Shown here: one piece after another, positions 1 through 64,000 of the stretch
Layout: every line of letters starts with the position of its first letter
How positions within the stretch are numbered: the first letter of the stretch is position 1
NCBI RefSeq assembly: GCF_002788215.1
Contig: NZ_CP024845.1
Coordinates: 1,364,001 to 1,428,000 of the forward strand
From: Halohasta litchfieldiae
GTDB lineage: Archaea; Halobacteriota; Halobacteria; Halobacteriales; Haloferacaceae
DNA: 64,000 nt
Direction: 5' to 3'
Translations under genes and position numbers: made by a program
Notes under the pieces: generated by a model
Told to the model about the DNA's origin: nothing
Seen by the model: only the letters and a program-made list of their open reading frames with translations
Database searches by the model: none

Positions 1-29
1 GGTTAGATCCGTGGACTAAAACGAACAGA

Positions 30-101
30 TGTTTCATCGTTGCCGTTGTAATCGAGTTATACGAAAACTGATCAAGACACGATATGCAAGACTGCGAGCG
101 C
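30..101 (+). repeat. Dispersed repeat type A, copy 1 (partial)
   Basis: The 17-mer TGCAAGACTGCGAGCGC at 85-101 recurs exactly at 2838-2854 and 6802-6818. Upstream sequence aligns loosely with the other two copies (shared ATCGA...GATCA context), but this copy is the most diverged. All three are intergenic and in the same orientation. Nature unknown: miniature element, IS end or processed RNA are all possible. Confidence 0.55.
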
Positions 102-164
102 GAGTGGGTCATACTAATTCGGCAAATGACGGGGAACCGTTGGATTCGAAGATTTGCTCAACAA

Positions 165-683
165 TTAGGGCTCAGAAGGGATTTGTTCGAGTAGTCTCAG
201 ACTCTGACTACTGAGCCGTGATTGTAGTTTTTCAAATTCGCTCTCAGACAGATGGATTTCATTCTGGTCGGTGTCATACCTCGCAAAGATCAGATTCTGG
301 TTGCGATCATAGATGAGCAGTTCGATGAGAGGGTCTGAGATCAGGTCGATAGCGTTGTTGATGTTCTCAGTAGTTGCTTTGACCTGTCCTTTGATTACGC
401 CATCAGTTGTTTCCAGAGCGGTGTTTTCACAGAGTTGATTGACAGCCTTTTGGTTGACATATCCTTCAAGTAGGTCTTTAATGCCTACAAGCTGAATAAA
501 TTCTGGACTTCGGTCTGTTGCTTTCAATACCTCTCTGACAAATTTCTGTACTACTTTCGACTTGTCCCTCGACCCCAATTCGTTCGTATGAATGTAGTAT
601 CGTTCGGTCACGTTTAGTAGGTGTAAGAACGCTTGCAACGTAAAATTCGGGTCATAGAGACTTCCAGTATATCGACGCCACAC
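165..683 (-). CDS. Hypothetical protein (172 aa)
   Basis: I do not recognise the family. The soluble acidic protein has a leucine-rich C-terminal half (SESEFEKLQSRLSSQSLRL) that could be helical, and no membrane segment or metal motif. The GTG start at 683 was chosen because an in-frame TAG lies about 12 codons upstream with no ATG between. An IS5-type element sits roughly 100 bp upstream of the start, so the native promoter has probably been displaced. Codon use and acidity look like a genuine haloarchaeal gene. Confidence 0.6.
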   Translation of the reverse strand: MWRRYTGSLYDPNFTLQAFLHLLNVTERYYIHTNELGSRDKSKVVQKFVREVLKATDRSPEFIQLVGIKDLLEGYVNQKAVNQLCENTALETTDGVIKGQVKATTENINNAIDLISDPLIELLIYDRNQNLIFARYDTDQNEIHLSESEFEKLQSRLSSQSLRLLEQIPSEP

Positions 684-782
684 GAGCGAAGTGGTGATTG
701 CACTGAATCTATGCTATATGATGGGATTCCAGTTGTGCGGCGGTGATTCGAGGGTATATGTAGTGCAGATTTGGGCTCAAGA

Positions 783-1722
783 GGCTCTGTTGAATCACTA
801 GACAGCGGCAGGATCATTCGCTAAATCGAAGGAGTTGAAGCGGGAGACTTCCGTTGTTCATGACTAAAATCTCCCGCTTCACTAGCGAAATCGTCCCGAT
901 TTCTCAAAGAGTTACTGGTGATGGAGACGAATCCGCCGCCCCGGAAGGTGGCGGCGGATTCGCCGACTACGCCCTCGTTTCCCTCCATTGTCTACGGATT
1001 TACCTCGACACTTCCTACCGAATGACGATTGACCTCCTGAAGGAGATGCCACAAATAACTGGGGAGATCGGCCTTGACGTGGCCGATCTCCCCGCCCCAT
1101 CCACGTTGTGTAAGGCGTTCGACCAGATTAGTATGAGTGTCTGCCGAGTGCTGCTGCGCCAGTCGGCACAGCTGCACGACCCCTCAAAACACGGTGCTAT
1201 CGACGCTACATTTTACGAACGCTCAGCTGCGAGCCGCCACTACTGCCAGCGAATCAGCTACCGTGTGCAGAAGCTGAAAGTCACGAAGCTCGTAGATACA
1301 GACTCTCAAGCCGTCCTTGACGTTCATTGTTCAACGAACCGGGAAGGAAGCGATGCAGACCTCGCCGAGCAGATCGCCCGCCGAAACGCGGGCGATCTGC
1401 GATCTCTCGCCGCCGACAAGGGATACGACAAGCAATCGCTCCGCGAATCCCTTCGTGACCTCGGGATTCGCCCGCTCATCAAACATCGTATCTTCGCACC
1501 CTACGACCACGCGCACAACGCCAGAATCGACGAACAGCGCTACAATCAGCGCTCAATGACCGAGACAGTGAACTCGGCGGTCAAGCGCTCGCTCGGCTTC
1601 GCCGTGCGAGCGCGATCTTGGTTCCGTGAGTTCCGAGAAATCGCGCTGATGTGTGTCGTCTATAACATCAAGCGTGCCGTGAAACAGTGAATTCCACTGC
1701 TGTATGGCGATTCAACACAGCC
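783..1722 (+). mobile_element. IS5-family insertion sequence (ISH1031-like), intact copy
   Basis: The 940-bp element is bounded by inverted repeats GGCTCTGTTGAATCACTA (783-800) and the complement of GGCTGTGTTGAATCGCCA (1705-1722). It is flanked by a perfect 8-bp direct repeat GCTCAAGA (775-782 and 1723-1730), which is the target duplication. The exact duplication argues for a recent insertion. A second, nearly identical copy lies at 28149-30196 and carries another IS inside it. Confidence 0.93.
860..1690 (+). CDS. Transposase, IS5 family
   Basis: DDE transposase of about 276 aa that moves the surrounding element. The first catalytic Asp is in IDATFYER, the second in DKGYDKQ, and the Glu in SMTETVNS; a basic C-terminus (RARSWFREFREI) follows, as expected for this family. 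ATG at 860 is chosen over the TTG at 854 because the homologous copy at 30119 conserves the MTxISRFTSE start. The reading frame is intact, so this copy may be active and could supply transposase to the interrupted copy near 29 kb. Confidence 0.93.
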   Translation: MTKISRFTSEIVPISQRVTGDGDESAAPEGGGGFADYALVSLHCLRIYLDTSYRMTIDLLKEMPQITGEIGLDVADLPAPSTLCKAFDQISMSVCRVLLRQSAQLHDPSKHGAIDATFYERSAASRHYCQRISYRVQKLKVTKLVDTDSQAVLDVHCSTNREGSDADLAEQIARRNAGDLRSLAADKGYDKQSLRESLRDLGIRPLIKHRIFAPYDHAHNARIDEQRYNQRSMTETVNSAVKRSLGFAVRARSWFREFREIALMCVVYNIKRAVKQ

Positions 1723-1748
1723 GCTCAAGATGATGAGTGTGAAGATGC

Positions 1749-1873
1749 GAGACTCACCCTCTAAGTATAGCAATCTGTGCAGCTGATCGGCTCATGATTA
1801 CCATACCTGCCCCTTTCTCGAGACGGTCAATCACTGAACTTAGGAGACTCTCTATAAACTACAAAGTTTGAAT
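1749..1873 (+). repeat. Dispersed repeat type B, copy 1
   Basis: Shares an ACTCACyCTCTAAGTA-type start, the block AGCAATCTG and TCATGAT with 7283-7410, in the same orientation. Near its end, 1836-1867 is a degenerate 13-6-13 palindrome (AACTTAGGAGACT / CTCTAT / AAACTACAAAGTT) that aligns base for base, without gaps, with the perfect palindrome at 7379-7410. This looks like one recombination-site-like module present twice, 5.5 kb apart. Confidence 0.6.
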
Positions 1874-2077
1874 TAGCGAATAGCACACTACATTTCGATG
1901 GGGGTTATGCACACAACATTTCAAATGAGGCTCTTACCCAAATAGCGAAGCAGTCTTATTTGGCATCTGTTAGAACGTGCGGTGCAAGATGGAAGGCGCA
2001 TATTCTAAACCGAACTCCGTAAGTCACCGAGACCCGACAGCAAAGATTACACTGGACCCTCCCCGACAGTAGCACGA

Positions 2078-2566
2078 ATGGTCGACTCGATATGGTATCC
2101 CTCAGTAGCAGATATCGTTGCGATTCACGATGATATCGTCTCGGAGTACTCCGATACCCACCAAGGTATGCAGAACCGTGGTGACATCGAGTTTGCACTG
2201 AACTATATCGAACACGGTAGCTTTGGGACGAAACCGGAGACGATACACGAGAAGGCGTTTCATCTCCTTCGTCTTTTAGTCGCTAATCACCCGTTCGTCG
2301 ACGCGAACAAACGCACCGCGCTAAACACGACCGTTGTGTTTTATTTTCTTAATGGGTATCAGTTCGCCTACGATGGGGAGATCAGAATGCTACTGAAGCA
2401 GTTTGGTACTGACGAGGCGACTGTCGACCAACACGGAACTATCAGCTATCTTCGTTCGCATACCGATCAGTTGGATTTGTCTGGCGAGATCGAGGCCTGG
2501 CGAGATGACCTCATTCAGTACGGAATCAATCGATTGACCGACGATTCAGCGGACCCGAATAATTAA
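2078..2566 (+). CDS. doc: Death-on-curing (Fic/Doc-type) toxin
   Basis: Doc-family proteins modify translation factors and act as the toxin of type II toxin-antitoxin pairs. The protein has the signature HPFVDANKRTA (about residues 72-82), equal to the HxFx(D/G)xNKR active loop, in an otherwise typical 162-aa Doc with the N-terminal helix IVAIHDDIVSEY. A Phd-like antitoxin would normally precede it; the upstream 150 bp encode only a 24-aa frame, so the antitoxin is missing, decayed, or is the small ORF just downstream (2592-2732). Start ATG 2078. Confidence 0.8.
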   Translation: MVDSIWYPSVADIVAIHDDIVSEYSDTHQGMQNRGDIEFALNYIEHGSFGTKPETIHEKAFHLLRLLVANHPFVDANKRTALNTTVVFYFLNGYQFAYDGEIRMLLKQFGTDEATVDQHGTISYLRSHTDQLDLSGEIEAWRDDLIQYGINRLTDDSADPNN

Positions 2567-2591
2567 CCACGTTCAGCGCATCGATTCATCT

Positions 2592-2732
2592 ATGTCAACC
2601 GACGATGCAACCGACTCTCCTTCGCCACTCGACGAGGTGATGGATGATATCCGTCAGGAACTCGTCCAGCGAGTCGCGGCGGCTGACCGTGACAGCAATC
2701 GTGACATCTACGACGCACTCGAAAACGAATAA
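2592..2732 (+). CDS. Small acidic protein (46 aa) downstream of doc
   Basis: ATG-to-TAA frame of 46 codons beginning 25 bp after the doc stop. The product is helical and acidic (EVMDDIRQELVQRVAAADRD, then DIYDALENE). The position suggests co-transcription with doc and possibly an antitoxin role in inverted gene order, but there is no recognisable antitoxin fold. Composition is typical of haloarchaeal coding sequence. Confidence 0.5.
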   Translation: MSTDDATDSPSPLDEVMDDIRQELVQRVAAADRDSNRDIYDALENE

Positions 2733-2774
2733 TCACCCCATATCATCTCAACCGTAGGTTCTGTTGCTATATTT

Positions 2775-2854
2775 CTGTTCTGAGTGTAACATTGGGCCAC
2801 ATAACCGATTTCTTCGAAACTTGATCAGGCCCGTATGTGCAAGACTGCGAGCGC
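2775..2854 (+). repeat. Dispersed repeat type A, copy 2
   Basis: Aligns over about 80 bp with 6738-6818: TTCTGAGTGTAACATTGGG against CTCTGAGTGTAGCATTAGG, then TCTTCGAA, then the identical 17-mer TGCAAGACTGCGAGCGC. Intergenic, between the small ORF after doc and a minus-strand membrane gene. Confidence 0.6.
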
Positions 2855-2910
2855 AGGTAATGAGACAAAGACCAGTCAAACGATATTAATTCGAACGATG
2901 TAGAACGGAC

Positions 2911-3138
2911 TTAATCGGTGTCTTGAATCTCTGCTACCTTCTTTTCAAGATTCTCAATTCGGCGCAAAATCTCGTTTTGTGACTTTTTATAAAAATAATA
3001 ACGCTCACCCATCGCTAATCCCGCAACAAATCCGATTCCAGACCCTATTATCCCACCTAAAACAAACCCGAGTATCGACAGTGCAATTCCAGAACCAAAC
3101 ACGAGCACGTTTTTCGACGGCAGAGAGTTTGATTGCAT
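2911..3138 (-). CDS. Small membrane protein with coiled-coil tail (75 aa)
   Basis: One or two hydrophobic, Gly-rich segments span residues 11-45 (GSGIALSILGFVLGGIIGSG, glycine-zipper-like), followed by a charged helix with heptad pattern (ILRRIENLEKKVAEI). Probably membrane-anchored with a cytoplasmic coiled coil. Function unknown. A and T are more frequent than in neighbouring core-like genes. Confidence 0.65.
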   Translation of the reverse strand: MQSNSLPSKNVLVFGSGIALSILGFVLGGIIGSGIGFVAGLAMGERYYFYKKSQNEILRRIENLEKKVAEIQDTD

Positions 3139-3343
3139 GAGTGTTTGTCAAAACTAGATTCCCTTATATACAAATGAATTGCTCACGCTCTGAGTAAAGC
3201 AATGAATTAGTAGTCCGTATCAACAAGTTCATTCCGCATGCATTGATACAGACGATCTCGACCTCAACATTCGTGAAATCGTCGTTGTATGTGCCGTCCA
3301 CAATCTTGATCGATCTCGATAACAATCAGTACAGAATGTATAG

Positions 3344-3958
3344 TCAGGCCGTAAAGGGCTCCTTCTCGTTTTTTCTGTTGTTTTGTTTGAGTGTCCGCGT
3401 AACAATAAGAAACCATACGCCTGCGAGAAGGAAGACAATAGCATCATTCCCAGTCAAATAAGGACTAGACAAACTACTCATTTCGATAGATAGAGTAAAC
3501 AAAAAGAATAGTAGAAACGTCACACCGGTTATTTGTGTGAGTCGAGAGCTTATCAGCTCATCTTGATCTCCATGAGCTGCGAGGACAAGCAGGACCCCTG
3601 CAGCTACTGAAATTAGTACAAACAGAGCGGTAATTCCTGATAGGATTATACCACCGACAAGGGTCAGATCCGGTAACGCCGATGTCGGAAGCAGAACTAC
3701 GATACTTACGAACTGACCGACAGCCGCGCCAATAACAGCGGAGACATACACCCATTTACGTCTTTGACTATCCGTCGCATGTTCTGCGGTTTCGCTAAGT
3801 CCGAGGATGAAAGCGGTTCCTGCGGGGAGTAACCAAAATAGCAGTGTCGCAACCACCCCACCCCGGTCATAGAACGGAACAAACAGTTCAGCACCAGCAT
3901 CTACAAACTGATAGAACACAGTAGCGAAAAACACCCACACGGCGATCTTCCTACCCAT
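3344..3958 (-). CDS. Multi-pass membrane protein
   Basis: About 204 aa from MGRKIAVWVF; the longer frame to 3985 adds nine residues that look like leader sequence. Five to six hydrophobic segments are visible, for example VATLLFWLLPAGTAFILGL, FVSIVVLLP, GIILSGITALFVLISVAAGVLLVL, FLLFFLFTL and IVFLLAGVWFLIV, ending in a basic tail (KQNNRKNEKE). No family recognised. It is convergent to nothing and has its own upstream region shared with the plus-strand gene at 4058. Confidence 0.65.
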   Translation of the reverse strand: MGRKIAVWVFFATVFYQFVDAGAELFVPFYDRGGVVATLLFWLLPAGTAFILGLSETAEHATDSQRRKWVYVSAVIGAAVGQFVSIVVLLPTSALPDLTLVGGIILSGITALFVLISVAAGVLLVLAAHGDQDELISSRLTQITGVTFLLFFLFTLSIEMSSLSSPYLTGNDAIVFLLAGVWFLIVTRTLKQNNRKNEKEPFTA

Positions 3959-4057
3959 GATGGAAAAATTCGTTCTTTGACACATTTATAGTTCAGGATT
4001 ACTCGACACAGTAGTATTATCTGGTGTCTGTATTTATTTGTCGACACTCGAAACACG

Positions 4058-4690
4058 ATGGACTCGAAAGACTCACTCGGACTCCTTGCAGTCATCATCC
4101 TCTATTTTCTCGGGTATCTCACAGTAGGTGGACCGGCTATTGAGTCAGTTACTGGTTTCGAGACGCTATCGGCTACGGGGACGTACGGTGTCGGACGGCT
4201 TTGGGAGCTGGTGTCGAAGCCACAGGGCTGGATCTTCTGTTTCGGCTCCGTCCTGCCTTACTTTACATATATCCATCTCCGTGCCCGACTTGCTGGCGAA
4301 TCGGTCGAAGCCTACTGGGAGTCCTCGTCGAATCAACGAGAAGACCGTCCTTCTGATGGAAACAGTTTGGCACGTCTGGGATTCGCCTTACGGGTAATCA
4401 GTACAATCGCCATCGTGGTCCTGTTCATTGGGGTTGGGATACTACCCACAGAATGGGGTCTTTCAGTGGGTGTGGGGATCTCAGTCTTTATCGTGTACAT
4501 GATGTTCCGTGAGGAGATTGAACAGCGTTTGACAGGGCCACAAGAATGGCTCCTATTCGCTCTTGTTGGAACGTTGTTTGTAATTGCCCTTCTCATTGAG
4601 GGTGTTGAACTCAACAATGAGATACTCCTCTTGTACACAGTCCTCCTCGGTGTGTCCGCAGTATTTGGATATCGAGCTCTCAAGCGTTAG
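4058..4690 (+). CDS. Multi-pass membrane protein
   Basis: 210 aa with six probable transmembrane segments: LAVIILYFLGYLTVG near the N-terminus, IFCFGSVLPYF, ISTIAIVVLFIGVGIL, VGVGISVFIVYMM, WLLFALVGTLFVIALLI and ILLLYTVLLGVSAVFGY. A charged cytoplasmic loop (SSSNQREDRPSDGN) separates segments two and three. Divergent from the membrane protein at 3344-3958, about 100 bp apart. Function unknown. Confidence 0.65.
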   Translation: MDSKDSLGLLAVIILYFLGYLTVGGPAIESVTGFETLSATGTYGVGRLWELVSKPQGWIFCFGSVLPYFTYIHLRARLAGESVEAYWESSSNQREDRPSDGNSLARLGFALRVISTIAIVVLFIGVGILPTEWGLSVGVGISVFIVYMMFREEIEQRLTGPQEWLLFALVGTLFVIALLIEGVELNNEILLLYTVLLGVSAVFGYRALKR

Positions 4691-4855
4691 TAGACCACTG
4701 GCGACCCATTAGTCTCCTGTTGAAGATGGCTATAAACGACTGGGAATCAAGAAAGCTATGCACAAGATTGAGAATACAGATGATCTGAACGTAGCCAATA
4801 TAGAGGTTGTTACATAAAATACGATAAGATATTTGTCGACCTGATGAAATAATTT

Positions 4856-6299
4856 GGTCGTGTTGCAAAGCGGTCTAGACTTTGCCGCTGGTACTCTCAA
4901 TTGAGAGGTCACAGTTGATTGCTGTTTTGGTCGAACGTTGGAGCAGTTCGTCGAGGAACGCTTGGTAGTACTCGGGGTCGGCGTACTTCACCAACCGAAG
5001 TTGGAGTATCGCTTCCAATCCCTCTGCTGTCCAGCGCATCCACTGGTTCTTGCACCGCTTGCTGACCTCGCCCATCAGTCGTTCGACGGGGTTCGAGGTC
5101 CACGGAACCTCGAACCCCTCGACAGCGTGCTCGGCGAACGTCACAATCGACGGCAGCCACCGCCGAAGATACCCTGCAGCCTTTGCTGACCCGAACTGCT
5201 CCAGTTGCCACGCTGTCTTCTCTAATCGCTCTCTCGTTCGCGCGATCCGCGAGCGGATCGCCGCGAACTCCTCCGCTGGACGATGCTTCGCCACAGAGTT
5301 CTTCAGATGGAACACCTCGTCGATCACCTCCGAAACGATCTCCTTCCGACGGTCCAAGGAGAAGACGCCATCGTCCCAGAGGGTGTTACCCAGCGTTCGG
5401 CCGACGTGGACGAGATCGAGCTGGTGGTCACGGTTTTCGTCGGTAAAGGCTGTGACGATGCCGCTATCAGCGTCACTGACGACCGTCGCGTCGTCAGTGA
5501 CTGCGCCGATATCATCGAGTTCGGCGGCAGTTTCGTCCCAGTCAGCGTTGACCGACAGATCCAGCAGGGAGCGTGACTCTTCGGCGGTGTCTTCGCCGAG
5601 CGTTGCTTGGACGGAGTGGGACGAGCGGTCGTCGTCTTGGCTGTGGCACTTTGTCCCGTCAGGAATGACGGCGTCAGCGTCTGTGCCAGCGACACAGTCT
5701 GGAAGGAACTGTTTGAGCTTGTGGCCGTATTTCTTGGCACGGCGGTTGATGGTGGTCGGCGACGGCATCGAGACGAAGCTGTCGCCGTGATTGGCAGCGT
5801 CTCGATAGCTGAGCGAGGTAGCGAGATCGACGCTTTTGGCGGCGATGTCCTGCTGATAGCGGTTCTGCCCGTCGAAGTCGAGAACGTCTTCGACGGGCCG
5901 GAAGTAGCTGGATTCGTCTGGGGAAGCGGCTGTATCTTCGACGTAGTGGAGAGAGAACTCGTGTTCTCCGGCAGTTGTGACAGCTGTGCGGGTGTCGGTG
6001 CCGGCGCGTTGGAAGCGCTGGTCACCGTTGCCATGTGCGTGTTTCTCACCACAGAGCGCCTCGACGCTGGCGGCGTCGAGGCTCTCGACCAGCGATTCGA
6101 GAAGGACTGCTTCGAGGTTCTGGTCAGTGACGGCCTCGGCAAGCGTGGCGAGCGGTAGCGTTTTGTCGTCGTCGATACTCAGTTCGAACCGCACGTCGAT
6201 TGTGGCGTGCATGGGGTACCTCGGTTTGGACACCAGAGGCAACCCCGCCTTCACGGGAGTCAGTTACTACTGAACTCTAGAGGACTTTGCGACACGACC
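4856..6299 (-). mobile_element. ISH6-type insertion sequence
   Basis: 1444-bp element with imperfect terminal inverted repeats starting GGTCGTGTtGCAAAG on the left and the complement of GGTCGTGTcGCAAAG on the right. A perfect 8-bp target duplication AATAATTT lies at 4848-4855 and 6300-6307. Length and 8-bp duplication match what is known of ISH6. The right end stops 11 bp before the lipoprotein ATG at 6311, so it has landed in that gene's promoter. Confidence 0.93.
4875..6212 (-). CDS. ISH6 transposase
   Basis: Transposase of about 445 aa. MHATIDVRFE at 6212 is the likely start; the frame is open to 6254. Features include conserved acidic residues in IPDGTKCHSQ, VVSDADSGIV and the C-terminal TSNPVERLMGEVSKRCK region, in agreement with an ISH6/ISLre2-like DDE enzyme. 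The frame is complete with no stop or shift, so the element is potentially mobile. Confidence 0.88.
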   Translation of the reverse strand: MHATIDVRFELSIDDDKTLPLATLAEAVTDQNLEAVLLESLVESLDAASVEALCGEKHAHGNGDQRFQRAGTDTRTAVTTAGEHEFSLHYVEDTAASPDESSYFRPVEDVLDFDGQNRYQQDIAAKSVDLATSLSYRDAANHGDSFVSMPSPTTINRRAKKYGHKLKQFLPDCVAGTDADAVIPDGTKCHSQDDDRSSHSVQATLGEDTAEESRSLLDLSVNADWDETAAELDDIGAVTDDATVVSDADSGIVTAFTDENRDHQLDLVHVGRTLGNTLWDDGVFSLDRRKEIVSEVIDEVFHLKNSVAKHRPAEEFAAIRSRIARTRERLEKTAWQLEQFGSAKAAGYLRRWLPSIVTFAEHAVEGFEVPWTSNPVERLMGEVSKRCKNQWMRWTAEGLEAILQLRLVKYADPEYYQAFLDELLQRSTKTAINCDLSIESTSGKV

Positions 6300-6310
6300 A
6301 ATAATTTGAT

Positions 6311-6715
6311 ATGAACCGTCGAACATGGCTGGCGTCGATCGGGACTGGATGTGTCGGTCTCTCTGCTGGATGCTCGGCTCTGTTTCCACGCAAGCAGTAC
6401 ACTTTTACTTTAAAGAACGGAGCTGATTCTGATCACGTCTCCCGGATAAAAGTGAGCGAACGAATAGCTCCCGCCCAATCGAGATCGTTCCACAATGACT
6501 CATATGAAATAGAATCCAGGACAGAAAGCGAACCGATCACTCTTGAGAGTGGCACCCCGACAACGATACGAATCGAAATCGTTGATGAATTAGTACGCAT
6601 TCACTCATGGCCTGCATCTCTTGATTCTCCCGGTGACATAGCCACAAATGCAGGTGTTTGGTTTGGGAACGACCTTGATTCCGGGCAGCGCATACAGGTA
6701 TTCGGTGATCGGTAG
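6311..6715 (+). CDS. Secreted lipoprotein (134 aa)
   Basis: The N-terminus MNRRTWLASIGTGCVGLSAGC has a twin-arginine (RR) signal followed by a hydrophobic stretch and a lipobox (LSAGC, Cys about residue 21), so the protein is probably exported by Tat and lipid-anchored. The mature part is beta-rich (KQYTFTLKNG, TTIRIEIVDELVRIHSWP) and resembles small haloarchaeal lipoproteins of unknown role. ISH6 ends 11 bp upstream, likely separating it from its promoter. Confidence 0.75.
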   Translation: MNRRTWLASIGTGCVGLSAGCSALFPRKQYTFTLKNGADSDHVSRIKVSERIAPAQSRSFHNDSYEIESRTESEPITLESGTPTTIRIEIVDELVRIHSWPASLDSPGDIATNAGVWFGNDLDSGQRIQVFGDR

Positions 6716-6730
6716 TAAGGTGGTTGTATG

Positions 6731-6753
6731 CTACACTCAGCCTCTGAGTGTAG
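6731..6753 (+). terminator. 10-bp stem-loop after the lipoprotein gene
   Basis: Perfect inverted repeat CTACACTCAG / CCT / CTGAGTGTAG starting 16 bp after the lipoprotein stop. It could serve as a transcript 3' end or RNA-stabilising hairpin. Its right arm is also the start of the type A repeat, so it may instead be a structural end of that element. Confidence 0.45.
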
Positions 6754-6818
6754 CATTAGGTCATGTAATCAAGCTCTTCGAAGTCCAATCAAATCCGGAT
6801 GTGCAAGACTGCGAGCGC
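6738..6818 (+). repeat. Dispersed repeat type A, copy 3
   Basis: About 80 bp aligned with 2775-2854, ending in the same 17-mer TGCAAGACTGCGAGCGC (6802-6818). The order hairpin, TCATGTAATC, CTCTTCGAAG, 17-mer is best preserved here. Confidence 0.6.
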
Positions 6819-6884
6819 TTACCTTGCTTATCGAGTTCATCGATACCCATAATTATAAACTCTAAATGCCTATTCTTAGAATGG

Positions 6885-7199
6885 ATGATTGACTGGATCG
6901 GAGGCCAATCGACTCTAATTAAACTCGGTGGGTTGGCACTAGGCATAATCTCATTATACATTGTCAAATCATTCTCCAACCCCCACAGAAGTTGGAACTA
7001 TTTCATGGCTGGCTTTTGTTGTTGGTTTTTATATCAACTCATTCTTGGCCTTTACACGGGTACACTCGTTTCAATCCCCTACCTTGTCGGAGTAACAACC
7101 GCAATCCTACTTCTCTGTGGAGTCATCGGATTATTTTCATTGGCATTCTTATCGGTATGGAGAGATAAACAGAGAGGGCTTACAGGTAGGATGCACTAG
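6885..7199 (+). CDS. Small membrane protein (104 aa)
   Basis: Start MIDWIGGQST at 6885 is preferred because the frame further upstream runs through the type A repeat. Three hydrophobic segments are visible: LIKLGGLALGIISLYIV, FMAGFCCWFLYQLILGLY and VGVTTAILLLCGVIGLFSLAFL, followed by a basic tail (RDKQRG). Function unknown. Confidence 0.6.
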   Translation: MIDWIGGQSTLIKLGGLALGIISLYIVKSFSNPHRSWNYFMAGFCCWFLYQLILGLYTGTLVSIPYLVGVTTAILLLCGVIGLFSLAFLSVWRDKQRGLTGRMH

Positions 7200-7282
7200 A
7201 ATTCGAGAATTCAATTTTATCGATACACATTATGTACTTGACTGCAGATTGGCTGATTCTATACAAAGGGTATCGATTGCTC

Positions 7283-7410
7283 AATACTCACTCTAAGTAG
7301 AGCAATCTGCTCAGTTAATCGATTCATGATCTCTTGTATCTCGCTTCTGTTCTCCTTCTCTCAATGATTGCTTCACCGAACTTTGGAGTCTGTGTATAGA
7401 CTCCAAAGTT
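7283..7410 (+). repeat. Dispersed repeat type B, copy 2
   Basis: Same module as 1749-1873 in the same orientation. Just upstream, GATTGCTC (7275-7282) pairs with GAGCAATC as an inverted repeat. A shorter relative with the same ATTGCTC...AGCAAT arms and CTCTGAGTA core is at about 3177-3205. The module ends in the perfect palindrome described separately. Confidence 0.6.
7379..7410. other. Candidate tyrosine-recombinase core site (13-6-13 palindrome)
   Basis: AACTTTGGAGTCT, spacer GTGTAT, AGACTCCAAAGTT: perfect 13-bp arms around 6 bp, the geometry of dif/lox-type core sites. It ends 45 bp before the tyrosine recombinase gene at 7456. A third half-site differing at one base (AGATTCCAAAGTT) lies inside that gene at 7470-7482. 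Alternatives are an operator for autoregulation or a terminator. Confidence 0.5.
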
Positions 7411-7455
7411 AGGTGGGTGGAATCGGATGTTCGTATATAAAGAGAGTCACCGCTA

Positions 7456-8073
7456 ATGGCTGAAAATATAGATTCCAAAGTTCGGGCGAAAGTATGGCTC
7501 ACACCTGACCAGGTCGACGAACTGCGGTCGGCATGCTACTCGGTTGGTGCTGACTACCTGCAGCAGCGTAATGAGGCAATCATCGCGCTCATGTACGACA
7601 CCGGCCTCCGGGTCGGCGAACTGGTCGCTGTCGACGTGGACATGCTTAGAGAGGGCAACACCGCGCTGTATGTCCCGACACATATCCAAAAGGACTACCC
7701 GAACGACAACGAGCCCGCCCCGGCCACGCTTGAGTTGGCCTCGGACGTGTCCCGACTCCTGTCATCGTACCTCAACAGTCGATGGAAAGAGTCGCCCGCA
7801 TTGTTCCCTTCTCGATCAAGCGACCGAATCACCACACAGGGTGTTCGGGACGTGATCTCGAAGATTGCCGAGGAAACGGGCGTCCGGCCGTACCTCGTCG
7901 ATGGCACTCGGGGCGAGTCCGGCGACGTTACACCGCACGCGCTTCGACACAGCGTTGCCTACCGCATGATGAACGCCGAGGATGGTAACACGTTGTACGA
8001 CGTGAGGAATCGTCTTCGGCACCGCAGCATCCAGACAACTGAGCAAGTGTACGATCATATGATCCGAGTATGA
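7456..8073 (+). CDS. Minimal tyrosine recombinase / integrase
   Basis: 205-aa site-specific recombinase consisting almost only of the catalytic domain. Active-site residues are visible in order: Arg in TGLRVGEL, Lys in QKDYP, HALRHS (HxxR), His in LRHRSIQ and Tyr in EQVYDH. The N-terminal SAM-like core-binding domain usual in Xer/integrases (about 100 aa) is absent, as in some haloarchaeal plasmid and virus recombinases. The stop overlaps the next ATG by ATGA, so the downstream ORF is co-translated. The palindrome 45 bp upstream is a candidate substrate or operator. Confidence 0.85.
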   Translation: MAENIDSKVRAKVWLTPDQVDELRSACYSVGADYLQQRNEAIIALMYDTGLRVGELVAVDVDMLREGNTALYVPTHIQKDYPNDNEPAPATLELASDVSRLLSSYLNSRWKESPALFPSRSSDRITTQGVRDVISKIAEETGVRPYLVDGTRGESGDVTPHALRHSVAYRMMNAEDGNTLYDVRNRLRHRSIQTTEQVYDHMIRV

Positions 8074-8225
8074 CCGACGAGAGCGAAGATGTCGACCCAG
8101 AGAACCCACGTCCAGCTGGCCATTACCCACGGTTCAGAGACAACGAATGGCACTACGTGCCTGACGAACTCGCCCAGACGATATCGCTGGGCCCTGGTGG
8201 CGACGGCGAGAAAGGGCAGGACTAG
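8070..8225 (+). CDS. Small ORF coupled to recombinase (51 aa), possibly 5' part of one gene
   Basis: Starts by ATGA overlap with the recombinase stop. The product is acidic (TDESEDVDPENPRPAGHYPR, then NEWHYVPDELAQTISLGPGG) and ends at a TAG (8223-8225). Coding sequence continues in the same frame directly after this TAG into the zinc-finger ORF, so the two may be one gene with a nonsense codon. Confidence 0.55.
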   Translation: MTDESEDVDPENPRPAGHYPRFRDNEWHYVPDELAQTISLGPGGDGEKGQD

Positions 8226-8495
8226 GTACTGACGTACACGCCAGAGAAACGAGACCCAGACGACCGCGAGACAATTCTCGTCCGGTTGACGCCCCATGCG
8301 CTCCACGAGCTCTATATTGAGGTGAAGGATCTTGATGTCGAGACGAGACAGATGGGTCACCGAGCCGAGTGTGATCTCTGCGGTGAGATGGTCGACCTTG
8401 ACCGGGCGATCCCGAACGCCTGTGGTGAGGCGTGCCACAAGCACTGCTGGGCCGAGTATACGGGTGCTCCGGAGTGGTTCAGTGCCCGGGTGTGA
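8226..8495 (+). CDS. Zinc-finger protein, same frame as preceding ORF
   Basis: Open frame from immediately after the TAG at 8223. The first possible start codons are CTG 8229 or TTG 8286, with no ATG or GTG before the conserved part. The product has a Cys4-type zinc site: CDLCGE, then CGEACHKHC (about the C-terminal 45 residues). The residues before the TTG (YTPEKRDPDDRETILVRLTP) look like genuine coding sequence, which argues that the original start lay upstream, perhaps in 8070. Function unknown; zinc and DNA or RNA binding are inferred. Confidence 0.55.
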   Translation, partial: VLTYTPEKRDPDDRETILVRLTPHALHELYIEVKDLDVETRQMGHRAECDLCGEMVDLDRAIPNACGEACHKHCWAEYTGAPEWFSARV

Positions 8496-8562
8496 GGGTG
8501 TGTTCTACTGTGGACTGTGCTATCGTGTATTATTTACCACAACTAAACTATAGCTATGAATA

Positions 8563-8856
8563 ATGTACGAACTAAGTGGCTTTCAGCGAGATCTGTTGTA
8601 TTGTGTTGCGGCACTGAATGAGCCTAACGGACAGGAGATCGGTCGTGAGCTGGCAGAGTACTCTTCGACTGAGGTGAATCATGGACGGCTCTACCCCAAT
8701 CTCACTGATCTCGTTGAAGAGGGCCTACTCAGGAAAGAGGAGAAAGACGGTCGGACGAATCTGTATGAACTCACACCTCTGGGGATAGAAGTTATTGAAG
8801 AGCGTCAGCAGTGGGAATCCGACAAACTCCAAGAGTCTGGGATCGATTTCGACTGA
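8563..8856 (+). CDS. PadR-like winged-helix transcriptional regulator
   Basis: 97-aa winged helix of the haloarchaeal PadR type: LSGFQRDLLYCVAAL, then HGRLYPNLTDLVEEGLL (recognition region) and NLYELTPLGIEVIEER (wing and start of the dimer helix). Stand-alone gene with an AT-rich upstream region (TATTTACC, ACTAAACTATAG). The target is unknown; such regulators are common on haloarchaeal plasmids. Confidence 0.85.
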   Translation: MYELSGFQRDLLYCVAALNEPNGQEIGRELAEYSSTEVNHGRLYPNLTDLVEEGLLRKEEKDGRTNLYELTPLGIEVIEERQQWESDKLQESGIDFD

Positions 8857-9015
8857 CTCAGGTGTTGATCGAGTTAGCCAACAACTCGGTTATCCGGAAC
8901 CCGGAGTACTGAGTGAAAGACACCCTGATATCGATCTGTATTCTAAGATTTCCGTATAGCACCAGCTGTTCGGGACAGCGCAACATTGTATTCATATCGT
9001 CATGTAGCTGGTACT

Positions 9016-9828
9016 ATGGATGTCGACAAAGACACCGTTACCAGTCGCTGTACGGAGGCGGTGTTTGATCGTGGACAAAAGTACCGTCGCGACGGACACA
9101 TACGACAGCTCGACCGGTTCGATGACCTCGTCACAGCGGCTGTCCAAGGGTCAAACCTGTACGATGTCACAATTGAGTTCGGTGGTCGGAGTATCGACAC
9201 GCGATGCAGTTGTCCATACGATGGTGGTGGTGACTGTAAACATATCGTCGCCGTGTTATTGGATGTTGCTGACGGACCGCCAGCAGACGACAGTGAACAC
9301 GTTGAGAGCGTCCTTGAGGATGTCCCTGCCAGCGACGTGCGTGCGTTCCTCCGCGACGCGCTTGCAACCCATCCGGGGCTACGCGAGCAGTTTCTTGCCC
9401 AGTTTGGCGACGACCACAAATCCGTCGAGGAGCACCGCAAGAAAATCGAACAGCTATTCGAACAACACGCCGATCCAGGCATCTACGAGGCCATCGACTT
9501 CTCACAATTTTTCGAGCTGGCAGATACCTACCGCGACCGCCAGCGGTATCTGGCTGCTGCAACCGTCTACCGGGCTATTTTCGAGGAAGTCGACGACAAA
9601 TATCACTGGGTCGACGGTGCCTACGACCACTACGCACAGGTGATCCAGCGCGGACTGGATGGTTACGCTAACTGTGTGCTTGCGACCGACCCGACGCCCG
9701 CGGAGTTCGACACCTATGCGGGTGTCGTCGAAGCCAGGACGATGACTGATCCACCGATCAACACCGAACAGTTCCACCGAGCACTCGAGGATCTCGAAGA
9801 CAGATACGAAGAAGGAAGCGACGACTGA
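9016..9828 (+). CDS. SWIM zinc-finger protein
   Basis: About 270 aa. A SWIM motif CxCx(n)CxH is clear at CSCPYDGGGDCKH (roughly residues 62-74), a zinc site used in DNA or protein contacts. A helical repeat-like C-terminal region follows (LREQFLAQFGDD, RYLAAATVYRAIFEEVDD), as in bacterial and archaeal SWIM proteins. MDVDKDTVTS at 9016 is preferred to the frame start at 8986 because the extra ten residues overlap a likely promoter. The stop overlaps the next start (TGATG), so it heads a small operon. Confidence 0.8.
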   Translation: MDVDKDTVTSRCTEAVFDRGQKYRRDGHIRQLDRFDDLVTAAVQGSNLYDVTIEFGGRSIDTRCSCPYDGGGDCKHIVAVLLDVADGPPADDSEHVESVLEDVPASDVRAFLRDALATHPGLREQFLAQFGDDHKSVEEHRKKIEQLFEQHADPGIYEAIDFSQFFELADTYRDRQRYLAAATVYRAIFEEVDDKYHWVDGAYDHYAQVIQRGLDGYANCVLATDPTPAEFDTYAGVVEARTMTDPPINTEQFHRALEDLEDRYEEGSDD

Positions 9829-10607
9829 TGAGCGAGCCGACAGATCGATTTGTTATCGAAATCGGAAGCGGCACGGTCGGCCATATCATCGACACGGACG
9901 TCACTGAGTCGAGGACAGATGCCGGGCTGTCGTTCAGTCCCAGTGCTCCCGGAAAGAAGATGTGTACCCGAGGATACCATGATTACCGGTTCCAACGAGT
10001 TCCGTTCTCGACGTTTGTCGAGTACCACGAGATAGACAAAACAGGCTTCGAGGGCGATGCCCCAGACGAAATCTGCTCGTACTGTTGGTCGAACACACGT
10101 GAGGAACTCCAGACGCGACAGGAACGCGCCGAGACGAAACACGCCGACCGGGTCGGCACTGTTGGCTACTGTCTCCGCTGGAAACAGAAGGGTCGAGCGC
10201 GAGACGAGTGGTACGATATCGTGGTCAGACCCGAGACGACGATGGCCGAACTGGACAGTCTTGTCTGTCGTTTTACGACGCTTGATGACCTTCATCTCCG
10301 CATGTACGGGCTCAAAGAGGAGTATCTGGATTCGAGTCTCAACGTGTTGCCCGACCACCAGTGTTCGGAACTGAATGATCCGTCGTACACAAACGCAAGC
10401 AAAATGACGGTTGGGGCTGTCGCCGAGCTAACAGGGCTCTGGGAAGGCGACAGACTCAGTTTAATTTATGATTTTGGGACGCCATCATATTATTACTGTC
10501 TCGTCAAAGCGGTCTATGATCCAGATACCATCGACGATCTCTTAGCGGACAGTGAGATCATCGACGCGACCGAGACTGCTGCCATAATCAGGGAAAAACG
10601 TCCATGA
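9828..10607 (+). CDS. pRiA4b ORF-3-like protein with N-terminal Cys pairs
   Basis: 259 aa, translated by TGATG coupling from the SWIM gene. The N-terminal part has isolated cysteines (MCTRGYHDYRF, ICSYCWSN) suggesting a zinc site. The C-terminal 140 aa fit the PRiA4b ORF-3 pattern: a TTMAELDSLVCRFTTLDDLH helix, then VGAVAELTGLWEGDRLSLIYDFG and a beta strand YYYCLVKAV. That family is common in mobile DNA and its biochemical role is unsettled. Overlaps the next ORF by ATGA. Confidence 0.65.
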   Translation: MSEPTDRFVIEIGSGTVGHIIDTDVTESRTDAGLSFSPSAPGKKMCTRGYHDYRFQRVPFSTFVEYHEIDKTGFEGDAPDEICSYCWSNTREELQTRQERAETKHADRVGTVGYCLRWKQKGRARDEWYDIVVRPETTMAELDSLVCRFTTLDDLHLRMYGLKEEYLDSSLNVLPDHQCSELNDPSYTNASKMTVGAVAELTGLWEGDRLSLIYDFGTPSYYYCLVKAVYDPDTIDDLLADSEIIDATETAAIIREKRP

Positions 10608-10780
10608 CGAGAACCAACAGCGACGACGAACGGGACGAGCGCATCCAAAACGAGGTCATCGTCGACGTCTACACACCGGATGAACAGGCACTCGGCTGGT
10701 GTTACCCTGAGATATCTGAACCAGTGACATTTCGAACATCTGCATCGATCTCTTGGCGTCCGAGATGCGTAATTTTGTAG
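10604..10780 (+). pseudogene. Truncated calcium-binding-protein-like gene
   Basis: ATGA overlap with the preceding gene gives an ORF of 58 codons. The first 33 residues (DERIQNEVIVDVYTPDEQAL, then GWCY) match the start of the short acidic haloarchaeal proteins often annotated as calcium-binding. Past about 10700 the frame becomes non-family sequence, antisense to the regulator at 10702-11094. A recombination joint near 10690-10702 has therefore removed the C-terminal two thirds. Confidence 0.55.
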
Positions 10781-11094
10781 AATGTCTGTCGTCCATCACC
10801 ATCTTCGGGCGCACCTGTCCGGGCGACCAGACCAACATCGATGAGTTCTCCAAGGTGGTGACTGAGATCGAAGCTATCATCGTCGATAGCAGCTGCGAGC
10901 TCTTTTCGAGCGACTTCCTCTCGTTCCCAAAGGAGGAATAGGATCGCGTATCGTCGACCATCACCGAGTGCTGCCTTACGTGCTGTATGGTCCGCGAGCG
11001 TGCTCATACTGTCGTCGAATAGCCGCTGATCAACATACTGTTCGAGATCCTCTTCATCCGGATCTGGCGTCGTGTGGGCGGTTTCAGCGGCCAT
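10702..11094 (-). CDS. ArsR-like winged-helix regulator
   Basis: 130 aa. The acidic N-terminus is followed by a winged helix: DGRRYAILFLLWEREEVARK, ELAAAIDDDSFDLSHHLGEL (helix-turn-helix), VGLVART and a wing ending FYKITHLGRQEID. Such haloarchaeal HTH proteins repress adjacent genes. It is divergent from the gene at 11235, so autoregulation and control of that gene through the shared 140-bp gap are plausible. Confidence 0.8.
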   Translation of the reverse strand: MAAETAHTTPDPDEEDLEQYVDQRLFDDSMSTLADHTARKAALGDGRRYAILFLLWEREEVARKELAAAIDDDSFDLSHHLGELIDVGLVARTGAPEDGDGRQTFYKITHLGRQEIDADVRNVTGSDISG

Positions 11095-11234
11095 CGTTAC
11101 GTCGACATACGGTGGCTTTCTATATGAGGCTGGCGGTTACAAAGAATTTATTCTTTGTTTCTAGCCATCATATCAAAAATGGTTTCTACCTTCGATGGAC
11201 ACCTCTTTGTCGCCCCAAAACAGTATATAATGTA

Positions 11235-12008
11235 ATGTTTGACGGCGAAACGAATTTTCAGTACAACGAACGCCCTATCTCTGATATTCTTGCAGAACAA
11301 GCTCCTGCACCCCCTAAATTCAGCACTCACAACGATTTCACCGTGTACGTCATGGGCCCATACACCGCGTTTAACGCTGAAGTCGCCTATGATGACGCTG
11401 ACACTCTCAAAACTCCGTTTCAGAACGACCCACTCTTCGATCCACACAGACACATCACTAACGATGGACAGGGCGATATGGAACAGGCCCTTAGAGACTT
11501 CTGTACGGAACTCCGCGAGACCCTCCATTGTCGCGCATTCATCGCCACCGATATCGATATTCCAACACACGAACAGGCTAAAGAACAGAACAAAAGCCGT
11601 AGCGATGACAAATCTGTTGTAGAAGGAATGGACCCGCTTGCCCAATCAGTCGCATTCGCTGCTCACAGCGATGCCGTCATATTCCTGTTCACACAAGGCG
11701 GCCTTACGACCGGAGTCGGTGCTGAAACCGGCGGTATCCTCGGCGAATTTCACCTCCGTCGAGGGAATCCTGCCCTCACGCACAAGCCTGGTCAGCGAAT
11801 CGGTCTTTATCTCGATGAGAGTTTCAGTAGTGCTACTATCGACGAACTCCCAAAAGGCTACGAGATACAATACGATTCGTTCTCCACAAAAAATGATCTC
11901 CATAGAAAAGTCCGTAACTGGTTCGATAGTCTTGACAGAGAAACTCGCGATACAGACCTCCCTGTATTCGTTCCTGGAGACACTTACTCATCAGACACAG
12001 ATGAGTGA
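11235..12008 (+). CDS. DUF7509-like protein, deoxyribosyltransferase-like fold
   Basis: About 257 aa from MFDGETNFQYNE; the frame is open further upstream but that part is antisense to the regulator. The core TVYVMGPYTAF, ALRDFCTELRE, AFIATDIDIPT, SVAFAAHSDAVIFLFTQGG and GVGAETGGILGEF resembles haloarchaeal DUF7509 and, more distantly, nucleoside 2-deoxyribosyltransferase-like proteins in which a GxGxE-type loop binds the nucleotide. The function is unknown; a nucleotide-handling or defence role is inference only. Confidence 0.65.
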   Translation: MFDGETNFQYNERPISDILAEQAPAPPKFSTHNDFTVYVMGPYTAFNAEVAYDDADTLKTPFQNDPLFDPHRHITNDGQGDMEQALRDFCTELRETLHCRAFIATDIDIPTHEQAKEQNKSRSDDKSVVEGMDPLAQSVAFAAHSDAVIFLFTQGGLTTGVGAETGGILGEFHLRRGNPALTHKPGQRIGLYLDESFSSATIDELPKGYEIQYDSFSTKNDLHRKVRNWFDSLDRETRDTDLPVFVPGDTYSSDTDE

Positions 12009-12010
12009 TC

Positions 12011-12030
12011 GACTCTGTTGAAATCTGCAG
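12011..12030 (+). repeat. Solo IS5-type terminal repeat
   Basis: GACTCTGTTGAAATCTGCAG matches the ISH1031-like end GGCTCTGTTGAAATC in 14 of the first 15 bases, with no transposase attached. Lies just after the stop of the preceding gene. The rest of 12031-12241 holds no gene that I can support. Confidence 0.4.
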
Positions 12031-12241
12031 TGCAGTTCTCCTCACCAATCGTGTTGTAGAATAACTCGATAATACGACTCACTGATATATTCGGAGGCTC
12101 TGTGTTGCACTCTGTTCAAACTGGGGCCAACTGGAGATACTACTAAGACAACAGCTCAGCGCGCTGGTGTCAATATCTACAGCGACTCCGACTCGGGGTA
12201 CACAAGGGGGTTATTTTTTGCTCTAAACACAGTCGATACTG

Positions 12242-13630
12242 ATGATGTTACCTGTGCCCACAGCTGTATTAGAGGCTAGTATTACACTGACCACTATACC
12301 GGTCATCGGTGTCGAACTGGGGCAAACGGAAATCACTGCCCTTGGTATTCTTATGATTTTGACGCTTCTCGTAGGATCGGGCTTTTTTTCCTCGTCCGAG
12401 ATTGCACTGTTCTCCCTTCCAACCTACCAGATTGACGCGATGGTTGAGGAGGGCAAACTCGGGGCCCAAGCGGTCAAATCCCTCAAAGAGGACCCCCATC
12501 GATTGCTCGTGACGATTCTCGTCGGAAACAACATGGTCAACATCACCATGTCTTCGATCTCGACGACGCTCGTTGGCTTATATTTCGACGCGGGCACAGC
12601 AGTTATTATTTCGTCGCTTGGTATCACCTCGATGGTCCTGATCTTCGGTGAGAGCGCGCCCAAGTCCTACGCCGTTGAGAACACTGAATTGCACGCACGG
12701 CGCGTCGCCCGAGGGCTAAAAATCGTTGAGAAAGTACTGTGGCCGCTAATCACCCTGTTCTATTATCTGACGAGAGTCGTCAACAAGATTGCTGGCGGCA
12801 GCGCGTCCATTGAGTCAACATACGTCACTCGCGATGAGATTCGAAACATTATCAAGACGGGCGAACGCGAGGGAATCCTCGACGAGGAGGAACGTCAGAT
12901 CCTCCAGCGTACCCTGCGATTCACCGATGCTTCTGCAAAAGAAGTGATGACGCCCCGCCTCGATATGGCCGCCGTCTCGAAAGACGCGACCGTCAAGGAG
13001 GCTATCGAGACATGTATGCGATCGAGGCACGCCCGACTGCCTGCCTATGCTGACTCGCTGGACAACGTGATCGGTATCTTCGATATCCGTGAGCTAGAGG
13101 ATTCCAACTACGATGATTTTTCCGACCTCAAGGTGGAGGACGTAGTCGCTTCGACGCTGTACGTCCCCGAGTCCAAGAAGGTCGACGACCTCCTTGCGGA
13201 GATGCGTGAAAACCGGATGCACATGGTCATGGTCATCGATGAGTTCGGGGCCACTGAGGGCCTCATCACAATGGAAGACGTACTCGAAGAGATCGTCGGA
13301 GAAATACTGGTGGGTGATGAGGAACATCCAATTGAGTTCGTTGACGACAACGAGATACTGGTCCAAGGAGAGGTCAACATCCACGAAGTCAACGAGGCCC
13401 TCGATATCGACCTCCCTGAAGGCGAAGAGTTCGAGACAATCGCGGGCTTCATTTTCAACCTCGCGGGCCGCCTCGTTGAGCAGGACGAGGTGTTCGACTA
13501 CGAGAACGTGAAGTTACGGGCCGAAAAGCTGGAGGAGACCCGTATTAAGGAGGTCAGGGTGACAGTCGAACGTGACACCGTTGAGTCAGTCGAAGACGAG
13601 GTCCCAGCCACGGAGGACGAAATGGAGTGA
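12242..13630 (+). CDS. CNNM/CorC-type membrane protein with CBS pair
   Basis: 462 aa of the hemolysin-related HlyC/CorC (CNNM) family, implicated in Mg2+/Co2+ transport. An N-terminal DUF21 domain has about four membrane segments (ILMILTLLVGSGFFSSSEIALFS, VTILVGNNMVNI, AVIISSLGITSMVLIFGESAPK). A CBS pair occupies roughly residues 215-345 (VMTPRLDMAAVSKDATV; VIDEFGATEGLITMEDVLEE). The C-terminal CorC/HlyC domain (EILVQGEVNIHEVNEAL, FETIAGFIFNLAGRLVEQ) closes the protein before an acidic tail. Full length for the family. Confidence 0.93.
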   Translation: MMLPVPTAVLEASITLTTIPVIGVELGQTEITALGILMILTLLVGSGFFSSSEIALFSLPTYQIDAMVEEGKLGAQAVKSLKEDPHRLLVTILVGNNMVNITMSSISTTLVGLYFDAGTAVIISSLGITSMVLIFGESAPKSYAVENTELHARRVARGLKIVEKVLWPLITLFYYLTRVVNKIAGGSASIESTYVTRDEIRNIIKTGEREGILDEEERQILQRTLRFTDASAKEVMTPRLDMAAVSKDATVKEAIETCMRSRHARLPAYADSLDNVIGIFDIRELEDSNYDDFSDLKVEDVVASTLYVPESKKVDDLLAEMRENRMHMVMVIDEFGATEGLITMEDVLEEIVGEILVGDEEHPIEFVDDNEILVQGEVNIHEVNEALDIDLPEGEEFETIAGFIFNLAGRLVEQDEVFDYENVKLRAEKLEETRIKEVRVTVERDTVESVEDEVPATEDEME

Positions 13631-13911
13631 CTGCTCCTGTCCTAGCGGCTAACACTCCGAACAAGGACTCGGTTCCTACGAAATTCCTCTGCGGCCGAGT
13701 CACGAATCCTGGATACTAATCGTTCGTGGGGCGACAGCCTACCCGGGCGCAGCTGAAGAATTACCTGACAGTTGAGACACACTGACTGCCAATTTCCGAC
13801 AGTCGGCTGGCCTTCCATGATCTTGCATTTCTGAACGGAGACGAATCAGCGCGTGGCATTCCGAGCACAGCCTCCTGGAGTTGGAAGCCCCTACCGAGAT
13901 GTCGGTGACAA

Positions 13912-14010
13912 GGCTCTGTTGAAAACTTCATCTTCAGATACGTCATCGACTGAAACATCCGTTCGATTAGAGCTGCGAATACGACATAGAACACCTGTAT
14001 TGGAAGTGGC
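13912..14010 (-). mobile_element. IS remnant: terminal repeat plus transposase tail
   Basis: AGGCTCTGTTGAAAA at 13911-13925 is an ISH1031-like end. Reading away from it on the minus strand, a short frame FYVVFAALIERMFQSMTYLK runs up to the repeat and looks like the C-terminus of a transposase. The rest of the element has been lost. The flanking 13631-13911 contains only degraded sequence. Confidence 0.4.
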
Positions 14011-14048
14011 CGGACCTCGACTGACCAGTTCAGTCTCCTCGTGAAGTC

Positions 14049-14450
14049 TCAGTCTGACCCAAACAGCGCCCGGGTCAGTGCACCACCGTAGGCAAGCCGT
14101 GAACCGATCCACAGTGCACCGAGCGTGAGGTCTATTGCCAAGAGGTCGGGAATCGGCTCTGGGAGGCGGCCGCTTGCTGTGCGAGCGAGTCGGCCCGCTA
14201 GAGCGAAACCACCGAACCAAACTATTAAAAAAGCGACGTGCTGGTGGAGAGACTTCTGTCGGCGTGCGTGGCGGTAACCGACGACAAGAAAGCCCACGAG
14301 CAGCAGGACGACTAGAATTACGAAGGTGAGAGAGCGAAGTTGTCCATCGAGTGCAAACGCCGAAGGGATGCCGATCACCACAGCGAGAACGAAGATTGTC
14401 TGGACGATAAGTCCAATATCTATCTCAGTATTGGAGGGCTGTTCGGACAC
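14049..14450 (-). CDS. Four-helix membrane protein (133 aa)
   Basis: Four hydrophobic segments: IVQTIFVLAVVIGIPSAFAL, LTFVILVVLLLVGFLVVGY, HVAFLIVWFGGFALAG and LLAIDLTLGALWIGSRLAYG. Short basic loop RHARRQKS between helices two and three. No family assigned. Monocistronic. Confidence 0.65.
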   Translation of the reverse strand: MSEQPSNTEIDIGLIVQTIFVLAVVIGIPSAFALDGQLRSLTFVILVVLLLVGFLVVGYRHARRQKSLHQHVAFLIVWFGGFALAGRLARTASGRLPEPIPDLLAIDLTLGALWIGSRLAYGGALTRALFGSD

Positions 14451-14699
14451 AAATTGAGGTCACGAACGATGAAAACATAAAATTGCACCACACGAGATGA
14501 GTCAGTTCATCCAAATTGGTTGCATTCCACGACACCGACTGGCCCGTCTCTCGTGACGCCCCATCGTTATCTAAGATGTTTCGCTGAATATACATGCTAT
14601 ACTGACCGTAACTGGATCAAAATAATCACTTGCTGATGATTCAATAGAGCCGGTGACAACTATTAGGCGTTTGGCAACAATACTCTCGTCTACCGAGCC

Positions 14700-15569
14700 A
14701 TGTACGATAACATCCTTCTTCCCTTCGACGGCAGCGAGGGCGCAGCCGAGGTGCTCCATCACGCCAGCGAACTCGCTCACTGGGCCGACGCGACCATCCA
14801 AATACTCTATGTGGCCGATACGACCCGCGACAGCGTGACCGTCGTCGGCGGTGAGGCTATCGATGTGCTCGAAAGGAAGGGTGAAGACATCGTCGAGGAA
14901 GCCGCGAAGACACTGGACACACTTGGTGTCCCATACAACACCGATGTTATTCAGGGAAATCCGGCCCCAACGATCGCCGACTATGCCGAGCGGTATGACC
15001 AAAATATAGTTGTAATGCCGACCCACGGCCGGGAAGGAATTTCACGATACCTCATCGGAAGTGTCTCCGAGAAGGTCGTCCGGCTGTCCTCGGTTCCTGT
15101 TCTCACAGTCCGGATGCAGCCCGATGAGACACTCAATTTCCCCTACGAGAACATCCTTATCCCGACAGATGGGAGTGCCGCTGCGACACACGCAGCCGAA
15201 CACGTTCTCTCACTTGCGTCGTCGATCGATGCGACCGTGCATGTTCTATCTGTCGTCGAAGAGGCATCACTTGGTCTGGATGTCCGGTCGACGATCTCCG
15301 CTGAAGAAAGCGAACAGGCTGCGACTGACGCTGTCGAGACCATCGCTTCAGAGGCCGATGCGCATGGCGTTACAAAAACAGTCCGCCACATCGAACACGG
15401 AACGCCTGTCAAGGAAATCCTCGGTTGCATCGAATCGAACGACATAGATGCCGTCGGGATGGGGACAACGGGGAAACGTAGCACGGATCGTATCCTGCTC
15501 GGTAGTGTCGCCGAAAAGATCGTGCGCTCGGCACCGGTTCCCGTCATGACTGTTGCGGACTCAACGTAA
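14700..15569 (+). CDS. Tandem universal stress protein
   Basis: 289 aa with two UspA domains (about residues 1-142 and 150-288). Each begins with the usual NIL(L/I)P(F/T)DGS strand and ends with the nucleotide-binding signature: GREGISRYLIGSVSEKVVR in domain one and GKRSTDRILLGSVAEKIVR in domain two, each followed by VPV(L/M)TV. Both loops retain the Gly and Ser/Arg residues expected for ATP binding. Cytoplasmic stress protein, monocistronic. Confidence 0.93.
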   Translation: MYDNILLPFDGSEGAAEVLHHASELAHWADATIQILYVADTTRDSVTVVGGEAIDVLERKGEDIVEEAAKTLDTLGVPYNTDVIQGNPAPTIADYAERYDQNIVVMPTHGREGISRYLIGSVSEKVVRLSSVPVLTVRMQPDETLNFPYENILIPTDGSAAATHAAEHVLSLASSIDATVHVLSVVEEASLGLDVRSTISAEESEQAATDAVETIASEADAHGVTKTVRHIEHGTPVKEILGCIESNDIDAVGMGTTGKRSTDRILLGSVAEKIVRSAPVPVMTVADST

Positions 15570-15683
15570 TCGCGCAACCGTATTACTCAATTACATGACT
15601 CAACGCTCTACTGAGAGGGTGAGTGTAGTAGTGTGAGGTGCCACATAGAAACCTATAGGCTCACACCAAACGGATTTCAGTAT

Positions 15684-16079
15684 ATGGCGAGTTCAAGACC
15701 GTCTATATTCAGACTGGGCATTGTGCTCGGAATCTCACTTATCATCTTGGGCGTTAGTGCCTACGCATTCTCTAACTTTGTGAGTATTACAGCGCTCATT
15801 CCTGCTTTCTTCGGCGTTCTCATCGCTATCTTGAGCTTAGTGGGGTACCGACAGACAGACCGGCAACGGCTGGCTGCCTACGGAATCGGCCTACTGGCAG
15901 TGCTCGGAGTGCTGGGATCGACGCGTGGAATCCCAGATATAATCGCGTTGCTAACCGGTGGCGCAGTTGACTCACCGATCGCGGCCGTCTCACAGGGTGT
16001 GATGATCGCCGTCTGTCTCGTCCTCCTCGCGACGGTGATACAGGTTGTCCGCGATACGCGTACGACGATGAATCAGTGA
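15684..16079 (+). CDS. Four-helix membrane protein (131 aa)
   Basis: Start MASSRPSIFR at 15684 is preferred; the frame opens at 15633 but those residues are not hydrophobic or conserved-looking. Hydrophobic segments: LGIVLGISLIILGVSAYAF, ITALIPAFFGVLIAILSLVGY, LAAYGIGLLAVLGVLG and AVSQGVMIAVCLVLLATVIQV. Function unknown. Confidence 0.65.
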   Translation: MASSRPSIFRLGIVLGISLIILGVSAYAFSNFVSITALIPAFFGVLIAILSLVGYRQTDRQRLAAYGIGLLAVLGVLGSTRGIPDIIALLTGGAVDSPIAAVSQGVMIAVCLVLLATVIQVVRDTRTTMNQ

Positions 16080-16159
16080 ACGATTGTAGCGTGAATCAAT
16101 CCACGAGAAGATTCACTGCACTGCATCAATTGAGGCTACTGGAGGTGAAGTGTAAAGCG

Positions 16160-16212
16160 TTCTGAGACGCGACCAAATTATTTTGATCGAGTCTCGCAGA
16201 AAGCCCCCAGTG
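16160..16212. other. Back-to-back ISH6-end-like sequence
   Basis: Reading left from AAATTATTTT, the complement GGTCGCGTCTCAGAACGC resembles the ISH6 end; reading right, GATCGAGTCTCGCAGAAAGC resembles it too. The central AATAATTT (complement strand) is the same octamer that ISH6 duplicated at 4848. The arrangement also forms a GAGAC/GTCTC stem. It could be scar DNA of an ISH6-like or miniature element, or an insertion hot spot. Confidence 0.35.
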
Positions 16213-16228
16213 ACGATTTCATTATTTC

Positions 16229-16432
16229 GGCTCTGTTGAAATTCTATTAGCTCGACATCTTTCCCACTGAAACAGCCGTTAGGTAGGACCGGTCATTGAT
16301 CGCCTCAAGACCACGATCGAGGATCTCAAAACCGAACTTGCAGACCGTAACCGAGAGATAGAGAAGACTCAAGAAAAGCAAGCTGAGACAACGTCCGACT
16401 GTGATACCGCTTCAGGGACATTGTCTCTGTGA
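16229..16432 (+). pseudogene. IS terminal repeat plus 3' fragment of a coiled-coil gene
   Basis: GGCTCTGTTGAAATTC at 16229-16244 is a solo ISH1031-like end. From about 16280 an open frame without a start codon encodes a heptad-rich tail (DRLKTTIEDLKTELADRNRE, then IEKTQEKQAE) ending at TGA 16430-16432. This is the C-terminus of a coiled-coil protein whose front has been deleted, presumably by the IS event. Confidence 0.45.
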
Positions 16433-16547
16433 GGACGACTATTCGGATGAGACTCCAAGTAACAGTCGGTGGGGTGATGGTTTCTTCACATGGTCGGCAA
16501 GCATCCAATAGCGAAGAGCTATACACGTATATTTATATAAGCCGCTT

Positions 16548-17162
16548 ATGCAAACTCAGTTCGCACCTGATGGTTGGAAATATGCGATACTAACTTTTGT
16601 TGCGGGGGTTCTCGCATCGATTATCACCCCACTCGCAGCAGTATTTGGTATCATATTTTCAACCTCAATTTTAGCGTTTTATCGTGATCCGGACCGCCAG
16701 ATTGCACCAATTGGCGTTGCTTCACCCGCCGATGGGACAGTCTCGGTGGTTAGGGACGAAGGCGGTCAGCTCCGAATAGCGGTATACATGAGCGCAACAA
16801 ATGTTCATGTTAACCGTGCTCCACTTACTGGTCGCGTAAATGAGATCACACACCGGCCAGGTGCGTATAAACTGGCATTCTCAAAGGAGTCTGAGAACAA
16901 CGAACAACTGCAAATAGACTTTGAAGACTATAGTGTAATTCTCATCGCAGGGTGGTTTGCACGACGAATACACCCGTACATCGAGGAAGGGGATCGAATT
17001 TCAAAAGGGGACCGTATCGGTCACATCTCTTTTGGAAGTCGAGCAGATGTTATTCTCCCACCTCGATTTACGGAAGAAGATCTCGCTGTTGAAGTTGGTG
17101 ATACCGTGTATGCTGGCCAGACAATGTTAGCATTTGATCCAGATGAAGAGGAATGTGAATAG
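16548..17162 (+). CDS. psd: Phosphatidylserine/archaetidylserine decarboxylase
   Basis: 204-aa short-form decarboxylase that converts a phosphoserine lipid to phosphoethanolamine at the membrane. Two N-terminal hydrophobic stretches (YAILTFVAGVLASIITPLAAV) are followed by FYRDPDR, SPADGTVS, the MSATNVHVNRAPLTG block and HPYIEEGDRISKGDRIGHI. The self-cleavage site is visible as FGSRADVILP, where Gly-Ser cleavage generates the pyruvoyl group. The protein is complete and AT-richer than its neighbours. It lies between an IS end at 16229 and a damaged IS5 copy, so it may have arrived with mobile DNA. Confidence 0.9.
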   Translation: MQTQFAPDGWKYAILTFVAGVLASIITPLAAVFGIIFSTSILAFYRDPDRQIAPIGVASPADGTVSVVRDEGGQLRIAVYMSATNVHVNRAPLTGRVNEITHRPGAYKLAFSKESENNEQLQIDFEDYSVILIAGWFARRIHPYIEEGDRISKGDRIGHISFGSRADVILPPRFTEEDLAVEVGDTVYAGQTMLAFDPDEEECE

Positions 17163-17226
17163 ATCATAAGGGGTCCAGACTGTTCCTCCCAATCAACGCG
17201 CTCCGACAACCCGAGTTCGATGCTGA

Positions 17227-18069
17227 CTATGTGTAGTATATTGCACGTTCAGAGTCCCTTGTCGATGTTGTGAGTGAGACAGCCGACAACGAGTTCGCGG
17301 AACTGCTTCCACCAGCGCCGTGAGCGGACGAATGCGCCGTATTTCCGTTTAAGTCGAGATTCACCGTCTCGTTCTGACTACGTTGACCGTAGAGGTCGGC
17401 GTCCAGCCGAGCGTTCCACGCCTTGTGAAGCGACGAAAATTCTCGATGCTTGATGACCGGACGAACACCATCTTCACGGGCTAACGTGCGAATCTTCTGG
17501 TCGTCATATCCCTTGTCACCGAGGAGAATCGTTACGTCATCCGTATTCCGCCTGATTAGCGAAGGCGCGATCTTCGAGTCGTGCTTTCTGGTCGTCGTCA
17601 CGTGTAAGTCAATGATTGCATTCACTCTCGTGTCCACGAGAAGTGTAACTTTCAACTGTTGAATCGTCAGCTTCGTTCGTTTCGTGTAGTGCTTAGAGGC
17701 GTGACTGCGGTCGAATCCAGAGGCGTCGATCCCGACGACACCGTTGGTCGGGAGAAGCGTGACTGAGAGATTGAGAAGAACCCGCCAAACAGCCATACCA
17801 AGGCGGTTAAACGCCTTACACAATGTCGAAGGAGACGGGAGTTCCTCAAGATCGAGGACGCTTCGAATCCGAGGCATCTCGATAAGTTCGTCCAGAAGCG
17901 TCCGGTACGTCGTATTCTTCCGAACCTTGAGACAGAGCAGGACGATGTGTTGATGAAGTGTGTACCGCCGTTTCGAGAACTTCGACGAGTAACGAGCGAC
18001 AGCTCGCCGAGCCAAGTGCATCGCTTGCTCAACGAACCGGAGTAACCGCGACTTCGGGAGGGCTTCCAT
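17227..18069 (-). pseudogene. IS5-family transposase with C-terminal frameshift
   Basis: The DDE transposase is intact to the Glu motif (QRSQNETVN); Asp motifs IDASGFDRS and GDKGYDDQ are present. After NETVN the frame shifts: the reading frame gives non-family sequence, while the +1 frame encodes the normal basic tail RLKRKYGAFVRSRRWWKQFR with the natural stop at 17249. One missing base near 17358-17361 explains this. The enzyme is probably inactive. Confidence 0.75.
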
Positions 18070-18121
18070 CCGGCCAGACTACCGGAGGTACCTGTAACTT
18101 CTTGAGGATTTCAACAGAGCC
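17227..18121 (-). mobile_element. Degenerate IS5-family element (ISH1031-like)
   Basis: The right terminal repeat (complement of GGCTCTGTTGAAATCCTC) ends at 18121. No matching repeat exists downstream of the transposase stop, so the left end has been lost, and no target duplication is visible. It is a different sub-type from the copies at 783 and 28149. The nearest similar repeat in inverted orientation is the solo one at 16229, on the far side of the decarboxylase gene. Confidence 0.7.
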
Positions 18122-18317
18122 AGATTAAACCATATTAGGCCTAAGCCACTCTCAGAATAAAGCCAACGAGCTAAAACACGTAGTATGGCGCGGCCCTCCG
18201 ATTTACTGCTGTCAGTGCAGTACAATTCGATGCGGTTGCTGCATACAGCCTCTAAGTCTTGCACACGACTCAGTATGAGTAATATGTAAGCTCCGAACTG
18301 GTTGTTGATGCACGCAT

Positions 18318-18511
18318 TCAGATATTGTCGACGATATAGGTCTCAAGTTCCTCGACGAGTGATTGTCGGAAGGTCCAAAAGCCGTCCCAGACGTTCGGTT
18401 CGTCTTCAAGCGCGAGGAGCGCGGCGTGGTCCGTAATTTCGGCATCTGGTGGTGGCTGGAAGACGACGAACCATGACCGACGGTATGGATAAGAGGTACC
18501 AGTATCAGTAC
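18318..18511 (-). pseudogene. DICT-domain gene, 3' part
   Basis: Open frame reading YRRSWFVVFQPP, HAALLALEDEPNVWDGFWTF and ending at TGA 18318. This is the C-terminal end of a haloarchaeal DICT sensory domain. Its 5' part lies at 19899-20489, on the other side of an ISH3 element. There is no start codon of its own. Confidence 0.8.
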
Positions 18512-19898
18512 TTCACAAAGCCGCTTAGTTAGAACGTCTGCTTGCTGAAGGTGTGTCTAAAACCAAACAAGCAGACGGTGAGATCCACGAGGACCAGCTT
18601 CTTAACTTTCTCGTCAACCGCCTTGACGAGGAAGTTTCGCTCTCGTTAGCCAATAACGCTGAAATCACTGCTGAAGACATCTATGAGGTCCTCGTCGGCG
18701 CTTGCGCCGACGGGACCTCTGTCTCTACGCTCTGTGCGTCGAGCCAGAACTCACCCGCTGGGAACACGGTCCTCTACCATCTTCGGACGAAGTTCGAGCC
18801 GGAACGGCTCGAACGAGTCGCTAACACGCTCCTGCGAAAGGATCTCGATGAATTGCTCCCCGAACAGGTGGAGGTCTGCGCAGACCTCCACCTGCGGCCC
18901 TACTACGGTGACGAAGACGACACAGACGGCCTCTATCACTCGGTAGCGAAGCGTGGAACCACTGCGTTCCACGCCTATGCCACACTCTACGCGCGTGTGA
19001 AGAACAAACGCTACACGCTGGCGGTACGCCGTCTCAAAGACGGCGATACCGCAAGTAGTGTCCTCGCTGAGTTCTTCGGTGTCCTCGACGGCCTTGACGC
19101 CGGGGTCAAGGCCGTCTACCTTGATCGCGGATTCTACGACAGTAAGTGTCTCACGCTGCTTCAGGCGCACAATTACGCGTACGTGATCCCGATCATCCGG
19201 TGGGGTGAGGCGATTCAGCAAGAGCTCTCGGAAGGATGGAGTCGCGTCATTCAGCATGATCTGACGGGGAAACTCGACGGTCACAGCTGGACCGTCGATT
19301 TTCCCGTCTACATCGACTGTACGTACCTAAATGGGAAGTATGACGAGAACGGTGTGGCGCGTCACGGCTACGCCGCTGACGCGCCGTTCATCGACTCACC
19401 ACGGGACGCTCGATACCACTACTCGAAACGCTTCGGTATCGAGTCAAGCTATCGCTTGTTTGAGCAAGCGATAGCGACAACGACAACACGAGATCCAACG
19501 GTACGGCTGCTGTACGTGGTGGTGAGTCTCCTCTTACAGAACGTCTGGCGGTACCTTCACTACGAGTATGTGGCGACGCCCCGCCGAGGCGGGCGTCGCC
19601 TCTGGTGGTGGCCGTACAAGGAGTTCGTCAATATGATTCGACGAGCTGCGTGGACGGCCCTCGCGGTGCGTCGGGCCGTCCCCGCGAATCGGCCACCTGA
19701 CGACCGATTCCACCGCTAACCACCGACCGAGCAAGCCAGCGGAGTGAGTGGCGACGCTGTCGCGTCGGCGGCTGACCGCCGCCGACAGCGACAGCTCTCC
19801 GTCGATCCGTCCGTAATTCTCTCGTCGAGACCGTCAGTACAACCGCTTCGACACAGAACTCAGGCCGCAGAAACAGCTAGCCGAGGATGCTTTGTGAG
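18512..19898 (+). mobile_element. ISH3-family insertion sequence in a DICT gene
   Basis: 1387-bp element with ends TTCACAAAGC on the left and GCTTTGTGAG on the right, flanked by the direct repeat GTAC (18508-18511 and 19899-19902), within AGTAC/GTACT context. Length and short target duplication agree with ISH3. The interrupted gene is recognisable on both sides. Rejoining the two halves at GTAC leaves a 1-nt frame discrepancy, so the host gene carried or gained an indel at the joint. Confidence 0.88.
18553..19719 (+). CDS. ISH3-family transposase
   Basis: 388 aa from a GTG start. Motifs of the ISH3 group include VEVCADLHLRPYYG with the first Asp, AVYLDRGFYDSKCL with the second Asp, YVIPIIRWG, and the C-terminal RFGIESSYRLFEQA containing the Glu, then a Trp-rich tail. 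The frame is complete. The basic tail and length fit an active element. Confidence 0.92.
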   Translation: MSKTKQADGEIHEDQLLNFLVNRLDEEVSLSLANNAEITAEDIYEVLVGACADGTSVSTLCASSQNSPAGNTVLYHLRTKFEPERLERVANTLLRKDLDELLPEQVEVCADLHLRPYYGDEDDTDGLYHSVAKRGTTAFHAYATLYARVKNKRYTLAVRRLKDGDTASSVLAEFFGVLDGLDAGVKAVYLDRGFYDSKCLTLLQAHNYAYVIPIIRWGEAIQQELSEGWSRVIQHDLTGKLDGHSWTVDFPVYIDCTYLNGKYDENGVARHGYAADAPFIDSPRDARYHYSKRFGIESSYRLFEQAIATTTTRDPTVRLLYVVVSLLLQNVWRYLHYEYVATPRRGGRRLWWWPYKEFVNMIRRAAWTALAVRRAVPANRPPDDRFHR

Positions 19899-20489
19899 GT
19901 ACTGAGTATGGACAGTGACTGGAAGATTATCGCTCGGATCGGCATCACCGATCCCGTAGAGGTGGACATCAACACCACTGTTGCTGAGCGTCTCATAGAC
20001 TGCGTAGGTTCCACGTTCGTCGTTGAGTCGAGAGAGTCGCTGGAAGGACGCTCGGAGACGTCCCCCACCAGTCTCGGCTGCAATCCGTTCAATAACCCGC
20101 GAGATACTGATCAACAAGAGTTTTTCTTTGTTTGAGGCCGGATACCCACGGAGGCGGAACGGAACCTCATCAAGGCCCTGCAAAACGTCGGGAAGTGTGA
20201 TATCTTCGAAATCAATGGCCCCCGTTTTGTAGAGGTCGGAATTGATCAACAACACCGATTCAAGGAGTTCATCGAGTGTCGACCGCGCAAGGATTTCATC
20301 ATCTTCGAACAGCGCAACCGCATCAGTCTCCTCCTCAGCAACATCAAGATCGCTTACCGAGACGGGCTGCCCATCGAGCATCGAATCGAGCAGGCTGCGA
20401 ACCGGGTACTCAGCATCTCGGTTGAGTACCACGAGATGCCGATCAGGGTTGTTGATTTGCTCGAAAAACCCACGCAATGAGTCGACCAT
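19899..20489 (-). pseudogene. DICT-domain gene, 5' part
   Basis: The first ~195 residues of a DICT sensory-domain protein, a haloarchaeal regulator type: VDSLRGFFEQINN at the start, then ISRVIERIAAETGGGRLRAS, FQRLSRLNDERGTYAVYETL, and DVHLYGIGD before VTVHT, where ISH3 interrupts it. The frame reads on into the IS for about 13 codons and stops at 19860. Full-length relatives continue with the segment found at 18318-18511. Loss of function is likely. Confidence 0.82.
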
Positions 20490-21198
20490 TATTGGAAAAA
20501 TGGATTTGATCAGACAAAACTATTTTGCTGAATGACTAACCCTCGATCACCAGTGAGGAACCTATGATTTTCTTAGTCACACATCATAGGATAGCTGCAT
20601 AAGTCGTTGGGTAAATGGATCACCTATTGGATCATCTGTATACGTCAATACCAGTATCAAAAGTCTAGATAATATTAATCTTATTGAGAGCAGCTCAGTG
20701 GGGTCCTAAAGTGAAATTGCGATCTTATATATTCTCTCTCTAAATCAGACAGGAATATTTTGGATGGGTTTGTGATTGATTAAGGCATTACGGAAACCAA
20801 TCGTACCCATCCAATTACAGCGTCTGCACCGAGATATAAAAGGTTGATCCAGCACAGAATATAACATTTGTCCTATAGGTGCGGTTCTATTGAATTCATA
20901 TATTGCTAGAGCCGATCGACGCCGACCCATTCAGATTTAGCGATGAAGTGTACAAACTGATGACGACAATACTCTCAGCCGAAACTTTGCTCGGTTCCTT
21001 GCTGTTTGAACAGGCTTCCTATAATCAAGATGGGTGAGACGTGCGTAATCTGCTATCTGGAGGATTTCATCCCGGAGTTCAAATCGGAACCGAGTGGGAT
21101 ACTGGTTAAAGACATCCATATTATGGACTGATTGAGTCTCACACACACCTGAAAAATGGTTATTATATTCGGCCATCTGGCTATTATACTGTGGCAGT
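20490..21198. other. AT-rich intergenic region with a hairpin
   Basis: About 700 bp without a convincing intact gene. CCTATGAT (20561-20568) and ATCATAGG (20583-20590) form an 8-bp stem with a 14-nt loop. Short minus-strand frames (20745-20930 and 20937-21212) contain protein-like stretches such as NWMGTIGFRNALINH but no recognisable domain; they may be decayed genes of the neighbouring polysaccharide cluster. Confidence 0.4.
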
Positions 21199-21291
21199 AT
21201 GAAAATCGTCATTACAATCCAACATCCATCTCACGTCCATTTCTTCAGGAATATTGTTGAGGTGTTGCACCAATATGAACCTCAAATATAG
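21199..21291 (+). pseudogene. DUF354-family N-terminal stub
   Basis: ATG-started frame of 30 codons, MKIVITIQHPSHVHFFRNIV and a few more residues, then TAG. This is the conserved N-terminus of DUF354 proteins (glycosyltransferase-B / UDP-GlcNAc epimerase-like, normally about 350 aa). The remainder is absent, so this is a deletion remnant just upstream of the ATP-grasp gene. Confidence 0.65.
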
Positions 21292-21408
21292 GAGATCGAA
21301 CAGTCGACACAGCCACAGGTGCCTTCCAATGACTAATCCATTCGACGTAGAACCAAACTGGAGCCGTGGGTACAGTATACCAACACCACTCTCAATGTAC
21401 GATCTCTT

Positions 21409-22596
21409 GTGAGTTCTATCTTAGTTCTGAACTCCCATGCACCGCAGTCACTCGTCGCCATTCGGTCGTTTGGAGCACATGATCTCGAAGTGACTGCTGG
21501 GAGTTCGAAATCATTCAGCATTGGTCAGCTTTCGAGGTATGCTCATCGGTCGTTTACCCATCCCCATCCAGAGACATATCCCGATGCCTTCCTAGCTGCT
21601 CTCGAAGAGGAAGTCACCAAGTACGACTACGATATGCTGTTGCCGATGAACGAGTCGACGGTCGATCTCGTCGTCAAACACCGCCATTTGTTCGAAGAAC
21701 AGACCACAGTACCGTTCCCCTCATACGAGATGGTGCAGATCGGGCTCAACAAACGACACACAGTCGAGGCTGCTCGTGAGGCCGACATTCCACAGCCGAA
21801 GACACTGTTCTCTACGGAGAGTACCCTCAACGAAGCTGAGGCTGCTCTCGGCTATCCACTTGTCGTAAAAGCAGAACACGGCAGTGGTAGAAAAGAGGTT
21901 TCGGTCTGTCACTCGCGCGAGGAACTTGATGCAGTGACCAACGACTCAGCATCGTTAGTCGGCCCCGTTCTGTTTCAGGAGTTCATTCCAAACGGTGGTG
22001 AGCGAGGCGTGTATACACTCTACGACGAGAACTCGACTATGGTTGGACTCACTGTCCAACACCGCCTTCGATCCCTGCCACCCGATGGTGGGGTGAGTAC
22101 CTACCGTGAAACGGTCGAAGATCCACAGCTCGTCGACCTCACAGACCAGTTTTTGACTGCTCTCGACTGGCAGGGGCTTGCAATGGCTGAGTTTCGGATC
22201 GATGCCCGAACTGGTGAGCCACGGCTGATTGAACTCAACCCTCGGTTCTGGGGTAGTCTCGCGTTGTCGACGTTCGCTAGCGTCGATTTTCCCTATCTTC
22301 TCTACCAACTCACCATGGGAGATCCAGTCGAACCGAAGCTCGATTATGATGTCGGCGTCCGTGCCCGTAATCTGACGAAGGATGCATTTCAGGTACTCAA
22401 ACGCGACGATCAGCTCACAGCCCTTCGTGAGTTCTTTACACCGTCGACACAGCCATCGACCTTCGATATTCTCTCACTGAGTGATCCACTGCCAATGATT
22501 GGCGAGTGCCTGTATCGACTTGACTCGTTTACGGAAAAGTACAAACCCATGAATTACAGCACTGATGCGTCAGCCAATCCCTTCAAAAACAAATGA
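21409..22596 (+). CDS. ATP-grasp protein (carboxylate-amine ligase-like)
   Basis: 395 aa from GTG 21409. ATP-grasp architecture: an N-terminal Rossmann-like region (ILVLNSHAPQSLVAIRSFGA), then YPLVVKAEHGSGRKEVSV (phosphate loop and Lys), VLFQEFIP, and the metal-binding end AMAEFRIDARTG...RLIELNPRFWGSL with Glu and Asn ligands. The family joins carboxylates to amines or thiols using ATP. Stop overlaps the downstream phosphatase by ATGA. Preceded by a DUF354 stub, so probably part of a former surface-glycan cluster. Confidence 0.85.
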   Translation: MSSILVLNSHAPQSLVAIRSFGAHDLEVTAGSSKSFSIGQLSRYAHRSFTHPHPETYPDAFLAALEEEVTKYDYDMLLPMNESTVDLVVKHRHLFEEQTTVPFPSYEMVQIGLNKRHTVEAAREADIPQPKTLFSTESTLNEAEAALGYPLVVKAEHGSGRKEVSVCHSREELDAVTNDSASLVGPVLFQEFIPNGGERGVYTLYDENSTMVGLTVQHRLRSLPPDGGVSTYRETVEDPQLVDLTDQFLTALDWQGLAMAEFRIDARTGEPRLIELNPRFWGSLALSTFASVDFPYLLYQLTMGDPVEPKLDYDVGVRARNLTKDAFQVLKRDDQLTALREFFTPSTQPSTFDILSLSDPLPMIGECLYRLDSFTEKYKPMNYSTDASANPFKNK

Positions 22597-23249
22597 GTAC
22601 CCTACACACAATTTCCAACAAAGTAGCCGATAAGTCGCTGACCGAAATCGTTCGACAAAGTCCTAGATTCATTCAGAAGCAGCTATTCCGCCGGAGTGTT
22701 CGGTTCTATTACTATCAGAAACTGCATCGGACGCCGACTAAGCGAGCAGCACGACGAGCTGCTGCGATCGACTGTTTGAGCGGGGACGACACACTGCTGT
22801 TTGTCTGTCATGGGAATATTTGTCGCAGCCCATTTGCAGAATGGTACACGAAACAGGAACTCAATAGCCGTGGTATTGAGGGGGTGACTGTCGACTCTGC
22901 GGGCTTCCAGTCGCCATCTGATCCGACTTCACCACAGGATGCAGTGACGACAGCAACGAATTGGGATGTGGATCTCACAGACCACCACTCTGTGCAAGCG
23001 GATGCCGAGATTCTCAACGAGTCTGATCTCGTCTTATTAATGGACTACAAGAACTACTATAATTTCATAACTGCGTTCCCCAAATTCAGCGACCGGATTT
23101 TCTTCCTCCGTCTGTTTGATCACGGTTCAGAGATGGAACTCACAGACCCATACAACAACGGAACTGACGCATTTGAAACGGTGTATGAACAGATCGCCCA
23201 CTGTATCGATTCCATTCTTGAAGAGTACTCGTCGTCGGTTAGCGGGTGA
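22593..23249 (+). CDS. Low-molecular-weight protein tyrosine phosphatase
   Basis: 218 aa. The phosphatase loop is FVCHGNICRSPFAEW (C-x5-R-S, about residues 71-78) and the general acid Asp lies in LTDPYNN near residue 192, normal for LMW-PTP. A basic N-terminal extension of about 65 residues precedes the domain. Coupled to the ATP-grasp gene by ATGA; such pairs occur in polysaccharide loci, where these phosphatases counter tyrosine kinases or have been recruited for sugar chemistry. Confidence 0.88.
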   Translation: MSTLHTISNKVADKSLTEIVRQSPRFIQKQLFRRSVRFYYYQKLHRTPTKRAARRAAAIDCLSGDDTLLFVCHGNICRSPFAEWYTKQELNSRGIEGVTVDSAGFQSPSDPTSPQDAVTTATNWDVDLTDHHSVQADAEILNESDLVLLMDYKNYYNFITAFPKFSDRIFFLRLFDHGSEMELTDPYNNGTDAFETVYEQIAHCIDSILEEYSSSVSG

Positions 23250-24198
23250 TTCCGGGGGGGGGGAATGCAGGGAAAGTCGGACGAGTAACCACTAGCCACA
23301 TTGGAGACCGTTATCACCACCTCCAATTTGTATTCTGCTGGCTGGACTTGTGAGTACGAACGCCGTATTGCCAGTCGATCGAGAGTTCAATCACCGTGCG
23401 TAATACCTCGTACTTTCGATCCAATTGATCTTAGCAAGGGTGTTCTGACTTCTACAATCGAAAATCGACAGCTAGCTTCGATCCCACCCCGTTGACGAAC
23501 AAATCAGTTATTGAGAGATAATTATATAGACTTCGATGTGGGATTACCTACGAACGCCGTGCTGCCGGTCAATAATGGCCACCCATCGTGTTCGTGTGGT
23601 ATACAGAAAACTGTCATCGCATCTGACCGTGACAGGCGGCGTTCCTACTTCTATACAAATAAGCGATAGCTACGGCACCACAACCATTGACTTCGCTGTT
23701 GTCACTCCGATACTCAGTGTACTCACGCTTGCAACTGTACTGCGATACACTTTCCTTCGAACTGACCTCTCAATCTCGGAGAATATTCACTACTAGATGC
23801 TTATGGCCTCTTCGTCTCCCATATCATCACCAAAACCGTCGGCATCACCTACTTGATCAATGGCCTCTAACATAGTCCAAGTTAGAGACGCTACGATTGC
23901 ACTATGCTTGTCACTATTGACCACTGGCCGAGCACAAGATAACTGTCAAATTCTGTTGAGTGTCCCCGGCCACTTCTACCAGTGACCGACCGCACAATCG
24001 TTGACTCCAAGACGCTGCTCGGCCTTTTGCTGGCGGTCCACGATCAGAATGATACAGTCCTCGCTCCAGTAACTGCCGTATTTAGCTACGCATTCATTGG
24101 ATGGAATGCAAAACCACTCACAGCGTATGCATTAGGACGACCAGTCTCAACTATTCTGTGGATTCTGTCACGGCCTAGCGACGTGGTCGACCAGCCGT
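23250..24198. other. Gene-poor region with degraded coding sequence
   Basis: A run of ten G (23254-23263) follows the phosphatase stop. Two segments, starting near 23352 and 23545, both contain TACGAACGCCGT, a related TTGCCrGTC/CTGCCGGTC and later GTTCyTACTTCTA-type sequence, suggesting two decayed copies of one sequence about 190 bp apart. Short frames at 23536-23796 and 23982-24200 are possible remnants; I cannot assign them. Confidence 0.35.
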
Positions 24199-24306
24199 GA
24201 GAGTGTGTTTCGTGTGTTCTCGCCGCCCGACAGACACCCCCCACCGTTACAAGTGAATACCGACCGGCGGCGTGGTCGACTGGCTGTAGATCACGTTCAC
24301 CGCGTG
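24199..24306 (+). repeat. Distal copy of origin-flank segment with iteron
   Basis: Starts with an iteron variant GAGAGTGTGTTTCGTGTGTT and continues with about 85 bp (CGCCGCCCGACAG, GTGAATACCGAC, GGCGGCGTGGTCGACTGGCT, then TTCACCGC) matching 25485-25590. The duplication is about 1.3 kb from its partner and brackets the two small genes at 24319-25481. Confidence 0.7.
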
Positions 24307-24318
24307 TCTCAATGGCTG

Positions 24319-24864
24319 CTAAATCAGATAGAAAATGTATGCTAGCAGGCAGAACACGACAATGCCGACGATCACGAGCTGGCCGTTGGACAACCACCGA
24401 GTGTCGACGTCGTCGATCTCGTCTAGCTCTGCACCCGATTCATCGGTTTTGATCGAACCGTCAAGGTTCACATCGGGCGAGGATTCGTACTCTGGCTCAG
24501 CAGTGCCATACACCTGCCCCTCCTCGACGTCGACCGTCTCATACTCGCTGTCGTTCTGGTAGTTCGGATTGTTGTCGTTGGCTTCGGCGACCGTGTAGTT
24601 CTTGTCAGGATCGGGCGTCGGTTCGTCGTCCTCAGTGCTGGATGCATTGATTTCGGCGACAGATTTTGTCTCTGGCTGCTCGCGATGCGTGTCCTCGCCG
24701 AGTGTCTCAAACTGTGTATTGAACCACTTACCGTCGGTAGTATCGACGTACAGGGATACACAGTCGTGATTCTCTGGTAGAATATGAGACTCGCAGTGGA
24801 TCTCGCCGCAGCCACGACAGCGGTGGCCGAGAGTGGTTTCATCACAGACCGTGCATTTGTTCAT
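24319..24864 (-). CDS. AN1-like zinc finger protein with C-terminal membrane anchor
   Basis: 181 aa from MNKCTVCDET. The N-terminal zinc finger (CTVCDE...HRCRGCGEIHCESH...HDC, residues 4-35) fits the AN1 pattern. A long acidic low-complexity linker follows, then a single hydrophobic C-terminal helix (LVIVGIVVFCLLAYIFYLI), so the protein is tail-anchored with the finger in the cytoplasm. It sits between the two origin-flank duplications; role unknown. Confidence 0.75.
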   Translation of the reverse strand: MNKCTVCDETTLGHRCRGCGEIHCESHILPENHDCVSLYVDTTDGKWFNTQFETLGEDTHREQPETKSVAEINASSTEDDEPTPDPDKNYTVAEANDNNPNYQNDSEYETVDVEEGQVYGTAEPEYESSPDVNLDGSIKTDESGAELDEIDDVDTRWLSNGQLVIVGIVVFCLLAYIFYLI

Positions 24865-25013
24865 CAGTATTGTCCTGTCGGTTTGAAATAGTAATACAAA
24901 TAGGTATGTATACAATGTTGAGCAGTCAATGCCACCTCGAAAATCGTTCTCATTGTTAAATCCACGTTAAGCACTGTTTGACGTTTTATCAACCTGTAGA
25001 CCCATTAGCAAGT

Positions 25014-25481
25014 ATGCAGCTATCCAGAAAACAACAAGGCGGCCTACTGGCAGGCGGCGGACTCGTCGGTGCTGCGGTCGTCAGTTGGCTCACCTCGGAC
25101 AGCGAGCCCAAACATGACGAACTGCTCGAACAGACGTACAACGCCGTCGACGATGCGACCGACGACTCCGTGGCGATCGGTGCCGAACACGGTGTCGGTG
25201 ATGGCGAAGGAACGCGCGATATCGACGGCATTAACGGGTGGCCTGATATGGCGGTAACAGGATTCGGGGTGTCGAGCCTGCTGGTCGAAGTCGAGAGTTC
25301 CGATGCCTTAGCTGAGAAACCTGAAAAAGTGATCGAACAGGTCGATGGGTTCCAAAAGAACGGCTATCGGCGGGTGATCGTCGTTCATTCCAGTCTCGTT
25401 GATGCGGCCGAGGAGCTGGTCGACGAGATCAACGGGAAGGTCCATGTGAAAACGCCAAAGCGTGTGATCGACCTCTTATAG
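25014..25481 (+). CDS. Membrane-anchored hypothetical protein (155 aa)
   Basis: Start MQLSRKQQGG at 25014 is preferred. One N-terminal hydrophobic segment (GLLAGGGLVGAAVVSWL) is followed by an acidic region and an alpha/beta part (VSSLLVEVESSDALAEKPEK, then YRRVIVVHSSLVDAAEELVD). The strand LLVEVES followed by a charged helix is loosely reminiscent of endonuclease-like folds, but this is weak. Ends 4 bp before the first proximal iteron. Confidence 0.6.
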   Translation: MQLSRKQQGGLLAGGGLVGAAVVSWLTSDSEPKHDELLEQTYNAVDDATDDSVAIGAEHGVGDGEGTRDIDGINGWPDMAVTGFGVSSLLVEVESSDALAEKPEKVIEQVDGFQKNGYRRVIVVHSSLVDAAEELVDEINGKVHVKTPKRVIDLL

Positions 25482-25484
25482 AAA

Positions 25485-25879
25485 GAGAGTACATTTCGTG
25501 TGTTCTCGTCGCCCGGCACACCCCACCGTGTCGAGTGAATACCGACACTCGGCGGCGTGGTCGACTGGCTGTAAATCACATTCACCGCCCGCTACAACGG
25601 CAGCCGTCGACTTGTCTCACTAACCAAGTTTTGGATTTTGAGTCAAACAATTCTCCCAATCTTGGTTAGTCAGACCACACCCAGTTTTCACGAGTTATCG
25701 ACGATCGGCTACACCCCGTGTTCAAAGTGTAATTCCCGGGTATTTAGCCGCCACAGACCACCTTGTCGTGATATCAGCCCCACGCCCAGTGAGAAAGAGA
25801 GTACGTTTCGTGTGTTAGCCGGACAATTACGGCCCCCCCTACAGCAGTACATAGAGAGAGTACATTTCGTGTGTTCTCG
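25485..25879 (+). repeat. Origin iterons, left set (ORB-like)
   Basis: Three copies in + orientation: 25485 (GAGAGTACATTTCGTGTGTT then CTCG), 25797 (same but ACG for ACA, then AGCC) and 25856 (ACA, CTCGG). A partial inverted copy (CTAACACACGAATCTCC) lies at 25944-25960. They precede orc1 and are mirrored downstream, the arrangement expected of initiator-binding origin recognition boxes. Confidence 0.88.
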
Positions 25880-25971
25880 GTTTCGGAGATACCACAGAAA
25901 CGCCACACAGCCACTGATTTCAGCCGGTACGACAACCACGGCCCTAACACACGAATCTCCGGTAGTGAGGT

Positions 25972-25998
25972 TTTATATACTAGTCTAGTAGTGACTAG
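25972..25998 (+). promoter_or_regulatory. orc1 promoter with operator-like palindrome
   Basis: TATA element TTTATATA (25972-25979) 32 bp before the orc1 ATG, directly followed by CTAGTC / TAGTAGT / GACTAG (25980-25998), a 6-bp inverted repeat at the likely transcription start. The position suggests a repressor site, perhaps autoregulatory. Confidence 0.6.
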
Positions 25999-26010
25999 AA
26001 TAGAAAGGGA

Positions 26011-27210
26011 ATGTCTGACCCGTTTGCCGACCTCCACGAGACGTTGTTTGCCGACAAGGACGTGCTTTCGGAGGACTACCAACCCGAGAGTATCCTTGAA
26101 CGAGACGACGAGATCGAGGAATACCGCCACGCCCTCAGCGACGTGCTGTTCGGCCGGAGTCCCGAGAACATCATGCTGTATGGAAAGGCCGGGCTCGGGA
26201 AAACAGCCGTCACGAAATACATGATGGACGCACTGGTCGACAACGCAGCCACTCGGGAGGAGGCCGACGAACTCCATGTCCACGAACGCAACTGCAACGG
26301 CAAGACGCTGTTTACGATCGTCCGTGGGCTAGTCAACGACCTGCTACCGCCCGAGGCGAGTCCGTTTCCGAAACGCGGCCTTGGGACCGCTGATGCCTTC
26401 GAGGAGCTGTACGCCCAACTCGATAGGCGCGGTGGGACGCACCTGATCGTCTTGGATGAGATTGACCACCTCGAAGACGCCGATACGCTGTTGTACGAAC
26501 TCCCACGGGCGCGGTCGAACGGCCACATTGAGACCGCCCACGTCGGCCTCATCGGCATCTCGAACAACTACACGTTCCGTGAGCAACTGTCGCCGAAGGT
26601 CAAAGACACACTGATGGAAACCGAGATCTCATTCAGCCCGTACAACGCTGTCGAACTCCAGACAATCCTGGAGAATCGTGCCGAGAAAGCCTTTGTCGAC
26701 GGTGGGTATGATAAGTCGGCGATCAACAAAGCCGCCGCCTTCGCCGCCCGTGACGTAGGCAACGCCCGGCAGGCGATCGACCTGTTGCGTGTCGGCGGCG
26801 AAGTTGCCGAGAAACGCCGTGCGGAGTGTGTCACCGACGCCGATATCGAGGAAGCACGGACGAAGGTCAAACGCGGTCGACTCGAAAATCGCATTCGCGA
26901 TCAGACTGAACACGCCCAGTACATCTTACAGGCAGTGGCGATCTTAGAGAGCGACGACAAGACGCCCGCCCGGTCGAAACAGATTCAAGGGATGTACGAG
27001 GCCGTTGCAACCCGCTGTGGAGCCGACCCGCTGACCACGCTGAAAAGCATCCAGGATCATCTCTCGGAGTTGCATATGCTCGGGTTTCTCCAACGGTTCG
27101 AACGCAACGAGGGTCGCGGTGGTGGCCAGTATCACGAACACGCACTCGACTTAGACCCCGAGGTCGTGATCGAGATCCGCAAGCAGATCGAATCCGAACG
27201 GGGCGAGTAG
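26011..27210 (+). CDS. orc1: Orc1/Cdc6 replication initiator
   Basis: 399-aa AAA+ initiator. Walker A GKAGLGKT at residues 58-65, Walker B LIVLDEID near residue 148, sensor region GISNNYTFRE and the arginine-containing helix DVGNARQAIDLLR; a C-terminal winged helix ends with HLSELHMLGFLQRF. It binds origin repeats and loads the MCM helicase. The gene is bracketed by iterons pointing inwards from both sides, so this is a self-contained replicon module. Confidence 0.95.
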   Translation: MSDPFADLHETLFADKDVLSEDYQPESILERDDEIEEYRHALSDVLFGRSPENIMLYGKAGLGKTAVTKYMMDALVDNAATREEADELHVHERNCNGKTLFTIVRGLVNDLLPPEASPFPKRGLGTADAFEELYAQLDRRGGTHLIVLDEIDHLEDADTLLYELPRARSNGHIETAHVGLIGISNNYTFREQLSPKVKDTLMETEISFSPYNAVELQTILENRAEKAFVDGGYDKSAINKAAAFAARDVGNARQAIDLLRVGGEVAEKRRAECVTDADIEEARTKVKRGRLENRIRDQTEHAQYILQAVAILESDDKTPARSKQIQGMYEAVATRCGADPLTTLKSIQDHLSELHMLGFLQRFERNEGRGGGQYHEHALDLDPEVVIEIRKQIESERGE

Positions 27211-27226
27211 CTTCGGGTTCGGTGGT

Positions 27227-27425
27227 GAGAACACACGAAATGTACTCTCTGTCTGTCGACCACCCCACCGTCGACCACTCTCTTTTATTGGCCTAACACA
27301 CGAAACGTACTCTCTGTCTGTCGGCGAGGGGCCGTCGACTGTGGGTCAGAACACACGAAATGTACTCTCCCTCTCGCCCGATGGAACTGGTAGAATTGTT
27401 CGGCTAACACACGAAACGTACTCTC
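27227..27425 (-). repeat. Origin iterons, right set (ORB-like)
   Basis: Four copies in - orientation: 27227-27249, 27293-27314, 27347-27369 and 27404-27425. On the minus strand they read GAGAGTACrTTTCGTGTGTT. They alternate strictly between type A (ACA core, CTC tail) and type B (ACG core, AGC tail). Spacing is 54-67 bp, about five to six helical turns. They mirror the left set across orc1. Confidence 0.88.
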
Positions 27426-27447
27426 TTACATCGGAACCGTGGTGTGG

Positions 27448-27900
27448 CTACTCGTCGGCCACGTCATTCAACCACCGCCGTTGGTTCTCGGTGAGTCCGT
27501 GACGTTCGACCTGCTGGGCACCGCGAGTCTCGGGTTTGGCGTGTAACCACTTCCGGCGGTTCTTGTTCGCCAATTGGACCGCAATGTACGACAGCGGCTC
27601 GTCGTAGGTCTCGCCGAGCCGATCGCCGTGGTCGCTGATGATCTATTTGGGCGTCTCGCTATGCTCGTCGATCTCACCGAGGACTCGTTCGACCATATCA
27701 ATCGTTTGTACCAGCTCCCGGTAGGCATCCAGCAGTTCAGTGTGAGTATTTCGGAGTTGGAACTTTGGGTGATCAGCAGCGAGGAGGCCAGTCGATTGCT
27801 CGACGGCGGCGGCGATCTCCGCGTTGGCCACGGCGAGTCGCTTGTCGACGGTTTCGAGTTTGTCGCGGGTGTGTTGGTCGACGGATGCTTTGTCGTTCAT
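27448..27900 (-). pseudogene. Coiled-coil haloarchaeal protein with in-frame TAG
   Basis: MNDKASVDQHTRDKLETVDK starts a helical, heptad-like protein of 85 aa ending SETPK at a TAG (27643-27645). The same frame continues for 64 sense codons (DHGDRLGETYDEPLSYIAVQ, then NKNRRKWLHAKPE...QRRWLNDVADE) to TAG 27448. The downstream part has no good start codon and looks like genuine protein, so one gene with a nonsense codon is the simplest reading. Lies beside the origin; function unknown. Confidence 0.65.
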
Positions 27901-28045
27901 GATCTGAAGAGCCACTTCGCCCTAGATAAACCCGTTTCTGCCAACCACTCTCGTTATTCACACTAACCAAATCGACGTGTCGAAACGCCAGTAAAGCAGT
28001 AGTCTTTGGTTAGTCACATAGAACCGCGAAAAGGAGTCTGTCGAT

Positions 28046-28148
28046 CTACCGCACGACGTAGTAGCCGTCTTGGCGTGCCAACTCGGCGTTGGAGACCCGT
28101 CGACGAAGATACGCCCGCCACACCGACTCTGGAACATTCTGTTCGAGG
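28046..28148 (-). pseudogene. Gene interrupted by IS5 element, 3' part
   Basis: Frame NVPESVWRAYLRRRVSNAEL then ARQDGYYVVR and TAG at 28046. It joins perfectly in frame with 30205-30252 across the 8-bp target duplication GTTCGAGG, giving LEQRLEQNVPESVW. Unknown protein; even rejoined it lacks an ATG start, so it was already a fragment, or begins with a start I cannot see. Confidence 0.6.
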
Positions 28149-28180
28149 GGCTGTGTTGAATCGCCATACAGCAGTGGAAT

Positions 28181-28272
28181 TCACTGTTTCACGGCACGCT
28201 TGATGTTATAGACGACACACATCAGCGCGATTTCTCGGAACTCACGGAACCATGATCGCGCTCGCACGGCAA
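28181..28272 (-). pseudogene. IS5 transposase C-terminal fragment
   Basis: Encodes AVRARSWFREFREIALMCVV and the rest of the tail, identical to the end of the intact transposase at 860-1690. Separated from its N-terminal part by the IS630 insertion. Confidence 0.9.
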
Positions 28273-28319
28273 GAGTGATCAGCGCAATAGCTGAATATTC
28301 AGACAACGTATTTTCTCTG

Positions 28320-28874
28320 ATGGAGCAATCACGTCGGTTTGAGCTTGTTGAGCATCTGTCGGACGCAGAGTTAGATCGAGCGATTGACGAGGCACAGAAG
28401 GCGGACGAGACACGTCTCGTCCGGCGACTTTGTTTTATCAAGAACCTCTACGGTGGGAAAACCCAACAGCAGGCAGGTGAGGCTGTTGGCGTTTCCCAGC
28501 CGACGAGCAGCCGCTGGGCACGCGCGTGGAATCAAGACGGTGTCAAGGGCTTGCGACCACGCTTCGGCGGCGGGCGGCCGCCGAAGCTCACCTCGGCACA
28601 GTGGGACGAGATCTGTGCTGTACTTGAAATCAACCAACCATGGACAGCACGCGAGATCCTCTCACTCATCGAAGACCGTTTCGGCGTTACTTACCACCCT
28701 ACTCATCTTGCTCGGAAGCTTCGGGCCTCAGGAATGCACTACGCCAAACCACGACCGATGGATCCACGAAGTCCAGAGGATGCTGAGGAGATTCTCGCCG
28801 AGCGCCTGAGCGAGGCGCTCGGCGAGGACGATGCCGTGGAGGATGATCCAATCGTCTTGGGATTCTTTCGATGA
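28320..28874 (+). CDS. IS630 transposase, DNA-binding frame (orfA)
   Basis: N-terminal half of an IS630 transposase: helix-turn-helix GGKTQQQAGEAVGVSQPTSS, then a Trp-rich linker and second HTH (TAREILSLIEDRFGVTYHPT). Ends DDPIVLGFFR. The DDE half is in the +1 frame and overlaps by 44 nt. Start MEQSRRFELV at 28320; the track of open frame further upstream enters the terminal repeat. Confidence 0.85.
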   Translation: MEQSRRFELVEHLSDAELDRAIDEAQKADETRLVRRLCFIKNLYGGKTQQQAGEAVGVSQPTSSRWARAWNQDGVKGLRPRFGGGRPPKLTSAQWDEICAVLEINQPWTAREILSLIEDRFGVTYHPTHLARKLRASGMHYAKPRPMDPRSPEDAEEILAERLSEALGEDDAVEDDPIVLGFFR

Positions 28875-29373
28875 AGCGTGGCCACAGCCGTTCGAGAACT
28901 CTCAGCGGATGTGGTCGTTTGACCGCACCGTCCAGATAGAGAAACCGTTAGTAACGGTACCGTGGCGGTCAATCGGCTTCTATGCGTTGACTGGGCAAAG
29001 CGTGATCACGTACAAAGAGCGGTTGGTGAAGGAGACGATCGTCGAGGCTCTCGAAGAGATCCGCGAGCAGAATCCGCAGGGTCGGATTCTGCTCGTGGCA
29101 GATAACTACGGCTCTCATCACGCGAAACTCACGCAGGAAAGGGCCGACGAACTCGGTATCGAGTTCGTCTTCATCCCGCCGTACTCACCGACGTTGAACG
29201 CAATCGAGCCGCTGTGGAAAGACCTCAAGCGTGAGATTTCACCAACAATCTTTGAGGGGAAAGACCACTTCAGAGAGTTCGTCACTGAGGCGTTCCTTCG
29301 GCTGAGCCATCGGCTCAGTTTCGCTGTTGACTGGATCGAGACGTTCCTTCCTGATATTCAAAAGTTACAGTGA
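28831..29373 (+). CDS. IS630 transposase, DDE frame (orfB)
   Basis: Catalytic half: FDEAWPQPF (first Asp), ILLVADNYGSHHAK (second Asp), FIPPYSPTLNAIEPLWKDLK (Glu). A continuous protein would need a +1 shift at TTC TTT C GAT near 28868-28872, joining LGFF to DEAW. Programmed frameshifting is known in IS630 elements; a simple one-base indel is the alternative. Confidence 0.85.
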   Translation: MPWRMIQSSWDSFDEAWPQPFENSQRMWSFDRTVQIEKPLVTVPWRSIGFYALTGQSVITYKERLVKETIVEALEEIREQNPQGRILLVADNYGSHHAKLTQERADELGIEFVFIPPYSPTLNAIEPLWKDLKREISPTIFEGKDHFREFVTEAFLRLSHRLSFAVDWIETFLPDIQKLQ

Positions 29374-29379
29374 TCACTC

Positions 29380-30119
29380 AAGCCGAGCGAGCGCTTGACC
29401 GCCGAGTTCACCGTCTCGGTCATTGAGCGCTGATTGTAGCGCTGTTCATCGATTCTAGCGTTGTGTGCGTGGTCGTAGGGTGCGAAGATACGATGTTTGA
29501 TGAGCGGGCGAATCCCGAGGTCACGAAGGGATTCGCGGAGCGATTGCTTGTCGTATCCTTTGTCGGCGGCAAGAGACCGCAGATCGCCCGCATTCCGGCG
29601 GGCGATCTGCTCGGCGAGGTCTGCGTCGCTTCCTTCCCGGTTTGTTGAACAATGAACGTCAAGGACGGCTTGAGAGTCTGTATCCACGAGCTTCGTGACT
29701 TTCAGCTTCTGCACGCGGTAGCTGATTCGTTGGCAGTAGTGACGACTCGCAGCTGAGCGTTCGTAGAATGTAGCGTCGATAGCACCGTGTTTTGAGGGAT
29801 CGTGCAGCTGCGCCGACTGGCGCAGCAGCACTCGGCAGACGCTCATACTGATCTGGTCGAACGCCTTACACAACGTGGATGGGACGGGGAGATCGGCCGC
29901 GTCAAGGCCGATCTCCCCTGTTATTTGTGGCATCTCCTTCAGGAGGTCAATCGTCATCCGGTAGGACGTGTTGAGGTAAATCCGTAGACAATGGAGGGAA
30001 ACGAGGGCATAGTCGGCGAATCCGCCGCCACCTTCCGGGGCGGCGGATTCGTCTCCATCGCCAGTAACTCTTTGAGCAATCGGGACAATCTCGCTAGTGA
30101 AGCGGGAGATTTGTGTCAT
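29380..30119 (-). pseudogene. IS5 transposase N-terminal fragment
   Basis: About 246 residues almost identical to the transposase at 860-1690, running from MTQISRFTSE to NSAVKRSLGL, where the IS630 end takes over. All three catalytic residues are upstream of the break but the basic tail is lost. The copy at 860 could act in trans. Confidence 0.9.
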
Positions 30120-30204
30120 AGGCAACCGAATCTCTCCGCTTCAACACCTTTGATTTAGCGACCCACCCCGACGCCATCTAGTGATTCAACACAGCCGTTC
30201 GAGG

Positions 30205-30252
30205 CGTTGTTCCAGCGTTGCAGCGTCGACACGCGTGAGACCATCCTCCTCC
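30205..30252 (-). pseudogene. Gene interrupted by IS5 element, 5' part
   Basis: In-frame piece KEEDGLTRVDAATLEQRLE that continues into 28148-28046 after removal of the IS and one copy of GTTCGAGG. A TAA lies four codons upstream, so the original gene front is not here. Confidence 0.5.
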
Positions 30253-30348
30253 TTCTGGATTTATTCCTTTGGCTAGGTCAATACTGTCCCAGCCCTCTTT
30301 TTATCGACAACAGAATCAGGTGACAGCGTCGATGTTTGATCGACAGGA

Positions 30349-30780
30349 TCAATTGAACGGGTTATCTGGGGTATCTAGCCGGGTAATACCCTCGATCCCG
30401 TCGAAGTCGTCGTCAAACGAGTAGAGGTACTCGATACCCGTCCGCTGCATATACGCAGCAATAGTCGCGTCACCAAACGAGAGGCTCTCATAGCTCTCAA
30501 AGAGTTCCATCGCACGGTGGAAGTCTTTTTGCGCACAATGGACCACCTCGAAGCCTGCTGAATTGGCGAGACGGGTTTTCAGGTCGACGGCGATATCGTG
30601 TCGCTGCCGCTCGTGAATCCAGTTCAGCGTCTCTAACAGAACATAATTCGTGATTCGAGCAGTCGGGAGATCGCCTCTATCGATGGCATAGACAATGTTC
30701 TCGGCTCGTTCATGACGGGTGTCCGGACTCGTGTCCTTGTAGTCGATGAGGATGTTAGCATCGACTACCGCGACCGCCAT
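30349..30780 (-). CDS. vapC: VapC-type PIN-domain toxin
   Basis: 143-aa PIN-domain ribonuclease. Four acidic active-site residues are visible: Asp in VVDANILID, Glu in LLETLNW, Asp in LSFGDATIAAY and Asp in YSFDDDFD. VapC toxins cut tRNA or rRNA and are neutralised by the partner antitoxin. The start ATG directly follows the vapB stop (TGA at 30781-30783), so the two are co-translated. Confidence 0.92.
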   Translation of the reverse strand: MAVAVVDANILIDYKDTSPDTRHERAENIVYAIDRGDLPTARITNYVLLETLNWIHERQRHDIAVDLKTRLANSAGFEVVHCAQKDFHRAMELFESYESLSFGDATIAAYMQRTGIEYLYSFDDDFDGIEGITRLDTPDNPFN

Positions 30781-31053
30781 TCAGGAATCCTCCGTAAACA
30801 CTAGGTCTTCCTCGTTACCAGCGAGATCATGCGTTTCGAGGCTATCACCGCCCATCGGAGCCTTCATGTCGTCGTCTTCGAACGCTCCATAGCGCTGTTT
30901 GACCACCTCTACGGAGAGATTTCCTTCTTCGTCAGTGTTCCATCGGAGTTTGTCACCAGGCTCGATATCGAGATGTCGGCGGAGGTCCGCCGGGATCGTG
31001 ACCATTCCTCGATCACTGACTTTGGTTTCTTCAGGAGCTTCTTCTGCTGCCAT
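30781..31053 (-). CDS. vapB: AbrB-family antitoxin (VapB)
   Basis: About 90 aa from MAAEEAPEET; the frame starts at 31077 but the extra residues overlap a decayed recombinase. The SpoVT/AbrB swapped-hairpin domain is clear: VSDRGMVTIPADLRRHLDIE followed by GDKLRWNTDEEGNLSVEVV. The acidic tail probably wraps the toxin. Such antitoxins repress their own operon. Confidence 0.9.
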   Translation of the reverse strand: MAAEEAPEETKVSDRGMVTIPADLRRHLDIEPGDKLRWNTDEEGNLSVEVVKQRYGAFEDDDMKAPMGGDSLETHDLAGNEEDLVFTEDS

Positions 31054-31084
31054 ACCCTCTAGTACAGGCTCACGCACAATACAT

Positions 31085-31320
31085 GTTGCGCCACATGTTG
31101 TTCTTCAGCTCGAAGTGCGTGCCATCGCTCATTCAGGAGATATGCTCGAGTTTCACATCGAGGACCTCCTGTACACGAAGTCCACAATCGCCTATCAGTC
31201 GGATCGCCGCATTCCTGCTCAAAGATCTCGGCTTCCCGAGGGAGCACTTCGTATTCGCTCCGTGAGAGCCACACGTTCCAGGAGCTGTCTTTGTTCCGTT
31301 CGGTTCGTATTGCGTGTTAC
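31085..31320 (-). pseudogene. Decayed tyrosine recombinase fragment
   Basis: Two frames together recall the start of a haloarchaeal integrase: NKDSSWNVWLSRSEYEVLPR then EAEIFEQE in one frame, and AAIRLIGDCGLRVQEVLDVK then LEHIS in the next, with GLRVQEV being the Arg-I motif. A frameshift and a TGA separate them and the catalytic half (HxxR, Tyr) is gone. The vapB antitoxin starts where the integrase breaks off. Confidence 0.7.
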
Positions 31321-31394
31321 TCAAAAAAATTATGCACTTAGCGGTGTTGAAATCTACTCTCAACAGGGGCTATTCCCGGCCCAGAGCAGAATTT

Positions 31395-31420
31395 TTGCAC
31401 GTTATTGCAGAAACGTGCAA
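31395..31420. other. Palindrome upstream of the decayed recombinase
   Basis: TTGCACGTT, spacer ATTGCAGA, AACGTGCAA: perfect 9-bp arms around 8 bp, about 75 bp upstream of the recombinase remnant. It parallels the 13-6-13 palindrome in front of the intact recombinase at 7456 and may be its old core site or operator. Confidence 0.4.
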
Positions 31421-31528
31421 TTAGCGCCCTCATCGTGGTCCGTAAGGACCCATGAGGAAATCAGCGAAGTAATCACTCATCTAGTAGGTAAGACAGTGCA
31501 ACACACAGAGAATTAATTCAACGGATGA

Positions 31529-31741
31529 TTATTCCACATATCCAAGCTCACGGAGATCTTTGAGTATCTCGTCATCCTCTACTATATCCTCAATAGCTTC
31601 ATCATGACCTTTATAACGTTGTTTGGCCAACTCTAACAGCTGACGAGCACTTCGGAGTCTGTACCGCACATCAGAATCATCTACATCATTCATCACGCCC
31701 TCAAGCAGCTCATCAATTGTCTCAAGTGTGTCTCTAACCAT
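31529..31741 (-). CDS. Small helical protein (70 aa)
   Basis: Charged, all-helical sequence (LETIDELLEGVMNDVDDSDV, LRSARQLLELAKQRY, EIVEDDEILKDL-like end). Complete ATG-to-stop frame with a TATA-like TATATG region upstream. Resembles the many small acidic haloarchaeal proteins without known function. Confidence 0.55.
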   Translation of the reverse strand: MVRDTLETIDELLEGVMNDVDDSDVRYRLRSARQLLELAKQRYKGHDEAIEDIVEDDEILKDLRELGYVE

Positions 31742-31769
31742 ATATGTGGTGTTTTCACTCGCTAGAGGT

Positions 31770-31970
31770 CTATTCTACCGACTTCGGACCTAACTCTGGT
31801 TCGTGACCAACGCCTTTCACAACATCAGGATCTTTGAACAATCGGTGAGCGGTAAAGGTCCCTTTCTGGTAGCCGCCGCCAGTCCGTCGACACTCGATGA
31901 TATCCAGAAACGCCTGGTCGTCGAGCAGCTGGCGAACACGATCTATTTTTATTGGATCGAATCTGGGGTC
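31770..31970 (-). pseudogene. C-terminal fragment of an unidentified gene
   Basis: A minus-strand frame without start codon reads IDRVRQLLDDQAFLDIIECR, then GTFTAHRLFKDPDVVKGVGH and ends at TAG 31770. The sequence looks like real protein and its upstream part is closed by TGA, so this is a truncated gene end. No family assigned. Confidence 0.45.
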
Positions 31971-32201
31971 AAAGGGGCATCGACGCTTTCAGAATCAAAT
32001 TCAGTCTGCAGAGTGCTTGACTGGATAGGCTGATTGGCCCGGGGACAGCATGGCATTAGGGGGATGGGGATTCGATGGTCCTTGGAGGTGAATTTCCTTA
32101 ATCACGATTAAATTAGTGTCCTCCCCCATATCAAGGTACGCTAACTTCCTAAGAGTGAGAATCCAATTCATCCAACCAAGGTCGACTGGTTTTGTCCTCC
32201 C

Positions 32202-32209
32202 TTTATAAT
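32202..32209 (+). promoter_or_regulatory. TATA box of the TBP gene
   Basis: TTTATAAT 31 bp before the ATG at 32240, the expected distance for a leaderless haloarchaeal transcript. Confidence 0.55.
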
Positions 32210-32239
32210 ACCATCTCAGTAACTAGGTTACATTAATTT

Positions 32240-32800
32240 ATGACCGCACCGACAGAGACAATTGAAATTCAGAACGTTGTTGCATCAACTGGAATCGATC
32301 AGGAACTTGATCTCGAAACACTTGTCGACGATATTCCCGGTGCCGAATTCAACCCAGACAACTTTCCTGGACTCGTTGATCGGACACAAGATCCAAAAGC
32401 TGCAGCACTGATTTTTCGCTCGGGGAAAATCGTCTGTACCGGCGCTGCAAGTGTTAATGATGTCCACGAGGCCCTCGAGATAATTTTTGAGAAGCTTCGT
32501 GAGTTGGGTATCCCAATCACTGACTCTCCAGAGATCACTGTCCAAAACATTGTTTCGAGTGCAGACCTCGGTTATGATCTTAATTTGAATGCACTCGCGA
32601 TCGGGCTTGGGTTAGAGGATGTTGAGTACGAACCCGAACAGTTTCCTGGACTTGTCTACCGAATGGAGGATCCAGAGGTCGTCATCCTCCTCTTTGGGAG
32701 CGGTAAAATCGTAATTACGGGTGGTAAATTTGCTGAGGATGCGACTGCTGCTGTAGAGAATATTGTTGAGAAAATCGATGATCTCGGTCTGCTGGGCTAA
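32240..32800 (+). CDS. tbp: TATA-box-binding protein
   Basis: 186-aa basal transcription factor with two pseudo-symmetric repeats: IEIQNVVASTGIDQELDLE...FPGLVDRTQDPKAAALIFRS...GKIVCTGA and ITVQNIVSSADLGYDLNLN...FPGLVYRMEDPEVVILLFGS...GKIVITGG. Normal length. Extra TBPs on haloarchaeal replicons can retune transcription. Repeat one has ALIFRSGKIV as normal; no key phenylalanine loss is obvious. Monocistronic with its own TATA box. Confidence 0.95.
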   Translation: MTAPTETIEIQNVVASTGIDQELDLETLVDDIPGAEFNPDNFPGLVDRTQDPKAAALIFRSGKIVCTGAASVNDVHEALEIIFEKLRELGIPITDSPEITVQNIVSSADLGYDLNLNALAIGLGLEDVEYEPEQFPGLVYRMEDPEVVILLFGSGKIVITGGKFAEDATAAVENIVEKIDDLGLLG

Positions 32801-32997
32801 GATTCAGGGATAGCCGTAGCAGCTGATTCGCTCTAGTACGTTTGTGAATAGCAGGGATTGTGATTTAATGACAATTCAAATCGACTCAGATGGGTTATTT
32901 TTAGAAATACCAACTAACAGTACATTTGATGGATGCAGTTGACGTTCAATATATTCTAACGAACTGAAGCAGGATACCTAGTTAAGAATATGTAGGT

Positions 32998-33927
32998 CTA
33001 TATTTTTGAAACTGCCTCGATGATCTCCTGAGCAGTCGAACTAATTCGACCAAGGCGATCCTGGATCACCTCCGAATCCTCGTTCTCCCACGCCGCCAAG
33101 TAGAACGCAGAGCCACTCGTATCCAAGTCGAAAAATCGACCGACGATGTACGCGACGGCCTCGGCTTCGACCTCACGTTTTGCCCGCTCGGGTTCACTGT
33201 CGACATCGAAATGCAACAACGCATGAGCGTACTCGTGGATTAACGTAACAGCGAGGTCAGCCTGATTCGTTCGGGCTTTTGCTTCCACCACAGGGTGGAA
33301 CGAATGGATGCATCGGTACTTGCAGACGCCCATCGCATCTCCGTACTTCCACTCATCAGGCTCAATTATTCGAACGGTCACCCCGAGGTCTTCAGCCACC
33401 CCCGTGAGCTTCACCACGAGATCGCCAGCGTCCCCCGTCGCCGCAGTCTCCAACTCGGGAAGGGGCTCACCCTCCGTCTGAGAGACATCAAAGACAGTCG
33501 TAGGTCTGAACCCGACTAGCCCTTTCGACCACTCTCCTGGAGGCCTCTTGTCGTACTCACAGTCGATCTGGTCGTGGTAGCTGGGTGAATTCTTGCACTT
33601 CGGACAGCGCTTGGCGATGATCGGAGCCCAGATCCAGATCGCCTGTTCGCCCTTCTGGACGTGCCTATCGAAGTCGTTTCGCCAGGTGTGATAGCCGGCG
33701 ACTCTCGTTGCTTCGGGACACTGGAGTTTGATGAGCAGCGTATTTCGATGCGAGTAGTCATGGAAGCGACTCTGGACATCAAGCCACTCCTGGAATTCTT
33801 TGCTTTCCTGTGCATCATCGACGTGGTCGACGAGCTCGCCGATCCAGTGTTCAATCGTACTGTGCATCTCATCGTGTCGGGTATCGCTCTCCTCGAAGGA
33901 AACCGACGTCTCACTCTGTGTAGCCAT
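32998..33927 (-). CDS. ArdC-like protein: ssDNA-binding plus zincin domain
   Basis: About 309 aa from MATQSETSVS. The N-terminal part (EFQEWLDVQSRFHDYSHRNT, then GYHTWRNDFDRHVQKGEQAI) matches the ArdC N-terminal domain of plasmid anti-restriction proteins. A Cys insertion (CPKCKNSP) follows, then a metallopeptidase-like domain with HEYAHALLH (HExxH) and the third ligand in EAEAVAYIVG. Plasmids use ArdC to protect entering single-stranded DNA. Next to a DNA translocase gene, as expected for a transfer region. Confidence 0.82.
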   Translation of the reverse strand: MATQSETSVSFEESDTRHDEMHSTIEHWIGELVDHVDDAQESKEFQEWLDVQSRFHDYSHRNTLLIKLQCPEATRVAGYHTWRNDFDRHVQKGEQAIWIWAPIIAKRCPKCKNSPSYHDQIDCEYDKRPPGEWSKGLVGFRPTTVFDVSQTEGEPLPELETAATGDAGDLVVKLTGVAEDLGVTVRIIEPDEWKYGDAMGVCKYRCIHSFHPVVEAKARTNQADLAVTLIHEYAHALLHFDVDSEPERAKREVEAEAVAYIVGRFFDLDTSGSAFYLAAWENEDSEVIQDRLGRISSTAQEIIEAVSKI

Positions 33928-33997
33928 GATTTTCACACGACGAGTTCTGCTTCTTCAGAACGCGCCGCACCCCTTGGGGCGCGAAAAAACACTGCGG

Positions 33998-34396
33998 TTA
34001 GGCTGGTGGGAAGTAGACGCTCTGTTCACCAGCTAGCTCTTCGAGATGGTTCCGGTGTCGGTGCGCAAAATAACAGTCGTAACTGCAGTACCCACAGAGA
34101 TCCCCGGTATCGTACTCAGCCACGTAGGGTCCACGTTCGGTCGACCAGACGTTCATACTGCACTCAGAACACGCTGGGCACTCGATATCGCTCGGAGAGG
34201 TCCCACGATACGCATACTCGACACCGACATCCTGGAGCGTCGACTCGGGCCAGACGCCGTGTGCCTGCCAGAACTCTCGAACCTTCCCAAGACTGTGCCG
34301 TACGGTTTTCCGAACCGTCACGTGATCGGAATCACGACCACTGTCGTCCCAGCCACGATCGGTCCAGAACTCACCAAATTGAGCTCCTCGATGCAA
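33998..34396 (-). CDS. Zinc-ribbon-like hypothetical protein
   Basis: 132 aa with several Cys pairs: ECPACSEC, then LCGYCSYDCYFAHRHRNH. The front (WTDRGWDDSGRD, TVRKTVRHSLGKVREFW) looks like a short DNA-binding or adaptor segment. The only start is TTG at 34396; the in-frame sequence upstream (LDWNGLHRGAQF) looks coding up to a TGA, so the true N-terminus may be lost at the junction with the translocase gene. Confidence 0.55.
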   Translation of the reverse strand: MHRGAQFGEFWTDRGWDDSGRDSDHVTVRKTVRHSLGKVREFWQAHGVWPESTLQDVGVEYAYRGTSPSDIECPACSECSMNVWSTERGPYVAEYDTGDLCGYCSYDCYFAHRHRNHLEELAGEQSVYFPPA

Positions 34397-36004
34397 GCCG
34401 TTCCAGTCAAGAGTACATCCAGATCACACCATCACGGGAGGAAGTAAATTCTGAAACGGTCAACCACCAACTCTACGGCCTCCATGAATATGGTCGAGGA
34501 AGGAAACTCCCACTCGATATGGAACTCCATATTGAGAGTATCGAGGGAGTTTCCAACTTCGAGTTGATCATCTACAAACCAGCTGGAGAACCCCAATTCC
34601 AATTCCTCATCGGCCCTGGAGAAAGGGGAGACGCCAACTGTGACAAACTAGAGAGTACAACACGCTCCCAGTATCCAGACGGATACAAATTCGACCGCAA
34701 GCACTTCGATATAACCGATGTGTTCGATGACGTTCCACACATGGTTCGCTACGAAGGAATTGAAGAACGCCGTAAAGACTGGATGACTACCCTCACAACA
34801 TACGACACTGAGGAAACTGACCGCTCCCCAATCTCAAACCTGCTTGAAACAGTCATCCAAGACGACGGCGCAGTACTCTTCCAACTCATCTTCGAGCCAA
34901 GAAGTAACTGGGCAGCAAAGGCAGAAAGACAAAAAGGAATCCTCAAACAAGGTTGCCACACCCAAGGAGGACTCATTCTGCGTACTGTCATGGATGCTGT
35001 CCTAGGCGTATCCGACGAAGAAAAACAAGAACGCCACCGAGGAGAAACACCAGAAGACGTTGGTGGAACAATCCACGATTCACAGACTAGTGGCAGACGA
35101 TCTGGCACAAGTAGAATGGGTCAAATCGACCTGAAAGACCCATCTCACACTTACAATGTGAGTATGAGAATAGCAGCCGAAAACCAAGCTGTCGCAACCA
35201 ATGTCGAAGACTCTCTGAACAACCTCAGTGGTCAGTTCTACCAGATCGATGGGAACTACCTAGAACGGAACGAAAATGAATACAAGCGGATGCTGAACCA
35301 CGGGATCACCTACCCTAACGGATACGAGATGGTGTCCCGTCGCAAGCCGATCCTCGTCTGTAACATTAACGAGCTTGCCAACTTCATTACCGTTCCTTCA
35401 ATTGATTCCTTACCAAAAGCCAGCCGTGGTGGTACTGGTGGGATGCCCAAAGCTCAGTCCCCACTAACATCCCCTAATGAAGAGGTGTTCAAAGAGTTCA
35501 GTGGTGGCATGACAATCGGAAGAGCAGTAACAGAACTTCGAGATCAAGAGGGTGAAGACAAAGACGTAATCAGTGCAATCGAAAGCAAAAAAGAATGGTT
35601 CGACACCCTCTCTCGAAGGGATGCAATTGGACTCTCTGGACCAGATCTAAGACACCACTACCTACGAGCTGCAACAACTGGTAGTGGTAAGTCCGTCGCG
35701 ACTATGAACGACATGCTGACTTCATACAAGGACCTCAAAGGACCGACAATGCTGATCGATCCAAAGGGAGGTGATATGTGTGAAAACTATTTGCGTTGTC
35801 ACAGAACCCTGTTCGGTGATCTCGACGATGTGGAATACATGAAGATCCCTGAGAAAGATGGGATGATTCCCGGTATGCCGTTCTTCGATCTCCGACCATT
35901 GATCGAAGGTGCAGGCAGGACCAGAGAAACTGCTGTCCAAGACATCATCGATCACTACTTCCAGCTTCTCCGATTCGTCCTTGGAGAAGATACAGTACAA
36001 CAGA
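34397..36004 (+). pseudogene. DNA translocase ATPase (VirD4/FtsK-HerA type), truncated
   Basis: Coding begins near SRSSQEYIQITPSREEV (34400-34445) without a clear start codon; the first in-frame Met is at about 34519. The middle is unknown (DMELHIESIEGVSNFELIIY); the ATPase part starts HHYLRAATTGSGKSVATM (Walker A) and contains MLIDPKGGDM. The frame then breaks at an ISH11-like element after GEDTVQQ. The Walker B and C-terminal half are absent on the far side, so the gene is dead. Such ATPases pump DNA in haloarchaeal plasmid transfer or virus loci. Confidence 0.75.
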
Positions 36005-37072
36005 GGGTGTCATAGAAAGCGTCACACACGAAGACGCAGGATGTTGGAACTGTGTCTACGAGCGCCAGCATCCTGCAAGAGGAGACTTCTATCGACGAGT
36101 TCTTCAATGTAATGGCGACCGAGACGCTCGCGTTGTTCGAGCATCTTGAGTTCGACTTTCTCGAAGAATTCGATGTGTTCGCCCCCGCTCGCCGGGGGCG
36201 AACACGAGATCATCACCCACCAGCACTCTTCCGAGCGTTCCTGCACTGCTACTACAAGAACGTCTACGGCATCCGTCCAGTCACGCGAGAACTCCAGAAC
36301 ACGGTCGTCTGGCTCAGCTGTGGCTTCGATCGACCGCCGTCGAGAGACGCGGTCGATCGCTTCCTCACCGACCTCGAACACGTCGTCGACGAGGTCTTCG
36401 ACCGCCTCGTCGAGCAGGCCGCCTGCCGCGGCCTGCTCGACTTGACCTACTCCATCGATTCCACCGACGTGAGGACGATGCCCGCCGACCAAGACGCGTC
36501 GAAAGGCTACGATCCAACCGCCGAAGAGTACTACCACGGCTACGGCTGTACGATCGTCTCGACCGGGCAAAAGATCCCGATTGCCGCGGAGTTCACCGAG
36601 AGCAAGCAAGCGCCAGAGGAGACGGCGATGCGCGTCACGTGTGACGCGCTCGCCGTCGAGAAACCGATCTGGATGCTTGGAGACAGCGCCTACGACACGC
36701 TCGGCTGGCACGACCACCTGCTGGCCGCAGGGGTCGTGCCAGTCGCTCCGTACAACGCACGAAACACCGACGATCCGAAAGACATCGAGTACAGGGTCGA
36801 AGCCCGCATCGACGAACACAGCGAGGACGTTCAGCTGAAGCAATCGACGCTAGACGAGACGTACAACCGCCGGAGTGGAGTCGAACGAACCAACGACGCC
36901 GTCAAGGACTGCGGCCTCGGGCACGTTCGCGCCCGAGGCCGCGTCCACGCACGAGCACAAGTGTTCCTCGCGCTGTGCCTTCGTCTCGTTATTGCGATCA
37001 CCAACGACGAACGCGGAGACAATCCAGGAAGCACCGTCATCACGCTATGAGAACTATTCTATGACACCCTCT
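36003..37072 (+). mobile_element. IS5-family (ISH11-like) insertion sequence
   Basis: About 1070 bp with matching ends GAGGGTGTCATAGAA at 36003 and its complement ending at 37072. Length and transposase resemble ISH11. No clean target duplication: the flanks CAACA and ACAGTATT differ, and the translocase gene on the left has no continuation on the right, so a deletion accompanied or followed insertion. Confidence 0.8.
36052..37050 (+). CDS. Transposase, ISH11-like
   Basis: 332 aa from GTG 36052 (ATG 36112 is an alternative). DDE residues: YSIDSTDVRTMP (first Asp), MLGDSAYDTLGW (second Asp), RRSGVERTNDAVKD (Glu). Complete frame, probably functional. Family name given from overall resemblance; the sub-group is not certain. 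Confidence 0.85.
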   Translation: MSTSASILQEETSIDEFFNVMATETLALFEHLEFDFLEEFDVFAPARRGRTRDHHPPALFRAFLHCYYKNVYGIRPVTRELQNTVVWLSCGFDRPPSRDAVDRFLTDLEHVVDEVFDRLVEQAACRGLLDLTYSIDSTDVRTMPADQDASKGYDPTAEEYYHGYGCTIVSTGQKIPIAAEFTESKQAPEETAMRVTCDALAVEKPIWMLGDSAYDTLGWHDHLLAAGVVPVAPYNARNTDDPKDIEYRVEARIDEHSEDVQLKQSTLDETYNRRSGVERTNDAVKDCGLGHVRARGRVHARAQVFLALCLRLVIAITNDERGDNPGSTVITL

Positions 37073-37104
37073 ACAGTATTAGTTACTCGAATAGTACTGA
37101 GAAA

Positions 37105-38835
37105 TCATTTACCACCCAACAAGTCTTCTTCTCCGCTTGATTCACCGCCACCCATATCAGCGGTTTCTGAACGTGTCGGCTGTTGCTGAAGTTGTTGATG
37201 AGCCGTTCGCCATTTTTCAGTCGACGGGATACTGCCTGCGCCGTGCTCAGTATGTCGATTTCGAACTTGAATCAATACTGGAGTATTCATCGAATCCCCA
37301 GATACTACTGCTTGTCCAGGTGTTAACCCTGGCAACTCACGCAGAACATCTTCACCAGCGGCCTCAACGCTATTCTTAATGGCATCTTGATCAGTTGGGT
37401 TCTGGATCTTCATCGTCACTTGCGTACCGCACTGCGAAAGCACATCCTGATCGATTTTTGATGGCCGCTGGCTAATAATTCCGAGTCCGAATCCGAACTT
37501 TCGACCTTCAGACGTAATTGTCCGCATAATACCGAGAGATGGTGCATCTCCTGTCGCGGGTGCGAACCGGTGTCCTTCTTCGAATAACGAGAACAGAGGA
37601 AAATCAATGATTTCACCATCATAGTCAGGATCATCTCCGCGTTGACGGACTGCAGCTAGGCGGGCTTCGTACAACCGACGAAGGAGTACAGTGGCAATCA
37701 TTTGCTGGTCTCGTCGACCGAGTGTATCCATCTGCAAAACCGTACATCGACCAGGAGCCACCAATTCATTGAGCGCAACGTTTGCATCTCTTGTGAACAA
37801 GTCGTTGCGTTGGATCGAGCGCCGAAGGCGCCATTCTAATGCACCAACACTCGCATCGTCGTCATCATAACGATCCCGCATTGCATCCATTAATTCGTTG
37901 ACTCCCCACGTCCGGGAATCCGACTGCTGCATTGCACGCCATCCACCAGCAAGACGCTCTTGCATCCGATCACTAGGATCATCGAGTACAGCCATTACAT
38001 CATCAACACTGAGTTCTGAAATCCGGATTCGAAGATTTTCTGGATTAAAGTACTGTACTTCAGGCCGGTATCCGTCTTCACCCTCAAACACCTCCTCTCC
38101 TCGCATCTCGGATAGTGTATCGTACTCTCCATGTGGATCGAACACTAACAGTGATGCACGGATATCCGGCATCATCATTTCTTCCATGAGGACACCTGCG
38201 GTGTACGATTTACCGGACCCAGTGGAGGCAAGGATGGCTAAGTGTGTCGCAGCGAACTCGTCAATTGGTACATGCACGTTCACTGCATTGGTTTCACGGT
38301 TGAGTAACCATCCCATGTGAGCCAACCCATTACGCTCTGTCACGTCGACGGAACTCACATCAACCTCACCAGTGTTGGTAAGGGCGTCCTCACGACCAAT
38401 ACCGAGGTTCGGTAGAACAGCTTCTAACAGCGCATCAGAAGCGGTCCGGAGTTGCGTCCCTGGTCGTGGGAGCTGCCGAGGATTAGAGAACGTCTGCATC
38501 TGTGTGTCATAGAACCCGATTACGGTGGCTTCGAGACGGTAGAGGTCGATATCATCCGTGGGAACACCGAGAGTCCCAGCGACTGTTTCTGGAGCAATAC
38601 TCGGGTCTGCCATGAACGTTTCAGGAAGCCCTCTTGCTTGCTCTCGGTTCGTAACCCGGGCAAGTACATCTTGAGCAGTTCCCTCCACAGTAATTGAGTA
38701 GGTTATGAACTCACCAGTCTTTACAGCTTGCTCATCAGGGGTAACAATGAAGAACTCATTTGGTCCGTCTCCAGGAGCGGCAACAGTCCCGACAAGAGCC
38801 TCATCAGCCGACGTGGAATTTTGTGGAGGACTCAT
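37105..38835 (-). CDS. herA: HerA-family DNA translocase
   Basis: 576-aa hexameric ATPase that drives DNA-end processing with NurA. An N-terminal HAS-like beta region (AAPGDGPNEFFIVTP, GEFITYSITV) is followed by the motor: LAILASTGSGKSYTAGV (Walker A, about residue 205), LLVFDPHGEYD, FPLFSLFEEGHRFAPA (Walker B with DE replaced by EE) and the HerA signature GLGIISQRPSKIDQDVLSQC. The acidic, Gln-rich tail is disordered. Last gene of the argonaute operon, overlapping the previous gene by ATGA. Confidence 0.93.
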   Translation of the reverse strand: MSPPQNSTSADEALVGTVAAPGDGPNEFFIVTPDEQAVKTGEFITYSITVEGTAQDVLARVTNREQARGLPETFMADPSIAPETVAGTLGVPTDDIDLYRLEATVIGFYDTQMQTFSNPRQLPRPGTQLRTASDALLEAVLPNLGIGREDALTNTGEVDVSSVDVTERNGLAHMGWLLNRETNAVNVHVPIDEFAATHLAILASTGSGKSYTAGVLMEEMMMPDIRASLLVFDPHGEYDTLSEMRGEEVFEGEDGYRPEVQYFNPENLRIRISELSVDDVMAVLDDPSDRMQERLAGGWRAMQQSDSRTWGVNELMDAMRDRYDDDDASVGALEWRLRRSIQRNDLFTRDANVALNELVAPGRCTVLQMDTLGRRDQQMIATVLLRRLYEARLAAVRQRGDDPDYDGEIIDFPLFSLFEEGHRFAPATGDAPSLGIMRTITSEGRKFGFGLGIISQRPSKIDQDVLSQCGTQVTMKIQNPTDQDAIKNSVEAAGEDVLRELPGLTPGQAVVSGDSMNTPVLIQVRNRHTEHGAGSIPSTEKWRTAHQQLQQQPTRSETADMGGGESSGEEDLLGGK

Positions 38836-39500
38836 CGCATCACCCCTCTATCGACTGACGACTGCCAACGAACGTCTTTCTCGATGATATCAAGTAATCG
38901 TTGGTGTTCTTCAGCAGGGAATAACTGGCTGAGACGCTCAACCAATGTGAGCGTTACTTCCGCACCAAGTGGACCTGCAACGTCGAGTAGCCGTTCCATA
39001 TACGCGAGTTGGATTCCGCCATCAGTAGTTGTGTGAAACGCACGAATCACGCCATCTGGACATCGTTCGACGATATCTTCGACAGCAAGAGTCCAGCGGG
39101 GCATCTGATGATCTGGTTCCTCAATTGTACCGCCATCTGTGATTTTTGCAGTGCCAAGGAGTGCGACACCCGCGAGCTTTGTCCGCTCTTCGACGTACCC
39201 TGGTGTGAACTGTGGTTGGTCTTGCTGAGCGAGACGCGGACCCGACCGGCCCTGATCAGGATCAACAAGTCGAGTATCGTAAATGACGCCCATTACGATG
39301 TACTCCGTCTCCTGAATCGTTTTCTTAATAAACACGGGCTGGCCGAACCCACATTCATCCGGCGCAGGCGCTCGCTCCCGGTCGGTCTTGTTGTAAATCT
39401 CGACCGTGTAATCCAGATGGCTGTTTGAACTGATGATACTTCCAATGGCGAGACAATCGTCAACCCGCTCGGTTTGGTTGCTTGATGATGTGTTACTCAT
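38832..39500 (-). CDS. HAS-barrel-like HerA partner
   Basis: 222 aa preceding herA with ATGA overlap at both ends. It begins with a beta-rich domain (CLAIGSIISSNSHLDYTVEI, PVFIKKTIQETEYIVMGVIY) resembling the HAS-barrel found at the N-terminus of HerA and ATP synthases, then helical residues (LLDVAGPLGAEVTLTLVERL, LLDIIEKDVRW). It may dock NurA or Argonaute onto the HerA ring. Domain assignment is by pattern and position. Confidence 0.6.
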   Translation of the reverse strand: MSNTSSSNQTERVDDCLAIGSIISSNSHLDYTVEIYNKTDRERAPAPDECGFGQPVFIKKTIQETEYIVMGVIYDTRLVDPDQGRSGPRLAQQDQPQFTPGYVEERTKLAGVALLGTAKITDGGTIEEPDHQMPRWTLAVEDIVERCPDGVIRAFHTTTDGGIQLAYMERLLDVAGPLGAEVTLTLVERLSQLFPAEEHQRLLDIIEKDVRWQSSVDRGVMR

Positions 39501-39667
39501 AAGGTTCGGTAAGGTGTGGAGGTGACGGTTCCATGACCGTAATCAAGTTCTGATTCGTTCTTCGATGCACGAAGGGGAGACACGATGATTTCATTGAGAC
39601 TACGAGCAGACAGGTCTCCACACGGATCTGAATCGATCCCAGTTGAGCCGTGTATGGATAGCTTCAT
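39497..39667 (-). CDS. 56-aa protein between nurA and the HAS gene
   Basis: MKLSIHGSTGIDSDPCGDLS ... SLNEIIVSPLRASKNESELD ... YRTL. Its ATG overlaps the nurA stop by ATGA (39664-39667) and its TGA overlaps the next ATG the same way (39497-39500). Two exact 4-nt couplings on a tiny frame are strong evidence that it is translated. No known domain. It may be a structural peptide or regulator of the HerA-NurA complex. Confidence 0.7.
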   Translation of the reverse strand: MKLSIHGSTGIDSDPCGDLSARSLNEIIVSPLRASKNESELDYGHGTVTSTPYRTL

Positions 39668-40935
39668 CGACGACGCAGCTCCTTGCTGAGTGCTTTTGCA
39701 TCCCATTCCAGTGGGATGTCATTTTCCTCTGCCCATCCCTGAAGTAGGCGAAGAAACTGTTGCCGGTCACGCTGATCAAGAACAGCGTCAGTATCTGCTT
39801 GCTGAAGTATCTCCGGATACCCTCGACCGACCCCGGCTTCAGCACGCACCGCATCCAATGTGTATTCGTACAAACTCTCGTATCCAGATGGAGCGTCTGC
39901 ATCCAGTAACCACCCTGGGAACTCCAATCGATCAAGACCCGCACCAGGCGGGACTTTCAGGTACGAAAAATAAATCTCATTGGCGAAGTCATACTTCACA
40001 CCACGGTACGTCGTCGTGAGAGCGTCGACACTTCCATCACGACGGCACAGGAATGGTACGGTCGAATCACCCCATGGACTCATCATCCCGGCCAACACGC
40101 GGGCATCAGGAATCGTTCGGTCGGCCCCGAACTCGTCTTGGAGGAGTAACCGCGTCATTTTCGCTAATTCCACGGCATTCGTCCCAGCCACATAGCCGAC
40201 TAGCGGTATTTGATGGTGTTGACTCGCTGCAATGAGTTGACTGATAGACGCAAGGTACCGATCTCGGACTGCCGGACGTTCTGGGTTGGCAAACGATACG
40301 ATAAGCGGCCCATCATAGAGAACGACTGGTCGACGCTCCAGTGTACTATTTTTATACTGCTCTGCTAAGTCTTCGATTTTGTCGACCAGCAAGTTTGCCT
40401 CGTGTTCATATCGTTCAAGCCCGACTAGCGAGCCATCAACGAATCGGTACTCGTCACCGCCAGCCTCGCCACCTGACCGAGTGACTTCCATCGGACCAAG
40501 CAGCTTCCCTTTCCTGTCTCGTTCAAGTTTTCCTTCTGGTGAATGATGATTCAAACACCAAGCCGCTTGCACGTACGCCAACGGAATATTGAACTGCTTC
40601 GTCGGCGGAATCTCAGACCCATCAACAGCAAGCATCGGCACATCCATCAGGAGCTTCCGAGCCCAATCGTTAACGGCCTCATGAGTCTCCCACTCATCTG
40701 ATTCGTCGTGACGAATTATGAGTGAGTCTGCACTGTCAAGTGCCTCAGTTGGAAGCGCACCAGGATAGGAGGCCGTCGACAGTGCACGCCGAATCTCGCT
40801 GGCACCGATTTCAGGAAGTCGACGGAAAGCATTCTGATACCGTTCAACCAGGTCATCATCATCCTCTAAGTATGACTTGATCGTCTCAACGTTATCATCG
40901 AGTGCCGTTGCAACTTCCAGCTTATCGAACGGCAT
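39664..40935 (-). CDS. nurA: NurA nuclease
   Basis: 423-aa 5'-3' nuclease of the RNase H-like NurA family, which works with HerA and Mre11-Rad50 in DNA-end resection. The catalytic DGS motif is LAVDGSEIPP near residue 102; the second acidic strand is VVLYDGPLIV and the C-terminal acidic positions include GWLLDADAPSGYES. Start overlaps the rad50 stop as TAATG. Longer than thermophilic NurA (about 340 aa) because of acidic insertions. Confidence 0.88.
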   Translation of the reverse strand: MPFDKLEVATALDDNVETIKSYLEDDDDLVERYQNAFRRLPEIGASEIRRALSTASYPGALPTEALDSADSLIIRHDESDEWETHEAVNDWARKLLMDVPMLAVDGSEIPPTKQFNIPLAYVQAAWCLNHHSPEGKLERDRKGKLLGPMEVTRSGGEAGGDEYRFVDGSLVGLERYEHEANLLVDKIEDLAEQYKNSTLERRPVVLYDGPLIVSFANPERPAVRDRYLASISQLIAASQHHQIPLVGYVAGTNAVELAKMTRLLLQDEFGADRTIPDARVLAGMMSPWGDSTVPFLCRRDGSVDALTTTYRGVKYDFANEIYFSYLKVPPGAGLDRLEFPGWLLDADAPSGYESLYEYTLDAVRAEAGVGRGYPEILQQADTDAVLDQRDRQQFLRLLQGWAEENDIPLEWDAKALSKELRRR

Positions 40936-43646
40936 TAGTCACTCATCACTTCCGAGGTCTGGCTGGTTTTCTCGATAGTGATGCTGTAATCAGTCATCGA
41001 ATCAAATGTCGAATCGTGGCTGATGACTGTGAGTTGCTCGAACGCATCGAGTCTGTTGAGTTGCCCGACAAGGTTCGCTTTCTTATCTTGATCGAGGTTT
41101 GCGGTCGGCTCATCAAGGAACGCAATTCCGAGACCAGAGATCTGTTCCAGTATAGCCAGTCGAACCGCTAGCGCAGCAGCCATCTTTTCACCGCCTGACA
41201 GCGTCGAGAACGATTTCTGAACATCAGCATCAGTAACGACGATATCATAGTCGGATGTCCATTCGAGCTGTTCGGCTTTTTCGCCCCGAATTGACCGGAA
41301 GATAGCATCTGCTCGTTTCCCGATACGATCTGTGATGACATTCCGCATTTTCGGTCCCGCAGCACGGACGTTATCGCGCACCCATGAAGCGAATTTCTGG
41401 TCGGCAGCAAGTTCACGCAGCCGTTCAAACTCTTGTTTTCTCTCCTCTAACTTGCCTTCTAATTTCTCAACCGTCGCAGAAACGTTCTCAAGTGTTTTCT
41501 CTTTCTCCGACCGTTGACCCGAGAGCGTGTTGATCTGCTTGTTGTAATCCGCAATCTGCTCACCGAGCGTCTCATACTCGTCAGTGTCAAACGCTTCATT
41601 CTCAGCCTCTAGCTTGTCAGAGAGGTCTTCACCCTCGTCGTTGAGCGACTCAAGTGTCTCCTCAATCTCCGCTACGGCTGCTTGGCGTTCCTCCAGCTTT
41701 TCAGCAGCCTGTTTATTCCGTTCAAACTGTTGGTAGGCCTCTTCGGTTTCACTGAGCGTTTCTTTTACTGCTTCAAGCTCGTCTTCGACATCACCGAACT
41801 CATCAATCTCTTCGTCTAACCGTTCGATTTCTGCGTCTACAGACTCAATCGACTCTTCGACTTCACCAAGTTCACTCGGCGCATCAGCGTACTCATCGAC
41901 TTGGGCCTTCGCTGTGTAGTACGCATCATTCGCATCTTCAAGCGAATCACGCTCTTCTTGCAATCCTGGTAATTCATCAATTGCTTCTCTGAGCGAGACT
42001 ATTCGTTCCCGAGTCTCATTTCGCTCCCCGTTGAGTTCACGAAGGTCATCCTGTAACTCAGAGACTTGGTTCCGACGCATATCAAGCTTCGAAACTCGCT
42101 TTTCGACCTTTTCAGCCTCGGACAACTCTGCCTCTAATTCCGAGATCTCCTGAGCAAGAGCTTCTTGTTGACTCTGTATCTCTTCGATTCGGGCTTCACG
42201 CTCTTCGATGAGATCTGTGCGATGATCTGCCTTCAGCGATTTTCCACAGGTCGGACACGGAGCGTCTACTTCCGCATCTTCAAGCTGCTCAAGTTTCTCC
42301 TTCAGATCGGTTTCTTCCGCATTCAACGATGCAATTTCTGCTTTTATTTCGCCAATTTCCTCACGCAGGTCAGCTGCATCAACAACCTTCGCTGCCTCAG
42401 CCTCAACCTCCTCAATAATTTCAACTTCTTCACGAAGCTCGGTGAGTGTGTCTCTTGCATCAGAATCAAGATCTGAAATCTCACCTTCCAACCGCTCGAC
42501 AGTCTTTTGATCAGCTTCTAATTCAGAAATACGGTCTTCAAGTTCCTCATAGCGGTCCTTTTGAGCCTCGTACTCTTCGAGATTCTCTCGAGCCACCTCG
42601 TGTTTTTTAACCTGCTCTTCGAGTGCTTCTTGCCGGATTTCGAGCTTCCCGAGTTCCGCTTCTTGTTCCTGTTGTTCCGTCCGTAATTTCTCTAACTCAT
42701 CGATCTGTTCCTCAAGTGCTTCCTGCTGAGCCTTCGCATCACGATACTCTTCGTACCCTTCACGAGCCTCTTCGCACTTCCTTTCGGCCTCTCGCGCAGT
42801 TTTGAGCTCAGTTTCTGCTACTTCGAGAGCCGACTCTTTCGCCTCAATCGCTTGTTCGTTCTGCTCGATATCTCCTTCAATCTCTGCAATTCGACCTTCG
42901 ATAGCCTCCAACTCCTCGTATCTGTCTTCGGCCTTTGTAAGCTCGGCTTCTGCTGAAGAAATTTCCGCTGACAACTCGTCAATTTCCGCTTCTAATCGTG
43001 CTCTGTCTTCTCGTTCCTCAGGGAGACTCTGCACTTCCCCCGTGAGCTCACGGATCTCCTCTCGCACCTGTCCGCGTTCGGCTTTAATTTGATCTGGAAC
43101 TCCTTTTAGAGTGCTCCAAGACTCCTCATACGCGTCAATATTCAGTAGCTCATCAAACGTTGACTTCCGTGCTGCCGGTCGCTGTGCGAAATCAGAGAGA
43201 AACCGTGTTTGAGGCACCCCGATACACGACTCCCACAGATTCCCCAACTCATCGCTATCCTTCAGATCAAACCTCGCACAAAGCCACTTCATCAACGCTT
43301 TCTTCGAATCGATATCCTGATCGATCCACTCATCGCGCTCGCCATCATACCGCGCAACACCGTATTTCGAATACCCGGCAGACCGAGTTACACGGTACCT
43401 CTGTAATCCGTCTGCTTCATCCAGTTCGATCGTGACCTCCACAGTCCCTGAAGATGCGCCTTCCCGAACAAACTCCTTATTATTGAACGGAAGCGAATCA
43501 AAAAGCGCAAACCCAATTGCCTCCTGAATCGTCGACTTCCCAGACCCGTTCTTACCGAGAATCGCAGTCACACCCCCACGAAGCGAAATCGTTGTTCTAT
43601 CCTCGTACGACTTGATATTCTCTAATGTAACATCGATAATCTTCAT
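40935..43646 (-). CDS. rad50: Rad50 ATPase
   Basis: 903-aa SMC-like ATPase. Walker A GKNGSGKS at residues 31-38; a long antiparallel coiled coil follows; the zinc-hook CPTC (about residue 461) lies at its apex; the signature LSGGEKMAAALAVRLAI (about residue 815) and Walker B LGIAFLDEPTANLD (about residue 838) close the head. It bridges DNA ends and gates the Mre11 nuclease. Coupled by ATGA to mre11 and by TAATG to nurA. Confidence 0.95.
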   Translation of the reverse strand: MKIIDVTLENIKSYEDRTTISLRGGVTAILGKNGSGKSTIQEAIGFALFDSLPFNNKEFVREGASSGTVEVTIELDEADGLQRYRVTRSAGYSKYGVARYDGERDEWIDQDIDSKKALMKWLCARFDLKDSDELGNLWESCIGVPQTRFLSDFAQRPAARKSTFDELLNIDAYEESWSTLKGVPDQIKAERGQVREEIRELTGEVQSLPEEREDRARLEAEIDELSAEISSAEAELTKAEDRYEELEAIEGRIAEIEGDIEQNEQAIEAKESALEVAETELKTAREAERKCEEAREGYEEYRDAKAQQEALEEQIDELEKLRTEQQEQEAELGKLEIRQEALEEQVKKHEVARENLEEYEAQKDRYEELEDRISELEADQKTVERLEGEISDLDSDARDTLTELREEVEIIEEVEAEAAKVVDAADLREEIGEIKAEIASLNAEETDLKEKLEQLEDAEVDAPCPTCGKSLKADHRTDLIEEREARIEEIQSQQEALAQEISELEAELSEAEKVEKRVSKLDMRRNQVSELQDDLRELNGERNETRERIVSLREAIDELPGLQEERDSLEDANDAYYTAKAQVDEYADAPSELGEVEESIESVDAEIERLDEEIDEFGDVEDELEAVKETLSETEEAYQQFERNKQAAEKLEERQAAVAEIEETLESLNDEGEDLSDKLEAENEAFDTDEYETLGEQIADYNKQINTLSGQRSEKEKTLENVSATVEKLEGKLEERKQEFERLRELAADQKFASWVRDNVRAAGPKMRNVITDRIGKRADAIFRSIRGEKAEQLEWTSDYDIVVTDADVQKSFSTLSGGEKMAAALAVRLAILEQISGLGIAFLDEPTANLDQDKKANLVGQLNRLDAFEQLTVISHDSTFDSMTDYSITIEKTSQTSEVMSD

Positions 43647-45133
43647 TCGCTATCACCCTCAACCACAGCAGCGTCCCGGTCAGCACCACCAGTCTCAGCT
43701 TCCTCCTCAGCGTTCCCGAAGGGGTCCTCTTCAACATCCAGCACTACACCATCAGCGGCCTCTGGGAACAGGTCTCGGCGACTGCTTGAAACAACATCAA
43801 CGATATCGTCTGTGTTCTCTCCGTCCTGTGCCATGCGGTGCGCGTCACCGAGAAGCGTCGCCACCGACTCAGACTGCTCACTGTATTCAGATTCAGTCGC
43901 AATCGTTTCGAAAACCCGTTTTTCAAGCGCTGCAGTCTGCAGCCGACCGTTAATGAACACCTCATCATCATCAAGATCAGCGAGCAGCTCCTGGATCTCT
44001 GCGGTTGTCACACGACTCGTGTTCGTTTGTACGTATAACGCATTACACGCTGTTCCAGCTTGTTCAGCGAGTTCGTCAACTCGGAAACTACCTCTGTCAA
44101 ACTGAAGCGTTCCAACGAACCGAAGATCAAGAAGTGGCTCACGATGATCACTCCCTAACAGGAACTCTTCTCGCCCCAACATCTCTCGAAGAGAAGCTTG
44201 TTGCTCCTCAATGTGTTCACCGAACGCTGTTTCGAGTTCACCTGCCGAATCAAATGGTGTCACATCAAGCTCAATAGTGAAGAATGGGCGTCGTCGAGAT
44301 GAGTTGTGGACAACGTCGTGAGCAAGTTGGCCGGGACCCTCATACTCATCGTCTGCCTGACTCAGCTCCACATTGTAGTAGCCATGCTCCCAGTCATCAC
44401 GTGCTTCTGCCGTGGAGTGGGCCTCGGGTGATCCTGGATTGAAAATCCAGCCACTGGCGTCGTAACACTTGTGAATGTGACCCAACGCTAAGTAATCCAC
44501 TTCTTGTCGTACCTCTCGTAGTTCCGCGTGCGTCACGTTCCCTCCGAGTGCAGGTACCTCGTCCTCGATACCGAAGTGACCCAATAGAACCGTGTATTCA
44601 GCCTGACCGTACTCCTCTGCAGTTCTTTGAATACCGGTAGCGATTTGTTCAAGCGCAGTATCTGTTCGAGCTCCGCGCCATTGCAATCCGAATACACGAA
44701 CCGTCCCATCCGGTGTTTCTATATCATAGAACCCTGAGTCGTCTCCCGGATCTTCGGCGTCGTATTGTTCGAACCTAGCAGCTTCAGACTCACTCTCTAG
44801 ATCCGCTTCCAGTAATACGATGTGTCCCCGGCGGTGGAGATAGTTTAGCCACGTCACTTCACGCGGCGTCAAGTTCTCGTCGTGATTACCCCGAGAAACG
44901 AGAACCGGAACATCGTCAGGAACGACGTTAAGTCCCTTCTCAGCAGCTTCCAACACTTTCGGGCGAAGATCACGCGAGTGAAACAGATCACCAGGCAGGA
45001 CGATCGCATCAGGGTCATCCTGCATGATAAGCTGTAACGTCGCTTCGAACGTGTTCATCATATCATCTTCTCGCTGCTTCAGTCCGTATTGCCGATGTCC
45101 AAGATGGATGTCTGCAAGATGTGCAAATTTCAT
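43643..45133 (-). CDS. mre11: Mre11 nuclease
   Basis: 496 aa from MKFAHLADIHLGHRQYG; the longer frame to 45235 would overlap the PIWI gene in another frame. Phosphoesterase motifs: ADIHLG (metal ligands), VLPGDLFHSRD, SRGNHDENL, LLGHFGIED and LALGHIHKCYDASGW. Full Mre11 core plus an extended C-terminal Rad50-binding part and acidic tail. Endo- and exonuclease acting at DNA ends. Starts 22 nt after the PIWI stop, so it is co-transcribed with argonaute. Confidence 0.94.
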   Translation of the reverse strand: MKFAHLADIHLGHRQYGLKQREDDMMNTFEATLQLIMQDDPDAIVLPGDLFHSRDLRPKVLEAAEKGLNVVPDDVPVLVSRGNHDENLTPREVTWLNYLHRRGHIVLLEADLESESEAARFEQYDAEDPGDDSGFYDIETPDGTVRVFGLQWRGARTDTALEQIATGIQRTAEEYGQAEYTVLLGHFGIEDEVPALGGNVTHAELREVRQEVDYLALGHIHKCYDASGWIFNPGSPEAHSTAEARDDWEHGYYNVELSQADDEYEGPGQLAHDVVHNSSRRRPFFTIELDVTPFDSAGELETAFGEHIEEQQASLREMLGREEFLLGSDHREPLLDLRFVGTLQFDRGSFRVDELAEQAGTACNALYVQTNTSRVTTAEIQELLADLDDDEVFINGRLQTAALEKRVFETIATESEYSEQSESVATLLGDAHRMAQDGENTDDIVDVVSSSRRDLFPEAADGVVLDVEEDPFGNAEEEAETGGADRDAAVVEGDSE

Positions 45134-45155
45134 TTGTTCTGTCCTTGTAATGTGT

Positions 45156-45944
45156 TTAGACGTATGGAACTCCTCTGATAAGTTCCCCGTTAATAAGATA
45201 CCCTTCACGTGCAGACTCAGCGCATTTGTCCGCATAATACGTCGTTATCGGCAGTCGAGTGCTCCCCTGATCACTTCCGATGTGGCTTTCGCTGAGCCAG
45301 TACACTTGTTCTAAGAGCGTTTGCATCGGAGTGTCACCAGCCCGTCGAACAACGCGAAGAGCTCGTGGAGTTCCCAACCCGTCGCTCTCGTCAAATTCTG
45401 GTCGACCAGTAGTCGTAAGGAAACCAAATTCATCATTCTGAGCGATGAACAGTTGTCCTTTGTGATCAATCTGGAAATCCCCGTTTTGGAGTATTGCTGC
45501 GCGTGGAGCACCGCTTTTTCGAACATCTACAATATCGATTTCAATCCCTATCTCATCGAAGGGTTCTACAATGGTATCGACATCTTCGAATACACGTCCA
45601 TCACGGTGAATGACAATGTTACTCGGTGAGTCACCTTCTGCTCGAACAAATTCTCTGTTCACGTCTTTGAGGATATCAATGATTGCGTCCTCATCAAACG
45701 TTTCTCCAGACTGGAGTGACTGTGTTTTTGAAACGAATACTGTCCCGTCCGCCAAAACCACGTTCGCACTCGCTCCGAGGAACTGACCTGTTTTCGGATC
45801 ACGCGTCGCATCTAACCCCACGAAGCAATCCACCTCACCAGGCATCTCATCGACACGCCATGGAATCCCTCCAGCACCTGCAACCAGTCCAAGTGCAGTA
45901 TTACGAACCGCCCATTTGTTGTCGAGATTATCCTCTCGAATCAT
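45156..45944 (-). CDS. ago: Argonaute, PIWI-domain part
   Basis: 262 aa in the same frame as the upstream Argonaute ORF, separated from it only by TAA; its ATG is the very next codon. PIWI catalytic tetrad is intact: Asp45 (GLDATRD), Glu81 (QSGETFDE), Asp115 (VIHRDGR) and Asp239 (YYADKC). KWAVRNTALGLVAGAGGIPW and the C-terminal GYL...VPYV are conserved with NgAgo. Two readings: expression as a separate chain by stop-start reinitiation, or the dead end of a nonsense-mutated gene. Confidence 0.93.
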   Translation of the reverse strand: MIREDNLDNKWAVRNTALGLVAGAGGIPWRVDEMPGEVDCFVGLDATRDPKTGQFLGASANVVLADGTVFVSKTQSLQSGETFDEDAIIDILKDVNREFVRAEGDSPSNIVIHRDGRVFEDVDTIVEPFDEIGIEIDIVDVRKSGAPRAAILQNGDFQIDHKGQLFIAQNDEFGFLTTTGRPEFDESDGLGTPRALRVVRRAGDTPMQTLLEQVYWLSESHIGSDQGSTRLPITTYYADKCAESAREGYLINGELIRGVPYV

Positions 45945-47678
45945 TTACGATGGGATCGCCTGCTTCCCAAGTGCCTTTTTGAATTCCGCGTATGGATCGT
46001 CGATATCACCATTCCGAATGCGTGTATCGTTTGGTGAAGGCACGACCGCTAGCACGGCATCAACATCATCGATCATCGCCACTGAATTACTGTAGTTTAC
46101 CGCACTACCGAGTTCATACTCTGTGTACGATGTTTCGTCTGGCTCACAACCCCAAGATCTGAGCTGTTTTTCCAACCGGTCACGAAGCTGCTTGAACTGG
46201 TCAGCGCAACACTCAGGTACAAGATACTGTATTTTGAAAGACGACGGGCGGCTATGTGCTCCGTACTTTCGTAGTCCTGTAGATGGAAGGCTTGTTGTCT
46301 GATTATCTCTGAATCTGAGATTGTTCGACCGGTCAACTGTCGAAGACATGAACGAGAGACTCGGTCCGACTGGTGTCGAGGTGATCCGAGAATCGATCCC
46401 CGAAAGAGGATCTAAATCATCGACGAACTCGATTGCTTTTCGAAACCTTTCATCAGGGAGCATCTTCGCAGCACGATCCCACTTCCTGTGGAACTCTGGA
46501 GCCAGTTTTTTTACTACCTCTTTTTTCGGAGACACTCGGAGGAGATCCGGGACATGGATATCTGTATTATCGTTATGCGGATTGTACTGAATCTCAATTA
46601 ATTGTGGATTCTTCGATCTGAGCTGTTCAGAGAGTTCATCGGAAATTCGGCCCTGTTGTTCATACCAGTCAGCAAGCGACTGACCTCCAAAATCAGGAAT
46701 TGGGTCGGTGTATCGCTTGTCAGCGAAGCCTTTGAGTGTTCCACTGCCAGGCTTCGAATATGTTTCTGGATCATGTTCAACATGTGTGCCAACCAGTTCG
46801 TCTACGGTCGCGTTTATTTGCTCAATGTACTCGTCGACAGTAACTCGACTTCGTGCATGATGGCTGAGTTCGATTCCAGCAAACCCATCACCAGATGGAA
46901 ACAGATCAAGACGAACACTGTAGGAGAGACACGCTTCGAAGAGACCATCAGGCCCTTTGATAACCGGTTGCTTGGTGTGAATACGATCCACACGTCCGGT
47001 TTCATAAACATCGTCATCGACTGTCTTCTTCACTAACTGTTGGAGCAACCGAACGATTTGCTCGTTATCGGATTTATCATCAGCGTATAGAGTGGTCCGT
47101 GTCTCATCTGTGAGAGTGAATGGATCTGGAAGGTCAACAGACATCGGGTCCGTTGTAATAATAGACATCGCCCCCACAACCGAGACACCAGCACCACTGC
47201 ACGCGCGGAGATACCCTGCAAGGCGGTACGTCTCATTCATAGGATCATCGTCAAAGACGGCCGTTGCCTCAATACTGTACTGATATACTTTCAATTCCTC
47301 AAAACTCCGATCAAACTCAAACAGCGACAAATACGGTACGCCATCATCAAGAGAGTCTAATAGTGTGGGTGAATTTGTCTGATCATCGCTTGTCGGAGCT
47401 TCGATTGGTTCAGCATCGAGCTGGTATGATCCGTTCAGGCTTTTTTTATTCTTGAACTCGTTTCCTTTTGCGTTCGTGAGTTCGTACCAGCGACCTTCTT
47501 CCCACGCAAAATCGCTCAATGCATTGTTTTTCCAGAGAGCAAGAGGGAACTCATTACCAGCCGTATCACAGACTTTGAGTCGATTAGCCATTTTGTCTGT
47601 CGTACAACTCAGTTTGGAGAGTACCTGAACTCGGATATCGATTTTTTCGCCGTCTTCGATGTCAGCCTGGGTAACCAT
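45945..47678 (-). CDS. ago: Argonaute, OB/N/PAZ/MID part, ends at in-frame TAA
   Basis: 577 aa of a long haloarchaeal (NgAgo-like) Argonaute, a guide-directed nuclease. Residues 1-95 form an OB-like, RPA-type domain (ALWKNNALSDFAWEEGRWYE) as reported at the NgAgo N-terminus. The N, PAZ-like and linker region runs to about 400, then MID. The MID pocket begins YAEFKK (Tyr563, Lys567); the stop follows AIPS, where NgAgo reads YSQ. CAA (Gln) to TAA is a single-base change. With the PIWI ORF the total is 840 residues, near the usual 850-890. First gene of the operon. Confidence 0.92.
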   Translation of the reverse strand: MVTQADIEDGEKIDIRVQVLSKLSCTTDKMANRLKVCDTAGNEFPLALWKNNALSDFAWEEGRWYELTNAKGNEFKNKKSLNGSYQLDAEPIEAPTSDDQTNSPTLLDSLDDGVPYLSLFEFDRSFEELKVYQYSIEATAVFDDDPMNETYRLAGYLRACSGAGVSVVGAMSIITTDPMSVDLPDPFTLTDETRTTLYADDKSDNEQIVRLLQQLVKKTVDDDVYETGRVDRIHTKQPVIKGPDGLFEACLSYSVRLDLFPSGDGFAGIELSHHARSRVTVDEYIEQINATVDELVGTHVEHDPETYSKPGSGTLKGFADKRYTDPIPDFGGQSLADWYEQQGRISDELSEQLRSKNPQLIEIQYNPHNDNTDIHVPDLLRVSPKKEVVKKLAPEFHRKWDRAAKMLPDERFRKAIEFVDDLDPLSGIDSRITSTPVGPSLSFMSSTVDRSNNLRFRDNQTTSLPSTGLRKYGAHSRPSSFKIQYLVPECCADQFKQLRDRLEKQLRSWGCEPDETSYTEYELGSAVNYSNSVAMIDDVDAVLAVVPSPNDTRIRNGDIDDPYAEFKKALGKQAIPS

Positions 47679-47690
47679 CTACCTCTGTAA

Positions 47691-47721
47691 TAGTAGGCAT
47701 TTAACATATAACTTCCTACTA
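47691..47721 (-). promoter_or_regulatory. Inverted repeat at the argonaute promoter
   Basis: TAGTAGG (47691-47697) and CCTACTA (47715-47721) flank an AT-rich core that reads AAGTTATATGTTAAATG on the minus strand, starting about 12 bp upstream of the argonaute ATG. The arrangement fits an operator straddling a TATA-like element. The remaining 47722-47967 is AT-rich and gene-free, shared by the divergent ATPase gene. Confidence 0.45.
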
Positions 47722-47939
47722 AGCGAATCTCAAACACGCTAAAAATAACTTAGCATCAATAGATGTTCTAAAAGTCTAAAAAAGAGTGATGGACGGTTAG
47801 AGAACTCTATTCACAACAAGAAGAAACCAATTCGAGATGAGATGATAGTAGAAATCAACCACACTTACTACATCAATAGAAATAGGGGGCTGTTTGACCA
47901 CAGCAATTGAGAAATAGAAACATTAGGATGAGCTAACTT

Positions 47940-47947
47940 TTATAAAA
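47940..47947 (+). promoter_or_regulatory. TATA box of the divergent ATPase gene
   Basis: TTATAAAA about 21-28 bp before the ATG at 47968. Makes the 47679-47967 gap a two-way promoter region. Confidence 0.5.
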
Positions 47948-47967
47948 TTAGATTAGAGATAACTACC

Positions 47968-49647
47968 ATGTCTGAAACCGAGCGCTCGCAGAATTTTATT
48001 ACTGATGCTAAGCATCATAACGGGTGGTGGAGCGATGAGACCTCACAAAGCCTATCACGAGCGGTAGCTCTCACACCCCGATCCGATTTTTATAATATAT
48101 TCAAAATAACCAGCAATAAACGCGAAGATGGTGCTGAGAATCTCACTTATTCGATCTTTGGACAAACAGGGATCGGAAAAACAACGTTACTTCATCAACT
48201 CATAGCAGCTCTACTCAATACCGTAGACTTCCCCGACAACAATCAAAATATTAGTCTCGAATCCTCAGTCTCTCCTCGCCAAGTCCTCTACGTCCCTTTA
48301 GAAGACTCACTCTACCATTTAGAACACCCCGACAAAGGCATCAAACCTCTTGAAAAAGTCATTGACTACTTCAAAACACACGTTGCGCCCCGACAAGGTC
48401 CTAAATTCATTTTCATAGATGATGTCAACGCACTAAATATCACCGAGGACAAGAAATCAGCACTTCTCGATATTGTCGACAACGAGACCTACCTATTCTT
48501 AACCGGTATCGTAGCAAAACAAACCACACTCTCTGGATTATCGGGAGCAGACAAAATCGACGAGATAATCGGACCAATACCAATACTCCCGATGAAATTC
48601 GTTGATGCAATCAAAACAGAAGGCGTACTAGGGACCGAATTTGATGCTGATTTTGGCACACAAATTGAATCATACCAGTCTACGGGATTGCCAGGAAATT
48701 CACCTATCAAAACTATTCGAGATGGGCTCAAACTATCAAATTCAGAAACAAGCATAGAAACAGCTGTTGAAACTCTGGACGAGCTACACTTCGGTATACT
48801 TGACTCAACAGTACGAGACAACCTCCATGACGCAGCACGTGATTACTTACGACAAAACGGAGCTCTTCACCACAATCATGACGCTACAGTCAGGAATGAA
48901 CTCGCCAAATCTCATTTCCTACTTTTCCTATATAAAGAACTCTCAAAGTACGCGTCAATACAAAACCCCGAAAACCTACACCGAATTAGTTCAATCGCAG
49001 CCAGTCATGCTGGTGAGGAAATTCAATACACAAAAATCAGTGATCAAATAGGGGTTGACAGGCGAACAGTCGATAGCTACCTCAATGTCCTCGATGAAGG
49101 AATCGCAGTTACAGAATCCCACGACTTTTCACTCAGACGATACCGTCGAACTCGCTTGTATCTCCGTAATCCGCGACATCTCGTACTGCTCTCACAACGA
49201 CAAGAACACTACGGATTTGAAGACTATGCCCAACAGAACGTTCTCAACCACGAATTCGAATACAAACTCGCCCGTACCGTCGCCTTCGACCACGCAAAAC
49301 GACTCGCCTACTATGTCGAGGCTTACGACGTCGAATACACCGAAACAGACACTGGCCTCATCGACTACATCTTACACCAAAACGGACAGGTACTGCCATT
49401 CATCTTTTCTTATCACCCACACACCGATGCCCCAGAACAAATCGCAACAGAATTCGATCCCAACGTAGGCCAACACACAAAAAGAGACAGCGAGGAGTTA
49501 CAAGAATTCAATTACGAAGCACCGTACCGATTCATAATCACAGACAGTCTCCCACAGAGTGCCACAGAGAACCAATCACTATACGTCGAACGAGGAGAAA
49601 TCAATTTGTGCTACCTTCCGTACTGGCTGTTCCTACTCATCAGTTAA
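47968..49647 (+). CDS. AAA ATPase, DUF4143-like
   Basis: 559 aa. P-loop SIFGQTGIGKTTLLHQL (about residues 70-85), then KFIFIDDVNAL (Walker B) and LFLTGIVAK (sensor). A winged-helix-like part (YTKISDQIGVDRRTVDSYLN) and a C-terminal domain with EYKLARTVAFDH and an acid-rich YYVEAYDVEYTE stretch fit ATPases with a DUF4143/PD-D/ExK-like end. Stand-alone ATPases of this kind occur in plasmids and defence islands. Codons are AT-richer than the operon opposite. Divergent from argonaute. Confidence 0.7.
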   Translation: MSETERSQNFITDAKHHNGWWSDETSQSLSRAVALTPRSDFYNIFKITSNKREDGAENLTYSIFGQTGIGKTTLLHQLIAALLNTVDFPDNNQNISLESSVSPRQVLYVPLEDSLYHLEHPDKGIKPLEKVIDYFKTHVAPRQGPKFIFIDDVNALNITEDKKSALLDIVDNETYLFLTGIVAKQTTLSGLSGADKIDEIIGPIPILPMKFVDAIKTEGVLGTEFDADFGTQIESYQSTGLPGNSPIKTIRDGLKLSNSETSIETAVETLDELHFGILDSTVRDNLHDAARDYLRQNGALHHNHDATVRNELAKSHFLLFLYKELSKYASIQNPENLHRISSIAASHAGEEIQYTKISDQIGVDRRTVDSYLNVLDEGIAVTESHDFSLRRYRRTRLYLRNPRHLVLLSQRQEHYGFEDYAQQNVLNHEFEYKLARTVAFDHAKRLAYYVEAYDVEYTETDTGLIDYILHQNGQVLPFIFSYHPHTDAPEQIATEFDPNVGQHTKRDSEELQEFNYEAPYRFIITDSLPQSATENQSLYVERGEINLCYLPYWLFLLIS

Positions 49648-49800
49648 TCACATCGTTTTGTAGCCACTGTCCCTTGAGATATCTTTACAAAATCCCCCAC
49701 CTCCAAACGCGATCCACCAATGACTGTCTGAATTGAAATACGAGTCTCATCTCACCGAACACAGACTTATATGATTTCAAACTATATACAGCATTGAGTA

Positions 49801-51321
49801 ATGCCGAATGATCAATCGCTGGAGTTACTTTCACTTCCTTCTCCATCGGTGACACGCTTATCTCAATCTGCAGTCCAGGATACAATCCAGTATTTTGAAC
49901 CAGACCTTATCACGATTCCAGGTCCACGAGACGCAGCAGCTTACGCACAAGTGCGTGATGCTGCAGATGTTTTTGTGATTCACCCTCAACTCGGTCGCAG
50001 TGGCGAACACATCAGTCATTACAGATACAGCACAGACACCGGAGTTCGTGAAGCACCGAACACCACTTCAGACCCTGGAATGATCGATGTACTTGCAGTC
50101 CAGAATCTCGATATCCTGCCCCGTCTCCAATCAGAACTCGAAACCAACACCCGAGACACAGGAAGTAGAGCCGCAACATACCTCATACTTCCTCAATTCT
50201 CTATTGAATGGAACACGACTAGCCTCTCAACAACACTCCCAGAACAAGATCAACTTACAGCAATCAGTAACTGTCTTCCAGAACCATTCACTGTTCTCGC
50301 TGGAGAACAACCAGCAGAGTACAACCATGAGTGGTCAGTACAGTCAACTCAGTCCTCAGACACGCTACCGATTGTTGGATTAGGTGCAGACAATCAAGGC
50401 AGTGCTACGGTTGCACAATACAGTTGTACAAGCCGTGGAACAGTCGCTGCAGAAGCTGTTGATGCTTCCAAATTCGGATTAAAAGCCTTGCATGGAGTGG
50501 GGGCGTCCACAGCACAACGATTGCAGCAAAAAGAGTGCCGCACGACACAGGATGTTCGAAACCTCTCTATCACAGAACTTGCTGAACTCCCCGGGATAGG
50601 ACCCACACGAGCTGAGAAAATACACGGTCACGCCGACGTCATCGAATCAGGAGAACCACTCGTCCTCACGAACAAAACACCAATCAAAACACGAGGGAAC
50701 CAGCCACCAGTTTGTTTAGATATCGAGACCGATGGACTCTCACCGACGATCATCTGGCAATTCGGTGTTTACGATCCGGCCTCGGACACTCACCAAGCAT
50801 TCATTGAGAAACACAATCCAAAGAACCCAGAAACCGTGCTTGAAGCGTTCATCACCTGGTTCATAGCAAATCACGGAAACAGAACCGTGCTTACGTGGAA
50901 CGGGTACGGGTTCGATTACCCGAAAATCAAGCAGTTCCTAACCCAATACTGTCCAGAGTACCTTGATGCGTGGGATGACGTTTGGACGTATGACTTGTAT
51001 AAATGGGCTGTTCGAGATGGGAACGCATTGCTGCCCGGTCGAACGAACAAACTCGATCATGTCGCTCGTGCACTCGGGTACGAGGCTGCAGAGACTGGGT
51101 TGACCGGTGCGAAAACAGCCGCCGTGTATCAAGAATTCATGCGTAATCCAGACGATCCCGAGCGGGAACCCGACTGGGAGCGACACAAGCAATACTGTAA
51201 AGATGATTGTCAAGCCTTGTGGCACGTTTACCAAGCTATCACAGACGCGAAGCGACGTGACATGACCGACAGCGGCACCGGTGGTGTCGATGGGCAACAA
51301 GCTGGACTCACGGACTTCTAA
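49801..51321 (+). CDS. MrfB-like 3'-5' exonuclease (HhH plus RNase H-like)
   Basis: 506 aa. After an unassigned N-terminal half, a helix-hairpin-helix pair (LKALHGVGASTAQRLQQK; ELAELPGIGPTRAEKIH) binds DNA, then a DnaQ/RNase H-like domain has the DEDD acids: LDIETDG, NGYGFDYPKI and the final DDC in KQYCKDDCQALW. B. subtilis MrfB (YprB), which repairs mitomycin adducts with helicase MrfA, has the same exonuclease family. The helicase follows 3 bp later, so they form a pair. Confidence 0.82.
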   Translation: MPNDQSLELLSLPSPSVTRLSQSAVQDTIQYFEPDLITIPGPRDAAAYAQVRDAADVFVIHPQLGRSGEHISHYRYSTDTGVREAPNTTSDPGMIDVLAVQNLDILPRLQSELETNTRDTGSRAATYLILPQFSIEWNTTSLSTTLPEQDQLTAISNCLPEPFTVLAGEQPAEYNHEWSVQSTQSSDTLPIVGLGADNQGSATVAQYSCTSRGTVAAEAVDASKFGLKALHGVGASTAQRLQQKECRTTQDVRNLSITELAELPGIGPTRAEKIHGHADVIESGEPLVLTNKTPIKTRGNQPPVCLDIETDGLSPTIIWQFGVYDPASDTHQAFIEKHNPKNPETVLEAFITWFIANHGNRTVLTWNGYGFDYPKIKQFLTQYCPEYLDAWDDVWTYDLYKWAVRDGNALLPGRTNKLDHVARALGYEAAETGLTGAKTAAVYQEFMRNPDDPEREPDWERHKQYCKDDCQALWHVYQAITDAKRRDMTDSGTGGVDGQQAGLTDF

Positions 51322-51323
51322 TC

Positions 51324-54050
51324 ATGAGCGAACACAACACACCCGACACAGGATCTCAAACCGAAATGACTGGTGACACTCTCCTCGACACATTTCCACG
51401 AACCAGTCTCACATCTGAGTCCGATTTCATAGAAACAATACAAATACCAGAAAAACCAGCCGAAACTGTCCCTGCAGGCGATATTCTACGCCCAGAACTC
51501 GCCGAACCATACCCATTCGACTTGTTCAGTCACCAAGCAGCAGCACTCAACGCACTCGAAGACAACGACAACGTCACCATCGCAACATCGACTTCCAGCG
51601 GTAAAACCCATATTTACGGCTTGCAAATCGCTCGGAATCTGCTTGATGCAGGCGTTCTCAACGCTGACGGGACCAGAGCAACAGAACAAAACGATGCATC
51701 AACGGCGCTGTGTGTCTACCCAATGAAGGCGCTGACGAAAGACCAACACGAATCACTCACCGACCTATACGACCAACTTGGATTAGACATTCGTGTGGAA
51801 ACCTACGACGGTGACACAACCGGCGACCGTCGAGCAATCAGGAACGAAGCAGACGTTATTCTCACCAACTTCGCAGCACTGAACGTGTACCTCGAACACC
51901 ACGACAAGTGGAGTCGGTTCTACGGTGCCCTCGATCTTGTCGCTATCGACGAATCACACACCTACACCGGTATCGAAGGTATGCACGTCGCATGGATTCT
52001 TCGACGCATGAAACGCGTCGCCACCTACTGGGGCGGCAACCCACAGTACACTCTTACCTCCGCTACAATCGGGAACCCGCACGCTCACTCTTTAGAACTG
52101 CTTAACGAGTCAGTCACAGTCATTGACGACGATGGGTCACCGCACGGTCCACGAGACATCGTCCTTTGGAACCCACCACCCAGAGACAAAACCCGAGACG
52201 CAACCCCAGACGACGCACCATTTACGACTACAGATCAAGACAGTGAAACCGAGGAATCTGACACCGAATTCGTTGCCGAACGTGTCCCAGCAAGCGTCGA
52301 AGCCCCGAAAGTATTCAACCACCTCACCTCCAGTGAGATTCGCACCCTCCTGTTTTGTCCAAGCCGAAAACTCACCGAACTCAGTATTCAACGCGCAGAC
52401 GACCACCGGAAACACAACACTCGTGAGTACGACCTCACCACTAAACCACAACGAGAAGCCTACAACGCCGGGCTCGGCCGCCGAACACGACACTCACGTG
52501 AACACCAATTCAAAACAGATGTTCTCACCGGACTCGCAACCACATCAGCGCTCGAACTCGGGATCGATATCGGCGATTTAGACGCTACCGTTCTCATGGG
52601 ATACCCAGGACAACGACAATCGTTCTGGCAGCGAATTGGTCGCGCAGGCCGCGAAGCCAGTCACAGTCTCTCTGTTCTTGTCGGTGACCATCGTACCCTT
52701 GACCAGTACATCATCAACCACCCCGAATACTTACTTGAAAACGACGTCGAAGACGCCGTCGTCGACACGTCAAACAACTCTGTGTTCGCCACACACGTCT
52801 TGTGTGCAAGCGACGAAATCGCGCTTACAGAGGATGACTTAGGAACGTTCGCCGAAACAGACCGTCTTCAAGCTGCCGTCCAAATGTGGCGCGAAGCAGG
52901 CTACATCGACGGCTACCTTGATGCTGCCGCCCACTACTGTGGTCCAAGCCGACCCCAAACACAAGTTAACCTGTATGGAAACAACGACACAGACTACCGA
53001 CTCGAATTAGCACCCGATGTCGACCGCGACCATTGGGGACTCCCCGACGACCTTGATTTAGAGCCAGTTGAACAAAATCGAGCTTACCGAGACTACCACG
53101 AAGGTGCAGTCCGCCTCCAAAACGGTCAACAGTTCGAAGTCGTGAACGTGGACGAAGAGCGACCTCAACCCGTTATTCAACTCAAACCAGTTGATCACGA
53201 CTACTACACGCGAACACAAAACAAAGTCAACGTATTAGATGCTGACTCCGAGGAAACACGAGACATCAACGGGTTCACGCTTCACTTCGGCCGGGGAACC
53301 GTGCTCGTCCACTATCACTCGTACGACCAAATGTACATCAGCAACAGTGAACCGAAACAACAGATGCTCGCCACTGAGACGCCACCGATCCTCATGGACA
53401 CCCAACTCTGCTGGGTTGAAGTCCCTGACGACGTCGAAAACGCTCTCGTGCGGAAATACCAAGACTATGGACTCGAAACCGGCGTTGACCCTGATGAAAC
53501 CGGTATGGCTCACTTAGGATACGTTGCTGGGCTTCACGCTGCAGAACACGCAACCATACAAACCGCCCCACTCGAACTCAGAGTCGACAAAGACGACCTC
53601 GGCGGCCTCGCCACACTCGTCATGGATACTCACTACACTCACAACGAGTATGACGAAATCACGGACTCAATCGGTGAGTCATTCGAAGCCGCAAAACACG
53701 CCCTCGAACAACGAACCCAAGAATTAGGCGGACGCACCTGTTCAGGCTGGTTCATATACGACGGCGTCGAAGGCGGACTCGGCTTCGCACGCGCCATCTA
53801 CGACAACTTCGAAGCGCTCTGTGAACGCGCCCGCGACCAACTCGAAAACTGTCAGTGCGGGCAACCAAACGGCTGTCCAGCCTGCACCTTCGACGAAAAC
53901 TGCGGCAACGACAACAAACCACTCCTCCGCCAATCAGCAGTCGACGTTCTCAATCAGCTCCTTGGTGATGCTGACCGAGAGGACCTCTCAGAGTACCTTC
54001 CAGACGACGAGTACGGCGGCAACCGTCGCCCCGTCGTTTTCTACTCGTAA
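51324..54050 (+). CDS. MrfA-like DUF1998 superfamily 2 helicase
   Basis: 908 aa. Motifs: Q-like DLFSHQAAALNAL, motif I TSTSSGKTHIYG, YPMKALTKDQ (Ia), LTNFAALNVY, motif II AIDESHTYTG (DESH), LTSATIGNP (III), then RTLLFCPSRKLTE, LATTSALELGIDIGDLDATV and RIGRAGREA (VI). The C-terminal DUF1998 zinc part is CQCGQPNGCPACTFDENCGN with four cysteines in the MrfA arrangement. MrfA unwinds adducted DNA for MrfB. Start ATG is 3 bp after the exonuclease stop. Confidence 0.9.
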   Translation: MSEHNTPDTGSQTEMTGDTLLDTFPRTSLTSESDFIETIQIPEKPAETVPAGDILRPELAEPYPFDLFSHQAAALNALEDNDNVTIATSTSSGKTHIYGLQIARNLLDAGVLNADGTRATEQNDASTALCVYPMKALTKDQHESLTDLYDQLGLDIRVETYDGDTTGDRRAIRNEADVILTNFAALNVYLEHHDKWSRFYGALDLVAIDESHTYTGIEGMHVAWILRRMKRVATYWGGNPQYTLTSATIGNPHAHSLELLNESVTVIDDDGSPHGPRDIVLWNPPPRDKTRDATPDDAPFTTTDQDSETEESDTEFVAERVPASVEAPKVFNHLTSSEIRTLLFCPSRKLTELSIQRADDHRKHNTREYDLTTKPQREAYNAGLGRRTRHSREHQFKTDVLTGLATTSALELGIDIGDLDATVLMGYPGQRQSFWQRIGRAGREASHSLSVLVGDHRTLDQYIINHPEYLLENDVEDAVVDTSNNSVFATHVLCASDEIALTEDDLGTFAETDRLQAAVQMWREAGYIDGYLDAAAHYCGPSRPQTQVNLYGNNDTDYRLELAPDVDRDHWGLPDDLDLEPVEQNRAYRDYHEGAVRLQNGQQFEVVNVDEERPQPVIQLKPVDHDYYTRTQNKVNVLDADSEETRDINGFTLHFGRGTVLVHYHSYDQMYISNSEPKQQMLATETPPILMDTQLCWVEVPDDVENALVRKYQDYGLETGVDPDETGMAHLGYVAGLHAAEHATIQTAPLELRVDKDDLGGLATLVMDTHYTHNEYDEITDSIGESFEAAKHALEQRTQELGGRTCSGWFIYDGVEGGLGFARAIYDNFEALCERARDQLENCQCGQPNGCPACTFDENCGNDNKPLLRQSAVDVLNQLLGDADREDLSEYLPDDEYGGNRRPVVFYS

Positions 54051-54192
54051 TCCCTGTTCAGCTCCTAATTATGACAATTTACTGACCGCCTCTTTCCGTT
54101 ACAAAGCTTAGAGGATACGAGCATGACAAATTATACCCGATGATTGTCAAATAATATTAAATTTTATTAAATCTAGTAACTAATTCCTTTTT

Positions 54193-54936
54193 ATGCCCAC
54201 ATTGAAAGCTTACGTAAACGACGACGGGTACTATATCAACGCCCGGCCATCGGATGCTGGTAACGTCACCTATCAGGTTGATCCAAGCATCTGGGATTTT
54301 CTTGAAAAGATGGACTACTCACACGGATCTGAAATTGAATGGGGTCTAATCAAACCGTTCCGACTCGCAGGCCTCATATACACAGAAGGCGGCGGTGTTG
54401 ACGACATTGCCGACGAAATCCCTGAACTAGACCCCTCGAAACTGTCTGAGTTATCAGATGATGCTATAGAAACATTGCTAGAATATATTGAATCGAGAGG
54501 CGACCTCAGTCCAAGCCTCAAGGAGAAAATCCGAGCATATATTATAGAAAATGGCAGTCACAAATCGACGGACCTGACTGACGAAATTCAGAAAGCTGTC
54601 GACTCAACTCTGGGATTCACTTGGAAGAGTCAAAGTGTGACTGTTGACTCCGAAAAAGTACAACATTGGAGGACAACCGATATCAAAATAAAAATCAAGA
54701 AGGTCTTCTTTCCGTCAGATTCGGATACCCAGATCACTCATACTATCTCTGTCACAGAACCAGTAGATGAGGTGGCTACCGAGAACTACACAACGTGGGA
54801 GACAAATATTGAAGGAGACAATTCGTGGAGAATTGGCATTACAGCTCTCCAGCAGAAGGCAGATCTTGCTGAAAAACTGAAGCAGATACTCACAGACCAA
54901 GGTTTGAAATTGGGCGCCCCACCCAAATTAGTATAG
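54193..54936 (+). CDS. Hypothetical protein (247 aa)
   Basis: No family recognised. The N-terminal part is beta-rich (LKAYVNDDGYYINARPSDAG), the middle helical and acidic (LSELSDDAIETLLEYIESRG, LKEKIRAYI), and the C-terminal half has amphipathic strands (KIKIKKVFFPSDSDTQITHT). Just downstream of the helicase with 140 bp of AT-rich spacer containing a TAATATTAAAT run, so probably its own promoter. Context suggests an accessory or defence function, but the sequence does not show it. Confidence 0.6.
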   Translation: MPTLKAYVNDDGYYINARPSDAGNVTYQVDPSIWDFLEKMDYSHGSEIEWGLIKPFRLAGLIYTEGGGVDDIADEIPELDPSKLSELSDDAIETLLEYIESRGDLSPSLKEKIRAYIIENGSHKSTDLTDEIQKAVDSTLGFTWKSQSVTVDSEKVQHWRTTDIKIKIKKVFFPSDSDTQITHTISVTEPVDEVATENYTTWETNIEGDNSWRIGITALQQKADLAEKLKQILTDQGLKLGAPPKLV

Positions 54937-55261
54937 TAAACTGATAAATCGATAAGCAATTGAGTTCGAAAGTATACCGTTAGAGACTTCCACCAATCCA
55001 CGAGAGACGCAGTCTCACACTCGTTCATAACTCTGGATCAACCATTTAACCATGAACTGTAGTCTCGCACATATCAGCTGTCACCTCGCCACAATACACT
55101 GTTGTGTATACAATATAAAACTTAATCTCGTATTTTACCTCTTTTAATAGATTAGTCACATCCCAGCTGACTGCGTTCCGAACGAGCATCGGGATCTATA
55201 TCGACTATGTCAGTCACAGTTGAGACAGTGTTATCAGGCTGACTAGTCTTCATCTTAACGT

Positions 55262-55891
55262 ATGGATACGCACATCACCTTCGTACTTGATTCTTCAGGG
55301 TCAATGGACGTGATCGCTGACGACACCAGAGGCGGATTCAACACGTTTCTCAAAGACCAGCGCGATCAAGAAGGGACAGCGACGGTCACGTTGTACGACT
55401 TCAACACCACCGTCGACCAAATCTACGAAACGTATCCCGTTGCCGACGCCCCAGAGCTCACCGACGAGAACTACAAGCCCCGCGGGCGAACAGCGTTGCA
55501 CGACGCCATCGCTCGGGCAGTCGACGAAACCGGCGAAGAAATTGCTACAGTCGACCAAGCCGAACAACCTGACAACGTCATTATCGTCGTATTGACTGAT
55601 GGCAAGGAAAACGCTTCTGAGACACCCAAAGATGCTGTACGAGGCCGTATAGAGACCCGGCAAGAAGCCGATGGCTGGGAGTTCCTCTTTATTGGTGCGA
55701 ATCAAGATGCAGTGCTGACCGCCGAAGGAATGGGTATTGAACAAGATCGCTCGTTAACCATGGCTCACGACGGCGAGGGAACCAGAGACGCCTACAAATC
55801 AACATCCGAAACCATCAGTGAAGCCCGCACAGAAGGCTCAATGAGCGGGTATGACGACGAAGATCGTCAGCGTCAAGAACGCGATACCTAA
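55262..55891 (+). CDS. von Willebrand factor A domain protein
   Basis: 209 aa with one VWA fold. The MIDAS metal site is complete: DSSGSM (residues 10-15), Thr in RGRTALHDA and Asp in VLTDGKENAS. The first strand ITFVLDSSGSMD and later FLFIGANQDAV are typical. A hydrophilic, repetitive tail follows. VWA proteins act as metal-dependent adaptors for AAA ATPases or nucleases. Convergent with the metallo-hydrolase gene downstream. Confidence 0.88.
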   Translation: MDTHITFVLDSSGSMDVIADDTRGGFNTFLKDQRDQEGTATVTLYDFNTTVDQIYETYPVADAPELTDENYKPRGRTALHDAIARAVDETGEEIATVDQAEQPDNVIIVVLTDGKENASETPKDAVRGRIETRQEADGWEFLFIGANQDAVLTAEGMGIEQDRSLTMAHDGEGTRDAYKSTSETISEARTEGSMSGYDDEDRQRQERDT

Positions 55892-55977
55892 CGCCAGCTT
55901 CTAACTCGCTGGACAGAGACCTGCTTTTTTGATCTGCATCGTGCGTCAATGACTGATCGTAATTGAGTTGACTCCGA

Positions 55978-58350
55978 TTATGACTCGTTGTTCGAAGAGA
56001 CGTACCAAGCAATAGCTGCTTCGACGACTGGTTCGTAGCTATCGAAGACATAGTCGTCATTAGCTAGTATCGAATCCAGATATCGGTAGTGACTCTCTAA
56101 AACGTTAATCTCTCGAGAGACCGAATTGTCGCTTGAAATCGCAGCTGCAATCCCTTCGGCAGCAAGCGCTGATAGGGACTCTACCTCGTCATCAATGACA
56201 GCCGTAAGCGCACGCTCGGCTGCCGGGCTCCCTTGGAAATCAATTTCAAACAGTTCCTCTTCGGTACCGGCAGCGTCACCAGCCAAGAGGGCAGCAACAT
56301 ACTCGCTGACAGCCGTTGAAATCACCATCGTGATCGTTTCAGCCTCCGAACCGGCCGCAAGAGCCTGGTCAGCCAACGCGACAGCAGCTGGATTGAGCTG
56401 AAGCGTCTCCATCGCTGGCGACTTAGCTTCCTCAGGCTCACTCACAGTTGACTCACCAGTGTCTGCGGCATTTGCTTCTTGCTGTGGGGATTGGTCGTGA
56501 GCTTCATTTGTGGTATCATTCGTAGTGGTCGCATCGTGTAGCTCTGGTCCATCGTCAGCATCTTCGGCATCAGTGGTTGCGGTCGACATCTCAGCAGTTG
56601 ACTCTGCCTCGTCTGGTGAGTCGTCGACGTCTACCTCCGTGTCACTCTCACCGCTTTCTTTTTCACCTGAAGACGATGTCTTCGCATTAGTTGGAGATTC
56701 GGCTTCAATCGTCGGAGTCTCTGTGTCTTGTGCTTTTTCAGCGGCTTGCTTTTGTGCAGCTATGACTTTCGATATCTTAGCTTCTGTCAGACTGCCGTCA
56801 TCAAGTGCGTCCTGTAGTTGCGGATCAATTTCATCGAAACCATCAGGACCAGTTGTACGTATCAACCCGTGTGAAGGGGTGTCCGATGCGTCAGCGTCGT
56901 CTGAGTTCGTATTGTTACTCGGCATTGTTTGCGTCGTGGAGTACGTTGGTTCACCAACGGAGGCAGTGCTAGTGTCGGGGATGTCCGTATCTCTGCCAGC
57001 CCCCTGACTCTGGTGTAACATCGAAGCTAACTGATCTGCATTGAGTCCCTCGGCGTCGAGGTCTGGAGTCGAATGGCGGTCAAGTGACGGCACAGAAAAC
57101 GATAACATGAGCTCGGCCCCAGCGAACTGCTGGAGATTACGACCCGCATCACGGGGCACAGTACCGCCACCCATCCACGGTGGGAGACGCCACTGTGAGC
57201 CGTCATAGAGAATGTTTTCATCAGTATCCCCCGATCCCCATACGATACCAGACAGATCATTGAACGCCTCTTTTGCGCCGTGATGTCTGTGTGTAATCAC
57301 CGTCTCCGTCGGATCAATCGCCTCATGCACCTCAACAAGCGTCTCGCGCGTAGGGTGATTCGAAAGCGTATGCGTATGAATCGTACACTGACCGTTTGTC
57401 CGCGGTGTTTTCCCCGAGCCAATAAGTTGGACGACACACGCATTCGGATCCTCCTGAAGCACGCCGAAGAGCCGCCCACTACTCTGTTCGCGGGGAACAT
57501 CTGGCCCAGCAATCGCAATCACGCCGGATTCTAAACACTCGTCGGTATGACCGAACTCAGGGATCGAGGTTACGTGGTCGCACTCGTAGTCTAATTCGTC
57601 ATAGAGTTTTGCTACTTGGCCGACGACACGAATCGGAACGTGCAGATCATACTCGGCAGCAATCGCTGTGAGCAGATACGCAATCTGTGGGCCAACAAGC
57701 CCGCTCGCAGTTACGAGGGTCCGAGAGCCACTATGGGCGTGGGAAATGGCTGTCCCCAACGCCTCTGTAATGGCTGATTCGAACTTGTTGTTCGTCGCAC
57801 CTGTCAAAAACAGCACGTCCACGTCAATGAATCCATCTGAGTCAAACCCGGGGAACCCTCCTGCTCGACGAGACGTGAAATCACCCGTTGTTAATATGTG
57901 ATGCGTGTCATCGTCATCTATCACTCTGAACAAGAACCCGACCGCTCCCGGGACATGACCCGCAGGCACTGGATGGATTTCGATACCGGGAACAATATCT
58001 GTCCAGTCATCAATCGGAGCTATGGCAGACGTGACCGCTTCAGAGGCAGTGATATCGTATTTACTGGAGGCAACATCAAACACATCTCCTAAGATGGTCG
58101 CCGTCGCAGGAGACGTGAATATCGGGACGTCATCACGATGTGCCGCGGTTAATTCCGCATAGTGGTCGACATGTGCATGAGTAAGACAAATCGCCACCAA
58201 TTGATCACTCGGACTCAGTAACGAATCAAGATCGACACCGTCGCCAGCATCAACAAGAATGCACGCCGTCTCCGCACTGCCAGTTCCGAATCGAAGGAGA
58301 AACGACTCATTACCGCTGTTTGGATTGGCATGATTAAACGAGAGACGCAC
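55978..58350 (-). CDS. Metallo-beta-lactamase fold / beta-CASP-like protein with acidic linker
   Basis: 790 aa. The N-terminal ~410 residues form an MBL domain: HAHVDHYAE (motif II, HxHxDH), AGHVPGAVGF (motif III), TTGDFTSR (motif IV) and a C-terminal ITHRHHGAKEAF, as in RNase J/CPSF-type beta-CASP nucleases. A long disordered linker (about 430-640, acidic, Ser/Thr/Asp/Glu-rich) leads to a helical C-terminal domain (VALADQALAAGSEAETITMV, AIAWYVSSNNES). Probably a nucleic-acid hydrolase. Convergent with the VWA gene. Confidence 0.8.
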   Translation of the reverse strand: MRLSFNHANPNSGNESFLLRFGTGSAETACILVDAGDGVDLDSLLSPSDQLVAICLTHAHVDHYAELTAAHRDDVPIFTSPATATILGDVFDVASSKYDITASEAVTSAIAPIDDWTDIVPGIEIHPVPAGHVPGAVGFLFRVIDDDDTHHILTTGDFTSRRAGGFPGFDSDGFIDVDVLFLTGATNNKFESAITEALGTAISHAHSGSRTLVTASGLVGPQIAYLLTAIAAEYDLHVPIRVVGQVAKLYDELDYECDHVTSIPEFGHTDECLESGVIAIAGPDVPREQSSGRLFGVLQEDPNACVVQLIGSGKTPRTNGQCTIHTHTLSNHPTRETLVEVHEAIDPTETVITHRHHGAKEAFNDLSGIVWGSGDTDENILYDGSQWRLPPWMGGGTVPRDAGRNLQQFAGAELMLSFSVPSLDRHSTPDLDAEGLNADQLASMLHQSQGAGRDTDIPDTSTASVGEPTYSTTQTMPSNNTNSDDADASDTPSHGLIRTTGPDGFDEIDPQLQDALDDGSLTEAKISKVIAAQKQAAEKAQDTETPTIEAESPTNAKTSSSGEKESGESDTEVDVDDSPDEAESTAEMSTATTDAEDADDGPELHDATTTNDTTNEAHDQSPQQEANAADTGESTVSEPEEAKSPAMETLQLNPAAVALADQALAAGSEAETITMVISTAVSEYVAALLAGDAAGTEEELFEIDFQGSPAAERALTAVIDDEVESLSALAAEGIAAAISSDNSVSREINVLESHYRYLDSILANDDYVFDSYEPVVEAAIAWYVSSNNES

Positions 58351-58483
58351 GTATAACCAAAACGATAGTAAGCATCATATAATTTTGGTTGATAGTTAGA
58401 GTGTTAGTTAAGAGGTCGAAGCTGATTTCTCGCTTAATTCGTATAGTAACTTAAAAGAATAGCTGAAGCCCTGTATACACTAT

Positions 58484-58813
58484 CTAGTACATAGAGTCAT
58501 CATCCTGACGCACCCACTCTTGTTCCTCTGTGAAGTGACGCTCCGGTTCATGAGGATCAAAATCATTTTCTTTTTTCCAATTTCCAGCATCTCCATCAAT
58601 AAGTCCCTCCTGTCTAAGATGTCCAAGATGCTCAAGTATAATTTCGGAGTCTACATCAAACATTTCAGCAAGTTCGTCCTCATTAAATGAATCTACTTCT
58701 GAAGTTTCTTCTAGAATAGCCACACTCAACGATTTATATTGCCCTTGGTCATCTCTTACACGATACGAGCCGTCACGAAACGAACCCTCAATGTGCCAAC
58801 GATCATCTGCCAT
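58484..58813 (-). CDS. Small winged-helix-like protein (109 aa)
   Basis: A beta-hairpin start (WHIEGSFRDGSYRVRD) is followed by a helix-turn-helix candidate (FNEDELAEMFDVDSEIILEH and HLRQEGLIDGDAGNW), then an acidic tail with Trp and His. Could be a transcription regulator. Preceded by AT-rich sequence. Not assigned to a family. Confidence 0.55.
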   Translation of the reverse strand: MADDRWHIEGSFRDGSYRVRDDQGQYKSLSVAILEETSEVDSFNEDELAEMFDVDSEIILEHLGHLRQEGLIDGDAGNWKKENDFDPHEPERHFTEEQEWVRQDDDSMY

Positions 58814-59002
58814 TGAAACATAATTCTACTCTGTTTGAATAAAACAATCGCCTACCCAGAGTATCCTAATTTCTTACTTAACTAAATAAACAACCAATTC
58901 ATAATAATACATTCTTTCAACTCATTGTTTTAGCTCTTAATTTGTTTCCACCAAACTTGATCCTAACCCAAACATTATGAATCTATAACATATGTCATCA
59001 AT

Positions 59003-59116
59003 ATGGCGCAAAAAGGACGTTGCAAATGCTGTGGAACAGAAACAAGTGCCTCAACGCATCTCTGTGGCCCCTGTATCGATGCTGGCTGTAATACTTTTGG
59101 CTCATGTCGACTCTAG
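59003..59116 (+). CDS. Tiny zinc-finger protein (37 aa)
   Basis: ATG-to-TAG frame MAQKGRCKCCGTETSAS ... LCGPCIDAGC ... CRL with a CxCCx(n)CxxC array. Such 35-60 aa double-CxxC proteins are widespread in haloarchaea, and some regulate motility or lipid metabolism. Too short for automatic gene finders. A TATA-like TATAACATA lies 15-20 bp upstream. Confidence 0.6.
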   Translation: MAQKGRCKCCGTETSASTHLCGPCIDAGCNTFGSCRL

Positions 59117-59197
59117 CTTAACTATCCAGCTGGTACTCATGTCTCTCTATTGAGCTTCATGAGAAACTCCGGTCTCGCTTGTCTTTCCACAAAATTA

Positions 59198-59563
59198 CTA
59201 ATTAGAGAACCGAGGACTGTCTTGGAGTTTATCCATTTTACACTGCACACAGAGATCATCAGCAAAACAGGAGATACTGTCGTAGGGGCAGTCGTATTCT
59301 TCAACAGTGACCGACAGACTGCGTTTTTCGCTCTTCCACACCCGTTCCCATGTCTCAATGTCTACATCTATTGATGAGAACACGACGTCATCATCCCGAT
59401 CAACAATCTTCGCCACAGTAGCTAAGTGCCGTTTCTTTTTCACCACTTCTATTGCTTCTCTAAAAGACGAACACGGGATCTCCTCGTTATCTTGAGAATC
59501 CCTAAGCAAGTGCACCATGATCCTCCCATCATACGTTTCGGTCGGATCAAATCCATCACTCAT
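59198..59563 (-). CDS. Hypothetical protein with C-terminal Cys motif (121 aa)
   Basis: Starts MSDGFDPTETYDGRIMVHLL. A helix (FREAIEVVKKKRHLATVAKI) and two strands precede the Cys-rich end YDCPYDSISCFADDLCVQC, which probably binds zinc. Function unknown. Opposite in direction to the tiny zinc-finger gene. Confidence 0.55.
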   Translation of the reverse strand: MSDGFDPTETYDGRIMVHLLRDSQDNEEIPCSSFREAIEVVKKKRHLATVAKIVDRDDDVVFSSIDVDIETWERVWKSEKRSLSVTVEEYDCPYDSISCFADDLCVQCKMDKLQDSPRFSN

Positions 59564-59666
59564 CTACCACCACATACCAACAGTACCGATTTATAACTAT
59601 TGCAGACCACAATCTACAGACATCGTTATTAACACTAGCAAGCACTTCTCTGGCAACACACTCTAT

Positions 59667-60650
59667 TCACACCCACTCAAGCGATGCATTATGCCGGTTC
59701 ACGTATTCTCGATCAACACTCCCATCAGGCAATGACATTCGCTCACCAGCACGATTGATGATTGTTCGTTGCAGCAACTCACTCTCTGTTTCGAACGCCG
59801 GGTTCACCTGTAACCGATATTTTTGATCGATTGTGAACAATTCCCGGTCGAACGCCGCATGATGCGTTTTACTCAACGGCAGCACGTTCGACACATCAGC
59901 CCGATACTCGGGGAACTCACTCCACGACAACACGTGTGCAACATCCAACAAACCAGGATGGTCGACACCAGACACTGGGCATTTCTCATCGTACCGGGCC
60001 AGCACGGTCGCTCGGAACTCGGGATCGACTATCCGAGCATGGATCGTCGTTTCGTACGTCCCGTCTTTCACCTCATTACTTGACGCTGTCGACAGTTCGG
60101 CGTCCGCCCACTTTTCGACCGCGGACTTGACGAACTGTCTCCCTTGGGATGTGAGCGAATACGCATCCCCCTGTTTCTCGATCAACCCCATGCTTCGAAG
60201 CCAGTTCACTCGTTGGGTCGCCATATCCGTTTGCCCCCGCGACCACCCCAACTCTGGGTGGGTATCCAGTTGTTGATTACTAATCTCCGCCAACGTCATC
60301 GGAGCCGCAGACAACGCATACAGCAAACTTCGAAGCCCGACGTTCCGCGAACACATAATCCGAAGCAAGGTTTCCGTGCGCTGATCTTGGACATACTCAC
60401 GGCCAACCTGCCCAAGCACCCACCAATCATTTTCTTGATGAAGGAATCCGACCTGTTGGAGGTAGCTCACTCGCCGCATAATCGAATCCCGACTCGACAC
60501 ATTTGGAAATGTACCGCGATGCCAGCCAACCATCTCGTCAGTCGTTGGGTTGTGAGTCTCAACAAACTCTACAATCCCATCAAGCGTGTCGACATACCGG
60601 GTCCCACCGCCGAACATTGGGACAATACTGCGGAGACGATCCGTTGGCAT
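59667..60650 (-). CDS. HNH endonuclease with N-terminal winged helices
   Basis: 327 aa. Two winged-helix segments (about residues 25-75 and 105-165, e.g. MTLAEISNQQLDTHPELGWS) are followed by an HNH nuclease domain: CPVSGVDHPGLLDVAHVLSW, then NVLPLSKTHHAAFDRELF (His-Asn-His). This build fits type IV or type II-like restriction enzymes that sense a base or sequence through the helices. No methyltransferase is nearby. Divergent from the ORF at 60675. Confidence 0.82.
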   Translation of the reverse strand: MPTDRLRSIVPMFGGGTRYVDTLDGIVEFVETHNPTTDEMVGWHRGTFPNVSSRDSIMRRVSYLQQVGFLHQENDWWVLGQVGREYVQDQRTETLLRIMCSRNVGLRSLLYALSAAPMTLAEISNQQLDTHPELGWSRGQTDMATQRVNWLRSMGLIEKQGDAYSLTSQGRQFVKSAVEKWADAELSTASSNEVKDGTYETTIHARIVDPEFRATVLARYDEKCPVSGVDHPGLLDVAHVLSWSEFPEYRADVSNVLPLSKTHHAAFDRELFTIDQKYRLQVNPAFETESELLQRTIINRAGERMSLPDGSVDREYVNRHNASLEWV

Positions 60651-60674
60651 ACTGGAATACTACAGCAGGCATGC

Positions 60675-60983
60675 ATGATTCTTTCTCCAGAGCGGCGCGA
60701 CCGGGAAGCAGAAATTGTAGTATACGACATTTCGGTGTACAGCGTCGACAGCCGCGCTGACCTTGCTGAAAGGGACATTTTGTTCAATCTGCTTGCCGAT
60801 CCCGACGGTGCTGTCGCTGATGTCTTTGGGCTTGACACTGGGGAGGGCTATACGGACCGCCGTACGTTCGTCCTCGCTGACGAGGAAGTGTTTGCGATGT
60901 ACGACCCCAAACTTGCGGACCTAGCAGACCATGCCACAGCAGTGTTGAACGACATACGGAATGGATTTATCACCGGTGGATAG
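60675..60983 (+). CDS. Hypothetical protein (102 aa)
   Basis: Acidic protein starting MILSPERRDREAEIVVYDIS with DLAERDILFNLLADPDGAV, EGYTDRRTFVLADEEVFAM and a C-terminal helix LADLADHATAVLNDI. The larger open frame upstream is antisense to the HNH gene and was not used. The ATG is about 25 bp from the HNH start, so the two share a divergent promoter region. Confidence 0.55.
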   Translation: MILSPERRDREAEIVVYDISVYSVDSRADLAERDILFNLLADPDGAVADVFGLDTGEGYTDRRTFVLADEEVFAMYDPKLADLADHATAVLNDIRNGFITGG

Positions 60984-61124
60984 GATTCATCACATCTAAA
61001 CTTTGATCAAACCTGTGTCTACGGGCTCTATCCTACTGTACTAATCAATAGCGCTCAAATATAAACGACACACAAACTGTTAAGAATATACCTATAGTTT
61101 TCACCAGACAGCAACAGGATACCG

Positions 61125-61775
61125 ATGAGCAACGAACGTGTAGAGTCTCAGGAAGAGACGACCGAAACGGAGACTGACCAGGAAGTATCTGAAACTCCGG
61201 AACTGGTCCCGTCTAACCAACAACTGCGTGATCATCAGCCCGACGCCTACACATCCGGGTATGATCCGTTCGGAGAGACACGAGTCGGGATTGGGACGGC
61301 ACGTGGGAAGCTCAAGCGACTCATTCGACTAAACGAGGGGCGACACCAAAGTGACGGCAGCCACAGTGCTCGTGAAGCCGCACGCGACAAGAAACGAATC
61401 ACGGAGTCGCTTTGTTCAGCGCTCGACGTTACTACGTACCAACAACGTCGAGCTATCTCTGCGATGAGTCAGATGAACCTCGACCGTTTTGGCCAACAAA
61501 AACAGATCGAAAAGGTTGGGCTCTGTACAATTAGCGTCATCGTGGATCGGGATCGAAGGCACTATTTTTTGGGCGGCAACGATCCGAGCGACATCGATTT
61601 CTCCGGAGTAAGCCAGCAGGATTATCCAGATAGATTCAGCCAACAAGAAGACTTTCAGATGCTATGCTCTCAGTATGGGGTCTCCAAGCGTGACCGTTAC
61701 AGTGTTAGTCAACTCGTTAAAAAGGAACTCAAGCGAATTGGGTACTTCGACCAAGAGAATCAGCCGATTCAGTAG
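61125..61775 (+). CDS. Haloarchaeal RNA polymerase epsilon-like protein
   Basis: 216 aa. The part ARGKLKRLIRLNEG, ARDKKRITESLCSALDVTTY and RAISAMSQMNLDRFGQQKQI resembles haloarchaeal proteins annotated DNA-directed RNA polymerase subunit epsilon, a poorly understood class. The acidic 60-residue N-terminus is disordered. With TBP in the same window it suggests extra transcription factors on this replicon. Assignment by remembered pattern only. Confidence 0.5.
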   Translation: MSNERVESQEETTETETDQEVSETPELVPSNQQLRDHQPDAYTSGYDPFGETRVGIGTARGKLKRLIRLNEGRHQSDGSHSAREAARDKKRITESLCSALDVTTYQQRRAISAMSQMNLDRFGQQKQIEKVGLCTISVIVDRDRRHYFLGGNDPSDIDFSGVSQQDYPDRFSQQEDFQMLCSQYGVSKRDRYSVSQLVKKELKRIGYFDQENQPIQ

Positions 61776-62313
61776 ACGAACCGGTCTGTTTAGACTGATA
61801 GCCACTCTGAAACCCATTTTCGTCTCTTTAAGTACTTCTTGCGACAATGTGCGTAATTGAGGCGGTCGGTTAGGTCGGTTCCCCTAAGGGGGACCCCCTG
61901 ATCGGTCTTATCGCGTTTAATTCGGCAGTTGCTCTGAAACCCGAAGACTTCGGGGAACCCCCTCCACCCCTTTGGGCTTCGGTATCCAGCGTATTGGATC
62001 AGACGCACGTGAGATTCCCCTTGAGGGATCTTCCGGCAGTCCCTTTGGGACCTTCCAATCAACAGCAACTGTCCGAGTAACTGTTATCGAACACGCGCGC
62101 CCGATTCCCGCGCGATGTATTCGAAGTACTCGATTCTCGGCACTCAGCACCGTCCTCATTCCTTAGCGTTGTAACTGACTCGACGATCACCAGTCGTCGA
62201 TAGTAGTTGCTCTCTTCGACTTCGAGTCCTACGCCCAGTAGCAACGCTGTCCAGCCAAACCGCGATACTTCGCTGGGTATCGAGATCGAATAGCAGGGAA
62301 TCGTTATCCACCG
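61776..62313. other. Stem-loop-rich intergenic region
   Basis: Within 540 gene-free bases lie several short perfect or near-perfect inverted repeats: CCCC TAA GGGG (61881-61891), CCCGAAG A CTTCGGG (61940-61954), CCC TTT GGG (61968-61976), TCCCC TTGA GGGA (62016-62028) and GTCCC TTT GGGAC (62039-62051). C-run/G-run pairs dominate. Could be an RNA with several hairpins, a protein-binding array or a plasmid maintenance site. Confidence 0.5.
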
Positions 62314-62712
62314 ATGTTTAACGTTAATCACTACACGCACGACCAGTCGTACGTCCCGCCAATCAACCGCCCGCATGCCATCGATCAGTGGACCGACCGC
62401 ACGCCCGCCGAACTCCCGCTTGTAGACGCCTGGAAAGAAGCCATCCCCGTGGACGCCCCCGAGTGCGATGCCGATAGCACTCGCCTCTACGTGCCTTACG
62501 ATGCGCTGCTCATCGAGCGAGGAGGTGTTCTCCGAACGGTGCTGCACAACGACGGCCGTATCGACACGGATGGTCTCTCGGTCTGTCCGAGTTGTAAGGG
62601 CTTCTACGACCCGCTGCATTCGGATGGTGATTGTCGGTGGTGTAACGCACCGCTCCCCAGCCGACGGTCGACAAGTGGTGTGACCCTGGTCGTGGGAGGT
62701 GGGCAGCGATGA
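62314..62712 (+). CDS. Zinc-ribbon hypothetical protein (132 aa)
   Basis: N-terminal part of unknown fold (YVPPINRPHAIDQWTDRTPA), strand-rich middle (LYVPYDALLIERGGVLRTVL), then a zinc ribbon SVCPSCKGFY...DCRWCNAPL. Its stop overlaps the next start by ATGA, so the two gene products are probably made together. Confidence 0.65.
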   Translation: MFNVNHYTHDQSYVPPINRPHAIDQWTDRTPAELPLVDAWKEAIPVDAPECDADSTRLYVPYDALLIERGGVLRTVLHNDGRIDTDGLSVCPSCKGFYDPLHSDGDCRWCNAPLPSRRSTSGVTLVVGGGQR

Positions 62713-63011
62713 GTGGACTCCCGTTTGTCGAACTCGGTGACCTCGACGGCACCCACGGCTGGGTGAAAACGAAGGGGTTCGTCAACTGGACCGAGGACGT
62801 CGACTCCCACCAGCCACGCCAGCGTGTGAAACTCGGTGACGATACGACACGAGAGGGTGTGGTCTGTACGGTATGGACCGACGACATCGAACTTGAGGAG
62901 GGAGTCGGCTACTACTTCGGCGGCATCGACGACACCTACGAGAAGCGTGAAGAGATTCAACTCAAGCTCATCGATCAGTCTTGGGTGAACGAGTTCTGGC
63001 GGCGAGACTAA
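62709..63011 (+). CDS. OB-fold-like small protein (100 aa)
   Basis: Coupled to the preceding zinc-ribbon gene by ATGA. The sequence (GTHGWVKTKGFVNWTEDVDS, RQRVKLGDDT, VCTVWTDDIELEEGVGYYFG, EIQLKLIDQSWVNEFW) has the strand pattern of a single OB domain as in haloarchaeal RPA-like or plasmid ssDNA-binding proteins. Weak assignment; could be a nucleic-acid-binding subunit. Confidence 0.6.
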   Translation: MSGLPFVELGDLDGTHGWVKTKGFVNWTEDVDSHQPRQRVKLGDDTTREGVVCTVWTDDIELEEGVGYYFGGIDDTYEKREEIQLKLIDQSWVNEFWRRD

Positions 63012-63035
63012 CCGATCAACAGTAACTCATACATC

Positions 63036-63278
63036 ATGCACCACGACAACACAGACGCGAACGGCTGGGCGTACCGAAACGGCGGTGGACACATCATTGG
63101 CGAATCAATGCCCGGAACGGTGGGGGACGCCGAACGGACGCTGCACGACCAACAGGGCCAGACACCTGTAGTGGACGACGAGATCGAGGTTCCAGGAACC
63201 GAAACAGACGTTGGGACCGAGTCGGTCGACACCGGTGGTGTTGAGGTTACTGATCTCGTGAAGCGGCTGCGGGAGTAG
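63036..63278 (+). CDS. Small acidic protein (80 aa)
   Basis: Follows the OB-like gene by 24 bp. Residues are Gly/Asp/Thr-rich and probably disordered (NGGGHIIGESMPGTVGDAER; VGTESVDTGGVEVTDLVKRL). No family; likely in the same operon as the two preceding genes. Confidence 0.5.
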   Translation: MHHDNTDANGWAYRNGGGHIIGESMPGTVGDAERTLHDQQGQTPVVDDEIEVPGTETDVGTESVDTGGVEVTDLVKRLRE

Positions 63279-63464
63279 GGAAAATCACCTCGTAGCCAGA
63301 GTCACTGTCCTCGGGATACGGGTAGAATCAAGATGAGTTACTCAATTCAGGATTTAGGTAACGAATCCAAAATTGAGGAGAATCTTACTAACCACACCAC
63401 GACACGTGTGTGGATTTAGCCACGTTTAATCTCATATTAGAAAAATAGGCTAAACAGCCAACAA

Positions 63465-63638
63465 TTACCCGCCGAACAACCGCGAGAGCAATCCGCTGGA
63501 ATCACTGGTGTCATCTCCATCTTTGCTCTTGCTCTCATTATCTGACTGGCTGATATCACTCCCAGTCTCTGCCGCACCGTTCAGAAGTTCCTCGACAGAA
63601 TAGCCGATCCACTCAGCGAAGTCTTCTGGAGACAGCAC
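63465..63638 (-). CDS. Small protein or C-terminal fragment (57 aa)
   Basis: Minus-strand frame with GTG start at 63638: LSPEDFAEWIGYSVEELLNG, an acidic Ser/Asp linker, then SGLLSRLFGG at the end. The frame is open further upstream for about 20 codons without a start, so it could be a truncated gene tail. The end motif looks like a peptide-like docking sequence. Confidence 0.4.
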   Translation of the reverse strand: MLSPEDFAEWIGYSVEELLNGAAETGSDISQSDNESKSKDGDDTSDSSGLLSRLFGG

Positions 63639-63678
63639 AGCAAATGCAGATGCGACGACACAGAACTCTGGTGAAGGT

Positions 63679-63936
63679 ATGAAGGCTAGCGCAGAGGATC
63701 AAACGAGTGATCCAGATGATTATACGAAGGGAGAGTATCTACAAGTAGTATTTTCACTTGGACTGGGTATCGGCTTGATCGGCACATCTATTACTTATAT
63801 TACAGGATATCCGGAAGGGTTAGGATGGGTGGACTTTCTGACCGTGTTACCTTACGCAATACCATTCTGGTTACTCGGGTTGCTCGGTTTAGGATTCGTT
63901 GGCATTCTTGTTACCGGGTTTGCCAAGGCAGAATAG
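63679..63936 (+). CDS. Two-helix membrane protein (85 aa)
   Basis: ATG at 63679, acidic N-terminus, then hydrophobic segments YLQVVFSLGLGIGLIGTSI and VLPYAIPFWLLGLLGLGFVG with ILVTGFA at the end. No family assigned. Last gene before the window edge. Confidence 0.6.
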   Translation: MKASAEDQTSDPDDYTKGEYLQVVFSLGLGIGLIGTSITYITGYPEGLGWVDFLTVLPYAIPFWLLGLLGLGFVGILVTGFAKAE

Positions 63937-64000
63937 CTTGATTTGACAAAACAATATCTCTTATTTTGGTCAATCGTTTTATCATAAACTCGATTATCTG

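What the first reader, a model, noticed from the sequence alone, without database searches (positions are those of the whole stretch)
37105..47678. Argonaute co-operonic with Mre11, Rad50, NurA, HAS-like protein and HerA
Seen: one unbroken minus-strand array of eight ORFs, all recognisable except the 56-aa one, with 4-nt ATGA overlaps (mre11-rad50, nurA-56aa, 56aa-HAS, HAS-herA) and TAATG (rad50-nurA), and a 22-nt gap from PIWI to mre11. Known: HerA-NurA and Mre11-Rad50 resect DNA ends; long prokaryotic Argonautes use small DNA or RNA guides against invading DNA. Inference: the operon couples guide-directed cleavage (or guide production from resected ends) with end resection, a self-contained plasmid- or virus-targeting machine. 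Core haloarchaea already have chromosomal Mre11-Rad50 genes, so these are likely dedicated copies.
Basis: partly seen in the sequence, partly recalled or inferred. Interest (0 to 1): 0.95.

Follow-up and report, generated by a model that had tools for sequence, protein, structure and literature searches.

The report
Broken Argonaute heading DNA-shredding operon
In a salt-loving archaeon, a gene for the DNA-guided defence enzyme Argonaute (here interrupted by a stop codon) sits at the head of a gene row for a complete machine that chews back DNA ends, and related microbes have repeatedly placed intact Argonautes beside such machines, which suggests that the two attack invading DNA together.

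Summary
The gene array is real. Eight minus-strand ORFs run Argonaute (two ORFs), mre11, rad50, nurA, a 56-aa micro-ORF, HAS, herA, with the overlaps described. One correction matters: the two Argonaute ORFs are one 840-codon gene broken by an in-frame TAA at a MID-domain glutamine that every comparable relative keeps, so in this strain Argonaute is probably inactive.

The mre11-to-herA part is a conserved five-gene accessory cassette in about 40 of 391 haloarchaeal genomes. It is of thermophile type and clearly distinct from the genome's own chromosomal Mre11-Rad50. Most copies lack Argonaute. Three of the closest cassettes carry an Ago-associated PLD nuclease (AgaP) in Argonaute's place, and one genome has Argonaute, AgaP and the cassette in a row.

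In haloarchaea generally, Mre11-Rad50 modules lie beside 16 of 48 Argonautes, with about seven changes on the Argonaute tree. AddAB-like machines lie beside 18 more. I found no paper reporting the Mre11-Rad50-NurA-HerA link. The nearest known system is APAP (haloarchaeal Argonaute plus AgaP); CbAgo-RecBCD is the functional analogue.

Best reading: a dedicated invader-DNA degradation machine that Argonaute repeatedly joins, supplying guided cuts and drawing guides from the degradation products. Co-localisation is shown; functional coupling is inferred.

The parts
45945..47678 (-). Argonaute, first ORF (577 aa): N-terminal OB-like part, N, PAZ and most of MID; ends at in-frame TAA 45945-45947 that replaces the MID guide-binding glutamine (residue 578)
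45156..45944 (-). Argonaute, second ORF (262 aa): last strand and helix of MID plus PIWI; catalytic D623, E659, D693, D817 (numbered in the 840-residue read-through frame) all conserved
43643..45133 (-). accessory mre11 (496 aa), phosphodiesterase motifs readable in the sequence
40935..43646 (-). accessory rad50 (903 aa), Walker A and CPTC zinc hook present
39664..40935 (-). nurA nuclease (423 aa)
39497..39667 (-). micro-ORF (56 aa) bridging nurA and HAS with ATGA overlaps at both ends
38832..39500 (-). HAS protein (222 aa), resembles HerA chains in a fold search
37105..38835 (-). herA translocase/helicase (576 aa)
47968..49647 (+). divergent AAA/DUF4143 ATPase, a frequent divergent neighbour of haloarchaeal Argonaute
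49801..51321 (+). RNase H-like exonuclease with helix-hairpin-helix; pairs with the next gene in several Argonaute loci
51324..54050 (+). DEAD helicase with MrfA zinc-binding domain
36002..37072 (+). insertion sequence (DDE transposase 36052-37050, exact 16-bp terminal inverted repeats) 32 bp beyond the herA stop; marks the downstream end of the array

Best explanation
This is a mobile defence-island operon whose core is an accessory, thermophile-type DNA-end-processing cassette (Mre11-Rad50, NurA, HAS, HerA) that most likely degrades invading DNA from its ends. Shown: gene content, dedicated copies, cassette conservation, and repeated independent pairing of Argonaute (often with the PLD nuclease AgaP) with this or equivalent machines in haloarchaea. 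Inferred: where Argonaute is intact it makes guided nicks or breaks in plasmid or viral DNA, Mre11-Rad50 opens the ends, HerA-NurA shreds the duplex, and the fragments supply new guides, a positive loop like that of CbAgo with RecBCD. In this strain the Argonaute gene carries a nonsense codon in the guide-binding MID pocket, so the cassette probably now works without it.
For: Tight 4-nt or 1-nt coupling from mre11 to herA. Five-gene cassette conserved in about 40 of 391 genomes, beside a ubiquitous and quite different chromosomal mre11. Argonaute plus the same cassette in G140 (Ago>AgaP>mre11>rad50>nurA>HAS>herA), and divergently in Halobellus inordinatus, Halopiger djelfimassiliensis and Natrinema hispanicum. 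Contiguous rad50>nurA-like>herA>AgaP>Ago in G241 and mre11>rad50>nurA-like>herA>DUF2797>Ago in Halorubrum sp. Hd13, with overlaps. 16 of 48 Argonaute loci have Mre11-Rad50 (7 changes on the tree) and 18 of 48 have AddAB/UvrD-PDDEXK machines (6 changes). Nearest solved Argonaute is CbAgo; pAgo guide DNAs are shaped by RecBCD (PMC10269773). T. kodakarensis HerA-NurA cuts both strands of duplex DNA and an antiviral role was proposed for it (PMC12977600). Low-GC island: 0.51 against about 0.61.
Against: Most cassettes have no Argonaute nearby, and the closest Argonautes to this one have no such cassette. The Argonaute here is broken. No transcript, protein or phenotype data. Defence genes cluster in islands for reasons other than cooperation. 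The junction upstream of mre11 is loose in cassettes headed by AgaP (135-223 nt), so mre11-herA may have its own promoter.
Confidence: 0.6

Rival explanations
1. Neighbours, not partners: Argonaute and the end-processing cassette are separate defence systems that land in the same mobile islands, and recombination around shared neighbours such as AgaP puts them side by side.
For: About 35 of 41 cassettes and most accessory NurA-like and F64 modules have no Argonaute beside them; window and genome samples show a low-GC region with an insertion sequence, a replication initiator and an anti-restriction-like gene.
Against: Uniform placement predicts 0.06 adjacent pairs among the ten genomes that hold both; six were seen, in three Argonaute lineages. 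The partners are almost always DNA-end processors of unrelated families, and some are in one overlapping or near-contiguous gene row. With a tenfold island correction the three-lineage result is only P about 0.02.
Confidence: 0.28
2. A naturally split Argonaute: the 577-aa and 262-aa products are both made (termination-reinitiation at TAAATG, or stop read-through) and work as two subunits.
For: TAA is followed at once by ATG; the rest of the frame is intact over 840 codons; all four catalytic residues are in the second piece.
Against: The break falls inside the MID core (strand 577-581 in the model) and removes a glutamine invariant in 51 relatives; the following Met is ordinary in relatives (Q-M), so the ATG is not a new start signal. 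No other haloarchaeal Argonaute examined has a stop there.
Confidence: 0.1
3. The operon serves repair or replication of the island or host (for example chromosome decatenation, as proposed for TtAgo), not defence.
For: Mre11-Rad50 and HerA-NurA are textbook repair genes in thermophilic archaea; SeAgo and LrAgo help E. coli under gyrase inhibition in a RecBCD/RecA-dependent way (PMC10269773).
Against: The cassette is accessory, patchy and additional to a chromosomal Mre11-Rad50; Argonaute orthologues are often on plasmids and the N. pellirubrum orthologue defends against plasmid and virus (PMC11442185).
Confidence: 0.12

Closest known systems
APAP system: haloarchaeal long-A Argonaute plus AgaP PLD nuclease (Natrinema pellirubrum; PMC11442185)
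   Same: The window Argonaute is a 69% identical orthologue of the N. pellirubrum one, same clade, same DEDX catalytic tetrad, same AAA/DUF4143 gene in the neighbourhood
   Different: No AgaP in the window or found in the genome; instead a Mre11-Rad50-NurA-HAS-HerA cassette; Argonaute interrupted by a stop
mre11-rad50-nurA-herA operon of thermophilic archaea (Constantinesco 2002, 2004, as cited in PMC7776575)
   Same: Same four core genes in one operon; Mre11 and Rad50 score best against thermophile models
   Different: Accessory and mobile here, alongside a core haloarchaeal Mre11-Rad50; separate HAS gene and micro-ORF; linked to AgaP or Argonaute
CbAgo with RecBCD (functional cooperation in E. 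coli; discussed in PMC10269773, PMC9040764)
   Same: Nearest solved Argonaute structure is CbAgo; an end-processing helicase-nuclease shapes the guide pool
   Different: There the partner is a host enzyme encoded elsewhere; here an end-processing machine is encoded beside Argonaute
pAgo operons with helicases/nucleases (Ryazansky 2018, PMC6299218)
   Same: UvrD helicase and PD-(D/E)XK proteins already noted in pAgo operons
   Different: Mre11, Rad50 and HerA do not occur in that paper's main text
SIR2-HerA / DUF4297-HerA antiphage complexes
   Same: HerA coupled to a nuclease in defence; the HAS model hits these HerA chains
   Different: Here HerA goes with NurA and Mre11-Rad50, as in the archaeal repair operon

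Membership tests
Long-A prokaryotic Argonaute | N-PAZ-MID-PIWI architecture with DEDX tetrad | tested here: met
   PADLOC pAgo 6e-297, Pfam Piwi, CbAgo-like fold; D623, E659, D693, D817 conserved
Long-A prokaryotic Argonaute | Uninterrupted reading frame with MID 5'-phosphate pocket | tested here: not met
   TAA at residue 578, the invariant glutamine
APAP (Argonaute plus AgaP) system | Adjacent AgaP PLD gene | tested here: not met
   No AgaP match in the window by HMM and no match in the genome with one AgaP query
Archaeal Mre11-Rad50-NurA-HerA operon | All four genes in one operon-like array with domain signatures | tested here: met
Archaeal Mre11-Rad50-NurA-HerA operon | Core housekeeping copy | tested here: not met
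   Chromosomal Mre11-Rad50 at 923425-927290; cassette in about 10% of genomes
HAS-barrel protein | Fold of the HerA N-terminal barrel | tested here: inconclusive
   Foldseek top hits are all HerA (E 4.5e-4) but the model has pLDDT 65 and TM 0.36
Argonaute-resection defence system | Invader interference that needs both Argonaute and cassette | not testable with these tools
   Needs genetics in a strain with an intact locus

The most novel reading that the evidence does not exclude
Haloarchaeal Argonautes form a general class of guided defence that carries its own exchangeable DNA-end-processing machine (Mre11-Rad50-NurA-HerA or AddAB-like), so that guide production and target shredding are encoded together, with AgaP as the shared adaptor; the window is such a locus with its Argonaute recently lost.
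Probability: 0.4. Interest if true: 0.82.

Novelty: new variant of a known kind. Interest (0 to 1): 0.66.

Why it matters
How DNA-guided Argonautes obtain guides and finish off invader DNA is still open. In bacteria the link to RecBCD was found by experiment, with the partner encoded elsewhere. Here the genomes themselves point to the partner: about 34 of 48 haloarchaeal Argonaute loci carry an end-processing machine of one of several unrelated families. That makes the question testable by simple deletions in genetically tractable haloarchaea. It also shows NurA-HerA, described as absent or not apparent in haloarchaea, as a widespread accessory module there.

Tried and rejected
Plasmid megablast of the cassette: no match. 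IMG/VR search with the Argonaute: no relative, so no viral carrier seen and no second isolate to check the stop codon. dS between Argonautes is saturated, so dN/dS could not date the stop. PADLOC has no model for this cassette or AgaP; its Rad50 hits (LmuB, mad3, PbeC) are generic SMC-like ATPase matches and were set aside. The idea that the break makes a designed split Argonaute was considered and ranked low (MID core, invariant Q). Equating the accessory nurA with the near-ubiquitous NurA-like protein was rejected. Pfam matches of Rad50 to viral coiled-coil families were ignored as low complexity.
Full report
Where it lies. The window is 1364001-1428000 of a one-contig 3.33 Mb genome, in the family (code f1) whose named members here, by matching contig lengths, are Halorubrum, Halobellus, Halobaculum and the like. 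The window has GC 0.51; most genome samples away from it lie at 0.56-0.62. It carries a Cdc6/Orc1-type initiator gene, an ArdC-like gene and an insertion sequence with exact 16-bp terminal inverted repeats (36002-36017 and 37057-37072) ending 32 bp beyond the herA stop. It reads as a mobile island.

Observation. The eight ORFs, the 4-nt ATGA overlaps, the TAATG and the 22-nt gap are as described. Pfam finds Piwi, metallophosphatase, Rad50 hook, NurA and HerA. The important correction is that the first two ORFs are one 840-codon Argonaute interrupted by TAA at 45945-45947. The position is glutamine in all 51 other haloarchaeal Argonautes aligned and belongs to the MID motif Y563-K567-Q578 (reading this as the 5'-phosphate pocket rests on general knowledge of Argonautes). 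In the predicted model it lies on strand 577-581, inside MID, not at a domain border. The Met after it is also common in relatives (Q-M), so the ATG is not a newly evolved start. The simplest reading is a recent nonsense mutation; sequencing error cannot be excluded. Other Argonaute genes are also damaged: Halopenitus persicus by a frameshift, G289 in fragments.

Dedicated copies. The genome has another mre11-rad50 pair at 923425-927290, 31% and 28% identical to the operon's. NCBIfam scores the operon Mre11 higher with Pyrococcus (78 bits) than with haloarchaeal Mre11 (50 bits), and Rad50 higher with the best archaeal model (241) than with the haloarchaeal one (135).

The cassette elsewhere. 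In 391 haloarchaeal genomes the NurA query finds 40, against 389 for any Mre11; the accessory Mre11 (E below 1e-60) is in about 42. Forty were fetched. The order mre11-rad50-nurA-HAS-herA is kept in nearly all of those whose contig allows it to be read. The window's nearest cassettes (G304, G222, G148, G333, G134) have no Argonaute; in G222, G333 and G134 an AgaP-like gene stands in Argonaute's place. AgaP is the PLD nuclease of the APAP system, toxic alone and held in check by Argonaute (PMC11442185). G140 has the full set in one direction: Argonaute, AgaP, mre11, rad50, nurA, HAS, herA. This suggests, by inference, that AgaP is the hinge by which Argonaute and cassette met, and that the window's locus later lost AgaP; no AgaP match was found in the genome with one query. 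Loss of AgaP would make loss of Argonaute harmless, though G289 keeps AgaP beside Argonaute fragments.

Argonaute elsewhere. The closest orthologues (53-71% identical) are often on plasmids, next to AgaP, an AAA/DUF4143 ATPase, or AddAB-like genes. Over 48 Argonaute loci with enough flank, 16 have Mre11-Rad50 and 18 have UvrD/PD-(D/E)XK machines within the fetched 10 kb or so. The machines belong to different families: cassette type 1; a second Mre11-Rad50-NurA-like-HerA type; AddAB-like pairs; AgaP followed by a PD-(D/E)XK protein and a UvrD-PD-(D/E)XK protein; and a large helicase plus Mre11-Rad50. On the Argonaute tree the Mre11-Rad50 state needs 7 changes and the AddAB-like state 6 (quick tree, long branches flagged). 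In G241 and Halorubrum sp. Hd13 the genes and Argonaute are one overlapping or near-contiguous row in one direction. In seventeen bacterial Argonaute loci scanned with the same models only one weak Rad50-like hit appeared, though these models are haloarchaeal and several contigs are short.

Chance. Among ten genomes holding both type-1 cassette and Argonaute, six pairs lie within 5 kb; uniform placement predicts 0.06. Counting only three Argonaute lineages gives P about 3e-5, or about 0.02 if islands raise density tenfold. Co-occurrence at genome level is weak (10 against 5.5, P 0.03). Proximity is therefore well supported and obligate partnership is not: most cassettes, accessory NurA-like copies and F64 modules have no Argonaute.

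How it likely works. Shown elsewhere: T. kodakarensis HerA-NurA cuts both strands of duplex DNA and an antiviral role was proposed (PMC12977600); pAgo guide DNAs in E. coli are shaped by RecBCD (PMC10269773); N. pellirubrum Argonaute with AgaP clears plasmids and suppresses a virus (PMC11442185). The nearest solved Argonaute is CbAgo. Inference: Argonaute nicks or cuts invader DNA, Mre11-Rad50 opens the ends, HerA-NurA degrades the duplex, and fragments feed guide loading. In this strain only the degrading cassette is likely to work.

Micro-ORF. The 56-aa ORF belongs to a pattern. In 23 of 27 cassettes of the window's wider clade that have a gap between nurA and HAS, the gap is one small ORF (21-58 codons) with 4-nt overlaps at both ends; shuffling predicts about 3.5, relatedness not corrected. 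The window clade shares a G-x-V-x-S-T ending; others share no sequence. A translational relay is the likelier role.

Known or new. Argonaute, MRN, HerA-NurA and APAP are all known. The Mre11-Rad50-NurA-HerA link and the general pattern of exchangeable end-processing machines beside haloarchaeal Argonautes were not found in the papers searched; UvrD helicases and nucleases in pAgo operons were noted in 2018 (PMC6299218). The held library lacks many subscription papers, so priority is not certain. I file it as a new variant of a known kind.

Noticed in passing
window 39497-39667; L115-L139, L037: Micro-ORF of 21-58 codons filling the nurA-HAS gap with ATGA overlaps at both ends in most cassettes of the wider clade; length and sequence vary but the double overlap is kept.
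   Followed up: partly
391 haloarchaeal genomes: A NurA-like protein (Pfam NurA 2e-7 for the query) has a match at about 30% identity in 383 of 391 haloarchaea, although papers call nurA absent or not apparent in halophiles; about 45 genomes have extra accessory copies.
   Followed up: partly
L116, L118, L119, L120, L122, L126, L142, L146, L151: AgaP-like PLD genes occur beside the Mre11-Rad50-NurA-HerA cassette, several without any Argonaute, so AgaP is not only an Argonaute partner.
   Followed up: partly
L045, L166, L167, L168, L040: AddA/AddB-like UvrD and PD-(D/E)XK genes beside haloarchaeal Argonautes, in varying orientation.
   Followed up: partly
window 49801-54050; L120, L122, L126, L129, L139, L241: RNase H-like/HHH exonuclease plus MrfA-like helicase pair, 65-82% identical in unrelated loci, follows Argonaute in some genomes and lies divergent to it in the window.
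   Followed up: no
L047, L048, L051, L173-L179, L227-L230: A DUF2797 protein (F10) sits just upstream of a deep Argonaute clade, often overlapping it; role unknown.
   Followed up: no
L228, L181, L176: Other Argonaute genes are broken or interrupted while neighbouring genes look intact, suggesting frequent Argonaute loss.
   Followed up: partly
window 33661-36015: A plus-strand ORF with an ATPase-like C-terminal part (no Pfam hit) is cut off by the insertion sequence at 36002-37072.
   Followed up: no
L247 7546-8568: Weak Rad50-like hit just upstream of a Paenibacillus puerhi Argonaute.
   Followed up: no
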